The translations under genes were made by a program, and so were the position numbers. Positions 1 to 64,000 of a DNA stretch of 64,000 nucleotides are shown here, piece by piece. The notes beneath the pieces were generated by a model. It saw only the letters and a list, made by a program, of their open reading frames with translations. It was not told the origin of the DNA and did not search any database. The first letter of the stretch is position 1. Each line of letters opens with the position of its first letter. This stretch comes from Sphaerolaimus hirsutus (taxonomy: Eukaryota > Nematoda > Chromadorea > Monhysterida > Sphaerolaimidae): NCBI GenBank assembly GCA_964036195.1, contig OZ038453.1, positions 23,088,352-23,152,351 of the forward strand, written 5' to 3'.

Positions 1-273
1 ATGTCACACACTAGTGAAATCATTTTGGTTTCATTGAAAAACAGCAAGAAAATCGCATTTTCTTCTCAATTGTGTTCATTGATGGACTGGTGCCACTCCC
101 AGACCCTGTAAAATGGCATGTAAAGTGTCAAAAGTCATGTAGAATACTCGTTATTCGTTTACTTTCACATTTTGTTCGTGATTTCACATGGCCAATGTCG
201 CAAATACGCGTGCGCGCGCTAGCGCAGAGGCACTGACAAACCCGCAGCGCCAAAGCAAAAAATAGCTCCAAAC

Positions 274-514
274 TAGTGATGTGAAAAGCGCCAGAAGTTT
301 GGCGCCAAGCGCCACGGCACATTTTGCTCTGGCGCTAGCGCCAAGCGCCAGGCATTTTCTCCCTGGCGCCGGTCAAAATTAGCGCCAAGCGCCAAAAGCG
401 CTTTTCATGAGCATGGCGCCAAGCGCTACAGCAAAATAGCGCCAAAAGCGCCATGGCGCTTTTTGCTTTGGCGCTAGCGCCAGGCGTCAGCGCCATGGCG
501 CTTTTACATCACTA
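274..514. repeat. Fold-back element with GCGCCA array, 8-bp TSD
   Basis: Ends are TAGTGATGTGAAAAGCGCCA and its inverted counterpart TGGCGCTTTTACATCACTA. The flanking duplications CTCCAAAC (266-273) and CTCCGAAC (515-522) match at 7 of 8 bases. The interior is GCGCCA/TGGCGC in both orientations, able to fold on itself. The 8-bp duplication is typical of hAT transposases. No coding capacity. Confidence 0.75.
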
Positions 515-522
515 CTCCGAAC

Positions 523-1872
523 GCTTTTCCGAGACACTGCACCGCGCCCGCAGCCAGCGGCGCGCACAACAAAAAGTGGAGAAACGCCAAGCAATATTAC
601 TAACGTGTCGGGGGCCGTCTCCGGATTTATTCATGCTGCTGCGGCGCGGCAACGAATTCAAATTTTCCGCCATGTTGCACGGGAAAACGAAAAAAAGAAT
701 TGAATACAAGCACGGCACAACGGATGGGGCTTGACAAAAATCAAGGGGAAAAACGAAAATATGTATGTATTGCACTTCTTCGAATGATTTTCGAAAAATG
801 ATTAGAGGAAGTCCCGCAGTGTTAAAAAGAAACCAAAAATCAGACGCATAGAGCCCACACAAATTAGTTGACATCGCAAATTTGTGTCAACTGAATGTCT
901 CCTACATCAAAATAAACAATCTTTAAAAGCACCACGTGTAAGGCGCCGCACACGCTGGATGTCAACTGTTTTGGTGTCAACTCGATTTTAGTTCAATTTA
1001 GGTCGCAGGACGATTTTCAAGTGAATGCACATGGCAAATATATTCCTCTTCGACGTTGCTGCACGTGCACTTGAAAATTGTCCTGCTACCTAAATTGAAC
1101 TAGATCGAGTTGACACCGAAACAGTTGACATCCAGCGTGTGTGGCACCTCACAGAAACAATGAACTCTATCACAAAGAAAATTTGAAATCACATAATAAC
1201 CCCAAATTTAGTTGAATTCAGTTGACACAAATTTTGATGTCAACTAGTGTGTATGGGCCCATAGACACAGTGAATAAGGGCGATGGGAATTTCTTTTTCA
1301 TTAACAGTGACAATGGAAACTTTATATGCTAGTAGTGATGGAAAAGCGCCAGGTGAGAGGGGTGACGCGCCATGGCGCAGCGCCTTTTGGTGCCCTCAAA
1401 TGGCATCAGCAAAAATAGACAAAAAATGCGAGCGAACATAAGTGATATTTTCACGGACCGCATGCTTTACACAGAATATTAGCATAATTTTATGAATAAA
1501 GACACTTGACAAATTTTGGAACAAATTCACTGCAGGGGTCTAGTAGGGGGTACCCCCAAAAACAGTTCCAGCTAAATATCTACAAAACCCAAATATCTAT
1601 CTGGAGCAAATTCTTCAAAATATCACAGCACTATATTCCTGTTTTGTTTTCAGATTCGATATGGTAGATTTCACTGTAAAGTGGGTGGTCTGTGAACTCA
1701 AATGCGCTCAAATCTGATTTACGAGTTTACCTGAATCCGAGTTCACTGGCAGTAAACTAGTGTGCGCAGCGCCAATTGACAGCACGGCCCTGCACTCCTT
1801 GTCAATACCTGCGAATTGTGAGCACATGAAGCCACAGATGGGTGCCATTCAAATGGCCATGTTCTATTCCCA
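523..1872. other. Intergenic DNA without a recognisable gene
   Basis: Apart from the inverted-repeat element at 849-1259 and a GCGCCA-type fragment near 1335-1395, I see only AT-rich unique sequence. Open frames here (for example at 453-734 and 512-874) have no recognisable similarity or splice context. Confidence 0.5.
849..1259. repeat. Inverted-repeat element with nested palindromic element (939-1150)
   Basis: The outer ends AGCCCACACAAATTAGTTGA and TCAACTAGTGTGTATGGGCC are inverted copies. Inside, 939-1150 is a second hairpin: its arms carry GGCGCCGCACACGCTGGATG and CATCCAGCGTGTGTGGCACC and share AGTTCAATTTAGGTCGCAGG-like sequence. The same terminal motif recurs at 33187-33352 and 46346-46570. 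Confidence 0.65.
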
Positions 1873-3279
1873 CTGCGCCAACGGGGGGGGGGCTATTTGA
1901 GCACACCACTTACAATTTAGCGCTTTACTTCAACTTCAAAGTGACCTTGTTAACAAAAATTTGTTTTAGTTACATGTTTACTTTCAAACAAGTTTATAAG
2001 TTATTTACAAGTTCCAGTAAGCCAAAATATCAACTATCGCGGCATTCCATTGAAAACCACTCAAAAGAAATGAAAACCAGGTAATTGTCACAAAACAGCC
2101 GATAAAATTGCTGCGGCTCAATTGAGGTTCAGTCGTTGACACCACTTATCATATTTGCTTGAAAAATTCCCCCGCATGAATTATTCCCCCCTGAAGAAAA
2201 GATTAGAGGAAGAAAAATTCCCCCCTTGCATAATTCTCCATGAAGATATATTTATGTTATGTGTAATTTGAACAAAAATGGGATGTATTTATCGTGTTGT
2301 TTAAAGAATATTTCGTGCCATGAGATAATAGAAACGCGCCTGAAAATTTTGACGAAATAATGATTCCTCCCTTGAAACATTCCCCTTCCTCTAATAGTCC
2401 CCCCTCAAATAGTCCGACTCAAATAGTCCGACGAAAAAATAGTTCCCTAGAGGAATTATTCAAGCAAATATGGTATTTTGCAGCGATTAAAATCAGGAAA
2501 AAAAGACAACAAACGCGCTGGGGGCCGTCTTTCACAGCGCCGGAGGTCGGCCTGGATTTGTTGACGCCGCAGCGGCACGAAGAAAAAAACACCTGCCACG
2601 CCGCACGCAGTTGTGGCTGAGCGAATTAAAATCGAAGGTTTTACATCAAATAAATACACGCACAGAGCAACGAAGGGGGCTAACACAAACATAAATAAGA
2701 ACAGCGAAAATCTGTAGTTACACGTTGCGTTTCCTCAAATGATTCCCCAGAGTTGGTTCATTCGAGATATTTATGATCAAGCAACAGGCGGGAACTACCA
2801 TATTTCTTCTAATAGAAGGGCGCCCTTCTATTTTTTTCTCATGAATCAGCTTTAAATGCATTTGAGATTTGCTTTTTCTACAATGATATTTATTAGTTTT
2901 TAAAGGTTCAGTTGAAAACTAGTTTGCACGACAATTGTGTGGATATGTAACGAACCATATAAAATGCTGTATTTCGGAGGAAACGTAAAGGTATTTACTC
3001 TGTACTTGAGTATACGTATTTATCGAGTAAAAGTAAATACATTTTAACAACTATGTTGTCGACCTCATTTCACCATGGCAATCGCACCTACAGAATAAGG
3101 TGAAGTAGATAGCCTAAACTTTTTAACACGCACTTATATTGGAGACGCCCTTCTATATTTATTATGTAGCACAAAAGTCAAAAAAGTATTCCTTCTATTG
3201 AAGACGCCTTGTATTGGAGCCCAGCCCTTCTATTAGAAGAAATACAGTATTCAAGAAAAACTACACCCTGAAAAAACCT

Positions 3280-4040
3280 TTATATCGATAGATACATATA
3301 TAGCTGGGCGATTGGGGAGTAAACCCCTCCACCCACCCCCCGGGAGCCCCTGAAATCGCTTTGAAATCGGTCCAAAATCATATTCTGCACTGTCATGGAG
3401 CATCCCCCACACAAACCGACCCACAAATTAGGTAATTTGTTTTGATGGGCATGTCCATAACGCTCATAAATGGCATTTCGCGCGAAATCTAGCGCGAAAT
3501 CATCATAAATATTTATCATCATCTAACGTAGAGAGAATCTCAGGTAGCTGGAAGTGATAACGGAGTGTTTGGACAAAAAATTTCGTTGGAGATATGGGGG
3601 ATGGAAGCGCAGGTTTTTAAAGAGTTTTTTATAGAAAACGTTTTATAAATACAGCCATCAAGGACGTAGCGAGGGGAGCGACTCCACTCGTTAAACAGGG
3701 GCGAAATTTCGGCACCCCCCGTCCACCGGGCTCTGTATACAATCCGCCCCCCCCCCCCGCGCTCAAAAATACTGGCCACGTCTAGGATTCAGATGGGATT
3801 TACTTTTCGGGATCAGGATTGGGTCTTCGGGATCTCATTGGACACTAGCCACGTCCCTGATAGCCCAAAAATAGATGTGGAGTATGAAGTAGCATCGTAC
3901 ATAAATATATAGACTTCCATCGAACATTCGTGACTTCAACAGTGTAAGTTGAACCAGGGACATATCCAGGATTTTTGAGCTGGGGGGGGGGGCTGCTTGT
4001 TTACGGAGGCCGGCAAACGGAGTGCTCAACGGCTCAACCC
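3280..4040. repeat. Poly-C/GATA-rich and TCCAGGATTTTTGAGC repeat block
   Basis: Contains GATAGATA and AGCTGG motifs, long G or C runs and the motif CATATCCAGGATTTTTGAGC next to a G tract at about 3960. The same terminal motif belongs to the CAGGG-ended elements inside the TSC1 introns. A duplicate lies at 13920-14725. The open frames here change frame across homopolymers and are not convincing genes. Confidence 0.55.
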
Positions 4041-7000
4041 CCCCCCGCTCTACAAAACTTGTGGACCCAGTTAAATAAGCCAAAACACTAACCATGTGCG
4101 TGCATGCGGAACGGGCGAGAAGTGTCTGCCCGACAAACGGCGGGTTGCAACCGATTTTGGTATCGGGCTGCCGAAATAATAGTGTTGTCATGCGAAACCT
4201 GGAAAAATGGCAGGGCTGTAAGAAACTTTCCCAAATCAGGCACAAAATACGAAAAAATTTGTTGAAATAAAATCGTTGCGATAAGATTTCCCAAGTGCCA
4301 TGTCAAATTTCCGATAAATGCGAAAGAGTCACACGACAAAAGACTCAAAATGGCCCCGCACACACTAGTTTTCACACGAAATTTCGAAAACTCATAAATG
4401 AGCTTTGAACGTGTTTGAGTTTTCCACAAGGAGTCATTTTTAATATCCGTCAACTGTAGTTGACGGCCACCTCATTGTAGAAAACTCAACTGCGTTCTTA
4501 GCTGATTTGTGAAATCTCCAAAATTTTGTGGTAAAGGTAGTGTGCGCAGGCACAATATTCACACGACTCTTGACAAATTTTTGACATTTTACATTCACAT
4601 TACCTACTTACAGAGTGCAGGACTGGCCCCTGGTAAAAGAGGGTTCTATCAAACATGATCTCTAAAGACACAAAAACGCATAAAACAACCTAACGAACAA
4701 ATCTTAAAGTGATTGCGCACTTTCCCTGATTGACTTAAATTAGTGATTGAAACTAAAATTGAGTCACATATTTATCTGCCAAAAAGCATTTGAATTCACT
4801 TCCAACAAAAGTGACAACTGGAAAATAGAGAAATAATTGGCACGGTGCCAATAGCAAAAGGCACGCAAAACATGGGCAATCGATAATACAGTAACCAGCT
4901 GGACTCAGCTGGCCGCGCGCCAACGCTGTGTATGCAGTGTGTACTGCCATACCTAACTCAGCTGGCCGCGCGCCAACGCTTGTTGTGTATATAAACGCAG
5001 TGTGTGTTTTAACGCGCGTAAATAGGGGAAAGCGGACAGCTGTCGCGTGTAAATATATTTAGACACGCACTCCGAGAAGTGTCAACATTCATGCAGATGG
5101 CATGCAAATTGTCAATTGTGTGACAAAGTGTCAAAATAACACTAATAAATTTTTTCTTTTTTTGCTTTAATTGACATTTTACATGACATTTGACACTTGA
5201 CTTTACACATTTCAGGGCTCAAAGTTTTGATCAATATTTAGGTGTATGAAAAAATCAAAGTTGTATGCAGTTTACATAGCATTTGGCAGTGCATTTGGGG
5301 TCAGTAATATGACAGCCATTTTGTACATATGTAACCGTGTGCATGGATAACAAAAGTGAAATTATAGTGAAAGTATTGTGAAAGTGGAATTATAGTGAAA
5401 GTATTTTGTGCATGGATAACAAAAGTCAAGTAAAATGCTGTGTAAAATACAAAATCTTCTTTTATGTTTTACTGGATGTTATGGATTTTACATGACTTTT
5501 GACACATTTTAAATGGTACGTGAGTGGCGCCAGTGTTGATTGGCAACTACACTTGCGGAATTGACCCCTGGAATAGACCCCACCCCAGGGGCCAGTTCCG
5601 CTAAATGAGACGTGAGAAGTGAAATGCCAAAGGCAAAGTAAAAGCTCAAAGGCAAAGTGAAATGGCAAGTGAATTGAAAAGGAAATTGGCAAAAGCGAAG
5701 GGAATTACTTTTTATTTATATATTTTTTACTCCGCTTTTGCCAATTCACTTCTCACTTCTCATTTTGCGGAACTGGCACCTGATCCTGTAAAAACTCGCG
5801 CTTGAATTACACGAATTTGTACGCTAGACTTAAGCACTCAATTCACAGATATGAGAAAAAGTGATTTGATGATAATCCCATGAACTGGAATTCTGGGGGA
5901 CATGTTGATATATCTATTGTGAACACAATAATATACCCGGCGGACAGCAAAGCATGTGCAGAATTTTACCATAATTTACTGAATACAATCCTGTGATAAA
6001 TTTCATAATAAATTATGCCACAGTTAAAACGAAATATTGATGATAAAAAACTGTACAATTTTTGGTTCATTATTCAGATGGGTTATGGTATGTTTCCATA
6101 CTAAGTGTGATGTCCGCCGAGTATAACTATTTCCATAAGCTTCAAAAAAGTGTTTTGCAAATGTAGCATACTAGTGAAATCATTCATAAATGATGCACAT
6201 TCTAAGAAAAACTACACTTGGACCCAGTTTCTTTGAAAAACAGTAAAAATTTTTTTTGCCAATTTGTTTCAATCGCTGCAGTGACTTCAAATGACTTATT
6301 TGTCCGGATTGAACTTTCCAGAGCACTGTAAAATGTCATGTGAAGTATCAAGAGTTAAGTAAAATGCCGCGTAAAATCGAAAATAAATTATGATTAATTG
6401 GATGTTTGGGATTTTACATGTCTTTCGACACATTTTACATTGTACGTGAGTGGCGCCCTTTTCCAACACTACACAGCAGCACTCTGTCATTTTGCATGAG
6501 AAAAATGCAAAATGTCCGACTTGGGGGACGTGGACCCGGCTGCTATTCCAAGTCATTTCGATAGGGTAAAAAAGAGAGTAAAAATGTAACAAAGACAATG
6601 ATCAAGCCAGCGTAAGTATTTTTTGAACTATGGTATGTGGGTATTTGGTGGTATTTGTTGCAAATGTATCACACTATAAAAATAATGCAAAAATGATGCG
6701 ATAAAATTTTGATGAATGTTGGCTGAAACGAATGCCTGATTTTTTTGCTTTGAATATGCTCTGTATACCTTGTAGTGCTTCTGGTGCTGACCTACTTTAG
6801 TTGGGACAAATTGGTGTTTGAATTTGAGTGATAAGACTTTGCAGCAAGTTATATTTTTGAAGAGAGAGTTGAAGTAGCAGTTGTGACATTGTGCCTACAT
6901 ACAGTAAATAGTCTTCACATAAAAGCTTATTGAATACTAGTACACTGCCATTTCCAACATAAAATAAAAAGTTGAGAAACCTATAATACTGTCAATGAGA

Positions 7001-7737
7001 GATTTGACATCAAACAGTAAAAAAAACCATTTTGTGGAAATGTAGCTAGTGCATTGAAAAAATGATGTACTTCCTTCAAAAGCACTTATTGAGTAGCATT
7101 TAGTGTAAACTAAGTGTCAAATGTAAAGTCCATTGCAAAGTCAATTGTCAATTCTCATGCAAAGTGCCAAATGTAAAGTAGAATGAAAGTATTTACCAGT
7201 ATGGGTACTTTTGAAAAAGTTTAGTATGTATAGCAACTGTGATGAGATCGTACATTACTAAAAAAGCTGAAAATAGGAATATTTGTAGGTGAAAATGGGC
7301 AAAAGATATGTAAATTTGTGAATGTTATGTTTTATAAGAAAACACTTTATTTATACATTATTTATGATTCGTTACATACCGTATTTCCTAGAATTATTCC
7401 CCGGGGGTTTATTTTTTCAGAGTGAAAATTTTCAGAGAAAAACGTGAAAAATGTACTCACTTACTCGTATATTTTTTGAAAGTACATGTTTATTGAAAAC
7501 ATGTTTAAAGTGGCATTGAAAGTGACATTTTAACAGACAGAAAGCGACAAACATAGTCACGCTAGTTTTCAACCAAAATGTCAAAAAACTCATAAATCAG
7601 CTTTTAATACATTGGAGTTTTCTAGAATGAGGTCAACCACAGTTGATAGATATCATGAATGACTCACACTAGAAACATCAAATGTGTTCAAAGCTGATTT
7701 TTTAGTTGATTATGGAAGTGGAAGTGGAACAGTGGAA
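4040..7737. other. Repeat-rich intergenic DNA of duplication copy 1
   Basis: Holds a hairpin element at about 4355-4560 (arms CTCATAAATGAGCTTTGAAC with central GTCAACTGTAGTTGACGG). Several TGTAAAATGTCA / TGACATTTTACA inverted pairs follow (4570-4640, 5170-5220, 5500-5780, 6320-6440). The rest is AT-rich sequence with no recognisable coding exon. Confidence 0.5.
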
Positions 7738-8491
7738 GTTATGGATCTGTTCCCAATCGAATGGGAGTTATGGACCGGTTCCCAATTGAATTGTAGTTTT
7801 GGATATGTTCCCAATCGAATTGGAGTTTTGGACCGGTTCCCAATTGAATTGGAGTTATGGACCGGTTCCCAATCGAATTGTAGTTATGGACCGGTTCCCA
7901 ATTGAATTGGAGTTTTGGATCTGTTCCCAATCGAATTGGAGGTTTGGACCGGTTCCCAATCGAATTGGAGTTTTGGACCGGTTCCCAATCGAATTGGAGG
8001 TTTGGATCTGTTCCCAATCGAATTGGAGTTATGGACCGGTTCCCAATCGAATTGGAGTTATGGACCGGTTCCCAATTGAATTGGAGTTTTGGATCTGTTC
8101 CCAATCGAATTGGAGTTTTGGACCGGTTCCCAATCGAATTGGAGTTATGGACCGGTTCCCAATTGAATTGGAGTTTTGGATCTGTTCCCAATCGAATTGG
8201 AGTTATGGACCGGTTCCCAATCGAATTGGAGTTATGGACCGGTTCCCAATTGAATTGGAGTTTTGGATCTGTTCCCAATCGAATTGGAGTTATGGACCGG
8301 TTCCCAATTGAATTGGAGGTTTGGATCTGTTCCCAATCGAATTGGAGTTTTGGACCGGTTCCCAATCGAATTGGAGTTTTGGACCGGTTCCCAATCGAAT
8401 TGGAGTTTTGGACCGGTTCCCAATCGAATTGGAGTTTTGGACCGGTTCCCAATCGAATTGGAGGTTTTGATCAGTCCCAATAGAATTGGAG
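7738..8491. repeat. 29-bp minisatellite, copy 1 (about 26 units)
   Basis: Tandem units of 29 bp built on GGTTCCCAATCGAATTGG followed by AGTTTTGGACC. Variants are ACCGG/ATCTG before TTCCC, TTTTGG/TTATGG and ATCGAA/ATTGAA. Because 29 is not a multiple of 3 and no variant creates frequent stops, all frames of both strands stay open, giving many spurious overlapping frames. Confidence 0.95.
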
Positions 8492-8773
8492 GATTCAACG
8501 TGGAACATATTTATAGAGTGACTACACGGCTATGTACATATTTACAGAAGTGGTTCCATTGAATATTAAAGATTTTCGTTTGCAATTTGTGTGCATTTTC
8601 ATTCGCAGTGCACCTGTATTTTCGTTCGCAGTTTATTGCCTGCGTTTCGATTTCAGTGCGCCTGGGTTTTCGATAGAAATTGCCATTGGCTGTGAATTAT
8701 GTGAAAAGACAACAAGGCACTTCCAGACCTTGTAAATCACACTGTAAAATGTATTGAACCCTGTAAAGTGTAA

Positions 8774-9156
8774 CACAGCAAAAAATAGATCCGTGAAGCG
8801 TGTGGAAGCGGGCTGGATGCGCGTGAAGCGGCGCGCTTCCACACGCTTCCACACGCTTCCACCAACATCACGAGATTCTGGGTGAAGTGTCTTCCACACG
8901 CTTCACCTATCTTCACCGCGCGCTTCACGCGCATCCAAACATGTGGAAGACACTTCACGCCGCTGGCGCTTCCACACGCTTCCCCCGCGTATAAATTTGC
9001 GTGGGAGCGCGATATTAAGAAGCGTGAAGTGCCTTCACGCAGATTTTCGTGAGTGTGTGGAAGCGCTGACATGCTTGGTGAAGCGTTCGGAAAGTGTTGG
9101 CGTGAAGACACTTCCCGACGCTTCACCGCGCATCCACACACCCATTTTTTGCTGTG
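8774..9156. mobile_element. Non-autonomous element with 3-bp TSD (TAA), present only in copy 1
   Basis: Ends are CACAGCAAAAAAT and ATTTTTTGCTGTG, flanked by TAA (8771-8773 and 9157-9159). The duplicate locus at 22600-22602 has a single TAA with identical flanks (AAGTG-TAA-AAGACC), which is a clean empty site. The interior is an array of GAAGCGTGTG and its inverse (TTCCACACGCTTCAC). A 3-bp TAA/TTA duplication suggests a PIF/Harbinger-like transposase; that family assignment is inference. Confidence 0.8.
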
Positions 9157-9291
9157 TAAAAGACCCTGTAAAATGTCATCACCATTGATAAAATGTATTT
9201 ACGTTTACTCAATAATTACATATACTCGAGTACTGAGTAAATACGTTTATGTATACTTTGAAAAAAGTAGCTGTACTCGCTTTTACGTATA

Positions 9292-9560
9292 CCGTATTAC
9301 CTCGAATTATCCCCCCTTGAATTAACCCCCCCCCTCGAAATACCCCCCCCCCCCTAAAATTCGGCTGAGGAAATAATAACCCCCCCCTCGAAATACCCCC
9401 CCCCCTAAATTGAGTGTAGAGAGAACGTACATGACAAATACCGCAGTTTGTGATCTGTACACTGCATAACACACGTTCAAAGTGATGATCAAGTGATGTT
9501 AGGGAAGGGATGTGTATATACAGTTATATATGCCTATAAACACATATACATCTACGTAAT
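9292..9560. repeat. CCGTATTACC-ended poly-C element remnant
   Basis: Begins TACCGTATTACCTCGAATTA followed by C runs (CCCCCCTTGAATTAACCCCC). Matches the left end of the complete elements at 15813-16227 and 18309-18722. A duplicate lies at 22735-22990. Confidence 0.6.
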
Positions 9561-9599
9561 TGTTCGAATTTTTATGTCTGCGTATGGGGAATTTCTTAA

Positions 9600-10960
9600 A
9601 AAAACCACTTTCTGTGTTTTGAGTTTTCTTTAAGATAGAAAGAAACAGCAGTTGAGTAAAATATTTATATTTATTTTTGATGTCTGTTTTTTTTGCACAA
9701 AAGCATTGAAAAACATGTCGTAGAACATTTGCGAGCAAAAGTAGACTTGGCGCCAGCATGTTTGTGAGTGTTTTTTGCAAAACAGAAAGAAATGGTAGTT
9801 GAGTAAAATATTCATATTTATATTTGATGTCTGTTTTTAGCACAAAAGCATTGAAAAACATGTTGTAGAACATTTCCTAGCAGAAGTAGACTTAGCATCA
9901 GCATGTTTGTGAGTATTTTCCTTTAAGACAGAAAGAAACCGCTATCATCTAGAATATTTATATTTGTTTTTATTGTCAGTTTTTTTGCACAAAATCATTG
10001 TAAAACATGTTATTGAACATTTTTGAACAATAGTAGCAGCATTTTTCTGTATTTTGCAATCATTTTGCCATTGTGTGCAAATGTCGCACAATAATTTTGT
10101 TTGGAAGATACTTACACAACTGTTGGCACCAAATCTACTTTTGCTCAGAAATGTTCAATAACATGTTTTTCAATGCTTTTGTGCAAAAAACAACAACAGA
10201 AAACAAAAAGTAGATATAATTATTTTAGTCGGTTTGGTGTTTCTTCCCGACTTAAGGAAAATACACACAAAAAGGCTGGCGCCAAAACTACTTTAGCTTG
10301 GAAATGTTTCATGACATGTTTTTCAATGCTTTTGTGCAAAAAAACAGACATCAAAAATAAATATAAATATTTTAGTCAACTGCCATTTCTTTCCGTCTTG
10401 AAGAAAATACACACAAAAATGCTGGCGCCAAAACTACTTTAACTTGGAAATGTTTTATGACATGTTTTTCAATGCTTTTGTGCAAAAAAACAGACATCAA
10501 AAATAAATATAAATAATTTAAACAACTGCCATTTCTTTCTGTCTTGAAGGAAATACTCACAAACATGCTGGTGCCAAGTCTACTTTTGCTTGGAAATGTT
10601 TTATGACTTTTTTTTCAATGCTTTTATGCAAAAAAAAACAGACAACAAAAAATAGGTAGATAAAAATATATATTTCTTTCAAAGTTTTCAAGAAAACAGT
10701 AACAAAAATGCTGGTGCCAAGGCCACATTTACTTGAAAGTGTTCCAGTATTTTCTTTAAGACATAATAAAACTGCAATCGTCTAGAATTTTTATATTGGT
10801 TTTTGTTGTCTGTTTTTTTTTGCACAAAAGCATTGTAAAACATGTTATGGAACATTTTTGAGCAAAGGTAGCCTTGGTGCCTGCATTCTTCTGTATTTTG
10901 CAAACATTTTGCCGTTGTGTGCAAATGTAGCACCATAATTTTGTTTGCAAAATTCAAAAA
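9600..10960. repeat. Array of units of roughly 150-190 bp that switches orientation
   Basis: Units share TTTGCACAAAAGCATTGAAA, AACATGT and AGCAAAAGTAGACTTGGCGC. From 9600 to about 10060 they lie in one orientation. From about 10110 to 10670 they are inverted (TTTTCAATGCTTTTGTGCAA), and near 10740-10960 they flip back. Only a remnant is found at the matching place in duplication copy 2 (23390-23560). Frames read in it are shadows. Confidence 0.75.
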
Positions 10961-12521
10961 CATTTTCGAGCTTTAGATTTTTTTGCCATCGTTAGTGCTT
11001 GGAATGGCTGGCCGCCCCCAGCCCCAGTGTGTTACTCACCCCAATTGACATTTTACAGGACATTTGACACTTGAATTTACACTTTCAGGGCTCAGCACTG
11101 GCACCAAATTGATGCCACTGCCATTTTACAGGGAATTTTTCATGACTTTTGACACTTTGCATGAATGACATTTGACTATTTACAGGGCTTTTTACAGCAT
11201 CTGGTGGGGGAAATGAAAATGGAAAGTAAATAAAGGTAAATATGTAAATACAAGCGTAAATAAAATACAAAAAAAATACTGATTTTTACGTTTTCTATGC
11301 TACTTAAATACGTTTTCCGTTGATTAAATACTTGATTTTACGTTTTATCTGGGAAAAATAGTATTTTACTCACCTCTTATGCAGTGTAAAAGTAACTAAA
11401 ACTAAAATACCGAAATCTAATATAATATTCAAATAACTAAAGCACCGCACCGCACCGCAACTAAAATACCGAAATCTGTATTTTATTTCAAACGATGAAT
11501 TCAATAAAGCAATACCCTATATAAATATTAATAAAGCTACCTATATATAACTTTTGATTGGATAGGGATATTAAAATAATTTTTGTGCCAAGTTTATTGT
11601 ATTTGTCTAACGTATATGATGTTCAAAAAATCATTTTTTGTGTGTTCAAAAACCGGGTCAAATCGGCATACGGAATTTAGACATCACTAATATGATCACA
11701 AAAATTGGATCTGCAGGTTGTCCTGATTATTTTAAGTGTTGAATGTTCCGAATCGGCCCAGAAATGGCCAAGTTATTAAGCAATGTCAATGTGCAGATCA
11801 TCTGTGCAAAATGACCACCTTTTTTACAGACCCCCCTTATCTCGGAACTGGGGGATTATTTGAGCAAACCAAAATAATTCATCATAGCACAGACCCCAAA
11901 ACCCAATATACTCGAAGGGCATCAAAATCGGCCAATGTACAACATAATGGGACACATGAATGTGCATTTCTATGACATCGCAAAAAATATAAGAAACATA
12001 GTTTACAACCTGATATATTTGAAATATTTATTACATTGAAAAATGAATAAAATGTTATATGAAATGATATAATTTTTCAATGATATTTACAATTTCAGCG
12101 ATGAAAAATGTCTGTATAAATAAATATATGCGTTAGATATATAACCACGATATATATAATAAATATAACCACGTTCTCTCTAGTACTAAACAGCGTCGAA
12201 CCCTGCGACGACTGCAGAAGGCACAATTTTCGTGCACACACTAACACATATATGGGGTGCTGAATTGCACATAAGGCATAGACACCTTTGACCGATTCAG
12301 CACAAAAGCTGCTTTTTTCACTCCTTTGTGTAGTCAGAGGAGGAGCGATTTGCTATCTATATGAACCCCTGCGGGGGTCCAAATCTACCAAACCCCTGCC
12401 CTGAACCATGTTCAAATGCACATTAATACCAACATAAACTCTTTTTTGACATGGCCGCATGTGCACTTGAAAGCTGTCATGCGACCCGTGAACTAAAATC
12501 TGAATTGACATTAAACCAGAA
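10961..12521. other. AT-rich intergenic DNA and end of duplication copy 1
   Basis: Contains TGACATTTTACAGG-type inverted fragments (11045-11200). A half copy of the inverted element found whole at 26338-26905 lies at about 11645-11900 (CCCCCCTTATCTCGGAACTG). The duplicated terminal block is at 12161-12312. No coding exon is recognised. Confidence 0.45.
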
Positions 12522-14782
12522 TTGCCAACGGGGGGGGGGGCTATTTGAGCACAACACTTACAATTTAGCACTTCAACTTCAAAGTGACCTTGTTAACGAA
12601 AATTTGTTTTAGTTACATGTTTACTTTCAAACAAGTTTATAAGTTATTTACAAGTTCCAGTAAGCCAAAATATCAACTATCGCGGCATTCCATTGAAAAC
12701 AACTCAAAAGAAATGAAAACCACGTAATTGTCACAAAACAGCCAATAAAATTGCTGTGGCTCAATTGAGGTTCAGTCGTTGACACCACTTATCATATTTG
12801 CGTGAAAAATTCCCCCGCATGAATTATTCCCCCCTGAAGAAAAGATTAGAGGAAGAAAAAATCCCCCCTTGCATAATTCTCCATGAAGATATATTTATGT
12901 TGTGTGCAATTTGAACAAAAATGGGATGTATTTATCTATTTATTTATTTGTTGTTTAAAGAATATTTCGTGCCATGAGATAATAGAAACTCGCCTGAAAA
13001 TTTTGACGAAATAATGATTCCTCCCTTGAAACATTTCCCTTCCTCTAATAGTCCCCCCTCAAATAGTCCGACGAAAAAATAGTTCCCTAGAGGAATTATT
13101 CAAGCAAATATGGTATTTTGCAGCGATTAAAATCAGGAAAAAAAGACAACAAACGCGCTGGGGGCCGTCTTTCACAGCGCCGGAGGTCGGCCTGGATTTG
13201 TTGACGCCGCAGCGGCACGAAGAAAAAAACACCTGCCACGCCGCACGCAGTTGTGGCTGAGCGAATTAAAATCGAAGGTTTTACATCAAATAAATACACA
13301 CACAGAGCAACGAAGGGGGCTAACACAAACATAAATAAGAACAGCGAAAATCTGTAGTTACACGTTGCGTTTCCTCAAATGATTCCCCAGAGTTGGTTCA
13401 TTCGAGATATTTATGATCAAGCAACAGGCGGGAACTACCATATTTCTTCTAATAGAAGGGCGCCCTTCTATTTTTTTCTCATGAATCAGCTTTAAATGCA
13501 TTTGAGATTTGCTTTTTCTACAATGATATTTATTAGTTTTTAAAGGTTCAGTTGAAAACTAGTTTGCACGACAATTGTGTGGATATGTAACGAACCATAT
13601 AAAATGCTGTATTTCGGAGGAAACGTAAAGGTATTTACTCTGTACTTGAGTATACGTATTTATCGAGTAAAAGTAAATACATTTTAACAACTATGTTGTC
13701 GACCTCATTTCACCATGGCAATCGCACCTACAGAATAAGGTGAAGTAGATAGCCTAAACTTTTTAACACGCACTTATATTGGAGACGCCCTTCTATATTT
13801 ATTATGTAGCACAAAAGTCAAAAAAGTATTCCTTCTATTGAAGACGCCTTGTATTGGAGCCCAGCCCTTCTATTAGAAGAAATACAGTATTCAAGAAAAA
13901 CTACACCCTGAAAAAACCTTTATATCGATAGATACATATATAGCTGGGCGATTGGGGAGTAAACCCCTCCACCCACCCCCCGGGAGCCCCTGAAATCGCT
14001 TTGAAATCGGTCCAAAATCATATTCTGCACTGTCATGGAGCATCCCCCACACAAACCGACCCACAAATTAGGTAATTTGTTTTGATGGGCATGTCCATAA
14101 CGCTCATAAATGGCATTTCGCGCGAAATCTAGCGCGAAATCATCATAAATATTTATCATCATCTAACGTAGAGAGAATCTCAGGTAGCTGGAAGTGATAA
14201 CGGAGTGTTTGGACAAAAAATTTCGTTGGAGATATGGGGGATGGAAGCGCAGGTTTTTAAAGAGTTTTTTATAGAAAACGTTTTATAAATACAGCCATCA
14301 AGGACGTAGCGAGGGGAGCGACTCCACTCGTTAAACAGGGGCGAAATTTCGGCACCCCCCGTCCACCGGGCTCTGTATACAATCCGCCCCCCCCCCCCGC
14401 GCTCAAAAATACTGGCCACGTCTAGGATTCAGATGGGATTTACTTTTCGGGATCGGGATTGGGTCTTCGGGATCGAGACCGCGAAATCCCGAAATATTTC
14501 GGGATTCAGGATCGGGATCTCATTGGACACTAGCCACGTCCCTGATAGACCAAAAATAGATGTGGAGTATGAAGTAGCATCGTACATAAATATATAGACT
14601 TCCATCGAACATTCGTGACTGCAACAATGCAAGTTGAACCAGGGACATATCCAGGATTTTTGAGCTGGGGGGGGGGCTGCTTGTTTACGGAGGCCGGCAA
14701 ACGGAGTGCTCAACGGCTCAACCCCCCCCTAACGCCGGCTCAACCCCCCCCCCCCCTAAAATTTTACCTACCGAGTGGCGGA

Positions 14783-15716
14783 TAGTGATGTTGAAGGCAC
14801 CGGGAAAAATGGCACCGCACCGCACCGGCACCTTTGCCAACACATGAAAAGGGCACCTGGCACCCTGGGGCACCGGCCAGAAAATGGCACCGCACCGCAC
14901 CGGCACCGGTGCCTTTTGGAAAAAATGGCACCGGCACCGAAGGGCACCGGCGGGTTGCCGGTGCTAGCACCGAAAGGCACCGCACCGGGCTGGAATTTCT
15001 GAAGTGAATATCGGGCAGTTTCTCAGTGGTCTCACTTTTGGAAGCGCATATTTCCATGAATTTTCAACCGATTTTGATGGTTGAGCACTTAAAATGATCA
15101 GAATGATGTGGCAATCACTTTTATGACACAATTACAATGATTACAAATGAAAGATAAAATATTAAATTCACTGCAATGTCCATAGCCACTATGGTCTACT
15201 GATCGGAATCGTTGCTGTACAGAGAATGGAACTATCTCTGTCATAAACTGACAACAAATTTTGAACAAACAAGTAAGATAAATAGATAATATAAAAATGA
15301 TTTAAAATTCAAGAAAATTTTAGATTCGTTCATCACATCTCACGTATTGGGTATAATGGATTTCACAGTAGGTATAGGTATTTATTTGATGGGAGGTTTA
15401 CAAAAAAGCAAAAACGGTTGGGTAAATATATCGCTGTTTTTTTAAAATATGAATAAGCACATAATTACTATGGACAAAATTGCACAGCACATGAAGCCTT
15501 GGCCGGTGCCTTTTACTTTGGCCCGGTGCTAGCACCTTTGGCACCGGCAGAAAAATGGCACCGCACCGCACCGGCACCGGTGCTATTCTGAAAAAAAGGG
15601 CACCGGCACCGGCATGGCACCCCTGAAGATTGCAATGGCACCGCACCAGCACCGGTGCTGGTGCCCTTCGGTGCCCAGCACCGGGGCACCGGTGCCCCGG
15701 TGCCTTTACATCACTA
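14783..15716. mobile_element. Fold-back element with GGCACC array, perfect 8-bp TSD
   Basis: Perfect duplications GTGGCGGA flank it at 14775-14782 and 15717-15724. Ends are TAGTGATGTTGAAGGCACCG and CCGGTGCCTTTACATCACTA. Sub-terminal GGCACCGCACCGGCACC arrays occur at both ends in inverse orientation around a unique AT-rich centre (15000-15480). The ends match the GCGCCA element at 274-514, with a different array substituted. Present in duplication copy 2 only. Confidence 0.85.
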
Positions 15717-15812
15717 GTGGCGGAATGGCACCATGGCGCTGGCGCCATTAGTAGGCGCCACGCCATGGTGCCATTGGCGTTGGCGCCAGCACCATGGAAC
15801 GCTGTATATGTA

Positions 15813-16227
15813 CCGTATTACCTCGAATTATCCCCCCCTTGAATTAACCCCCCCCTCGAATTAACCCCCCCTCAAAATGAGCTGGGGAAATAATAAACCC
15901 CCCCCTCGAAATACCCCCCCTCCGGAATGATGTACATCATGTATGCAATGTACATGATGTATTTTTTACTACTTATTTGCATCACAGCTACTCTTATACG
16001 CTCATTTGTGTACAGACGTACATCTATAGCCCCAATATAACCTATATTCTCACATTTATTACCGTTTTGGTGTAAGAAATAGCGTATTCTTTACTACGAA
16101 TTCCACGAAATTTTCTGGCGAAATAATAAAACCCCCCCTCGAATAAACCCCCCCCTCGAATTAACCCCCCCTCAAATTTTGCTGGCGAAATAATAAACCC
16201 CCATGGGGGTATTTCGAGGTAATACGG
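15813..16227. mobile_element. CCGTATTACC-ended poly-C element, TA target
   Basis: Inverted ends CCGTATTACCTCGAA and TTCGAGGTAATACGG are flanked by TA on both sides, as for Tc1/mariner-type insertion. The interior has tracts of C runs separated by TCGAATTAA. Non-coding. Confidence 0.65.
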
Positions 16228-16329
16228 TATGTAAATATACATACAAATACAGCAAAAAGCCCACCATTGAGTATATTTATCACAATTTGTGGCCACCGGG
16301 AGCAAAATTTTTTACACTGACGTTGAAAA

Positions 16330-16560
16330 AGTCGTATTTTCCGGTCACTTTCTGGTCTCACCCAGGGAAGGGGGGGGCTGCAGCCCCCCCCCCCCCCTGG
16401 ATACGGCCCTGAGTTGGACACGCAAACATATTTACATTGGCTGAAAAAGACAGCTAAATTCACGAAATTTCAGGCGAAATTATAAAATCCCTCCTCGAAA
16501 TCCCAACCCCCTCAAAATGTCCACTCTGAAAAAAAAACCTCCGGGGGTATTTCGAGGAAA
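16330..16560. repeat. CAGGG/poly-G element remnant and CCGTATTT-type right end
   Basis: Contains CCCAGGGAAGGGGGGGCTGC followed by CCCC and TGGATACGGCCCTG, the right end of the CAGGGCCGTATCC family. Then TCGAGGAAATTCGG, a decayed end of the CCGTATTTCC family, occurs at about 16552. Both are fragmentary. Confidence 0.5.
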
Positions 16561-16883
16561 TTCGGTAGTTATGGAATAGTTGTACTTATAAATAAAAATA
16601 GTGTAGATGTAAATTGAAGCAATATTTTCACTTAATAATTTTTTATCGGTTAATCCAGAAATTTTTTTGAACACATTTACATCTGAATTTCAGAAATACG
16701 CAGCCATTTCGGCTGCCTAGGAGTCACGCGAGCTTAAATGCGGAATACGTTCTGTTTTCAAGATTTAGCGAAACACCATACTGAACCGAAAGTATGGGAA
16801 TTTTATCCTACTGAACAGTACCGTTTACCGAAAGGCCGTACCATTTGCTACCGTATGGCGCACCGCACACAGCGATTTTAAAA

Positions 16884-17057
16884 TAAGTTCGAACGTTTTT
16901 TGGCAAAGTATGAATTCCGTATTTCTTCTAATAGAAGAGCGCCATAGAGACCCTCCAATAGAACGGCAGGTAAGCAAGTTGACGAGAAAAAATAGAACGG
17001 CACTCTTCTATGAGAAGAAATACGGAATTCATACTTTATCAAAAAACGTTCGAACTT
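16884..17057. repeat. Hairpin element with TTCGAACGTTTTTT arms
   Basis: Left arm TTCGAACGTTTTTTGGCAAA, then GTATGAATTCCGTATTTCTT. The right arm is the inverted copy, ending AAAAAACGTTCGAACTTAGG. The ATTTCTTCTAATAGAAG part also occurs at 2801 and 13441. Confidence 0.7.
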
Positions 17058-17832
17058 AGGTACTTTTAAAAGAGCCTATAGAACCCCCGGGAGGGTGAAA
17101 ATCAAGGAGACAACTAACCCAGCCTATCAAATTCTGGAACCTACACATTTTCCGGTATCCAAATGTCCGGCGGCAACATTGAAAAACTTTGTGTAGGAAT
17201 CCAAAACCGTTTTGTCGTGTCCCTGAACCTCCACAAGTCTCAGAATTTGGCAAAAGTCCAGATGTGAGCTGGACACGGAAAATAGTGTGGCGATCGGCGT
17301 ACGTAGAAAATGCCTGGGAGGTAAATGTTTTTGTTAGGCAGCAAGTTTCTTTTGGGACTGTCTGATTGATATCGGAAATGATACCCGATGAAATCTGCCA
17401 TTTCCGCAAGTAGAGAAGTAAAAAACACATTTTAGAAGAAAGTTAAATGCCAAGTAAAAAATCGTCTCTTTTCATCCATGATTTCTACGATAGGTAAATG
17501 ACAAAAAAAAACCGGCAGGGTTTTGTAGATTTGGACATCCGTGGGGGTTCGAGTATACCTATAGCATAAATACTATTTTCCCAGACAGAAGGATAGCCGA
17601 GAAGATTTCTTGGGGGTTTGGGAGGGGGTTCACGGGGGTTCAATATATGGACTTTTTCTAGGTGTACCGTATTTCCTCGAAATACCCCCCCCCCCCCTCA
17701 AAATGGGCACTATGAATTTATGGTCCAGAAAAATGCATAACAGACATTCAAAACACATACTGTTTTACGTTAGAACATCGTTTATACCATCTACAGCCTT
17801 ATATAAGGCTGTAAAAACTTATAAATGGTTGT
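17058..17832. other. Unique-looking intergenic DNA, no gene recognised
   Basis: A minus-strand open frame of 124 codons (17056-17430) has mixed composition, but I recognise no domain and no splice partner. From about 17500 the sequence resembles the GATA/poly-G family (GTAGATTTGGACATCCGTGG) and a CCGTATTTCC end at 17668. Confidence 0.4.
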
Positions 17833-18027
17833 GAATGGCGCACCGCACACTTAAATATTGCGTTCAGCATTCGAACGTTTTTGCACGCTGAACTACAAAT
17901 GCGCAAATTCCAAATTTTTACGCTTCAAAAACACTGTGTTCTTTAGATTTGGATTTCAGCGTTTGTAGTCCGGCGTGCAAAAACGTTCGAACGCTGAACG
18001 CAAAATTTCAGTGTACGGTGCGCCATT
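17833..18027. repeat. Long hairpin element (GGCGCACCGCACAC ends)
   Basis: Ends GAATGGCGCACCGCACACTT and AGTGTACGGTGCGCCATT are inverted. Arms also pair through CGTTCAGCATTCGAACGTTT and ACGTTCGAACGCTGAACG around a short AT-rich loop at about 17940. Confidence 0.75.
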
Positions 18028-18308
18028 GTTGCATTTTTCACGTTTTTATCTCAAAATTTTCACTCTGAAAACATAAAACGTGGGGTAATTCTAGGAAATA
18101 TGGTAGATTTCAGAGAATGGAGAAAAGTACCCCAAAAATACAGGAAAATACGTAAAAATTGGTATGTAAATATGGACAAATAGTTAAAACCAGCTGGAAA
18201 TAAGCAATAAGGGAAACGAACGAGTGATAATGATAGTGAAAATCACCCAAGAAAGCCGTTTTGGGGTCAGGGTTCATAGCATCATAGCCGAAAATTCGCA
18301 TTATTATA

Positions 18309-18722
18309 CCGTATTTCCTCGAAATACCCCCGGGGGGTGATTGTTTCAGAGTGATAATTTTGAGAGGGGGTTAAACGGGGGGGGGGGGGGCTTATTATTT
18401 CGCCAGAAATTTTTCTAACTCCCAGTACTAAAATGTTGTTTGTAACGTACGCTGGCGTTGAAAAATGCAACAAAAAGTACCATGTATAAGAGTCTATAGA
18501 CTTGCAAAAGTATGTAGATGGTGTAAAACAGGTTCTAATTTAACACAGTCATTGTTTTTTATGTCTGTTCTGCATCGTCCGTATTGCAAACAGTAACTTT
18601 TGTCATGTACGTTCTGTGTACAGTCAATTGGGGGGTGGTATTTCGAGGGGGGGGCTAATAAATTCATAGTGTCCATTTTGAAGGGGGTATTTCGAGAGGG
18701 GGGGTATTTTGAGGAAATACGG
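18309..18722. mobile_element. CCGTATTTCC-ended element, TA target
   Basis: Inverted ends CCGTATTTCCTCGAAATACC and GAGGAAATACGG are bounded by TA. The interior has G/C runs and CAGAGTGATAATTTTGAG, shared with the element at 48936-49365. Confidence 0.65.
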
Positions 18723-20302
18723 TAGATAATACCTGAACGGTGCCTGGGATATACAGACAGATAGTTGGGGGCTTTGGGGTTCAAAACCTCCCCCCCCGCT
18801 CTACGAAACTTGTGGACCCAGTTAAATAAGCCAAAACACTAACCATGTGCGTGCATGCGGAACGGGCAAGAAGTGTCTGCCCGACAAACGGCGGGTTGCC
18901 ACCGATTTTGGTATCGGGCTGCCGAAAAAATAGTGTTGTCATGCAAAACCTGGAAAAATGGCAGGGCTGTAAGAAACTTTCCCAAATCAGGCACAAAATA
19001 CGAAAAAATTTGTTGAAATAAAATCGTTGCGATAAGATTTCCCAAGTGCCATGTCAAATTCCCGATAAATGCGAAAGAGTCACACGACAAAAGACTCAAA
19101 ATGGCCCTGCACACACTAGTTTTCACACAAATTTTGAAAACTCATAAATGAGCTTTGAACGTGTTTGAGTTTTCCACAAGGAGTGATTTTTGATCTCCGT
19201 CAACTGTAGTTGACGGCCACCTCATTGTAGAAAACTCAACTGCATTCTTAGCTGATTTGTGAAATCTCCAAAATTTCGTGGTAAAGGTAGTGTGCGCAGG
19301 CACAATATTCACATGACTCTTGACAAATTTTTGACATTTTACATTCACATTACCTACGGTTACAGAGTGCAGGACTGGCCCCTGGTAAAAGAGGGTTCTA
19401 TCAAACATGATCTGTAAAGACACAAAAACGCATAAAACAACCTAACGAACAAATCTTAAAGTGATTGCGCACGTTCCCTGATTGACTTAAACTAGTGATT
19501 GAAACTAAAATTGAGTCACATATTTATCTGTCAAAAAGCATTTGAATTCACTTCCGACAAAAGTGACAACTGGAAAATAGAGAAATAATTGGCACGATGC
19601 CAATAGCAAAATGCACGCAAAACATGGGCAATCGATAATACAGTAACCAGCTGGACTCAGCTAACCAGCTGGACTCAGCTGGCCGCGTGCCAACGCTGTG
19701 TACGCAGTGTGTACCGCCATACCTAACTCAGCTGGCCACGCGCCAACGCTGCGTGCGCAGTGTGTACCGCCATACCGAACTCAGCTGGCCGCGCGCCAAT
19801 GCTCATTGTGTATATAAACGCAGTGTGTGTTTTAACACGTGTAAATAGGGGAAAGCGGACAGCTGTTGCGTGTAAATATATTTAGACACGCCCTCCAAGA
19901 AGTGTCAACATTCATGCAGAAGGCATGCAAATTGTCAATTGTGTGACAAAGTGTCAAAATAACAAAAATAATTTTTTTCCTTTTTTGTTTTAATTGACAT
20001 TTTACATGACATTTGACACTTGACTTTACACATTTCAGGGCTCAAAGTTTTGATAAATAATCATGTGTATGAAAAAATCAACGTTGTATGTAGTTTACTT
20101 GGCATTTGGGGTCAGTAATATGACAGCCGTTTTGTACATATGTAACCGTGTGCATGGATAACAAAAGTGAAAGTATTGTGAAAGTGGAATTATAGTGAAA
20201 GTATTTTGTGCATGGATAAAAAAAGTCAAGTAAAATGCCATGTAAAATACAAAATTTTCTTTTATGTTTTACTGGATGTTATGGATTTTACATGACTTTT
20301 GA

Positions 20303-20605
20303 CTTCCACTCGACACTTTCAAGTGATTTTCAGATATGAGTGAAGTGAAAAAAAGTTGCACAATGACAGTAGTGAACTTTTTCACTTCACTCATATCTCA
20401 AAATCACTTGAAAAAGTGTCAAGTGAAAAAACGTTCAAATATAGCCATTTTTCACGTTTTTTTTCACTTGACAATTTTTAGAGTGATTTTTAGAGTGATA
20501 TGAGTGAAGTGAAAAAAGTTCACTAATGTCATTGCAAAACGTTTTTCACTTCACTCATATCTGAAAATGACTTGAAAAAGTGTCAAGTGAAAAAACGGGA
20601 AAATG
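20303..20605. repeat. Double fold-back of GTGAAGTGAAAAAAGTT units
   Basis: The motif TTTCAGATATGAGTGAAGTG and its inverse CACTTCACTCATATCTGAAA occur twice, with CACTTGACACTTTTTCAAGT. The same palindrome recurs at 56215-56390. Found in duplication copy 2 but not at the matching site of copy 1. Confidence 0.7.
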
Positions 20606-21629
20606 TGCGTAATGGGCATTTGTGTATTCTAGTACACCGCCATTTCCAACATAAAATAAAAAGTTGAGAAACCTATAATACTGTCAATGAAATATTTGAC
20701 TACAAACAGTAAAAACACAATTTTGTGGAAATGTAGCTAGCATTTAGTGTAATCTAAGTGTCAAATGTAAAGTCCATTGCAAAGTCAATTGTCAATTCTC
20801 ATGCAAAGTGCCAAATGTAAAGTAGAATGAAAGTATTTACCAGTATGGGTTCTTTTGAAAAAGTTTAGTATGTATACTCGGCGTACATGATACTCTGCCC
20901 TCGCACTGATTTATGTCTCGTGTTGGAAGCGCGCCAATGATTATTAAATCATGCGATTTCTGTAAAAATATGAAAAAAATTCATCGATGTGTATATTTTA
21001 ATGAATAACATTACTACAACAATCAATTTTGTCATCTCTTTATGAAACTCGGACGCGTTAACCATCGTTGGCACACTTCCAGCGGGAACCACGCGTGCAG
21101 GGTGTAAAGTAACCGGAGTATATAGCAACTGTGATGAGATCGTACATTACTAAAAAAGCTGAAAATAGGAATATTTGTAGGTGAAAATGGGCAAAAGATA
21201 TGTAAATTTGTGAATGTCATGTTTTATAAGAAAACACTTTATTTATACATTATTTATGATTCGTTACATACCGTATTTCCTAGAATTACCCCCCGGGGGG
21301 TTTATTTTTTCAGAGTGAAAATTTTCAGAGAAAAACGTGAAAAATGTACTCACTTACTCGTATATTTTTTGAAAGTACATGTTAATTGAAAACATGTTTA
21401 AAGTGGCATAGAAAGTGACATTTTAACAGACAGAAAGCGACAAACATAGTCACGCTAGTTTTCAACCAAAATTTCAAAAAACTCATAAATCAGCTTTGAA
21501 TACATTGAAGTTTTCTAGAACGAGGTCAACCACAGTTGATAGATATCATGAATGACTCACACTAGAAACATCAAATGTGTTCAAAGCTGATTTTTTAGTT
21601 GATTATGGAAGTGGAAGTGGAACAGTGGA

Positions 21630-22296
21630 AGTTATGGATCTGGTCCCAATCGAATTGGAGTTTTGGATCTGTTCCCAATCGAATTGGAGTTTTGGACCGG
21701 TTCCCAATTGAATTGGAGTTTTGGACCGGTTCCCAATCGAATTGGAGTTTTGGATCTGTTCCCAATCGAATTGGAGTTTTGGACCGGTTCCCAATCGAAT
21801 TGGAGTTTTGGATCTGTTCCCAATTGAATTGGAGTTTTGGACCGGTTCCCAATCGAATTGGAGTTTTGGACCGGTTCCCAATCGAATTGGAGTTTTGGAC
21901 CGGTTCCCAATCGAATTGGAGTTTTGGACCGGTTCCCAATCGAATTGGAGTTTTGGACCGGTTCCCAATCGAATTGGAGTTTTGGATCTGTTCCCAATCG
22001 AATTGGAGTTTTGGACCGGTTCCCAATCGAATTGGAGTTTTGGATCTGTTCCCAATCGAATTGGAGTTTTGGATCTGTTCCCAATCGAATTGGAGTTTTG
22101 GATCTGTTCCCAATCGAATTGGAGTTTTGGATCTGTTCCCAATCGAATTGGAGTTTTGGATCTGTTCCCAATCGAATTGGAGTTTTGGATCTGTTCCCAA
22201 TCGAATTGGAGTTTTGGATCTGTTCCCAATCGAATTGGAGTTTTGGACCGGTTCCCAATCGAATTGGAGGTTTGGATCAGTCCCAATAGAATTGGA
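21630..22296. repeat. 29-bp minisatellite, copy 2 (about 23 units)
   Basis: Same 29-bp unit and flanks as 7738-8491. Here the units are far more uniform: almost all read TTTTGG and ATCGAA, while copy 1 mixes TTATGG and ATTGAA forms. A run of ATCTG-type units at about 22030-22240 suggests local block amplification after the duplication. Confidence 0.95.
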
Positions 22297-22996
22297 GGAT
22301 TCAACGTGGGACATATTTATAGAGTGACTACACGGCTATGTACATATTTACAGAAGTGGTTCCATTGAATATTAAAGATTTTCGTTCGCAATTTGCGTGT
22401 ATTTTCGTTCGCAGTGCACCTGTATTTTCATTTGCAGTGCTCCTGAATTTTCGTTCGCAATTTATTGCATGTGTTTCGATTTCAGTGTGCCTAGGTTTTC
22501 GATTGACATTGCCATTGGCTGTGCAATATGTGAAAAGACAACAAGGCACTTCCAGACCTTGTAAATCACACTGTAAAATGTATTTAACCCTGTAAAGTGT
22601 AAAAGACCCTGTAAAATGTCATCACCGTTGTTAAAACGTATTTACGTTTACTCAATAAGTACATATACTCAAGTACTGAGTAATTACGTTTATGTATACT
22701 TTGAAAAAAGTAGCTGTACTTGCTTTTACATATACCGTATTACCTCAAATTATCCCCCCCTTGAATTAACCCCCCCTCGAAATACCACCCCCCTAAAATT
22801 TTGCTGAGGAAATAATAAACCCCCCTGGAAATACCCCCCCCCCTAAAATTGAGTGTAGAGAGAACGTACATGACAAATACCGCAGTTTGTGATCTGTACA
22901 CTGCATAACACACGTTCAAAGTGATGATCAAGTGATGTTAGGGAAGGGCTTATGTGTATATACAGTTATATATGCCTATAAACACATATACATCTA

Positions 22997-25139
22997 CGTA
23001 ATTGTTTGTTTTTTTATGTCTGCGTATGGGTTATTTCCGAAAATTTCTGGCGAAATAAAAGACCCCCCCTCGAATAAACCCCCCCTCAAATTATCCCCCC
23101 CTCAAATTTTGCTGGCGTTATAATAAACCCCCTGGGGGTATTTCTAGGTAATACGGTACTTTTTGTAAATAATCAAATACAGAATACATATTTCAGATAG
23201 GCTTTTTACAGGCTTTTTCAAGGCATAGATGGAGAAAAGAGTGCGCAAAAGCAAAAAATAGGAAAAAATTTGCTAAAAATAGGCACATAACACATGTACT
23301 TGTGAATTTGAAAGTCAAAATGGTCAAAAAAGGTACAAAAACTTATATATATTTTGCCCGCCGCAACACCTGCACACATACAAACAAATATAAATATTTT
23401 CCGTTGTGTGCAAATGTAGCACCATCATTAGCGCTTGGGATGGCCGGTCACCCCCAACCCCAGTGCGTTACTCACCCATACTTGCATGCATGTTGGATTG
23501 CACAAATGTAGCACAAAATTTTGTTTGCAAAATTCAAACTTTTTAAATTTTTTTGCCATCGTTAGTGCTTTAGCATTAGCGTTAGCCTGCTCAGAATAGG
23601 CCAAAAGCATTTGAATGAATGAATGAATCATAGCATTATACACATACTTTGCATATGTGGTATTTGTATTTATTGAGTAAAAGTAAATACATTTTTAAAA
23701 TGATGCTCTAAATTTTATTGATTATAACTTGTTTTACTAAAATATACTCACTTAGTTCATTTTATGTGGAAAAATTAATTCACTCACATTTGCCATGGAA
23801 AATTCATCAAAATTTGCAAATACCATTGCATTTCATCGCTATTATTCCATGAAATATCAATGATATTTTGCCTTCTTAATTGAAAAAAAATGTTTAAAAA
23901 ACATGTAAAAAGTTACACTTATTCACTAGTTTACGGTAATCCATAGTTGTTCAAACATATTTATATTTACTCGATAAATATGTGTACTCAAGTAATGAGT
24001 AAATACGTTTATGTATACTTTGGAAAAAGTACCTGTACTCGCTTTTACGTATACTTTTTGAAGGTACTCAAGTACAGAAAACGTATTTCAGATATGCTTT
24101 CTATATTGTTTTTCAAGGCATAGATGGGAAGAAAATAGAGAGAATAGCTAAAAATAGGAAAAAAGTTGCCAAAAATAGGCAAAAAACACAGGAACTAGTG
24201 AATTTAAACATCACAGTGATCAAAATTGTACAAAAATGAGTGATTTTGAGTGAAAATTGGGCAAAAATTCTCAAAAATACAAGGTAAGTAAAAATTCTCA
24301 AGGGATGAATACCTAAATAAATACTTTATGTGTACATATATTTTGAAAAAAGTTTGGTACTTTTAACAACTCTTCAGTAATCTCGCACTCAAAAATGCAA
24401 TCAATAAAAAAAAATGACAAATATATTCTCATGTCGGCAATGAAAATACCTCAATGCTGAAATACCGTATTTGCTTGAATAGTTCCCCCCCCTTGAATAA
24501 TTCCCCCCTCGAATAATTCCCCCCTGTAAGACGAGTGAGGAAATAATAATTCCCCCGACGAATAATCCCCCCCTTAAGAGATTTGCTCAATTTATTGTGC
24601 CCAATCTGAACAAAAATGGCATGTTTTTGTGTGAATAAATCATATTTCATCAAATGAGTTGATAGAAACATGGTTGAAATTTTTGAAAAAATAATAATTC
24701 CCCCCCCCTCGAATAATTCCCCCCCTCGATTAGTTCCCCCCTCAAAAAAGTCTGACGAAATGATAATCCCCCAGGGGGATTATTCAAGCAAATACGGTAT
24801 GTAAATACCTAAATATGTCATGTCAAACGATGAAATATATAAATGTATTCCCTATTTTTACAAAGTTTTGAATAATTTTGCAATATTTAACTCATTTATA
24901 TTTTGAATTAAATTGAGATGGGAAACGAAAGAATATTTTAATGATGTTTACGAGTTGACCTTGAAAAATGTCTGTAAAAGTTTACGCACCACGTTCTCTC
25001 TAGTACTAAACAGCGTTGAACCCTGCGACGACTGCGGAAGGCACAATTTTCGTGCACACACTAACACATATATGGGGTGCTGAATTGCACATAAGGCATA
25101 GACACCTTTGACCGATTCAGCACAAAAGCTGCATTTTTA
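22997..25139. other. Repeat-rich end of duplication copy 2
   Basis: Contains a CCGTATTACC-type right end (about 23140-23155), remnants of the 9600-10960 array at 23390-23560, and AT-rich sequence with ACGTTTATGTATACTTT repeats at 22685 and 24005. The element at 24465-24797 lies here. No coding exon is recognised. Confidence 0.45.
24465..24797. mobile_element. CCGTATTTGCTTGAA-ended element, TA target
   Basis: Ends CCGTATTTGCTTGAATAG and ATTCAAGCAAATACGG are inverted and bounded by TA. Interior runs are CCCCCCTCGAATAATTCC. A sister copy lies at 59988-60256 within TSC1. Confidence 0.7.
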
Positions 25140-25437
25140 AAATACAGCGACAGCGATTTTTGAGCGAAAAATAGTGTGCACTGCCTATCATTTCATATGG
25201 CTTTTATTACCCCTAGACGCGATTTTAAAGAAAAATAGGGCTTCATTAATAATTTAACTTAATGGCTTAATTTTCACTCCAGCGATTTTTATTTAAAAAA
25301 AAACAAGATTTTTATAAATCGGGGCCGTTAAAAAAAATCTATTTTTTTCCAACTGGAGTATACATAAAATATAAATACATACTTAAATACATTTTCAGGA
25401 AGACTTGCAAACGGCGCAATCGGAATGCAACTAAGCT
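25140..25437 (+). pseudogene. Duplicated fragment of a TSC1 intron and exon 21 start
   Basis: Closely matches TSC1 DNA at 58440-58612 joined to 59262-59325. It includes part of a TSC1 intronic transposon (ATCATTTCATATGGCTTTTA), the flank CTGGAGTATACATAAAAT, the acceptor TTTTCAG, and about 38 bp of exon 21 (GGAAGACTTGCAAACGGCGC), then diverges. It lacks the 639-bp element present at 58621-59259 in TSC1, so it preserves an empty site. It is a non-functional fragment about 33 kb upstream of its source. Confidence 0.75.
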
Positions 25438-25857
25438 ATAACGAAGCGGTATAAGCGCTATTGTTAAGCTATGTTTCAAATGTTTCTTTTCAATGCTTGT
25501 ATTTTCCCGTCCGCGCATATAGCAGGGCACTACTACTTCCAGTTCATTTTATTAATTTCTCTCCGTATGCCTGCAATTGGTATGCAATTCTTCTAGTGAA
25601 AAATGGTGAACAAAGTAAGAAAAATGGATTCTGGTTCTAAATTATTTTTTGCCGCGGCCACAATTTCACTTTCTTACATACAACCACGGTAAGAGTAGTT
25701 TTTCGCAAAAGGATCCGTAAAAAAATGATCATAGAATCTATACTTAATCTACTATTAGAATGTGTATTTGTGAATTGCGCACACCCCAGCACCGAGTAGT
25801 TAGCCCAAAGTGTGGAAGTGTTCAGAGTTGCAAGTGCGGGGCGGTGGCGGCGGTGCC
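25438..25857. other. AT-rich sequence, nothing recognised
   Basis: I see no gene, tRNA-like structure or complete repeat here. It separates the TSC1-derived fragment from the candidate minus-strand exon. Confidence 0.35.
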
Positions 25858-26127
25858 TCAGGCCTTGGCTGCCGCAAGCAAGTCCACTTTGTACTTATCC
25901 GCTAGCCCGATCAGGTCCTCGTTGCTTATACCCGCCTCGCTCTTTTGCAGGGCCGTAATTTCATCTTGTCCTGCTGGCGGGAATCTGCAATTTTTGCCAT
26001 TTTTCAATTCAATTTCTCCAAAATATGTCAACTTGCAGATGAGTCGTGCCTGTTGCTCAAGAGTTCTAAACGTTTTCGACAGGTTACCGTTGTCGGGCTT
26101 CCGCAAGCAGCGACAACAACGAAACAT
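25858..26127 (-). CDS. Unidentified possible terminal coding exon
   Basis: A minus-strand open frame of about 89 codons ends with a stop at 25858-25860. The last third reads GISNEDLIGLADKYKVDLLA and AAKA, in GC-rich DNA with codon use resembling the RPL30 exons, so it could be a real C-terminal exon. An internal 48-bp GT..AG intron (about 25981-26028, acceptor TTGCAG) is possible. I do not recognise the protein. It might be the missing end of POLD3, but there is no PCNA-box pattern (QxxIxxFF), which argues against that. Confidence 0.3.
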   Translation of the reverse strand: MFRCCRCLRKPDNGNLSKTFRTLEQQARLICKLTYFGEIELKNGKNCRFPPAGQDEITALQKSEAGISNEDLIGLADKYKVDLLAAAKA

Positions 26128-26164
26128 TCAAATATCACTAAGAGTTGAGCGACAGGCACGATTC

Positions 26165-26335
26165 ATGTGCAATGGCGCTGCACACACTAGTTTACTAACG
26201 GTAAACTAAGAATTTGGTAAACTCATTTTTCAGCTTCTGAGCACATCTGAGTTTACCGAAATGAGCTGTTCGTCAACTACAGTTGACAGAGATTTTAACT
26301 AACACATTCCGGTAAACTCAGATGCCCTCAGAAGC
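26165..26335. repeat. Hairpin repeat with central GTCAACTACAGTTGAC palindrome
   Basis: Arms TTTCAGCTTCTGAGCACATC-type and their inverse surround GTCAACTACAGTTGACAG, with ACACACTAGTTTAC at the end. One of at least eight copies (4355, 19115, 21455, 30316, 38755, 41150, 56895, 59715). Confidence 0.65.
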
Positions 26336-26337
26336 TG

Positions 26338-26905
26338 AATTTTGTTTCCTCGAATAATCCCCCAGTGCCGAGATAAGGGGGGTCTATAAAAAGGCGGTCA
26401 TTTTCCATGGCCGATGTGGACACTGACTTTTGAAGATTGATAAATCGGCCATTTCTGGGCAGATTTTATTCATTCACTACTTAAAATGATCGAGACGACC
26501 TGTAGATTCCAGTTTTGTGGTCGGATAAGTGATGTCTAAACTCCGTATGCCGATAAACTTAAAGCTTAGAGTTAAAATTGCTATAACTTTTGATTGGAAA
26601 AAGATATTGAAAATTTGTTGGGCCAGATGAGTTCTTTTAGTCTAAACTGTACGCTAGCATGTTCAGAAAAAAGTGTTTGCTGTGTTCAAAAACCGGGTCA
26701 AATCGCCATACGGAGTTTAGACATCACTAATTCAACAACAAAACTGGAATCTACAGGTCGTCTCGATCATTTTAAGTGTTGAATAAATAAAATCGGCCCA
26801 GAAATGGCCAATTTATCAAGCTTCAAAGGTCAGTGTCCACATCGGCTATGGAAAATGACAATCTTTTTATAGACCCCCTTATCTCGGGACTGGGGGATTA
26901 TTCGA
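26338..26905. repeat. Large inverted repeat, arms about 250 bp
   Basis: The left arm begins TTCCTCGAATAATCCCCCAG and contains CGAGATAAGGGGGGTCTATA, TCGGCCATTTCTGGGC and GATGTCTAAACTCCGTATGC. The right arm carries the same in inverse order, ending ATTATTCGAGGAAAC. Half copies are at about 11645-11900 and 50880-51010. It lies between POLD3 exon 6 and the candidate exon at 25.9-26.1 kb. Confidence 0.8.
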
Positions 26906-27093
26906 GGAAACCAAAAATTTTCGTCATAGCCCAGACCCCAAACCCCAACATACTCGAAGGGCAACAAAATGGGACGCAGAAATGTGCATTTCTATGAGAT
27001 CGCAAAAAAGATAAGAAACTTAGTTTACACCCTAATAAGATACATTGATGTTTGTAATTTCAAAGGCTCTTTCTGCAGAGAATAAATACATAC

Positions 27094-29372
27094 CCAAAAA
27101 TCCATCGTCATCCATAAAAGTAGCAGGTACGGTGTGTACATAAACACCCTGGGAGTTATGTCCACTGGTACGTTTCGCTTTTGGAGCTGTGGTTTCGATT
27201 TCTGACGTTTCTTGGTTTTTAGGAAGCTGTGAGAAATTTGTTGAAAAATTTTTAAGTTATCGTATGAAAAATGGAAAAGCATTTTAAGGATGTTTCATGT
27301 TTTGTGACAAATTCGAAATTTCAATATATGCTGGTACAAATCCGTTTATACCCAAATTTTTTCTCACAAAAGCATAATAACACCCACAATGTTCAAAAAG
27401 GAAGCAAATAACGACTCGAGAAAATTGTCAATATGAAGTGTCCCAATTTGCTTATATATTTATATTTGCTTTTATAATTATTTATTTCATTTCAAACATT
27501 TCATTGCATTTGTGATGACCTCAATTCGAAAATAAATTCCTGCTATCAGGAAAAATCACACAATTTCAAAAGCTTCACAATTTACCTGAGCATTTTCACT
27601 GTCCTTCAATCTTTCACAAATTTCGCCATCCTTTGCCGCCCGTTTTCTCTTTGTCGATTTCGGTTTGTCCCGTTTCGTCACAATCGATTTCGCACTTTCA
27701 TCTTTCGTCACGTTTGACTTTGGACTTTTTTCCGGGCTGGAATCACCAGTGGTGAATAGGTCCACGCAGGATTTGTTGGGGGCTGGGAAATTGCGGAAAT
27801 GTGAGAAGTATTTGATTGTGCAATTGAAGTTCGATTTTTCGAGGGGGGTCATGATTTTAAGGGATTAGTGCATGGATGGGTCTCCAGGATTATAGCTATA
27901 GCGAAAATGGCTGAAAATTTCATCCACATATAGTTGAGGGATTTCATATCCGCATATACGTGGTAATTAAATCGCGACAACTGTGCACTTTTTTATGGCA
28001 AAACGAGGGGGGGGGGCTTTCAGAGAAATTTCACCTTAAAATATCATTGACACCTGTTTGAAATTATCCAATCTTCTCAAAAGCCAATTTGCAGTTCGGT
28101 TCCCAAATAGGTGGGTTTTTATTTTTATTTTTACAACCAACCAGATTCATTCTCCAATTTTTCAGGAGTTTTCACTTTTGATTCAAAACTCTTTTTTTCA
28201 GCAATACATTTATCCTTTTCAACCAATTTTTCTTTGTCCAACTTGTTAGATTTCGCATTCTGAAATGACACAAAAACTTTGCACAAAAAATTACGACACT
28301 TAAAAAAATGAAATTTGAAAATTTGCGCAAACCTTGAAGAAATTTTCCGCACGACTTTTAGATTTCGGAGGCAATTCACATTTTTTCGAAGGACCAGGTT
28401 CATCAGAGTTTACCGTTTCAAAAGAATCGGGACATTTTTCAGGCGCTTTCACCGTATTTTCACACGGCGATGTATTTTTGGGTGTCCCGACATTTTTGGA
28501 ACGGGGCACAGATTCATTGTCGTACAATGCTGAGGGGTCCTGGAAAATGGTTCAGAAAAGGTTATGGGGAGATGATTGAAAAATACTAAAATGTGACAAA
28601 TATTTATATATTAAAATACAGCTATTTATCGAGCCAAAGGCCAAAAATTTGCCTTCTATACCGAACCAGGGGCGAAAATGGGGGTCAGGGGTAACCCCTC
28701 CCCCCAAACGCTCAGCTATCTATATATTTATCCCGGTGACAAATTTTTTGGCTTCTCACCCCTGAACCCCCCACCCAAATCGCCCATAGATTTACTGTGT
28801 CCAACCCCACGAGGATCAAAACTTAGCTTACCATGTCCCCAACCCCCTGCAAATGACACAGCTATCCACATATGTGGAGCAAGTTTTGAGTGATTTTGCC
28901 TCAATTTACACTCTAACACTCAAAACTATACAGGCCACTTTCCATAAACAGAAAAATTGTTACTCACATTTATTTGTTTAAGTGACAACGAATACACATG
29001 GCAGCTGTGCACAATTTGAAACTTTTCCTTTGCAATTTCAACTTGATTTTCAGGAACCAACACAATTTTTGTTATAGAATTCCCATTCGAATCAGTTTGC
29101 TCTCCACAAATAAAATAAACCGCATTTAATTGATCAGCAGAATTCTTCGACTTTGTCAAAACATCGGCCATTGAGCTGAAACGCGGGATTTAACACTTTT
29201 GGATGAGTGCCAAAATTCAAAAATAGGTTGAAAATGACTAAATTCTTCACCTGGTAGCTTGTTCCAGTGAACATTCTGCTGTTTCCCTTAGTTTTTCCAC
29301 TGTCAAAACTGATTGGTTGTCAAAAACTTCCGTAGAAATGACATCAGACGCTTTACTTTCACATTCCGACAT
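27094..29372 (-). CDS. POLD3: POLD3 homologue (DNA polymerase delta subunit 3), C-terminus not found
   Basis: POLD3 (Cdc27/p66) bridges POLD2 and PCNA in DNA polymerase delta. Minus-strand exons are 29251-29372 (ATG at 29372), 28968-29175, 28333-28539, 28142-28259, 27586-27782 and 27094-27226. Phases agree throughout (328 codons). Exons 1-2 match the winged-helix N-terminus: SLEQATRSSMADVLTKSK against human VNQAKQMLYDYVERKRK, AVYFICGE against VTYLVSG, KIVLVPENQVEIAKEKFQ against KVAVVREDKLEAVKSKL, and SCHVYSLSL against SIHVYSIQK. Exons 3-5 are Lys/Ser/Pro/Glu-rich, like the disordered middle. Exon 6 has FMDDDGFL followed by a split Val codon, like human YLDGEGCIVTEK. The final exon(s) with the PCNA-binding box were not found; a large inverted repeat occupies the next 600 bp. 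The per-residue similarity is modest. Confidence 0.75.
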
Positions 29373-30023
29373 TTTCGCAACTTTTGTTTAGTTTTGGTGA
29401 CAATCTGAGAGTTGTACAGAAATTTGGATGTTATACGCCATCAAAAATTCACTAAGTTCCGAGAGAAAAGGAAATGTTGCACCATAACTACATAAATAGT
29501 GTACCGTTGTACAAGTGAAGCATATCTAATCTTCTCAAACCTTCCCAGAAACTTTGCAAAAACATAAGTTTGGATATAAACGGAACTTAATACAAAACAA
29601 CAACAACATATTTTGGCAATCATCCAATGCATACAGTTTTTCTGATCCGGTCGCGTATGTAAACTTGGGCTATATCCAATTTCAAAATTGCGTATTGTAC
29701 TTTGAGCTAGCTTTCTCCAATTTCTGCTCAAAATTGCTAAAACGTGCTCAATTTCGCTAATTTTCCCCGCATACTAGCTATTTTCGTTTTTTTTACAAGG
29801 TAAAATACCTGTTTTTAGCTATTTTTGGCCTCTTTTATTTGTTTTATGGAGATTTTGAAACTTTGTCCGGCTGCCAAATTAACACACAGGGTATCTTCCT
29901 GTTATTGTTTCCACCCGAAAATACGACGTAAAGTTTCGCGATTTCGGAAAAAAAAGAAAAAGAAAAGGGGTAAAAATTGTTGGAAACTGGTGAATTGCCC
30001 AGGAAGCAAAAAGAAGCGTCAAA
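29373..30023. promoter_or_regulatory. Divergent intergenic region between POLD3 and RPL30
   Basis: Only about 650 bp separates the two start codons, which face away from each other, so the region probably contains both promoters and both 5' UTRs. A pyrimidine run CCTCTTTTATTTG near 29830 could be a terminal-oligopyrimidine start for RPL30, but that is speculative. No obvious transposon is seen in this interval, unlike most intergenic DNA in the window. Confidence 0.4.
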
Positions 30024-32636
30024 ATGGTGTCCGCCAAAAAAACCGTTAGTCCTACAAGTCGCCGAAATATTTTTCACATTTTTTTTGCGAAACTTCCATC
30101 GCAAAATTCCATTTTTCCGTCAAAAATCGCAGAAAAAGTCCGCGGAAAACATCAACGCCCGTCTGGCGCTGGTGATGAAATCTGGCCGATTTTGTCTGGG
30201 CTACAAGCAAACGCTGAAAACTCTGCGAAATGGCAAATCGAAATTGGTCATTATTGCGAGCAATTGCCCACCCATCAGGTTGTTTTTTTGGGAAACTTTT
30301 TCGTTGCGTAATGACCTAGCACACAAGTTTTCAACCGAAATTTCGTAAACTCATAAATCAGCTTTGAATTTAAGTTTTCTAGAATCTGTCACTTCTTGTT
30401 TATGTCAACTAGTTAAACGTCATCTAATCCTATAAAGCACAACTGTGTTGAAAGCTGATTTACGTTTTCAGTTTTTTATCGGCTGAGTATTGTTCGTGGT
30501 TGAATGACTGAAAAATGTCATGCACATTAGTCAAATATTATGTAAAATGTCAAATATCAGTAAAAATAAATTATTACTCGACATTAGTTGTTACTGAGTG
30601 CTGGAAATTTTACATGACATTCAACAAATTTTTGTGACCTCGTGCACTGGTGCAAGTCTCAATATTTCCACCCAACTTAAAAACAAAATATACGACTTTC
30701 AAAAACAAACCCCCTCAAAACAAAATCAACCAAATTTATTTCCCCCCCCCCCAGAAAATCCGAGATCGAGTACTACGCGATGTTGTCCAAATGTGGCGTG
30801 CACCACTACAACGGGACGAACATCGAATTGGGCACCGCGTGCGGGAGGTATTTCCGAGTTTGCACGCTCAGCATTACTGATGCTGGTTAGTGGGGGGGGG
30901 GTATTTTTTGTAGATTTGGACCCCCGCGGGGGTTCATATAGATAGCAAATCGCTCCTATGGGAGGGATAGATAGCTGAAATTTTTTTTTTTTTGGGGGGG
31001 GGGGGGTTCGCGGGGGTTCAATATATAGGGTTTTCCGAGGTATAGAAGGAAGAAAAGGGGAAAAAATCGCTAAAAGTAGGTAAAAAAATGGCTAAAAATA
31101 CGTATATAAGCACATATATAGCCAAAATAGGCGATAATGAACGGGAACTAGCGATTTTGGAGGCGGAAAACTATTAAAAAGGTACGGAAATCAGCTATTT
31201 TGAGAGAAAATTGGCCAAAAAATTTCAAAAATCGCTCCAGATAGATAGATAGCTGGACGATTGGGGGGGGGGGTTAGGGGATAGTAGGCGAAAATTTTGG
31301 CTCCAGGATAGATAGATAGCTGGCTGATTTGGGGGGTAACCCCCAACCCCCGCCCCACTACTAAACCCCTGGTGCTAGGGTTGGCCGTTTGAATGTTTTT
31401 TTAAACGTTTTTTTTAAAAAAACACGACGTCCGAAATGTTTTTTTTTTTTAAAAAACATCGGCTGAAATTTTTAGTACTAAGCACTAGGTATTTTGCAAA
31501 ATTTTTGCGCTCAAGCGCGCAATTTCACACACAAATTGACATTGGTAGTTGTTTTCATTGGTTTTATTGCATTTTTAGTATCAAAACATCCATTTCTATG
31601 TGCTACCATGGGTGAATAAGCCGACATATGTTGCTGTAATATATAATATGGAGGTAATGTGCTTCCATGTACCTCCACAGTGTGTAACTTCACTCACAAA
31701 GTAACAACCTCCTTTTATAACCTTGTTTGATCACCATTCCGTGCCAAACTTTACCTGAAGTCACGAACATTCGACTATAAGGCGATATACGAACGATATG
31801 TCGACGAAAAAGGATATTTTTGACACAAATCACCACTTATAATGCTATCCCATGGCTCCACAGCCATTATATGGTCATATTTAACATCACAGAGTATTGC
31901 CACTGTCTGATATACTTATATATGTTGACACAAGGTCATATCTGGGAGCTTTAAAAAAACATCGAGTTAAAAAAACGTTTTTTTGCAACCCTACCTGGGG
32001 GGGTTATTTTTGTCTGGGGGTAGTTGTGTACCCTGTTAAGTACGGTGTCAAATTTCATTTTCCGTTTTCCGCAGGCAATTTTTTTTAGTTTTCCGTTCCG
32101 TTTTCTCGCAAGTGCCAAAAATTTCCGTTTTCGTTTTCCGGCAAGTGCAAATTTTTTTCCGTTTCTGTTTTCCGCAGGCAAAACTATTTCCGTGTCCGCT
32201 TTCCGCAGGCAAAATTTTCTTATCCTTTTTCCGGCAAGTGCAAAAAAAATTTCTGTTTACGTTTTTCGACAAGTGGAAAAAGTTTTCCGTTTTCCGTAAA
32301 AAAAATTTGTTGACACACTACTGTTAAGTGACAAATTTTATCTTCAAAGTTTCAAATTTGTGGCCAGGGTAAAATGGCAATGGGTTTTTGCTGTCGAGAC
32401 TTCTTTAGGATTTTTGTGATTGGGGGCTAATTCCGTAAGTGGAGAAGTAAAAAACCATGCTAGAAGTGGGAAGTTAATGTAAAAGAGAAGTAAAACGACT
32501 TTTTTACTTTTTTATGCCTCGTTATGTCGCTTTCTGAATTTCTATTTTATCCTGATTTGCCCTTAATTTTAATTTTTATCCCAAATTTTCAGGCGACAGT
32601 GACATCATTAGGACGATGCCTGGTGCCGAGGCGTGA
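30024..32636 (+). CDS. RPL30: Ribosomal protein eL30 (RPL30), complete, 4 coding exons
   Basis: This is a component of the large cytosolic ribosomal subunit. Coding exons are 30024-30044, 30133-30278, 30755-30885 and 32593-32636. The spliced frame is 113 residues (human 115). It begins MVSAKKT (human MVAAKKT) and continues with [20 protein letters not shown] and [20 protein letters not shown]. It then reads [20 protein letters not shown] and [17 protein letters not shown], and ends [14 protein letters not shown] and stop. Every block aligns with the human protein. Donors are GTTAGT, GTTGTT and GTTAGT. Intron 2 carries a hairpin repeat, and intron 3 (1.7 kb) is packed with hAT-type elements. 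The exons are GC-richer than the surroundings, as expected for a highly expressed gene. Confidence 0.95.
30316..30490. repeat. Hairpin repeat in RPL30 intron 2
   Basis: Contains CACACAAGTTTTCAACCG, AACTCATAAATCAGCTTTGA and the inverse AAAGCTGATTTACG, the arms of the GTCAACTGTAGTTGAC family. It is followed by a TGTCATGCAC/TGTAAAATGTC segment up to about 30640. Confidence 0.6.
30886..31375. repeat. GATA/poly-G family element in RPL30 intron 3
   Basis: Holds TTCATATAGATAGCAAATCG, GATAGATAGCTGG repeats, G runs and a right end ACTACTAAACCCCTGG. It resembles the CAGGGGTCTCC elements at 44075-44570 and 62035-62476 but lacks a clear TSD. Confidence 0.55.
31376..31993. mobile_element. TAGGGTTGG hAT-type element in RPL30 intron 3
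   Basis: Ends are TAGGGTTGGCCG and TTGCAACCCTA. Adjacent bases CCTGGTGC and CCTGGGGG match 6 of 8. The interior shares ACATTCGACTATAAGGCGAT and GGTCATATCTGGGAGCTTTT with the copies at 40354, 47945 and 52513, and includes a TTTTGCGCTCAAGCGCGCAA palindrome. Non-coding. Confidence 0.75.
32041..32320. mobile_element. TTTTCCGTTTTC-array element, perfect 8-bp TSD
   Basis: Duplications CTGTTAAG (32033-32040 and 32321-32328) flank inverted ends TACGGTGTCAA and TTGACACACTA. The interior is a loose tandem array of TTTTCCGTTTTCCGCAGGCA. It adds another array type to the 8-bp-TSD families. Confidence 0.8.
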
Positions 32637-32739
32637 TAAAATATGACGATAAATGTTGTTTACTTTTGTTGTTTTACATTTTGAAAAGTGTTATTGGATC
32701 GCTGAAAAGTGGTTTTTGTTGTTTGAAGTTCCGCTTCGA

Positions 32740-32745
32740 AATAAA
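32740..32745 (+). terminator. Poly(A) signal AATAAA of RPL30
   Basis: A canonical AATAAA lies about 105 bp past the RPL30 stop codon, in AT-rich DNA, at the distance expected for a short ribosomal-protein 3' UTR. Confidence 0.55.
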
Positions 32746-32749
32746 TGAA

Positions 32750-34230
32750 ATGTTAAAGTTCTATTTATGTCTGATTTCTTTTTTATAAATGGCTTCTATA
32801 TGTTTGCCAATGTTTGCTGCTTTACTTTACACAAATTTTTGAAACTTATTGTTCATTTAAAATACCCACAAAACGAATTATTTGAAGAAAATCATGTAAA
32901 TTTAGCCTAAGTACTTTTAATTCGAAAAATGCCATCGTATCGCCATGAAATGTCTAAAACCGGCTGAAAAACTGAATGCAGACATTTAAATTATGATAAA
33001 GCTATAAATATAGCTTTTTCTGACCTCGTACCTCACCGCGAAATCTACGATAAGCTATCTTAATAGAGAAACGAAATTATCTGTATCACGTTAAATTCCT
33101 TCCAATATCGGCGAATTTGTAATCTTGCAATCTTAAGAATTTCTTTTTGTGAAATATTATAACGTTCTCCGTGAAGCATAGTCCTATAGGGCCCACACAC
33201 GCTAGTTGACATCGACACCAAATGTCAACTGGTGCCGATCCCGATTCAAAGCTTGCTGACGAGCCGACGGTCGACGCTCAAACGCAAACTTTGGATTGGG
33301 CTGTGAACCAGTTGACATTCGGTGTCCATCTCAACTAGCGCGCGTGGGGCCATTGGCGCGTTCTCGCATAAGACATAAGTACGCGCGAATGCATACCGCG
33401 CAGTCAGCCGAGTATTTTCACCTCACAAAAACACACAATTTCACCCACCTGCTGTGAAGCGTATCTCAATGGATTCAACGGGTGATGGGTGATTTGCTCC
33501 AATCGAAAAGCGATGATTTTCGGCATGGCTGCAAAAAAAATTTTTTGCCAGATTTTGAAGCGTCGAAAGTATAAAATACAAGGAAAATAGTGCCAAAGCG
33601 ATGATCTCGTAGCCGTAAGAATTTCTAGACTAGTTTCCAAAGATATTTCTACACTAACACTAGTGTTCACCGTGACTTCGTGTGAAAACTGAAAATTTTT
33701 CAAATGCAAATTAATGAACACGGTTGAATGATTTGATTTGATTGAAACTTGAATTTTAATTAATGAAAGTTAAAATTTGAAAATTTGAAAACTAAAACAC
33801 ATAAAGCATACAAAAAGAGTAGGCTGGATGTCGCCATGTGGCCATTTCAGTTTTCACATCGGTCACGGTGAAAACTAGTGTGTGTAGGGCCATTGGTATG
33901 ACTCGGTATTCTGACACAAAATACAAATGAGGCGTCTATTTCTAAAAGTCGATAAAACCAAGTTTTTCGACAATTGAGTTGAACTGCGCACCGAAAATCG
34001 GCCTTGCGCTTTTTTTGCCATTTTTAAGTGTTTCAACGTCACTTGCCTCTTCTGGAAAAATGGTGACACTTGGGAAAAAATTAGAATAAAGTCTCCACTA
34101 TTTTCGCGGGGACGCGGGAATGGCAAATTAAAAGTTCGTTTTAAAAGTAGACCCCTCAAACACATTCCCACACCTTCCCCAAACTTCCACAAAACAAACC
34201 AATGCAGAAACCACCAAAAAACCTCCAAAA
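32750..34230. other. RPL30-TSC1 intergenic region
   Basis: The first 400 bp is unique AT-rich DNA. A hairpin element with ends GGGCCCACACACGCTAGTTG and CAACTAGCGCGCGTGGGGCC spans 33187-33352. A related half element ends GAAAACTAGTGTGTGTAGGG at about 33866-33888. A fragment GAGGCGTCTATTTCTAAAAG at 33930 resembles the TIR at 58621. The TSC1 promoter should lie in the last few hundred bases, but no specific motif is clear. Confidence 0.45.
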
Positions 34231-37200
34231 ATGCCCCATTCTCACTACCCAATAACCGTTGGGGGCGGAGCCAGCCAATCAGCAACTTCTAGCGTCGCCT
34301 CAACCCCCCAAAATGCCGGATCCGAATTTTCCAAAAGTGACGCCAGACGCTTAGCTGCCTTGCTAGATAATTTGGTCGATCGCAGAGCTTGGGATGATGT
34401 TTATAGCGCCTTGAAACATCAATTGGTCGCTCGACCGGGTGGGTTTTTTTTTTTTTTTTGGGGGGGGGGTTAGTGTGGGTGCTCCTTGAACGTTGGAAAA
34501 TGTCAACGACAATCTCGAATGTCCTGTTAAGAACGAATGTCGTGGATTTCTGTCAGGTTGTGTAAAATGACCTGTATTATGTCAATTTTTAGTTTTTTTC
34601 GCTGGTTGTTTGACATTTATCATTACATTTCACAGTGCACTTTACATGTTCTGGAGGTGGCCTTTGTGGGGTTTGGCGTCCAAAATACGTTCCCAGGGGT
34701 ATCCAGTGGGGGGTTCGCCCCTGTACGCTCCTGTGATCTACCGTGGTTCCTCGAAATACCCCCCGGCGGTGATTGTTTCGGCTAGGGCCCATTACGCATC
34801 AAAGCCCATTCCGCATGTAGACCCATTATAGACACATTATGCCTGCAGGGGTAAGAAAGGGGGGTGGGTAACACCACCCCAAACCGCCCAGCTATCTATC
34901 CATCCCTGGTGCAAATCTTTTGGCTACATTCCCTTGAACACCCGCAAATTGCCTAGCTATCTAGCTATCTGGAGCGCTTTTGAGCAATTTTACCAATTTT
35001 CACCAAAATTCCCTGATTTTCCTACTTCTTATAGATTTTCACCTTCAAAAAAAACTAGGTCATGCGTTTTATTACCTATTTTAAACATGCCAGGTATAAT
35101 TAAATGCGTTCCGGGTCAACATGCGGAATGGGTTTAGATGCAGAATAGTGCACTGCCGATTGTTTCAGCGTGGGTATTTCGAGGGGGGTTTATTATGACG
35201 ACTTAATTGAAAAATTACAATTTAAAAAATTTAATATAACTTTTTATTGATATTTATAAATCGAAAAACACAATTCAAAATCCAAAATCACCCACCACCC
35301 CGCAATTCACCCAGCCGCGTGCATTGGACCGCTATTGGAACGATACATCCAATGTGGCTCCGCCCACTGCGTGAACCTTTTGACATTGGTCAGGGAACCA
35401 GCGCACAGTGTCTGTTTTGGGAGGGGTTTGGGGTTTAAGTCGGTTTGGGGGTTTAAACAAGTTTTTTTTTAAACGTGGTTGTTGAACAACACTTTTTTGT
35501 GTTCCTTAGTCTTGGACTGAATCTGCGCACTGTAAGTGCAAAAATTGCAAAAATTTGTAGTATGCCGTGTAATAGTTTAGACCAATTTGTCTAATGCCAT
35601 GTGAAATTTCACTTACTTTTCTAATGTCACAATTATGACGATTGTCAGAAAAGTTTTATTTTACATCTTTATAATAGTATTTACATGCATAATTACCCAT
35701 AACTTTCATGACCCCTGACGAATTACTTGGGTACGGGACGTTCCCCGCGTGCGTGTTTTTATGCCGGATATATTTATTACGTAAAATATTTCGACAAAGA
35801 ATCAGTTTAAAAAACAAACAATTTTAAAAAACACCCTTCTATTCAGATGCTTCTCGACCGTTTAGTGGAAGCGATGCGACAAAATCCAATAGAGTGTCTC
35901 ACAATTTTGGGACACCTCCTACAGAGAAAACCTTCGTGGATTGCGTTGGTTTGCCAGCATCAAATTTTAAGAATTGTCACCAATTTGGCGGGACCCCATG
36001 CCGCTTCTGTTGGTTTTTATTGACGTGAATTATTTGTGTGTTCGAAAAGTAGTGGGACAGCGCTTTGAAAATGGCTGGGATATAGTAGGGGTTCCTTATT
36101 TCCCAATTTTGTGGCATTTTTTTGAATTTTCAGACATTTTTAAGAATTCGCTGAGAAATAGTACAAGATTCACTTGTTATCTATGGAAAATAATAAAATA
36201 TCGGGCGACTAAATTCTTTTCAGGGATTTTCATACGGTTTCGATGTGAAGACAATATTTAAGTTGAGAAAATCGATGAAATTGACAATATATAGGTTCGA
36301 TTTGGGGAACGTATTTAGGGTTCAAACTGGATTGACTTTTCGGGATCGGGATCGGGATTGTTTTTTTGAGATTTCGGTATCGGGGTCGGGATTGACCTTT
36401 CGGGATCGGGATCGGGATTGGCGTTTTTTCGGGATCGGGATTTAGGCCTAAAACAATTGGTTTTAATGGGGTTTTTTCCTGACATTTCCCAAAATGACCC
36501 AAAACACCAAAAACAATGGATGCCAGAAACATTGGATTAAATTGCCATTCAAAACAATGCTATGGATCTATTTAGGCACTGCGCAATGGGCTGCCTGGCA
36601 TTGTCATTCACACCACTGTCTACCATATGCATGTGTATTAACCTTAAACTTGGTAATGGGCACTGTATTGAGTCCATTTGTAGTGGTATCTATACCCATG
36701 GAACAGAGATATAGAGGGAGGTGGAGAAATACGCGCCTGCGCGCAAATTTTTTGTAAACTGCATGAAGGACGTACGCAGGGGGGCGGGGGGGGGCGGCCG
36801 CCCCCCCCCGTTCCCGGGCCGGACTCGAAAATTTGCCAGGAATGGCACTTTTCTAAAGCGATTTTGTAGGCACTTTCAAAAAATTTTGCGCGCAAGCGCG
36901 CAAATCACCATCCCATTGTTTAATGTGTATTTTCAGGAGCCTGAAAAGCATTAAAACTGTCCAACATGCGTATTAGTCCTATATATAGGTCTAAATCCAG
37001 GGCCGTATCCAGGGGGGCGGGGGGGGGGCTGCAGCCCCCCCCCCCTCCCGGGGTGAGGCCTAAAAAGTCCCGGAAAATGCTATTTTTCCTATACATTTTT
37101 CGAGGATTCTTCAAATTTTTGCGCGCAAGCGCGCAATTTCTTCCCCACACATTGTATTTTTAGCGGATCGGCCCCCGTAAACAAATATCCTTGAAAATGA

Positions 37201-40200
37201 ACACATTTTTGCGACTTTCGCTGCATATGTATGCATATTTACATCTATATAAAGCAGTTCCTGGCGCTGGCGCAACGCCAATAGCGCCATGGCGTGGCGC
37301 CTTGGTATGGCGCTAGCGCCAAAACACCTTTCCGTCCCTATATAGGGGAAAAATTTAGGGGGGGGGGGGCTGAGCCCCCCCCCCCCCCGCTCGCCGGCCC
37401 CCGTAAACAAGCAGCCCCCCCGCTCAAAAATCCTGGATACGTCCCTGTCTAAATCGGTACCTATAGAGTATACGTGGGCGCCAGCGCCAACGCCAATACT
37501 GCCATGGCGCTGGCGTTTACAAATGGCGCCAGCGCCAACGCCAATACTGCCATGGCGCTGGCGTCTACAAATGGCGCCAGCGCCATGGCTCCATTCCTCT
37601 CCTAAAGGGGAAAATTTTAGGGGGGCGCCCCCCCCCGTTCGCCGTGCTCGGTAAACAATCCGCACCCCCCGCTCAAAAATCCTGCGTACGTCTCTGAACT
37701 GCATACAAAATGGTTCTTTAAAACGGCTCCGCACCTGTACGCACAAACGCCCGGCGCGCACAAAATGAAAGTCCGGTACGCACAAACGCCCGGTATGCAC
37801 AAAACTGTAGCTGTGTGCGTGCCGCACAATGTGCGTGCCAGTCGTTATGTATTTGTATAAAATAAAAAAATAACATTGCCACCAATCTCACCGAGTGTTT
37901 GAGTGCATGTTGGGTGCATTCACGTGCAGGGACGTAGCCAGGATTTTTGAGCGGGGGGGGCGGATTGTATACGGCGCCCGGCGAACGGGGGGGGCGGCGC
38001 CCCCCCCCCCTAAAATTTGACCCCTGTGGTAAAGGAATGGCGCCTTGGCGCCAGCGCCATTCGTATGCGCCGCGCCATGGCGCCATTGGCGTTGGCAATG
38101 GCGCCAAATACCGCTGTACATGTATGTATTTTACATACATAGACTGCGACCGGGACAGATTTTGGGTGCTTTTTTGTCCCAAACTATGGGTATCAATGAA
38201 ATATACTGTAGGGCGACGAAATGCGCGCTTGCGCGCAAAATTTTTCCGATCTACCAACAAAATCGCTTTTCGGAAGTGTCATTTCTGGCATATTTTTGTG
38301 TCCGACCCGGGAAGGGGGGGGCGGCCGCCCCCCCCCCGCCCCCCCCCCTGGCTACGCCCTTGTTCACGTGTAATTCACGTGTATTCACGGTACGCACAGA
38401 GCATCATATTTGTGCGTACCGGACATTTGTGCGTGGCGGGCTCAATTTTGTGCGTGCCGGGCGTTTGTGCGTAGCAGGCCTGGCCATTTCTGGCACCTTT
38501 TGTGGCTGTGAATTTTTCCGGGATCGGGATCGGGATTGGGGCATTTTTTCGTGATTGGGATTGGGATTTTCAAAGTCTCTGAATCGGGATCGGGATTGGC
38601 TTTTTCAAATTTCGGGATCGGGATTGAGGTTTCGGGATCGGGGTCGGGACCGCAAAATCCCGAAATTTCTCGGGATTCGGGATCGGGATCCCGTTTGAAC
38701 CCTAAACGTATTTCCGGTTTGCGTTGTGCGCCGCCTTAAATAAGCTTCCAACGCATTTTAGTTTACCTGAATGGGTCACTGCTAACCTCCGTCAACTGCA
38801 GTTGACGGACACTTCATTCAGGTAAACTCAAAGCTTATTCATGAGTTATCGAGAAATTTCCATCGTAAACTAGTGCATGTAGAGCCACAAAGTGACACTC
38901 CCAAATTTCAGGCTTCGAAATCCCTACACAACTCCTGTGCGAACGCTTTTTCAGCACTTTGCATTTTGGCTGCACTGGTACCCCATTTCGCACTTTTAGA
39001 TCGCAGAAGTTTGGATGATACTTTAAATTCACTTTGGAGGGCCGGAGTGTTTTTGCACAGAGTTATGGCTGAGGTAAATTTGTCGTTTGGTTTGAGTTTG
39101 CATCGATATGGTTTTGCAAGGATTTTGTGAAGATTTATTAGAGCGGGTTTCAATGGACTGGGTTTCCGAATGGGTTTCAATTTGTGCGGGCTACTATTAC
39201 TTACAGGCCCCATCCCTGAATCGATTCTTATCTACCTAAGTGGAGTAAATTTTTCCGCAATTTTCGTCCAAGAGCTAATTTTTGCACCCTTTGTCAATTT
39301 TCACTTTCAAAATCGCTGATCATTTTGTTTTATTACCCATCTCAATGTGCGCATTTCCTTTTAACCCTATTTATATTTGCAAAATATTGTGCAAAATCGT
39401 AACTGCATGCAAGGAAAATCATTTATGGACTCACTCACAGAAAATATTTTGCATAGCCACTGGATAGGGTTCAAACGATATGACTTTTCGATATCGATAT
39501 TCGATATTCGATATTTTTTTCTGAAACTCGATATTCGATATCGATACGATATGGAACCTCGATATCGATATTCGATATACGATATTAAAAAATGGTCGAT
39601 ATTCGATATTCGATATTTTCGATATTCGATATTGCGATTTGCTTTTGCTATAGCAAGGCATATTTCAAGTGACATATTGTATTTTCATGTGGTTGCACAC
39701 ATGGTTAATCATCTCTCTACTTAAATGTGAATGGTACATACAAGTGATTTTAACAAGGTTTACATCACTCAAAAGTAGAACATGTAGAAAAAAAACATGA
39801 TGAATCAATGTGTATCAGACAAATAACAATTGGTAGATATTACAGTTTATACTGATAACCTGATTGCTAAGGGCATGTTGCAAAAAATAGAATATCAGCA
39901 TTTTCTGGCTTCAAATTTAGCCTCCAACGAAAATGCCATTATAAGTACTGTACTTTAACTCATCTAATACAATTCTCAGATCAGATCAAGCACATCAGAT
40001 CAATCATAAATATCTCAAAATGAAAATGATAACTTTTTTTGGGACACAATATAGGTTCAATATATCGAAAAAATGGTCGATATTCGATATCGATTTCGAT
40101 ATTTTTTCAAAATTTTCGATATCGATATTCGATATTTTTTCAAAATTTTCGATATCGATATTCAATATTCGATATTAAAAAATGGTCGATATCCGATATT

Positions 40201-42218
40201 CGATATTCGATACGATATATCGTTTGCACCCTACCACTGGACACATTTTTTCTTTAAAAACAACGCAGCCACATCTAACTGGACTCGCAAATGCCGCTGA
40301 GCGAATAAAATTTGCATTCACGGTTTTGTTCCAACGGTTATATGTGGTCTACCTAGGGTTGGCCGATGTTTTTTTTTAAACGTTTTTTATTAAAAAAAAA
40401 CGTTTTTTTTTAAAAAAAAACATGACGTCCGAAATGTTTTTTTTTAAAAAAAAACATCGACCGAAATTTTTAGTACTAAGCACTAGGTATTTTGCAAAAA
40501 TTTTGCGCGCAAGCGCGCAATTTCACACACAAATTGACATTGGTGGTTGTTTTCATTGGTTTTGTGGCATTTTTAGTATCAAAGTATCCATCTCTATGTG
40601 CTACCATGGGTTAATAAGCCATCATATGTTGCTGTAGTTATATAATATTGAGGTAATGTGCTTCCATGTACCTCCACAGTGTGTAACATCACTCCCAAAG
40701 TAACACCCTCCTTTTTTAACCTTGTTTCATCACTATTCCGTGCGAAACTTTACCTGAAGTCACGAACATTCGACTATAAGGCGATATACGAACGATATGT
40801 TGACGAAAAATGGATATTTTTGACACAAATCACCACTTATAATGCTATCCCATGGCTCAACAGCCATTATATGGTCATATATAACATCACAGAGTATTGC
40901 AACTGTCTGATATACCTATATATGTTGACACAAGGTCATATCTGGGAGCTTTTAAAAAAAAACGTTTTTTATTAAAAAAAAACGTTTTTTTTTAAAAAAA
41001 AACGTTTTTTTTTAAAAAAAAACATCGAGTTAAAAAAAAACGTTTTTTTTCCAACCCTAGGTCTACCCGTGCAATATGCTCTCATTTTTCAGGTGAATTT
41101 ATTTTTGATTTTTTTCTTTTTTTCTTTTTCAATGGAGTACCTAGTTGAGTGCCAGTGAACTATACATGTATTAGTAAACTCAGTAATCAACTTTGAATGG
41201 CGTGTGAGTTTACTGAAATTAGGTGTTTGTCAACTACAGTTGACGGAGATTGAAAAATAACTCGTTGCAGTTAACTCAAATGTATTCATGGTTGATTTAC
41301 GAGTTTTCTAAATTTTCAAATAAATTTGAAAACGCAAACGAAGTGTTCTTAAAACACACATTAAAGGTCATTTTTGATATCTAATGAATATTTCCTTCGC
41401 AGGCGTAAATTGACTCAAAATTTCACGCCAAATTCCAGTGCGGGAGAAATTCGCACCAGTCATTCTGCTATTAATCAACATTTCGGCTTTGACATCCAGC
41501 AACAAGTTTCAAATTCCAATGAAAATGGATTTCAAGGGAACTTAGCCGTCGATTTTGGGGTTGAAGCGCTTTTTATCAACGTTTTTCAGCCGATTTTGGG
41601 CACTTTAAAAGTCCACCCGCACATGTTTTTGTATTCTAAAGAGGCGGAGTTTAGGAGAGATCGGTTTGTGACTATTTATTGTGTTTTTTTGGTGAAATTT
41701 GGCAAATTTGGTACAATTCATTTGGTACAATGTCACAAAATCATAACTGTCAGAATAAGTTTTTAAAGCAGTACACTTTTTAAGCTGTTAGTGGTTACAC
41801 TGGTAATCGACCATAACCTAAATATCTTAATAAATAGCCAAATTTTTTAATTTAAAGTTTTTTAGCAAAATAGTCATTGGTTTCACTGGGTGAAAAAAAG
41901 CACAAATTATCACATGACATGATTCATCGAATTATGGTAGTATTCTATGCAAAGAACTGTATGCGTTCCAGAGAATAGTAAATTAACACCTTTTACATCC
42001 TTAAAACATCTCCCACTTTCTACCAATTTCTTCGCAGATGGGTCAACAAGGAAATCCATGATATTATCGCGGAATGTTCAAGTTTGATCATAAGTCCAGA
42101 AAATGAGAATTTTGGCCCGATGCCAATGCAAAACTATGACCAAAATTTTGCCGAGCCTTTTGACACATGTTGTGGTGTTGTTTCTGACAGAGTTTTTCAA
42201 CCATTGGATGCCACTGTT
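34231..42218 (+). CDS. TSC1: TSC1 exons 1-7: N-terminal hamartin core (HEAT-like helical region)
   Basis: The start ATG at 34231 opens a Ser/Thr-rich leader. A helix follows containing ARRLAALLDNLVDRRAWDDV, which parallels the human start around GELLAMLDSPMLGVRDDV. Exon 2 reads LERYIQCGSAHCVNLLTLVR (human [20 protein letters not shown]). Exon 3 reads LLDRLVEAMRQNPIECLTIL and LLQRKPSW (human LLDRINEY, IRLQPSW). Exon 4 is a hydrophobic helical repeat. Exon 5 reads RLYVVYPCNMLSFFR (human RLYGMYPCNFVSFLR). Exons 6-7 give LKVHPHMF and RWVNKEIHDIIAECSSL (human VRIHPELV and RRWKRLETHDVVIECAKI). Exon 6 has an insertion of about 45 polar residues relative to human. The exon 2 donor (GTCTGT) is weak but is the only one that keeps phase. 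Confidence 0.85.
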
Positions 42219-45200
42219 GTTAGTATGAGTTGACTGTTTTCGGTTAAAATATGTTCCAGTGACTTGACACTGTGCATGCACGGGTAGTTATGTTCTACAT
42301 TGGCAGTGTGCCAATGCCAACTAAGTCCTGCAGAGTGATGAGAAAATATGTTGCTTTAAAAATCTAAATGTAAAATGTTTTGAAAATCTAGAATTTTACC
42401 CTTTGTTTACAATATTTTCCCGAAAAATCTAGTTCCCTATTTCCCCAAAAATCAAGATTCCCACTTCCCCCCCCCCCAAAAAAAACAACATTTTTTCCCA
42501 GCGCGCCGACTCGAAACTTTACGAACAGCCCAAACAAAGTGCCTCTGAAACGATCGGCTTATCTACACCGCCGAGGGAAAATGCAGAAAGCAGCCCCTTG
42601 ATTTCTGAGATGAGCGAAAAGTCCGTGGACACTCGAAAATTGTCGGGAGGGAGGAAAAAGTTTGGGGAGTTTAGTGGAGATAATTTTCCTGGGTTTGTCG
42701 CTTTGTGTAGTTTGGGGGAATGTTTGGAAGTTATTTTTGGGGTTGGCGTGCGTTTTTTAACATTTTTCAACCGTTTTTTAAAACGTCTTTAAAAACGTCG
42801 TTTTTCACCCCTAGTTTGTTACGATATCCCTTCGTATTAGCGATTTACTATCTACTCATATGAAGCCCCGCAGTGGTCTAAATTCAGTAAACCCCTGATT
42901 AGGGTTCAAACGGGTTCCCGATCCCTAATCCCGAAAAAATTCGGGATTTTGTGGTCCCGATCCCGAAACTTCAATCCCGATCCCGAAATTTGAAAAAGCC
43001 AATCCCGATCCCGATCCTGATCCCGAGATTTTGAAAATCCCAATCACGACCCCGAAAAAATTTACAGACACAAAAGGTGCCAGTAATGGCACTTTTAAAG
43101 GACCATTTTGTATGCAGTTTGCAAAAAATTTGCGTGCAAGCGCGCATTTCCCCACCTCCCTCTATACCTATGTTGCGAGGGCATGGACACCAGTACAAAT
43201 GGACTCAATACAGTGGTTATTACGATAGGTTAAGGTTGATACACATGCATGCATATATGGGGAGTTCCGTTCCAAAAGTTCACAAGCGCCAAATCCAGAA
43301 AAATCGAGTTACGCGTGGGTTTGACCTCCACGTATAGTTTTTCACATTTTAGAAAAAAATCAGCGTTATAGTCCATATCGTTCCCGAGATACAGTGGTAA
43401 CGATTTTCAAACAAATCGCAATTTTCACATCGAAAGTTCACATATCCATGACCAGTCCCCTATGAAAAACAGAACTTTCACATCGAAAATGCATAAATCC
43501 ATCTCAGACAGCCGGAGTTTCATATCGGAAATGCATATATCCAAAAATTAGTTTCATTTCCAAAAGTGCACGTGTGCTTCGGATCGGCCGCGAAGAGCCG
43601 GCCGGAATTCCCATACAAAAAAAGTTTCATTTCCAAAAGTACTCACGTGAATTTCGAAATCTATTTTGCACTTGATATCGAATACGCGTGTATATATTGA
43701 TCTGAAAATTTAGGTAGGGGTACTTTTACACACGGGCTTTGCAGTGGTATAATTGGTTTTTGCCTACGATGCACCGTTAAGAAGTAATTTAACTTTAATT
43801 TTCAAATGTACAGATTTGTTCCCAATTTTAGGTGATTTCTAAAATATGACATAACTCCCTAAATATTTGCCGGCCGACAAAAGTTGTAAATACAAAACTT
43901 GTAGAGAAATGTCCGATTTATCTGAAAAGTGCAGGGTAATCTTGGTCGCCTAAACATGGCGCCGTCGGGCCATCGCCAAACTTTAAAACGCGATTTTGAA
44001 AAATTGAAAATTGTGGATATATGCGTTTTTGGAATGAAAGTCCCCATATGGTAGACAGTGGTGTGAATGACAACCAGGGGTCTCCAGGATTTTGGCCCTC
44101 GCGGGGGCTGGATAGATAGCAAATCGCTCCTCCGGAGGGATAGATAGCTGGAAAATTTTTCTGGGGGGGCTTGGGGGGGGGGCTCGCGGGGGCAAAATAT
44201 TTAGGCTTGTTCAGTGCATAGAAGGAGAAAAAATCGCTGGTAATTGGTTAAAAGTGGCTAAAAGTAGGTTTAAAATGGCTAAAAACAGGCATATAACCAT
44301 GCATATAGCTGGAGAGCACGATTTTGAAGGTGAAAAACTATAAAAAGGTGCGAAAATTAGTGATTTTGAGCGAAAATTGGGGGAAAATTTCTCAAAAACC
44401 ACTCCAGATAGATAGATAGCTGAGCGATTTGGGGGGGGGGGGGTCTTTGGGGGTAGTAGCCAAAAATTTTGCCTCGGGATAGATAGATAGCTGAGCGGCC
44501 TCCGGGATAGATAGATAGCTGGCGGATTTGGGGGGGGGCAGCCCCCCCCCACCCCCCTAGGAGACCCCTGATGACAACGCCAGGCAGCCCATTGCGCAGT
44601 GCCTAAATGAATCTATAGCATTGTTTTGGATGCCAATTTTATCCAACGTTTCTGGCATTCATTGTTTTTGGGTGTTTTGGGACAATTTGCAAAATATGAG
44701 GGAAAAAACCCCTGAAAACCAATTGTTTAGGCCTAAATCACGATCCCGAAAACAACGCCAATCCCGATCCCGAAAGGTCAATCCCGATCCCGATCCCGAA
44801 ATTTCAAAAAGCCAATCCCGATCCCGAAATCTTAAAAAAAAATCCCGATCCCGAAAAGTCAATCCCGCTTGAACCCTACCCCTGATGTCGATAATGTCAA
44901 TAAAAAATGACATTATAAATCACAGCCACATCTCAAATACGGCCGGGCCGCAATTGGACACTAACGCGCCAAATTCCAAAACGTCTCTGCAAGCGGATAG
45001 ACAGCGCTATGGAAGCGGCACCAGTTCAATAAAGGCTACATTTGCCGCACTTTTTGACAAGACACAAAGGGGTGCAAAAGGGGGTTAGGTTGGGGGTCAA
45101 CTAATGGGGGTGCTCATATATTATTTGGGTGGGGTAATTTTGACTGCTTTCGACGGGTTTCTTTCAATCTAACATTTTGACGGATTTTGCAAACGAATTG

Positions 45201-48200
45201 CGCACACAATTTTGAATTTCTACATGATTATTGATACACAGATGAATGAAAAATGTTGAACTAGCATTGAACGACATAACAAACATTTGCATGGTCCCGG
45301 GGTGGCACACTTTACACTATGACATTAGCTAATGTTGAAGTTTTAACTGCTAAAAAATGTATTTCACCGCACTTTTCGAATCAAAAATAGCAACGGTTTG
45401 GCATGTAATCAATCACTGACCGCACTTCACAGGAGCAAAAACATCCACAGGGAATGCAGCCCAAAATTATCCCGAATATCCCCATACAATGTTCACATCG
45501 AGTTGTAACACCGCCGTGCAAAAAAGTTTGGATGCGCACAGCACTGCTCAAGTTGATTCGGACAATTCTAGTCAAATTTTCGTGTCTGGCAAGCTGCCAA
45601 GATCTTCCAGTGTTTCTTCAAAACGAAGGAAGACTTTCAATTTCGGCAGACAGCAGAGTACTTTGAGCAGGACCAGTTGTGAAACCAGGCAGTTTTCGTT
45701 TGCTGGTGCGTCGTGTTTTTTAAAAAATATTGAAGTTTTTAAATGTTTTTTACTTATTTTGCATAACAATGCATTTTTGTGAACGAACAACTGATTCGTG
45801 ACGTCATCAAAAATGAAAAAAATTGTTGGGTAAAATAAAAACGGTTTCAAACATGAAACATTGTAGTTTGTACTCGACTCCGCCCAGGCGTTTAGTGGAT
45901 TTCGACCCCTCCGAGGATTCATATAATTAGCAAATCGCTTCTCCGGAGGGATAGATAGCTGAAAAAATTTTTGGGGTGGGGGGTTCCCGGGGGTTCAATA
46001 TATAGGCTTTTCCAAGGTATAGAAGGAAAAAAAATCGCTAAAAGTAGGTGAAAAACAGCTCAAAATAGGTATATAAGGCACATATAGTGTACAAAATAGC
46101 TGAAAATAAACAAACATATGAACTAGCGATTTTGGAGGGGAAAGACTAGAAAAAGGTATGAAAGTTAGCGATTTTGAGTGAATATCGGCGTGAAATTTCT
46201 CAAAAAATCGCTCCAGATAGATAGATAGCTGGCCGATTTGGGGGGTAACCCCCCCCCCCCCCCTCCATACTGAACCCGTGACTCCGCTTTTTTCAACATA
46301 GTATTTTTTCTGAAAGTGCGTGCATAAGTAACCAGCTCGCAATTTAGGGCCCACACACGCTAGTTGACATCGCAAATTCGTGTCAACTCAGTGTCAATTA
46401 AATAACACAAAAAAAATTGTTAGAAGCATCACATTTAAACTAAACAATGAAAATCAAGTGTCATGGTGTAAACTTAACTATGCTCTATCAGATAGGAAAG
46501 TCGAAATCGCATAATTCACTAAAATTTAGTTGACACGAATTCAGTTGACATCCAGCTTGTGTGGCGCCTTATCGACTTAGACATAAGTAACTTCGGATGC
46601 ATACTTTGCGGTCAACCGAGTATACGTTTCTTCTTATTTTCCTCATTTTATGTCCCCATTTTTCCGCAGGTCTGGAACGTTCTCGTTCCTCACAAATCAG
46701 CAGTAATTCACTTCTGACTAATCAACAATTTCCTTCGGATTTCGCAAGTGGCCTTGAGCATCAGGGAAATGTCACTGTGATAGCTGTGGATAAACCGGTC
46801 ATTAAGGAAAATGGTTTGTTTTTTTAAGGATTATTTTTTGGTTTTGATTTTGTCTTTTTAAGGCGCTGTTCAGACCAAAATTTTGATTTTTGATTATTGT
46901 TTTGGAATGAAAATTAAATATTTTTTTCCGAAATAAAAGGGTTTTTTTTTCAAGGGTGGAATTCAAAAGGGCGGAATTAAAAACGGGGGCGGAATCCAAA
47001 AACGTTCGAACTGCCCTTGATTTCAATTCCGCATATGAAACGTTCGAACACTTTGCACGATGGCGGAATTGTCCCGGATTGTGCATGGGTGGAATTATTT
47101 CAGACAGGTAGGGAAGTGCAAAATGTCTGAACCGCCCTTGGAATTCCACCTTGGTGGAACGCAAAAACATCCGAACCGCCCTTGACAATTTTGAGTTTGC
47201 AGTGCGCCATCTAGGCAAGAAAACATTGGGACACTTTCTAGAGGGTGGAATTCAGTTTCGGTTTACACAAATATGCCACACGGTGAACTTCAATATCTTT
47301 TAAACAAGTGGATATCATTAAAAAATTTCTTTATTCATTTTTGAAGACAAAGCCTACATCTACCTATAAAAATTTTTTCACAAATATATTTGGTAAGATA
47401 AATAAGATGTGCTTCTCATAACAACCTTCTCTAAAGGGCGTATCTATTAAGTCAAGGGTGGAATTGAAAGTGTCCCACTGTTTTTGAAACGTTTTGTTAT
47501 GATATGCAAATGGACAAAAACTGTGAATTCATCCGGATTCGTGTGAATTTCATCCGAATGCCCTAAAAATGCCACATTTTTCCTAAATAAAAATGTTCGA
47601 ACCGCCCTTGGAGTTCTGCCTTGGTGGAACTAAAAAACGTTCGAACCGCCCTTGAAAATTTTGAGTGTGCGGTGCGCCAATTTGATATGGACTCGGTTGG
47701 TTGGGCAATCCAGGACAAGTGTCGGGCACAAGTTCGTACCGATTACAGAAATGGATTTTTGAGCGGGGGGGGCTGCTTGTTTACGGAGGCCGGCGAACGG
47801 GGGGCTCCAGCCCCCCCCCCCCGCCCCCCTGAATACGGCCCTGATGTGCGGTGAATTGGTATTTATGAGAATACGACTTTTTTGATAATTGTGTGTATAT
47901 CAATTATCCGTATTGTATTGACTTTCAATAATCCGTATTGTAACTAGGGTTGGAAAAAAAACGTTTTTTTTAAAAAGCTCCCAGATATGACCTTGTGTCA
48001 ACATATATAGGTATATCAGACAGTGGCAATACTATGTGATGTTATATATGACCATATAATGGCTGTGGAGCCATGGGATAGCATTATAAGTGGTGATTTG
48101 TGTCAAAAATATCCATTTTTCGTCGACATATTGTTCGTAGATCGCCTTATAGTCGAATGTTCGTGACTTCAGGTAAAGTTTGGCACGGAATAGTGATCAA

Positions 48201-51200
48201 ACAAGGTTATAAAAGGAGGTTGTTACTTTGGGAGTGAAGTTACACACTGTTGAGGTACATGGAAGCACATTACCTCAATAGTATATAGTACAGCAACATA
48301 TGACGGCTTATTAACCCATGGTAGCACATAGAAATGGATACTTTGATACTAAAAATGCCACAAAACCAATGAAAACAACCACCAATGTCAATTTGTGTGT
48401 GAAATTGCGCGGTTGCGCGCAAAAAATTTTGCAAAATACCTAGTGCTTAGTACTAAAAATTTCGGTCGATGTTTTTTAAAAAAAAAAAAACATTTCGGAT
48501 GTCATGTTTTTTTTTAAAAAAAACGTTGTTTTTAAAAAAAAAACGTTTAAAAAAAAACATCGGCCAACCCTAATTGTAACAAATGTATTTCGCTATGAGA
48601 AATGTTACATTGCTATTTAAAAGACTCATCATTTTTCCCGGGTGAACACTATCAAACATCAACCAAAAATCCCCAAAAGTTTTTCCAAAAAAATCATAAA
48701 TATATTGTTTTTTAATCTTGTATTTTTCAATTTCAGCAAGTGGAACAAATTCAGTTGACCAGAAATTATTTTGCAGTCGGACATCGCCAGCGAGCAGTTT
48801 GGCGCAGCAACGACCGCGCGCTTCATTGGCACGTTTTTTACTATTTTTCATTTCTTTTAATCAGTAAAAAGCTATAAAAATTGGAAATTTTGAGGCAAAA
48901 TTTCAGTTAAAGTTTTTCAACATTCGCGCCAAATACCGTATTTCCTCGAAATACCCACCCCCCCTCGTTAGACCACCCCCCTCTCGAGACCACTATGAAA
49001 CAATCACCCCCCTCGAAATACCCCCCCCACATTGAGTGTAAAGAGAACGTACATAACAAATGCTGCAGTTTGCGTTCTGCGTAGTGCAGAATACACGTTA
49101 AAACAATGTCGGAAACACATTAGAACAGTGTTTATACCATCTACGTACTGATATTAGTCTACAAGAGTCTATACATGTCAGTTATTGATGCATTTTTCTA
49201 CCCCTGCGCACATCACAAACAACGATTCTGTACTACCATTTCAAAAAACTTCTGGCGAAATTATACCCCCCCCTCGAAATACCCCCCCCCACCCGTTTAC
49301 CCCCCCCCTCTCTCGGGAGCACTATGAAACAATCACCCCCCGGGGGGTCTTTCGAGGAAATACGGTAGCTAGAGAGCTGGGCGATTGGGTGGGCAGTTCA
49401 CGGGATAGCACAAATATTCATCCGGGATGGCCAGTTTGTTTGGCGATTGGGACATACCCAATTAAGAAATTTGGGGTTATTTTGAAACCATTGAATATCA
49501 CTACTTCAGGGTTTAGCGGGAACTATAAAAACTGCACTTCTGGTGTACCACCTGCGCGGGCATTTCTTAACAGTAAAATTACGGTACGCAGTCCACACCG
49601 CAGACCGAAGAGGCCACCGAAGCCACCGAAGCGCTAAGTTCCGGTTCCGGTCAATCCGACCACCAACCCTGCACTAGCTCAAATCAAAATCAAAATTCCG
49701 AGAATGAAGTTTTTGGAGCGACAATGGCCGATGGCGGTCGACATTTTGTCGATTTGCAGAGAGTGGCTGAGATTCAGAAAATGGAATTGGAAAAGTGCCA
49801 AGGGGGTGATAGGGAGATTGAGGTTGCGTTTGGTAAGAAAGGTGAGTTTTTGGGCATTTTTTGGGATTGGGGTGCGTGTGGAGGGGTCTACCGCAAATCA
49901 TCGAATAAGACCCCCCTTGAATACCCCCCCCCTCCTTGAATACCCCCCCCCTCCTCCTTAAATACCCACCCAACCTTGTTCGACAGGTGAGGAAAAATAT
50001 TAGGTTGAAATAAAGTTCTGTCAGTTTCTAGAAACGAAGCCGGGCGGATCATAAAAGCACAGACTGACAGAACTTTCTTTGCAACCTGGTACCCCACCTT
50101 TGAATACCTCACCCCCTGAAAACGATACCACAGAAATTGAAGAACCCACTGATAAGCAAAATAAAATGCCCACTGATAGCTAACTCAAAAAAAAAAAATT
50201 TTCTTCAAAATTTTATAAAAAACTTTTTAAAAAAGTATCACCCCCCACTCAGCCACGCACACAGTTCCGTGCAACGAGTCGCCTTACAACAACAATGACG
50301 ATATTACCGTAACTGACGAATTAAAAGCGGCTACCGTAACCCCCGGCGAGGCGACGCGAGAAAATGACGCACACGCGAATATTCACACTGCAGTTGATGC
50401 GTATATAAGGGGGGTTAATAGGGCCAGATTCCATTCGCAGTGCTGGGCTCAGGTGTGTACATTTTTATTTATAATAAACTGGTGCAAATTCCGGTAGTAG
50501 GGAATATAAAAAAAACTATTTTGAAGTGAGAAATAAAAAAATAAAAAATATTTTTAACTTTTTTGACTTTTCACTTATAAGTTTAGTGTTTCTTTCAATT
50601 TAATTTCGTTCTCACATCTGAAATGGTTTACTTCTCCACCAGTGGAATTGACCCCTGATTTAGGGTTGGCCGATTTTTTTTTAAACGTTTTATTTATTTT
50701 TTAAACGTTGTTTTTTTAAAAGAGTTTCGAAACGTTTTTTTTTCTTTCAAAAAACAGCGGAAATTTTTAGTATTATGTGTAAACTAAGTAGTGATGATTT
50801 TTTGTGATTTCATACATATGTACATTTATGAGTCCCATTCTGTCGTACGTTGGCCGATTTTGATGCCCTTCGAGTATGTTGGGGTTTTGGGTCTGGGCTA
50901 TGACGGATTGTTTTGGTTTGCTCGAATAATCCCCCAGTCCCGAGATAAGGGGGGTTTATAAAAAGGTGGTCATTTCTGCCAATTTGGAATTTGGTCAAAG
51001 TCAATGTACACACTGTTTACATTTGATCACAACTTAAAATTCGAGGGTTGATTTCACGGGCTTTTGTAATGTTTTTGATACTTCCATTTCTGCTAGATGC
51101 AATAAAAAACGTGCGGCACCGAAAACCCGTTTTATCCAAACAGCTTTTTTAATTTCAAATCTTGCAATTATGATTGTGCAAACTCTGTAAAGTATCAATA

Positions 51201-54200
51201 TCACGCTCAAAAAGTCAAAATATTGCAGCCGCCTATTTCCCTCGCGGATCTGGGCCAAAGTTCAACTGATTTTGAAGATAATCATTTTCCGCCAATCTCT
51301 GGATTTTGCGCCGATGAAACTGGTGAAGGGGAAAATGCGAATTTAAAAATGGGATTTTCGATGGGATCCGATGATGCCCCGGCTATAAGGTTTGTTTTTT
51401 TTTGTATTTATTTTGAACAGTAATTCTTTGATCAATTGTAAAATTACCCAGGTCGCAGTCCGTAGCCTGAAAAGTGTAATTTAAAGTGTCAAATGTCTGT
51501 AAAATGTCACACAAATTTGTCAAATGTCAAAAGTTTAGTAGTGAAATATTGTAATTTCTTATTTTAAGTGACAAAAAACGTGGCATTTAACACTGTACGG
51601 GGTGCGGGACTGCTCCCAGGGGGCAATTACTTCTGGGGGTGTGTCGGTGCACAAGTAAAAACCCGGTGCACAAGTAGAAAAAGTAGTAGAAGGGCGCCAT
51701 GGTGTGGCGTACTTTGGCGCCCTCAAATGGCGCCATTCCATCACTAATCATGTGTATAGTTGTTGTTTTTGAAGGGGGGGTCGCAGGGGTTCAATATATG
51801 GGGTTTTTCAAGCTTTAGAAGGAAAAAAGGGAGAAAATTCGCTAGATACATATGTAGATAGCTGGAGCGTTTGGGGGGTAACCCAACCCTCTTCCAACCC
51901 CCTACGCCATTACTTCTCACTTATATTTTTCTACTTTTCCACTTGCGGAATTTGTGCCTTTTTCTTCTTTTTTATTTTTTTTTTCAACACAGAAAACGTT
52001 CCCGTTCGTGCCCGGCGCCGATGTATTCCGCTCTGCGAATTGCAGTTTTACAAACCGACGCAATCGACGGTGGCGATTCGATTCATCAGCCAGTTGGGAT
52101 ACAGGTAAAAGGGTGTTCACACGGGTTTATTTACTAGGGGTCAACTAGTTTTGATAATTTGTAATTTCTATCACCTGGCGGCAATCCCGAGCCCTGTAAA
52201 GAGTGAAATGTTATGTAAAAAGTCATGCTAAGTGTCAATTCTCATGAAAAATGTAAATAAAAGTGTCAAATGTTATGTAAAACGTCATGCAAAGTACGGA
52301 TGGCTGAAAAAGGTTTTTTTTCAATGACAGGGTTTTAAAAAATCTACGTTTTTCAAAAACGGGTTTATTTTTAAATAAAACCGGGTTTTTTTTCAAAAGC
52401 TCCCAGATATGGTCATGAGTCAACATATACAGGTAAATCAGACAGGTGACAATACTTGTGATGTTAAATATAGCCATAGAATGGCTGTAGTGTCATGGGA
52501 TAGCATTATAAGTAGGGTTGGCCGATGTTTTTTTTTAAACGTTTTTTATTAAAAAAAAACGTTTTTTAAAAAAAAAAAACATGACGTCCGAAATGTTTTT
52601 TTTTTAAAAAAAACATCGACCGAAATTTTTAGTATAAGCACTAGGTATTTTGCAAAATTTTTGCGCGCAAGCGCGCAATTTCACACACAAATTTACATTG
52701 GTGGTTGTTTTCATTAGTTTTGTGGCATTTTTAGTATCAAAGTATCCATTTCTATGTGCTACCATGGGTTAATAAGCCGTCATATGTTGCTGTAGTATAC
52801 AATATTGAGGTAATGTCCTTCCATGTACCTCCACAGTGTGTAACTTCACTCCCAAAGTAACAACCTCGTTTTATAACCTTGTTTGATCACTATTCCGTGC
52901 CAAACTTTACCAGAAGTCACGAACATTGACTATAAGGCGATATACGAACGATATGTCGACAAAAAATGGATATTTTTGACACAAATCACCACTTATAATG
53001 CTATCCCATGGCTCCACAGACATTATATGGTCATATATAACATCACAGAGTATTGCCACTGTCTGATATACCTATATATGTTGACACAAGGTCATATCTG
53101 GGAGCTTTTAAAAAAAAACGTTTTTTTTTAAAAAAAAACATCGAGTTAAAAAAAAACGTTTTTTTTCCAACCCTAATTATAAGTGGTGATTTCTGTTAAA
53201 AATATATGTTTTATGTCGACTTATTATGGATATCCCCTTTTGTCGAACATTCGTGATTTCAAGTGAAAGTTGGGTATGGGGGCAGTCCCAAGCCCTGTAA
53301 AGTGTAAAGTAAAGTGTCAAATGTAAAGTCAAATGCATAGTAAAGTGTCAATCAAAACAAAAAAGAAAATATTTTTATACTGAACTTTGCATGACAATTG
53401 ACAGTTTACTTTGCATTTGACTTTACATTTGACACTTTGCTTTACACTTTACACGGCTTGGGACTGCCACATGGAGACGTGCTTGAATAAGGATATAAGA
53501 GCAGGCTAACACTTTGGCAGTGGTGTTCACACTGCACAAGTATGTGGGGGCACATTGGCTGTATATTATATACTACACTAGCACATCGTGGCTTATTATG
53601 ACAAATAGCACAAACAAATGGAAGCTTTTACACTAAAAATGCCTCAAAACCAATGAAAACCACCACAAATGGTAAATTACAGGTGAAATTGCGCGCTTGC
53701 GCGCAAAAAAAATTGCTAAATACCTAGTGCTTAGTACTAAAAATTTATGGTCGAGTTTTTTTAATGGTCGATGGTCGGGTTTTTTAAAAAATAAAACGTT
53801 TTTTATAAAAAAAACCTTGGCAATCCCTAATGCAAAGTGTAATTGTCATTGCAACTGACACCGTACATTTCTTACGACAATTGGCACTTTGTTTGACCTG
53901 TGTCATACTAATTTACACTTTGCATGACAAATTGACACTTTACTTTACATCTATCATGATAGTTGACACTTTTCATGACATTTGACAATTTACTTTACAC
54001 TTGACAGGGCTTCAGACTGCCCCCAGAACATGTTCCCTTCTTTACATAACCAAAAATTCCAGTTGACAAGCGGCGATCCCGCAAAAAGTACCGCCAAAAA
54101 TCCAAATGCCACCGAAGGATCGATCCCGTTGGAGAAAGAATTTCCCACCATTTCTGGCCCAGTGCCAACTGCTCCGCCTATTGGAAGTGGGCGGAGTTCA

Positions 54201-57200
54201 AATCAGACATCTAATAGCGTGTTTTATGACGCGATTTTCAGCCAATTGAGGGACAGTGAAAATATATTTGGCGTTCAAAGTGGTCCAATTGAAAGGTGGG
54301 TACAGTTTTTTTAAACTTTTTTATATTGATCGAACAGTTCCACACCCTGTGAAATGTAAAATTTAATATAAAATGTCAATTAAAACGATAATAATAAAAA
54401 CTTCCTGTTTCAACATCCTGTCCAAAAGTTTCAACATTTTGTATGACAATCGACAAATTTGTATGACATTTACATGACACTTGACACTTACTTTACACTT
54501 TACAGCGTGCGGGACTGGCATGGGACAGGTTAAAAAACCTGCCAACCCTATTTCACAAAAAAAATACTAAACAAACGATGTTCGAAATCAGAATTTTTCT
54601 CAGCAAACCAACGAAAATCGTGCAACCCGCAATAATGTCAAATGTTTTGTCAGAATATTTTCGTTCGAGTCAAAAATTGAGACAAATACTCGAGTATCAA
54701 AGTCAGAAAAATTCGGATGGATTTATATCTATGGAAATGGATGTTTTGGCACATGTCCAGCCGCCGCAAAATTTGAAAGGGGAAGCCCTGGTTTGTTGTT
54801 ATTTATGTAAATATTTTTTTATTTCTGATATTGGGTTTTAAAAATCTGATTTTAACGCTTTTACTTAATGAAATAATTATACTGTAATTTTATAAAACGA
54901 TATTAAAATTGTATTTGCAAAAATTTGGGTTGCATTGCGGCTATACAATAATTCGGTTTAAACCAAAGCATGTGCCTAGATTGAAGTGACAAAAAAAGTG
55001 CTAAAATAAGTAGAAAGTAACATACCAACTAAACATAAATATATTCAAGAATAATAAGACACAAGTAAATTTATAAATGGAAAAATTGTAAGTTCATTTA
55101 CCACGTTTCTCGTCTCTTTAGGCCTTAAATTTTGCGGAATTCCGGATTTATCTACATTTTATAACTTTTATTTTTACAACACAAAAACGTGTCAAAATAA
55201 CTTCCGTCTTTTAGGTTGACTATCTGCAAAATGAGTGCTGCATGTTGAAACAATTGTTGGCATATGAAACTCTGAGTAGTCAAATGGCACAAAACAGGGC
55301 CAGGGCACTTTTTGGTTTGTTTTTTAATATTGTATTTTTTTGGATTCACAGGATCTCAAATTGATTTGCATGTGCAAATAGGGGATTTTGTAAGTACCAG
55401 GGGTATCTTGGATTTCGACCCTCCGAGTGGTTGGAAAGATAGCAAATCGCTCCTCCGGAGGGATAGATAGCTGAAAAATTTTCTGGGGTGGGGGGGTTGG
55501 GGGGGTTGTGGTGGTTCGATATATGGGCGTTTTCGGGGTATAGCAGGAAGAAAAGGGAGAAAAATCGCTAAAAGTAGGTGTAAAATAGCTAAAAAATGGT
55601 ATACAAGAGCATTTAGTACTAAAAACAGCTGAAAATAGACAAATAGGAACCAGAACTATGATTTTGGAAGTGAAATTCTATTAAAAGGTATGAAAAATAG
55701 CGATTTTGAGCGAAAATTGGGGTATAGTTTCTCAAAAATTGCTCCAGATAGGTAGATAGCTGGGCGGTTTGGGGGGGGGGGGGTAACCCCCCCCCCATTC
55801 GAGATCTCTGGTATGTACCCACATTCAATTAAGTGTAAATGCTATTCAAAAATTTGGTGCATGCTGATTGGTCAGTGACCCTGCACCAGTTGACAATCAC
55901 AGCGGATGTCAACTGGGTCCACTGTATTCATTTCACAAATCATTCATTCCACTGTATTCATTGGGTCCCCGAACCAGGGGTTCAGTAGGGGGGGTTACCC
56001 CCCCCCCCCAAATCCGCCAGCTATCTATCTATCCCGGAGGCCCGCTCAGCTATCTATCTATCCCGGAGGCAAATTTTTTGGCTACTATCCCCTAACCCCC
56101 CCCCCAATCGTCCAGCTATCTATCTATCTAGAGCGATTTTTGAAAAAATTTCGCTCAAAATCGCTAATTTTCGTACATTTTTATAGTTTTTCACCTCCAA
56201 GACACCTCCTTCAAGTGAAAAAAAACAGTGAAAAATAGCCATTTTTCACTGTTTTTCACTTGACACTTTTTCAAGTGATTTTCAGATATGAGTGAAGTGA
56301 AAAAAGTTCACTAATGTCATTGCGCAGCGTTTTTCACTTCACTCATATCTGAAAATCACTTGGAAAAGTGTCAAGTGAAAAAAACGGGCAAATGTGCGTA
56401 ACGGGCAGATGTGCGTATCAGTGCACCCCCTTGGCATTAAACCAGTTGACGCATTGTAGGCAATTTCGTTGGACATATTTTAACTGGTCTATATTTGTCG
56501 ATTTAAAAAAATATATTATTTTATAGAAATTCCTTCGCAGCGCGCCTAAAACAGTGTCAAATAACGTCCGATCAACTTTCGGCCTCGCGGGCTGAAAATC
56601 ACAAATTGCAGACTTTAGTAACAATGTTGACTACCGGTTTGAGTGAATTGAGAGCGGAGAAAATTCGCACTGGCTCTGAGCATAGGCAGAGAATTTGCGA
56701 AATTAATTTGTTTGTGAAAAAGTTGAAACAGGAAAGGGACAGTTTGATGGCAAAATTGACCATTGCAGAGGTTTGCGTAGAAATTTTACGTTTGATGGAG
56801 TTAAAGCAAAACTTTTTTGTTTTTGGACTATAAATTTAGATATTAGCTATAATTTCACGAATTTAGGGGGGGGGGATTTCTCGCCTGGTTATTACCACAC
56901 TGGTTTTCACCCAAAATTTCTGGCAGTTAGGAGAACTCAAATCAATTTTGAACGCATTTTAGTTTATCAGAATGGGGTGTCTGTCAACTACTGTTGATGG
57001 ATGTTAGAAAAGTCATTCCGGTAAACTCGAATGCGTTCAAAGCTGATTTCTGAGTTTTCGGGATTTTTGCAGAAAACTAGTGTGTGTAGGCACAAAGGGA
57101 GGCTTATCTTTTATTTAATTTCATTTGGGAGTCTTTCACCTTGCACGCCTGGTTCACGCTGGAAGTTTGCCAACGATATTTAACACCTGCGATTTTGGTG

Positions 57201-60200
57201 AAAAGACGAAAGAACTCATTGCTGTTTTGACGTTTTACATCAACGTTTTCACAACAATAAACTTTGTCATATTTTCACAAAAATCGCATGATCTAATAAT
57301 GATTGGCACGCTTCCAACGTGAGACATAAATAACTGCGCGTGCAAGGTGTTGCGTCACTGGAGTATGGTTGGCAAGCGATTTTTTGAGCGATTTTTTTAA
57401 ATCCGATTTTTTTTAAATCGCAGCACCCGTACCGATTTTTTTTTCAAAATCGCTGGCAAAAATTTTGGTACTCATGCACTAGGTAAATTGGTTGCTTTTT
57501 TCATGGCTTTTAGAGCAAATTTGGTGATGTATCATCGCATCTGTGTGCTTTTAAGCATATTAGGTAGGCTGTGAATAGGGTTCAAACGGGATTGACTTTT
57601 CGGGATCGGGATCGGGATCGGGATTCACTTTTTGAGATTTCGGGATCGGGATCGGGATTGGGGTTTCGGGATCGGGATCGGGATCGGGATTGGTTTTTTG
57701 AGATTTCGGGATCGGGATCGGGATCGGGATTGGCCGGGATTGGGGTCACGGGATCGGGATCGGGATTGGGATAGGCATTTTTCCGGGATCGGGATTGGGT
57801 TCTAGGGATAGAGATTTTGGCCATTTTTCTGGCATTCACAGTTGTTCATAAAGGTCTCAAAACACTGTTGGATGCCAGAAAAGTGGCATAAAATTGACGC
57901 TGGGGGTTTGCATCCACTTTTTTGCATGCAAAAACGTCATTGTTTCACTTTTTATAATTTCCACTAATTTTTCCGGGATCGGGATCCCGGACTTGGGAGT
58001 TTCTCGGGATCGGGATCGGGATTTGAAAACTTTCGGGATCGGGATCGGGATTGGTATTTTTGAGATTTCGGGATCGGGATCGGGATCGGGATTGGGGTTT
58101 CGGGATCGGGATCGGGATCGGGACTGGTAAATCCCGGAATTTCACGGGATCCGGGATCGGGATCGGGATCCCGTTTGAACCCTAGCTGTGAATAATTGCG
58201 GGAAGTATACATAGTTTTTCTGTGTTTTCATATCAAACATTTGATGCAAATGTTGACTTCCAAGATAATTTATATTGTGTTTTAAGCATGAGCATGCAAT
58301 TTCTGCAAACAAAATTGCAAATACTCAAATAAATATGATTCACACGGCAAACATAACAAATTTTTACTTTTTAAATGGAAAATGACTGACTTTCAAGCTT
58401 TTCCAAAGCTCTACAGTGACTATATTTCCACAGTAAGCATAGTGTGCACTGCCTATCATTTCATATGGCTTTTATTACCTCAGAAGCGATTTTAAAGAAA
58501 AATAGGGCTTATTTTAACTCCAGCGATTTTTTTTTTAAACTAGATTTTTTTTAAATCGGGGCCGTTAAAAAAATCGATTTTTTTCCAACCCTACACTGGA
58601 GTATACATAAAATAGAATTGAGGCGTCTAATTCTAAAAGTCGACAAGTCCACAAAATGTGATTTCGAGTAAATCGCATTTTAAGTTTCCGAGCCAATTCC
58701 AGGCCCGTGGTGCATGTCCAATTTGGCTCTCTCATGCTTTTCATAAAGTTCCATATGTTGACAATAAAGTGTCAAATTTTCAGCCCCTATCTCAACGTAT
58801 ATGTGAAAAATGGGGTGTCCATAAAATTCCATTCGGTCAGAGCAAAACTGTTTTTGGGAGGGAAATGGACTTGTCGCCTTCTTGCACGCGAGAACAGTTT
58901 TCTTCATGGGAAAATATGGGCTGCCTTATGGGAAAATTATGCACTTGTCGCCTTTTAGAAATCGGTGCCCATAGTGGACTTATCACATTTCTTGCGTTTT
59001 TTTCCCATCAAAAAAAGAATCGGAGGATGGACTTGTCGCCTTTTAGCCCAAAACTAAGTGGACTTGTTGACTTCTTGCCCAAAATTTTTGCATTTTTCCA
59101 CAAAAATGTCGAATTTGGCACTTTGCCATATGGGCATGTGAGGTCAAAAAATTTATGGAAAATGATGAAAAATGTGCAGAAGTAGCCCCAGATGACGTTT
59201 CCGGGCCTAACTCGAAGTTTTCATATTTTGGACTTGTCGACTTTTAGAATTGGACGCCTTAATTACATACTTGAATACTTTTTCAGGAAAACTTGCAAAC
59301 GGCGCAAACGGAATGCAACAATTTTCGCACTGAATTATCAAATTATCGACACGCGGAATTTGAATTGAAACATCACCTGGAGCACATAAAAAATTTGCTC
59401 TGCGAAAAGCAAGTTTTGCGACAGCAACTTAAAATGGCACTTGATGAAGTACAGAATCTGACCAAAGTGAAGGGTGTTGGTTAATTTAATTGTGATTTTT
59501 AAATGAAAAAAGGTGCGAAAAGTTACTTATACTCTGCCGACAGCACACCTAGTATAAAAACCTACCATAATTTAATGAATATAATTTAGTGATAGATTTT
59601 GTTATTAATTATTCCATAGTAAAAATGCAATATTATGATGAAAAACTGTATAATTTTTGGTTCATTATTCAGACGGGTTATGGTAGGTTTTCATACTAAG
59701 TGTGCTGTCCGCCGCGTATACCTAGTTACGAACAGTCAACCGAAACTTCGAAAACTCATAAATCCACATTAAATGCATTTGATTTACCGAAATGAGTTTT
59801 TTTTAGGTCGCCATAATTTTGAGTTGACGGACACCTCATTCCAGTAAACTGAAATACTTTCAAAGTTGATATATCAGTTTTTTGAAATTTCGGTCGACAA
59901 TTGGTGTGTATAGCCAATACGGCACCATTTAATAGCTGTGCATTTGCTTGAATGTTTTTTTTCGGAATTTGAAACCTTACGCTACTACCGTATTTGCTTG
60001 AACAATTCCCCTGGTGGGCAGAATAATGTTATCGTCAGAATTTCTTGGTGGGGGCTATTCAAGGGAATGAATTATTATTTCGTCAAAAGTTTTACGCACT
60101 TTTACGAATTAACTCATTCAACCAATGCTTTTTGACACATTAACGTGCCATTATTATTCAAATTGGACATACCAAATTCATCATAGAAGGGAATTATTCA

Positions 60201-63200
60201 AGGGGGATTATTTATAACTCGCTCGCTTTACAGGGAAAATATTTAAGCAAATACGGCTAGGGGCAAACGGGATCCCGATCCCGGATCCCGTGAAATTCCG
60301 GGATTTAGCAGTCCCGATCCCGATCCCGAAATCCAAAAATACCAATCCCGAAAACTTTCAAATCCCGATCCCGGAAAAAAATAGTGGAAATTATAAATAG
60401 GTAATAAAAAAATGACATTTTTGCATGCAAAAATGTGAACGCAAACCCATTTGTCCATTTGTGAACGTCCATTTTATGTCACTTTTCTGGCATCCAACAG
60501 TGTTTTGAGACCTTTATGAACAACTGTGAATGCCAGAACAATGACGAAAATCTCTATCCCTAGACCCCAATCCCGATCCCGAAAAAATGTCAATCCCGAT
60601 CCCGATCCCGTGACCCCAATCCCGATCCTGATCCGAAATCTCAAAATACCAATCCCGATCCCGAAACCCCGATCCCGATCCCGAAATCTCAAAAAGTGAA
60701 TCCCGATCCCGAGCACTTTAGACTAGGTGCAATGCACTTATTCATAACAGAAATAAAAATCAAAGTAAACAAATTTCAGCTTTACAATGACGTCATTTTG
60801 ACGTTGCAACGTGTCAATGCGGAGCGAGATTTTTACCAGCAAAATGTGGATGTTCTCAATGACAATCACGCACATCAGGTCGAAATTTTGTTGTTTTATA
60901 ACAGCTGCTGTAAAATGTCATGTAATGTGTTACACTAATTTGTCAAGTTCCATGCAAAATGTCAAGTGTCTAGTAATTTTCCATTTGTTTTTTATTTTTT
61001 GCACTGTACATGACATTTGGCAAATTTTTATCTGACATTTTACACGGTGCGCCCGTGTTGGCAGTCCCGCACCCTGTAAAGTGTACAGTAAGCTTTTTAA
61101 TATCATGTAAATTGCCATAGAAACTTGTCAAGTGTCATGCGATATGTCAAAATTTCTCTAATACAAGCTTTTACTTTTAATTGACATTTGACTTGACGCT
61201 TCACAGTGTGCGGGACAGCCCCCGGGTCTTACTGTTAATCAAATTAAGTATGACATTCTCATTTTTTTGTACAACAACAATATTTTTTGCATTATTTATA
61301 TTTTTATCTTCCCAGTTAGCATCGGCTGAGCGCGCGCTTACTCGAGAGAAAAATCGCTGCGCCGCAATGACGCAACAAGCTTTGGATTTGCACTCGCAAA
61401 TGCTCGGATATGTCAGAGATGTTGGTGGTAATTTTTTCGTTTTTTTTATCTACGTTAACTGTAGTTGACGGACACCTCATTCCAGTGAACTCAAATGCGT
61501 TCAAAGCTAATTAATGAGTTTTCAAACCCCCACCCCCCGCCCCTCGTAGCTGGGAAATCTCCGTCAAATATCCACAAACGAAAGAAACGCAAACGCCGAA
61601 CGCCTAGCGGCTTCAGACGCGAAATATGACGCTTTATTGGCACTAAGCCAAAGACATCAAGCGCATTTAGTTGAGCTATATAAAGCTTTGGAACAAAGTG
61701 GACAGTCGAGCGACCGGAAAATGACTGGATGTAAGGAAGGCGGGGCTTATGATGTAAAGGACCGCACGCAGGAGAGAAAGCAATTTAGTGTTGGCGGTGT
61801 GCCAGTTTTGGGTTGGTTGGGTTAGCTTTTTGGGCCTAGGATTTTTGGGGGTTTATGTAGCTATATATTTCGACTGACTGCACACTTTATAGTGAAATGC
61901 ACTCTGTGATAGGGATAGGAAAAAAACGTTTTTTGACGACCTCTTTTTTAAATACATTTGTTTGAACGGGATGTGGTAGTTTTATTGAAATGGAAATAAC
62001 TGGTAAAAAGGTCAGTGGACTAAATATACAACTTCAGGGGTCTCCAAGATTTTGGCCTTCGCGGGGGCTGGATAGATAGCAAATAGCTCCTCCGGAGGGA
62101 TAGATAGCTAGAAAATTTTCTGGGGGGGGGGGGGCTCGCGGGTGCAAAATATATAGGATTTGCAATGCATAGAAGGCAGAAAGGGGAAAAATCACTAAAA
62201 ACAGGTTAAAAGTTGCCAAAATAGGTATATAAACACGTGTATAGGCAAACGCCGATTTTGAAGGTGAAAAAGTATAAAATGGTAGTAAAATTAACGATTT
62301 TAAGCGAAAATTGGGATGAAATTTCTCAAAAATCGCTCCAGAAAGGTAGCTAGCTGGCCGATTGTGGGGGTAGATAGCCAAACATTTTGTCTCCGGGATA
62401 GATAGATAGCTGAGCGGCCTCCGAGATAGATAGATAGCTGGCGGATTTGGGGGGCAGCCCCCCTAGGAGACCCCTGTACAACCACATTTAGTTTTTAAAA
62501 AAACAACCCCATATTTTCAAATGCTATTAAAAACAATAATGAAAAACGATTTGTGATGAAACCAGAAATTTTCCAGATGGCAGTTTGAACGAGTTGGAAT
62601 CGCGCCAAAAATCGCCGATAATCCAACATGGCCAAATTGTCATGCAGCAGCAAATTTCGGCCAGACAAAATTCCAATTCTCTAACTGGGTCACCCTGTAC
62701 TAAAAGTGGTGCCAACTTTGCCTATTTACAGGGTGGATCAAATAAGTTACAAGGAAAAAGTGCAAAGGTTTGTTGTTGTTTTATTTTAGGGAGGGGGTAA
62801 TTGAAGATTATTTTGTTTTTAGGCGGAATTTTTGACGATTTCAATATACCGAATGAAAGGAAGAAATTTGAATTACGTTGAAAAATACTAATAATATAAG
62901 TATCATCTTATTAACATCTTTGTATGTTTGTATTTGCAAATCGTGTTTGCAGATATTTGGTGCAAATTCAGAAAATTGGCCGTAAAAGTAAATTTATTGT
63001 TATACTCGGCGGACCGCACGCTATGCATTTTTCTGAAGGAACCACTCCATCATGATGTCATCATTAAAAAATAAAAATAATTCCAGCAAAAAAAAGAAAA
63101 AACGTTTCGGGAAAAACATTCCTCATTTGTACACGATTCCGCCTTTTCTTTATTTTCAAAATATTTTTCTTTTTGTGAAATTGCATATCCAGCTCGCGCG

Positions 63201-64000
63201 TTCTCGACAAAGACATAAATAATTTTGGGCGCATACTTTGCGGTCCGCCGAGTTTACACTTTCTGAACAGAGCATATATCAACAGTTCATGTTGTCACCT
63301 GTAAAGTGTCAAACGTCATGCAAAACGGTATAAAAATCTGTCAAATGTCAAAAATTATTAAAAAATAGAATAGTCATTTACAAACAGGGCCGTATCCAGG
63401 GGGGGGCGGGGGGGGGGCTGCAGCCCTCCCCCTCCCGGGGCGAGACCAGAAAGTGACCAGAAAATGCGACTTTTTCAACGTCAGCGTAAAAAATTTTGCG
63501 CGCAAGCGCGCATTCTTCACCAGATATAGGGTATTATCATCAGATTTGCTCCATGTGGCCGCAAATCATTAAAAATGTTGTGCTTTTTGCTGTTTGGTGT
63601 GTATATTTACATACATATACAGCGTTCCATGACGCTGACGCCAACGCCAATGGCGCCATGGCGTGGCGCTTACTAATGGCGCCAGCGCCATGGTGCCATT
63701 CCGCCACTATGTAGCTATAATTTTAGGGGGGGCTGAGCCCCCCCCCTCGCCGAGCTCCGTAAACAAGCAGCCCCCCCCGCTCAAAAATCCTGGATACGTC
63801 CCTGTTTACAAAAGAATAAAAAAATTCAAACACTTAATTCCAGAGGGTTTTGTCATCTTTACTTAGCACTTACCACATGATATCACTTGTCCATTTGCGG
63901 CATTGGCACAAGTTGAACATCCATTCAAAAATCTGCAATGTGATCCCATTTTTCTCTCCCAGAAAACATCCACTAGCAGTCAGCAGCAGAAATCTTCAGT
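34231..64000 (+). CDS. TSC1: TSC1 (hamartin) homologue, 26 exons seen, 3' end beyond window
   Basis: Hamartin is the scaffold of the TSC1-TSC2 complex, which inactivates Rheb and so restrains mTORC1 at the lysosome. Exons by splice sites and phase: 34231-34438, 35315-35409, 35847-36008, 38912-39073, 40269-41092 (interrupted by an element), 41403-41663, 42038-42218, 42502-42692, 44926-45083, 45433-45705, 46670-46813, 48737-48832, 49592-49841, 50253-50452, 51229-51389, 51993-52104, 54027-54295, 54604-54790, 55215-55314, 56541-56770, 59287-59466, 60780-60878, 61316-61420, 61550-61811, 62577-62767, 63963 onward. All junction phases agree except exon 12 to 13, where a small exon may be missing or a boundary is wrong. 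The total is about 1475 codons so far, against 1164 in human. Identity rests on ordered matches to human hamartin recalled from memory, in both the N-terminal core and the coiled coil. Confidence 0.86.
36765..37696. mobile_element. Nested GGACGTACGCAGG-ended element, 8-bp TSD
   Basis: AACTGCAT occurs at 36757-36764 and 37697-37704. Ends GGACGTACGCAGG and CCTGCGTACGTC are inverted. Contains G/C runs, the palindrome TTGCGCGCAAGCGCGCAA and GCGCCA-type sequence. Inserted in the 36316-38704 element and itself interrupted by 36998-37447. Confidence 0.8.
36998..37447. mobile_element. Nested CAGGGCCGTATCCAGG element, perfect 8-bp TSD
   Basis: TCTAAATC at 36990-36997 and 37448-37455. Ends CAGGGCCGTATCCAGG and CCTGGATACGTCCCTG. 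Third nesting level. Its closest relative in the window is 63385-63804. Confidence 0.88.
37927..38362. mobile_element. Nested CAGGGACGTAGCCAGG element, perfect 8-bp TSD
   Basis: TTCACGTG at 37919-37926 and 38363-38370. Ends CAGGGACGTAGCCAGG and CCTGGCTACGCCCTTG. The interior has GCGCCA repeats and a GCGCTTGCGCGCAA palindrome. Confidence 0.85.
39465..40233. mobile_element. TAGGGTTCAAACG/CGATATTCGATAT element, perfect 8-bp TSD
   Basis: CCACTGGA at 39457-39464 and 40234-40241. Ends TAGGGTTCAAACGATATGAC and ATATATCGTTTGCACCCTA. Dense CGATATCGATATTCGATATT arrays are inverted at the two ends. Lies in TSC1 intron 4, 35 bp upstream of the exon 5 acceptor. Confidence 0.9.
40269..41092 (+). CDS. TSC1: TSC1 exon 5 interrupted by a transposon-derived putative intron
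   Basis: The coding flanks are 40269-40346 and 41061-41092. A 706-bp hAT-type element (40354-41059) lies between 8-bp duplications GGTCTACC (40346-40353 and 41060-41067). Read through, translation stops about 8 codons into the element. If 40347 (GT of the left duplication) to 41060 (AG, from the element's last base A plus G of the right duplication) is removed as an intron of 714 bp, the sequence TATGTG joins GTCTACCCG. This restores VVYPCNM with no base gained or lost. The acceptor has a strong T-rich tract (TTTTTTTTCCAACCCTAG); the donor GTCTAC is weak. Whether it is spliced cannot be seen from DNA alone. Confidence 0.8.
40354..41059. mobile_element. TAGGGTTGG hAT-type element inside TSC1 exon 5
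   Basis: GGTCTACC is duplicated at 40346-40353 and 41060-41067. Ends TAGGGTTGGCCGATG and TTTCCAACCCTA. Inner arrays are AAACGTTTTTTTTTAAAA. It shares its core with 31376-31993, 47945-48572 and 52513-53175 but has extra AAAACGTTTTTT units at its right side. See the exon 5 entry for the possible intron. Confidence 0.9.
42502..54295 (+). CDS. TSC1: TSC1 exons 8-17: low-complexity linker region
   Basis: These ten exons encode a Ser/Thr/Asn/Gln-rich stretch, comparable in position to the poorly conserved middle of hamartin between the helical core and the coiled coil. Matching phases chain them: exon 8 ends phase 2 and pairs with 44926, then 45433 (phase 1) and 46670 (phase 1). Likewise 49592-49841 (phase 1), 50253-50452, 51229-51389 (phase 2), 51993-52104 and 54027-54295 join without frameshift. 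Exon 10 contains KLPRSSSVSSKRRKTF, a basic/serine cluster that could be a phosphorylation site (inference only). Exon 12 (48737-48832) is open in two frames, and its junction to exon 13 does not keep phase, so one boundary there is unsure. The exon 17 acceptor lies immediately after a transposon-like repeat end. Confidence 0.7.
42900..44878. mobile_element. TAGGGTTCAAACGGG/GGGATC element in TSC1 intron 8
   Basis: CCCCTGAT at 42892-42899 and 44879-44886. Ends TAGGGTTCAAACGGGTTCCC and CAATCCCGCTTGAACCCTA, with GATCCC arrays at both ends. Its core (GTTTCTGGCATTCATTGTTT) is the inverse of that in 36316-38704, so both are copies of one family in opposite orientation. Interrupted by 44075-44570. 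Confidence 0.9.
44075..44570. mobile_element. CAGGGGTCTCC/GATA element, perfect 8-bp TSD, nested
   Basis: ATGACAAC at 44067-44074 and 44571-44578. Ends CAGGGGTCTCC and GGAGACCCCTG. Interior GATAGATAGCTGG repeats and G runs. Related copies at 55398-55810 and 62035-62476. Confidence 0.9.
45890..46280. repeat. GATA/poly-G family element in TSC1 intron 10
   Basis: Contains GGATTCATATAATTAGCAAA, GATAGATAGCTGG and C runs, ending CTCCATACTGAACCCGTGAC. A diverged relative of the CAGGGGTCTCC family; no clear duplication was found. Confidence 0.5.
46346..46570. repeat. GGGCCCACACACGCTAGTTG hairpin element
   Basis: Left end GGGCCCACACACGCTAGTTG, right end AGTTGACATCCAGCTTGTGT, inverted. Lies in the intron upstream of TSC1 exon 11. 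Same family as 849-1259 and 33187-33352. Confidence 0.6.
46860..47720. repeat. AAAACGTTCGAACCGCCCTTG repeat block in TSC1 intron 11
   Basis: The motif GTTCGAACCGCCCTTG with GGAATTCCACC occurs about five times in both orientations, close to GTGCGGTGCGCCA. It suggests a decayed hairpin family related to that at 17833-18027. A CAGGG-family fragment (GATTTTTGAGCGGGG) follows to 47846. Confidence 0.5.
47945..48572. mobile_element. TAGGGTTGG hAT-type element in TSC1 intron 11
   Basis: Perfect ATTGTAAC at 47937-47944 and 48573-48580. Ends TAGGGTTGGAAAAAA and CGGCCAACCCTA. Its core is inverted relative to 40354-41059. Confidence 0.92.
48936..49365. mobile_element. CCGTATTTCC-ended element, TA target, TSC1 intron 12
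   Basis: Ends CCGTATTTCCTCGAAATACC and GGTCTTTCGAGGAAATACGG, bounded by TA on both sides. The interior has CACTATGAAACAATCACCCC and C runs. Confidence 0.7.
52513..53175. mobile_element. TAGGGTTGG element nested in an older relative
   Basis: Perfect ATTATAAG at 52505-52512 and 53176-53183. The target ATTATAAG is part of the family's own core (CATTATAAGTGGTGATTT), so the element inserted into a copy of itself. Confidence 0.92.
53281..53468. repeat. GGCAGTCCC/TGTAAAGTG inverted-repeat element
   Basis: Ends GGCAGTCCCAAGCCCTGTAA and ACGGCTTGGGACTGCC are inverted. The interior is TGTCAAATGTAAAGT and its inverse. Relatives in TSC1 introns lie at about 51456-51605, 54330-54520, 60900-61070 and 61061-61219. 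The exon 17 acceptor follows one such end directly. Confidence 0.75.
54604..64000 (+). CDS. TSC1: TSC1 exons 18-26: C-terminal coiled coil and tail (partial)
   Basis: This is the long heptad-rich segment that in hamartin binds TSC2 (tuberin) and dimerises. Exon 19 reads VDYLQNECCMLKQLLAYE (human EIRTLRDQLLLLHNQLLYE). Exon 20 carries LVTMLTTGLSELRAEK and KKLKQERDSLMAKL. Exon 21 carries EFELKHHLEHIKNLLCEKQV. Exon 22 carries LQRVNAERDFYQQNVDVL, near human REEFYNQSQELQ. Exons 23-24 end with AKYDALLALSQRHQAHLVEL and YKALEQS, close to human [20 protein letters not shown] and YGRLEKD. Exons 25-26 form a Gln/Ser-rich tail (MQQQISARQNSNSLTG), and exon 26 is cut by the window edge at 64000 with no stop codon seen. 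All phases agree across these nine exons when exon 21 ends at 59466 and exon 23 at 61420. Confidence 0.85.
55398..55810. mobile_element. CAGGGGTATC/GATA element, TSC1 intron 19
   Basis: GTAAGTAC (55390-55397) and GTATGTAC (55811-55818) match 7 of 8. Ends CAGGGGTATCTTGG and GAGATCTCTG. Interior GATAGATAGCTG, G and C runs. Confidence 0.75.
55970..56200. repeat. Partial GATA/poly-C element
   Basis: Begins CCAGGGGTTCAGTAGGGGGG and carries AGCTATCTATCTATCCCGGA repeats. The right end is lost against the neighbouring fold-back at 56215. Confidence 0.5.
56215..56390. repeat. GTGAAGTG fold-back
   Basis: TTTCAGATATGAGTGAAGTG and its inverse surround AAAGTTCACTAATGTCATTG. Same unit as 20303-20605. Confidence 0.65.
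57364..58593. mobile_element. TATGGTTGG hAT-type element with nested copy, TSC1 intron 20
   Basis: CACTGGAG at 57356-57363 and 58594-58601. Ends TATGGTTGGCAAGCG and TTTTCCAACCCTA. Sub-terminal runs are GCGATTTTTTTAAATC. It contains the younger insertion 57576-58184. Its right part is the segment copied to 25140-25437. Confidence 0.85.
57576..58184. mobile_element. TAGGGTTCAAACGGG/GGGATC element, nested
   Basis: Perfect GCTGTGAA at 57568-57575 and 58185-58192. Ends TAGGGTTCAAACGGGATTGA and GGGATCCCGTTTGAACCCTA. GGGATCGGGATCGGGATTGG arrays occupy most of it. A related partial copy in reverse lies at 60258-60716. Confidence 0.92.
58621..59259. mobile_element. AGGCGTC-ended element (CTAAAAGTCGACAAGTCC TIRs)
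   Basis: Terminal inverted repeats AGGCGTCTAATTCTAAAAGT with CGACAAGTCC, and the inverse at 59228-59259. The TSC1-derived fragment at 25360-25400 lacks this segment, giving an approximate empty site (CATAAAAT joined to AATACATAC). The interior contains ACTTGTCGCCTT motifs, and its open frame (58658-59185) is not recognisable. Confidence 0.7.
59988..60256. mobile_element. CCGTATTTGCTTGAA-ended element
   Basis: Ends CCGTATTTGCTTGAACAATT and ATTTAAGCAAATACGG. Sister of 24465-24797; the right TA is not conserved (CTA). Confidence 0.6.
60258..60716. repeat. Partial GGGATC-array element, TSC1 intron 21
   Basis: Left end TAGGGGCAAACGGGATCCCG with GATCCC arrays at both sides of GGCATCCAACAGTGTTTTGA, the core also seen at 57840-57890 in reverse. 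The right terminus is missing near the exon 22 acceptor. Confidence 0.65.
62035..62476. mobile_element. CAGGGGTCTCC/GATA element, TSC1 intron 24
   Basis: Ends CAGGGGTCTCC and GGAGACCCCTG. Flanks TACAACTT and TACAACCA match 6 of 8. Interior GATAGATAGCTGGCGG repeats. Confidence 0.78.
63385..63804. mobile_element. CAGGGCCGTATCCAGG element, perfect 8-bp TSD, TSC1 intron 25
   Basis: TTTACAAA at 63377-63384 and 63805-63812. Ends CAGGGCCGTATCCAGG and CCTGGATACGTCCCTG. The interior has TTGCGCGCAAGCGCGCA and ATGGCGCCAGCGCCATGG palindromes. Confidence 0.9.

Follow-up and report, generated by a model that had tools for sequence, protein, structure and literature searches.

A hamartin gene with an insertion in exon 5

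The 64-kb stretch of DNA analyzed here (the window) carries a gene for hamartin (TSC1), and its fifth exon contains an inserted element. The model comprises the following features.

34231..45705, plus strand: first ten model exons of hamartin (TSC1), with GT-AG joins and consistent phase; borders chosen by eye
34231-34438, 35315-35409, 35847-36008, 38912-39073, 40269-41092, plus strand: exons 1-5, of which exon 5 contains the element
41403-41663, 42038-42218, 42502-42692, 44926-45083, 45433-45705, plus strand: exons 6-10
40269..41092, plus strand: exon 5, with 110 coding bases that the insertion splits into 78 + 32
40346..40353, plus strand: left target-site duplication GGTCTACC, with the candidate donor GT at 40347-40348 inside it
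40354..41059, plus strand: the element, a putative 706-bp non-autonomous hAT-type MITE with TAGGGTTGG...CCAACCCTA ends
41060..41067, plus strand: right target-site duplication GGTCTACC, whose first G completes the candidate acceptor AG (41059-41060)
54009..61426, plus strand: candidate coiled-coil exons of the same gene, open in one frame; assigned by eye and weaker than exons 1-10
54009-54295, 54506-54790, 55215-55314, 56541-56770, 59287-59466, 60780-60878, 61316-61426, plus strand: coiled-coil pieces; some borders uncertain, linking exons partly resolved

With 40347-41060 omitted, the ten exons encode a stop-free product of 600 aa. It matched the Pfam Hamartin family (PF04388) with an E value of 9.8e-28 and 97.8 bits (cut-off, 25.9) and the PDB hamartin chains 7dl2_D and 9ce3_C with an E value of ~3e-15 (3.4e-15). 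The PDB alignment takes in the block LFxRLYxxYPCNxxSFxR around the insertion point. The original prediction was correct in placing a 706-bp element with hAT-like ends inside a hamartin coding exon, and its numbering of that exon as the fifth agrees with the gene model used here.

In the coiled-coil region, the candidate exon at 54009 has no AG immediately before it; the AG ends one base earlier. Two of the coiled-coil pieces were tried singly in Pfam and gave no significant hamartin match, and a protein search with a rough 1,068-aa hamartin model, which scored 7,996 candidates, returned no relatives at an E value of ≤0.001. Neither an Rfam scan of the window at the gathering threshold nor a tRNA scan gave a hit. 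Palindromic TCGATAT arrays lie just upstream of exon 5, at 39487-39638 and 40077-40212.

The element and its family

We regard both the insertion and its hAT-type anatomy as well established. Perfect 8-bp copies of GGTCTACC flank the element on both sides, as had been predicted, and its terminal inverted repeats, TAGGGTTGG and CCAACCCTA, are exact over 9 bp. Its arms consist of ~20-bp A/T-rich repeat units. Three other full copies of the family lie in the window.

52513..53175, plus strand: second family copy, with perfect duplication ATTATAAG; outside modelled exons
47945..48572, minus strand: third family copy, with perfect duplication GTTACAAT (element orientation); outside modelled exons
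31376..31993, plus strand: fourth family copy, with a decayed duplication; upstream of hamartin exon 1

The exon copy is 706 bp long and the others are 663, 628, and 618 bp, and the 8-bp duplication is perfect in three of the four, with 6/8 bases matching in the fourth. The family is short, non-coding, and present in several copies (four full ones of 618 to 706 bp in 64 kb), as MITEs are. The hAT consensus is a terminal repeat of the YAGGG type, and the short terminal inverted repeats of this family are of that type. Because of these ends and the 8-bp duplications, we infer that the element is a non-autonomous member of the hAT superfamily. hAT elements prefer targets of the form nTnnnnAn; two of the other copies match this preference, but the exon copy does not.

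The two longest plus-strand stop-to-stop open reading frames (ORFs) of the element were without a Pfam match, and there was no Pfam match to a transposase among 17 of the window's ORFs, which are part of the full set. Neither a viral contig set nor a genome contig set contained an exact match to a 29-base core of the element (0 in each). The copy at 52513-53175 appears to sit inside an older relative of the family, which is matched on the minus strand at 52355-52513 (84%) and 53511-53762 (80%), and a further left element end, with no partner nearby, starts at 50661.

If insertion were random, the probability that at least one of the four full copies would lie in coding DNA is ~0.18 (64 kb, with ~4.8% identified as coding). 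With four full copies in 64 kb, an insertion into coding DNA is therefore unsurprising by itself.

Predicted effect of excision on the reading frame

40347..41060, plus strand: proposed new intron, predicted from sequence; 714 bp, made up of the element and one duplication; phase 0, between two valine codons

Unspliced, the frame runs into the element, reads YVVYLGLADVFF, and stops at 40377 after eight foreign codons. Removing 40347-41060 leaves the frame-exact coding sequence YVVYPCNMLSFF, with GT...AG borders, so the claim that this excision of 714 bp restores hamartin without a frame change holds. Of the 1,794 8-mer positions that the modelled coding sequence offers, 12 (0.67%) allow exact restoration by an offset-matched GT/AG pair; the same test gives 1,436 of 63,993 positions (2.2%) for the whole window. 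We also tried 537 donor-acceptor pairs around the insertion, of which 7 leave the frame open through exon 7. Three of those seven use an acceptor at 41093, where none of the right piece of exon 5 is left, and we interpret them as joins to exon 6.

Skipping of exon 5 was considered as a rescue and rejected; its 110 nt are not a multiple of three, and so skipping breaks the frame. We also rejected the reading of the element as an ancestral intron. The perfect duplications and terminal repeats mean that it is an insertion.

The anatomy suggests a route to a new intron. The family is abundant locally, and one of its non-autonomous hAT-type elements entered hamartin exon 5 and duplicated GGTCTACC. 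The pre-mRNA may then be spliced, at least partly, from the GT at 40347 in the left duplication. For the acceptor AG, the element would contribute its final A and the right duplication its first G, and the join would give back the original mRNA. Its T8 tract and CCAACCCTA end would provide a ready-made 3' splice site, completed by insertion in this orientation into a target that begins with G. Such splicing may be leaky because the donor is host-derived and weak.

Strength of the candidate splice sites

The candidate donor, GTG/GTCTAC, scored -6.1 on a generic matrix, below all 16 modelled hamartin donors (lowest, -4.8). Donor usage in the hamartin model (34438-60878) is unusual: 8 of the 16 donors start with GTT, including 4 with GTTTGT, and none is GTAAGT. 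For this reason, the generic matrix underrates hamartin donors. On the gene's own matrix, the candidate scored 3.8 and beat 4 of the 16, a score that is reached by 16% of the 3,408 plus-strand GTs in the window. Its U1 pairing was -2.6 kcal/mol; among the 16 modelled donors, 14 pair more strongly, 1 equally, and 1 more weakly. A competing donor lies just inside the element.

40358..40359, plus strand: competing donor GT, AGG/GTTGGC, 11 bases downstream of the candidate donor

This site scored 6.7 on the gene-specific matrix (versus 3.8 for the candidate), -4.8 for U1 pairing, and -1.7 on the generic matrix, and on the gene's own matrix it is the best GT within 40322-40472. Joined to the same acceptor, it would add 11 bases and break the frame.

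The candidate acceptor consists of the T8 tract followed by CCAACCCTAG (full site, CGTTTTTTTTCCAACCCTAG/G). On the generic matrix, it scored 6.5; of the AGs tested across ~40360-41092, only one other, at the end of exon 5 itself, also exceeded 3. On a matrix made from 15 hamartin acceptors, 14 of which have CAG, its score of -3.3 fell short of every one of the 15 (lowest, -0.3), and 46% of the window's AGs equal or beat it.

The terminal repeats and the near-palindromic duplications pair in the predicted RNA fold, which puts the donor GGU and the acceptor in a stem. We weigh this predicted stem against precise splicing; with the two sites facing each other in it, it could either draw them close or mask them.

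Age of the exon copy

Private substitutions were counted in the four full copies. The exon copy has 11 in 488 columns (2.25%), and the others have 8, 6, and 15 (488 to 490 columns). No column of the compared core splits the copies 2:2. This indicates a star-like tree, and therefore the private changes look as if they arose after insertion. Read simply, the pattern would reflect a single burst with later mutation, the exon copy being about as old as the others, although four copies may conceal subfamilies and the source copy could already have carried private changes. The private divergence of 2.25% hints that the exon copy is not brand new. It is also the longest of the four, and so it could be young.

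No stop occurs in the 2,379 nt made up of exons 6-10, the seven coiled-coil pieces, and the right-hand part of exon 5. When decay without selection was simulated at the divergence of the exon copy, 2,379 nt stayed stop-free with a probability of 0.105 and free of both stops and frameshifts with a probability of 0.0015, values that are partly circular, as the exons were picked for openness, and that presume that the private changes postdate the insertion.

Precise splicing and its alternatives

On sequence grounds, we consider it about evenly balanced whether 40347-41060 is precisely spliced, at least in part, to restore the mRNA. As the original prediction allowed, the element might instead be an ordinary disrupting insertion, present on one haplotype or as a young allele, not precisely spliced and with its GT/AG match due to chance, and this is a serious possibility that falls short of even. 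Hamartin would then be truncated after ~237 native residues plus 8 foreign ones, and the transcript would probably undergo nonsense-mediated decay. A family with four full copies in 64 kb makes an exon landing not rare (~0.18 in this window), the donor is very weak, and the acceptor is weak on the gene's own matrix. The perfect duplications and the greater length of the exon copy fit a recent event, but two of the other copies are less diverged than it is. Exact restoration would arise by chance at just 0.67% of positions in the hamartin coding sequence, although a selection effect may enter here, as chance GT/AG cases in exons would be the ones singled out across many windows. That the remaining modelled exons are open also argues against a simple disruption.

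Splicing of the element mainly through other sites, giving an altered rather than a restored product, is quite unlikely. Two such products are among the 7 of 537 pairs that keep the frame open through exon 7. One would join the donor at 40358, which by the gene-specific matrix is the top-scoring GT of its neighborhood (40322-40472), to the start of exon 6 at 41403; it is in frame, but it replaces the conserved PCNMLSFFR with LG and so cuts into the YPCN block, for which human hamartin has an aligned counterpart. The other would run from a GT at 40368 to 41061, in frame with seven added residues, but it relies on a poor donor, GAT/GTTTTT (local score, 2.8). We regard it as very improbable that a misassembly joined the element to the exon or that the locus is a second, dispensable hamartin copy. 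The surroundings are repeat-rich and have long A/T tracts, which favors such explanations, but a perfect 8-bp duplication with intact ends would be hard to produce by misassembly, and ten exons are open and in phase with the element omitted.

The original prediction of a transposon-born intron is supported in part: its anatomy is present, and the fit to hAT holds (perfect duplications in three of four copies). Its splicing is a possibility that would depend on a donor weak on most measures, with a better one 11 bases downstream. By the usual mark of an introner, splice signals supplied by the element or its duplication with the mRNA preserved, the insertion has GT/AG borders and an exact frame, a weak donor, and an acceptor that is good or poor depending on the matrix. 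If it is spliced, a conserved growth-control gene would hold a newly made spliceosomal intron of hAT-type origin whose duplications are still intact, and one could measure directly how weak a donor suffices when the element supplies the acceptor. If it is not, it would be an ordinary loss-of-function insertion.

Comparison with known systems

The hamartin element appears similar to maize Ds (Dissociation), a hAT element that is likewise non-autonomous and makes 8-bp duplications; when Ds lands in a gene, it can be removed as an intron. Wessler in 1987 and Giroux in 1994 reportedly described Ds insertions spliced from RNA. The two cases differ in that splicing was shown in vivo for Ds, whereas the hamartin element is known from its sequence only. 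PMC4256211, which cites the Ds papers, describes plant transposon insertions that behave as removable introns; in one case the removal was precise enough for function to be kept.

The proposed route had been likened to algal introners, and the division of splice signals is indeed in print: in Symbiodinium microadriaticum, the 5' splice site comes from the duplication and the 3' site lies in the element (Fig. 2B legend of PMC9860276). The same source counts 175 genomes with introners among 3,325, some of them from animals. The route is therefore less new than had been assumed. Like the hamartin case, the Symbiodinium introners split their signals between duplication and element and have terminal inverted repeats. 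They differ in having 4-bp duplications and in forming a family of introns; the hamartin case is an 8-bp, putatively hAT-type insertion in one exon, and none of the window's three other copies falls within a modelled exon. Duplications of 8 bp are also found with the Aureococcus introners (Fig. 2F legend of PMC9860276), but as described there these introners bring both splice sites with them and lengthen the mRNA by 12 bp, whereas restoration of hamartin would be exact. The introner elements of Amoebophrya, according to PMC7789003, similarly have pairable inverted repeats at the intron ends and direct repeats over the exon borders. They differ in being among non-canonical introns and in having direct repeats of 3 to 5 nt, and the authors exclude a general transposase-driven spread of these elements.

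In the open-access literature on introners, Ds splicing, and hAT exon insertions or new introns, we found no report of this hamartin case. The kind of system is thus already known, and a hAT-type case would be a new member, and a rare one for an animal host, which the gene makes likely. It is unlikely that the whole hAT-type MITE family acts as an introner genome-wide, with the T8-CCAACCCTA end as a standing 3' splice site, G-initial, GT-bearing targets becoming precise introns, and hamartin as one of many. Were this so in an animal, it would be rare, as among animals and land plants PMC9860276 places introners in only two groups, both of them animals.

Other repeats in the window

A 29-bp unit, AGTTTTGGA..GTTCCCAATCGAATTGG, recurs in closely similar form in two arrays, at 7737-8491 (26 copies, 89% alike) and 21630-22297 (23 copies, 95% alike); the arrays give long open frames on both strands. 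Arrays of the TCGGGA/ATCCCG hexamer type are scattered over 36329-60712.
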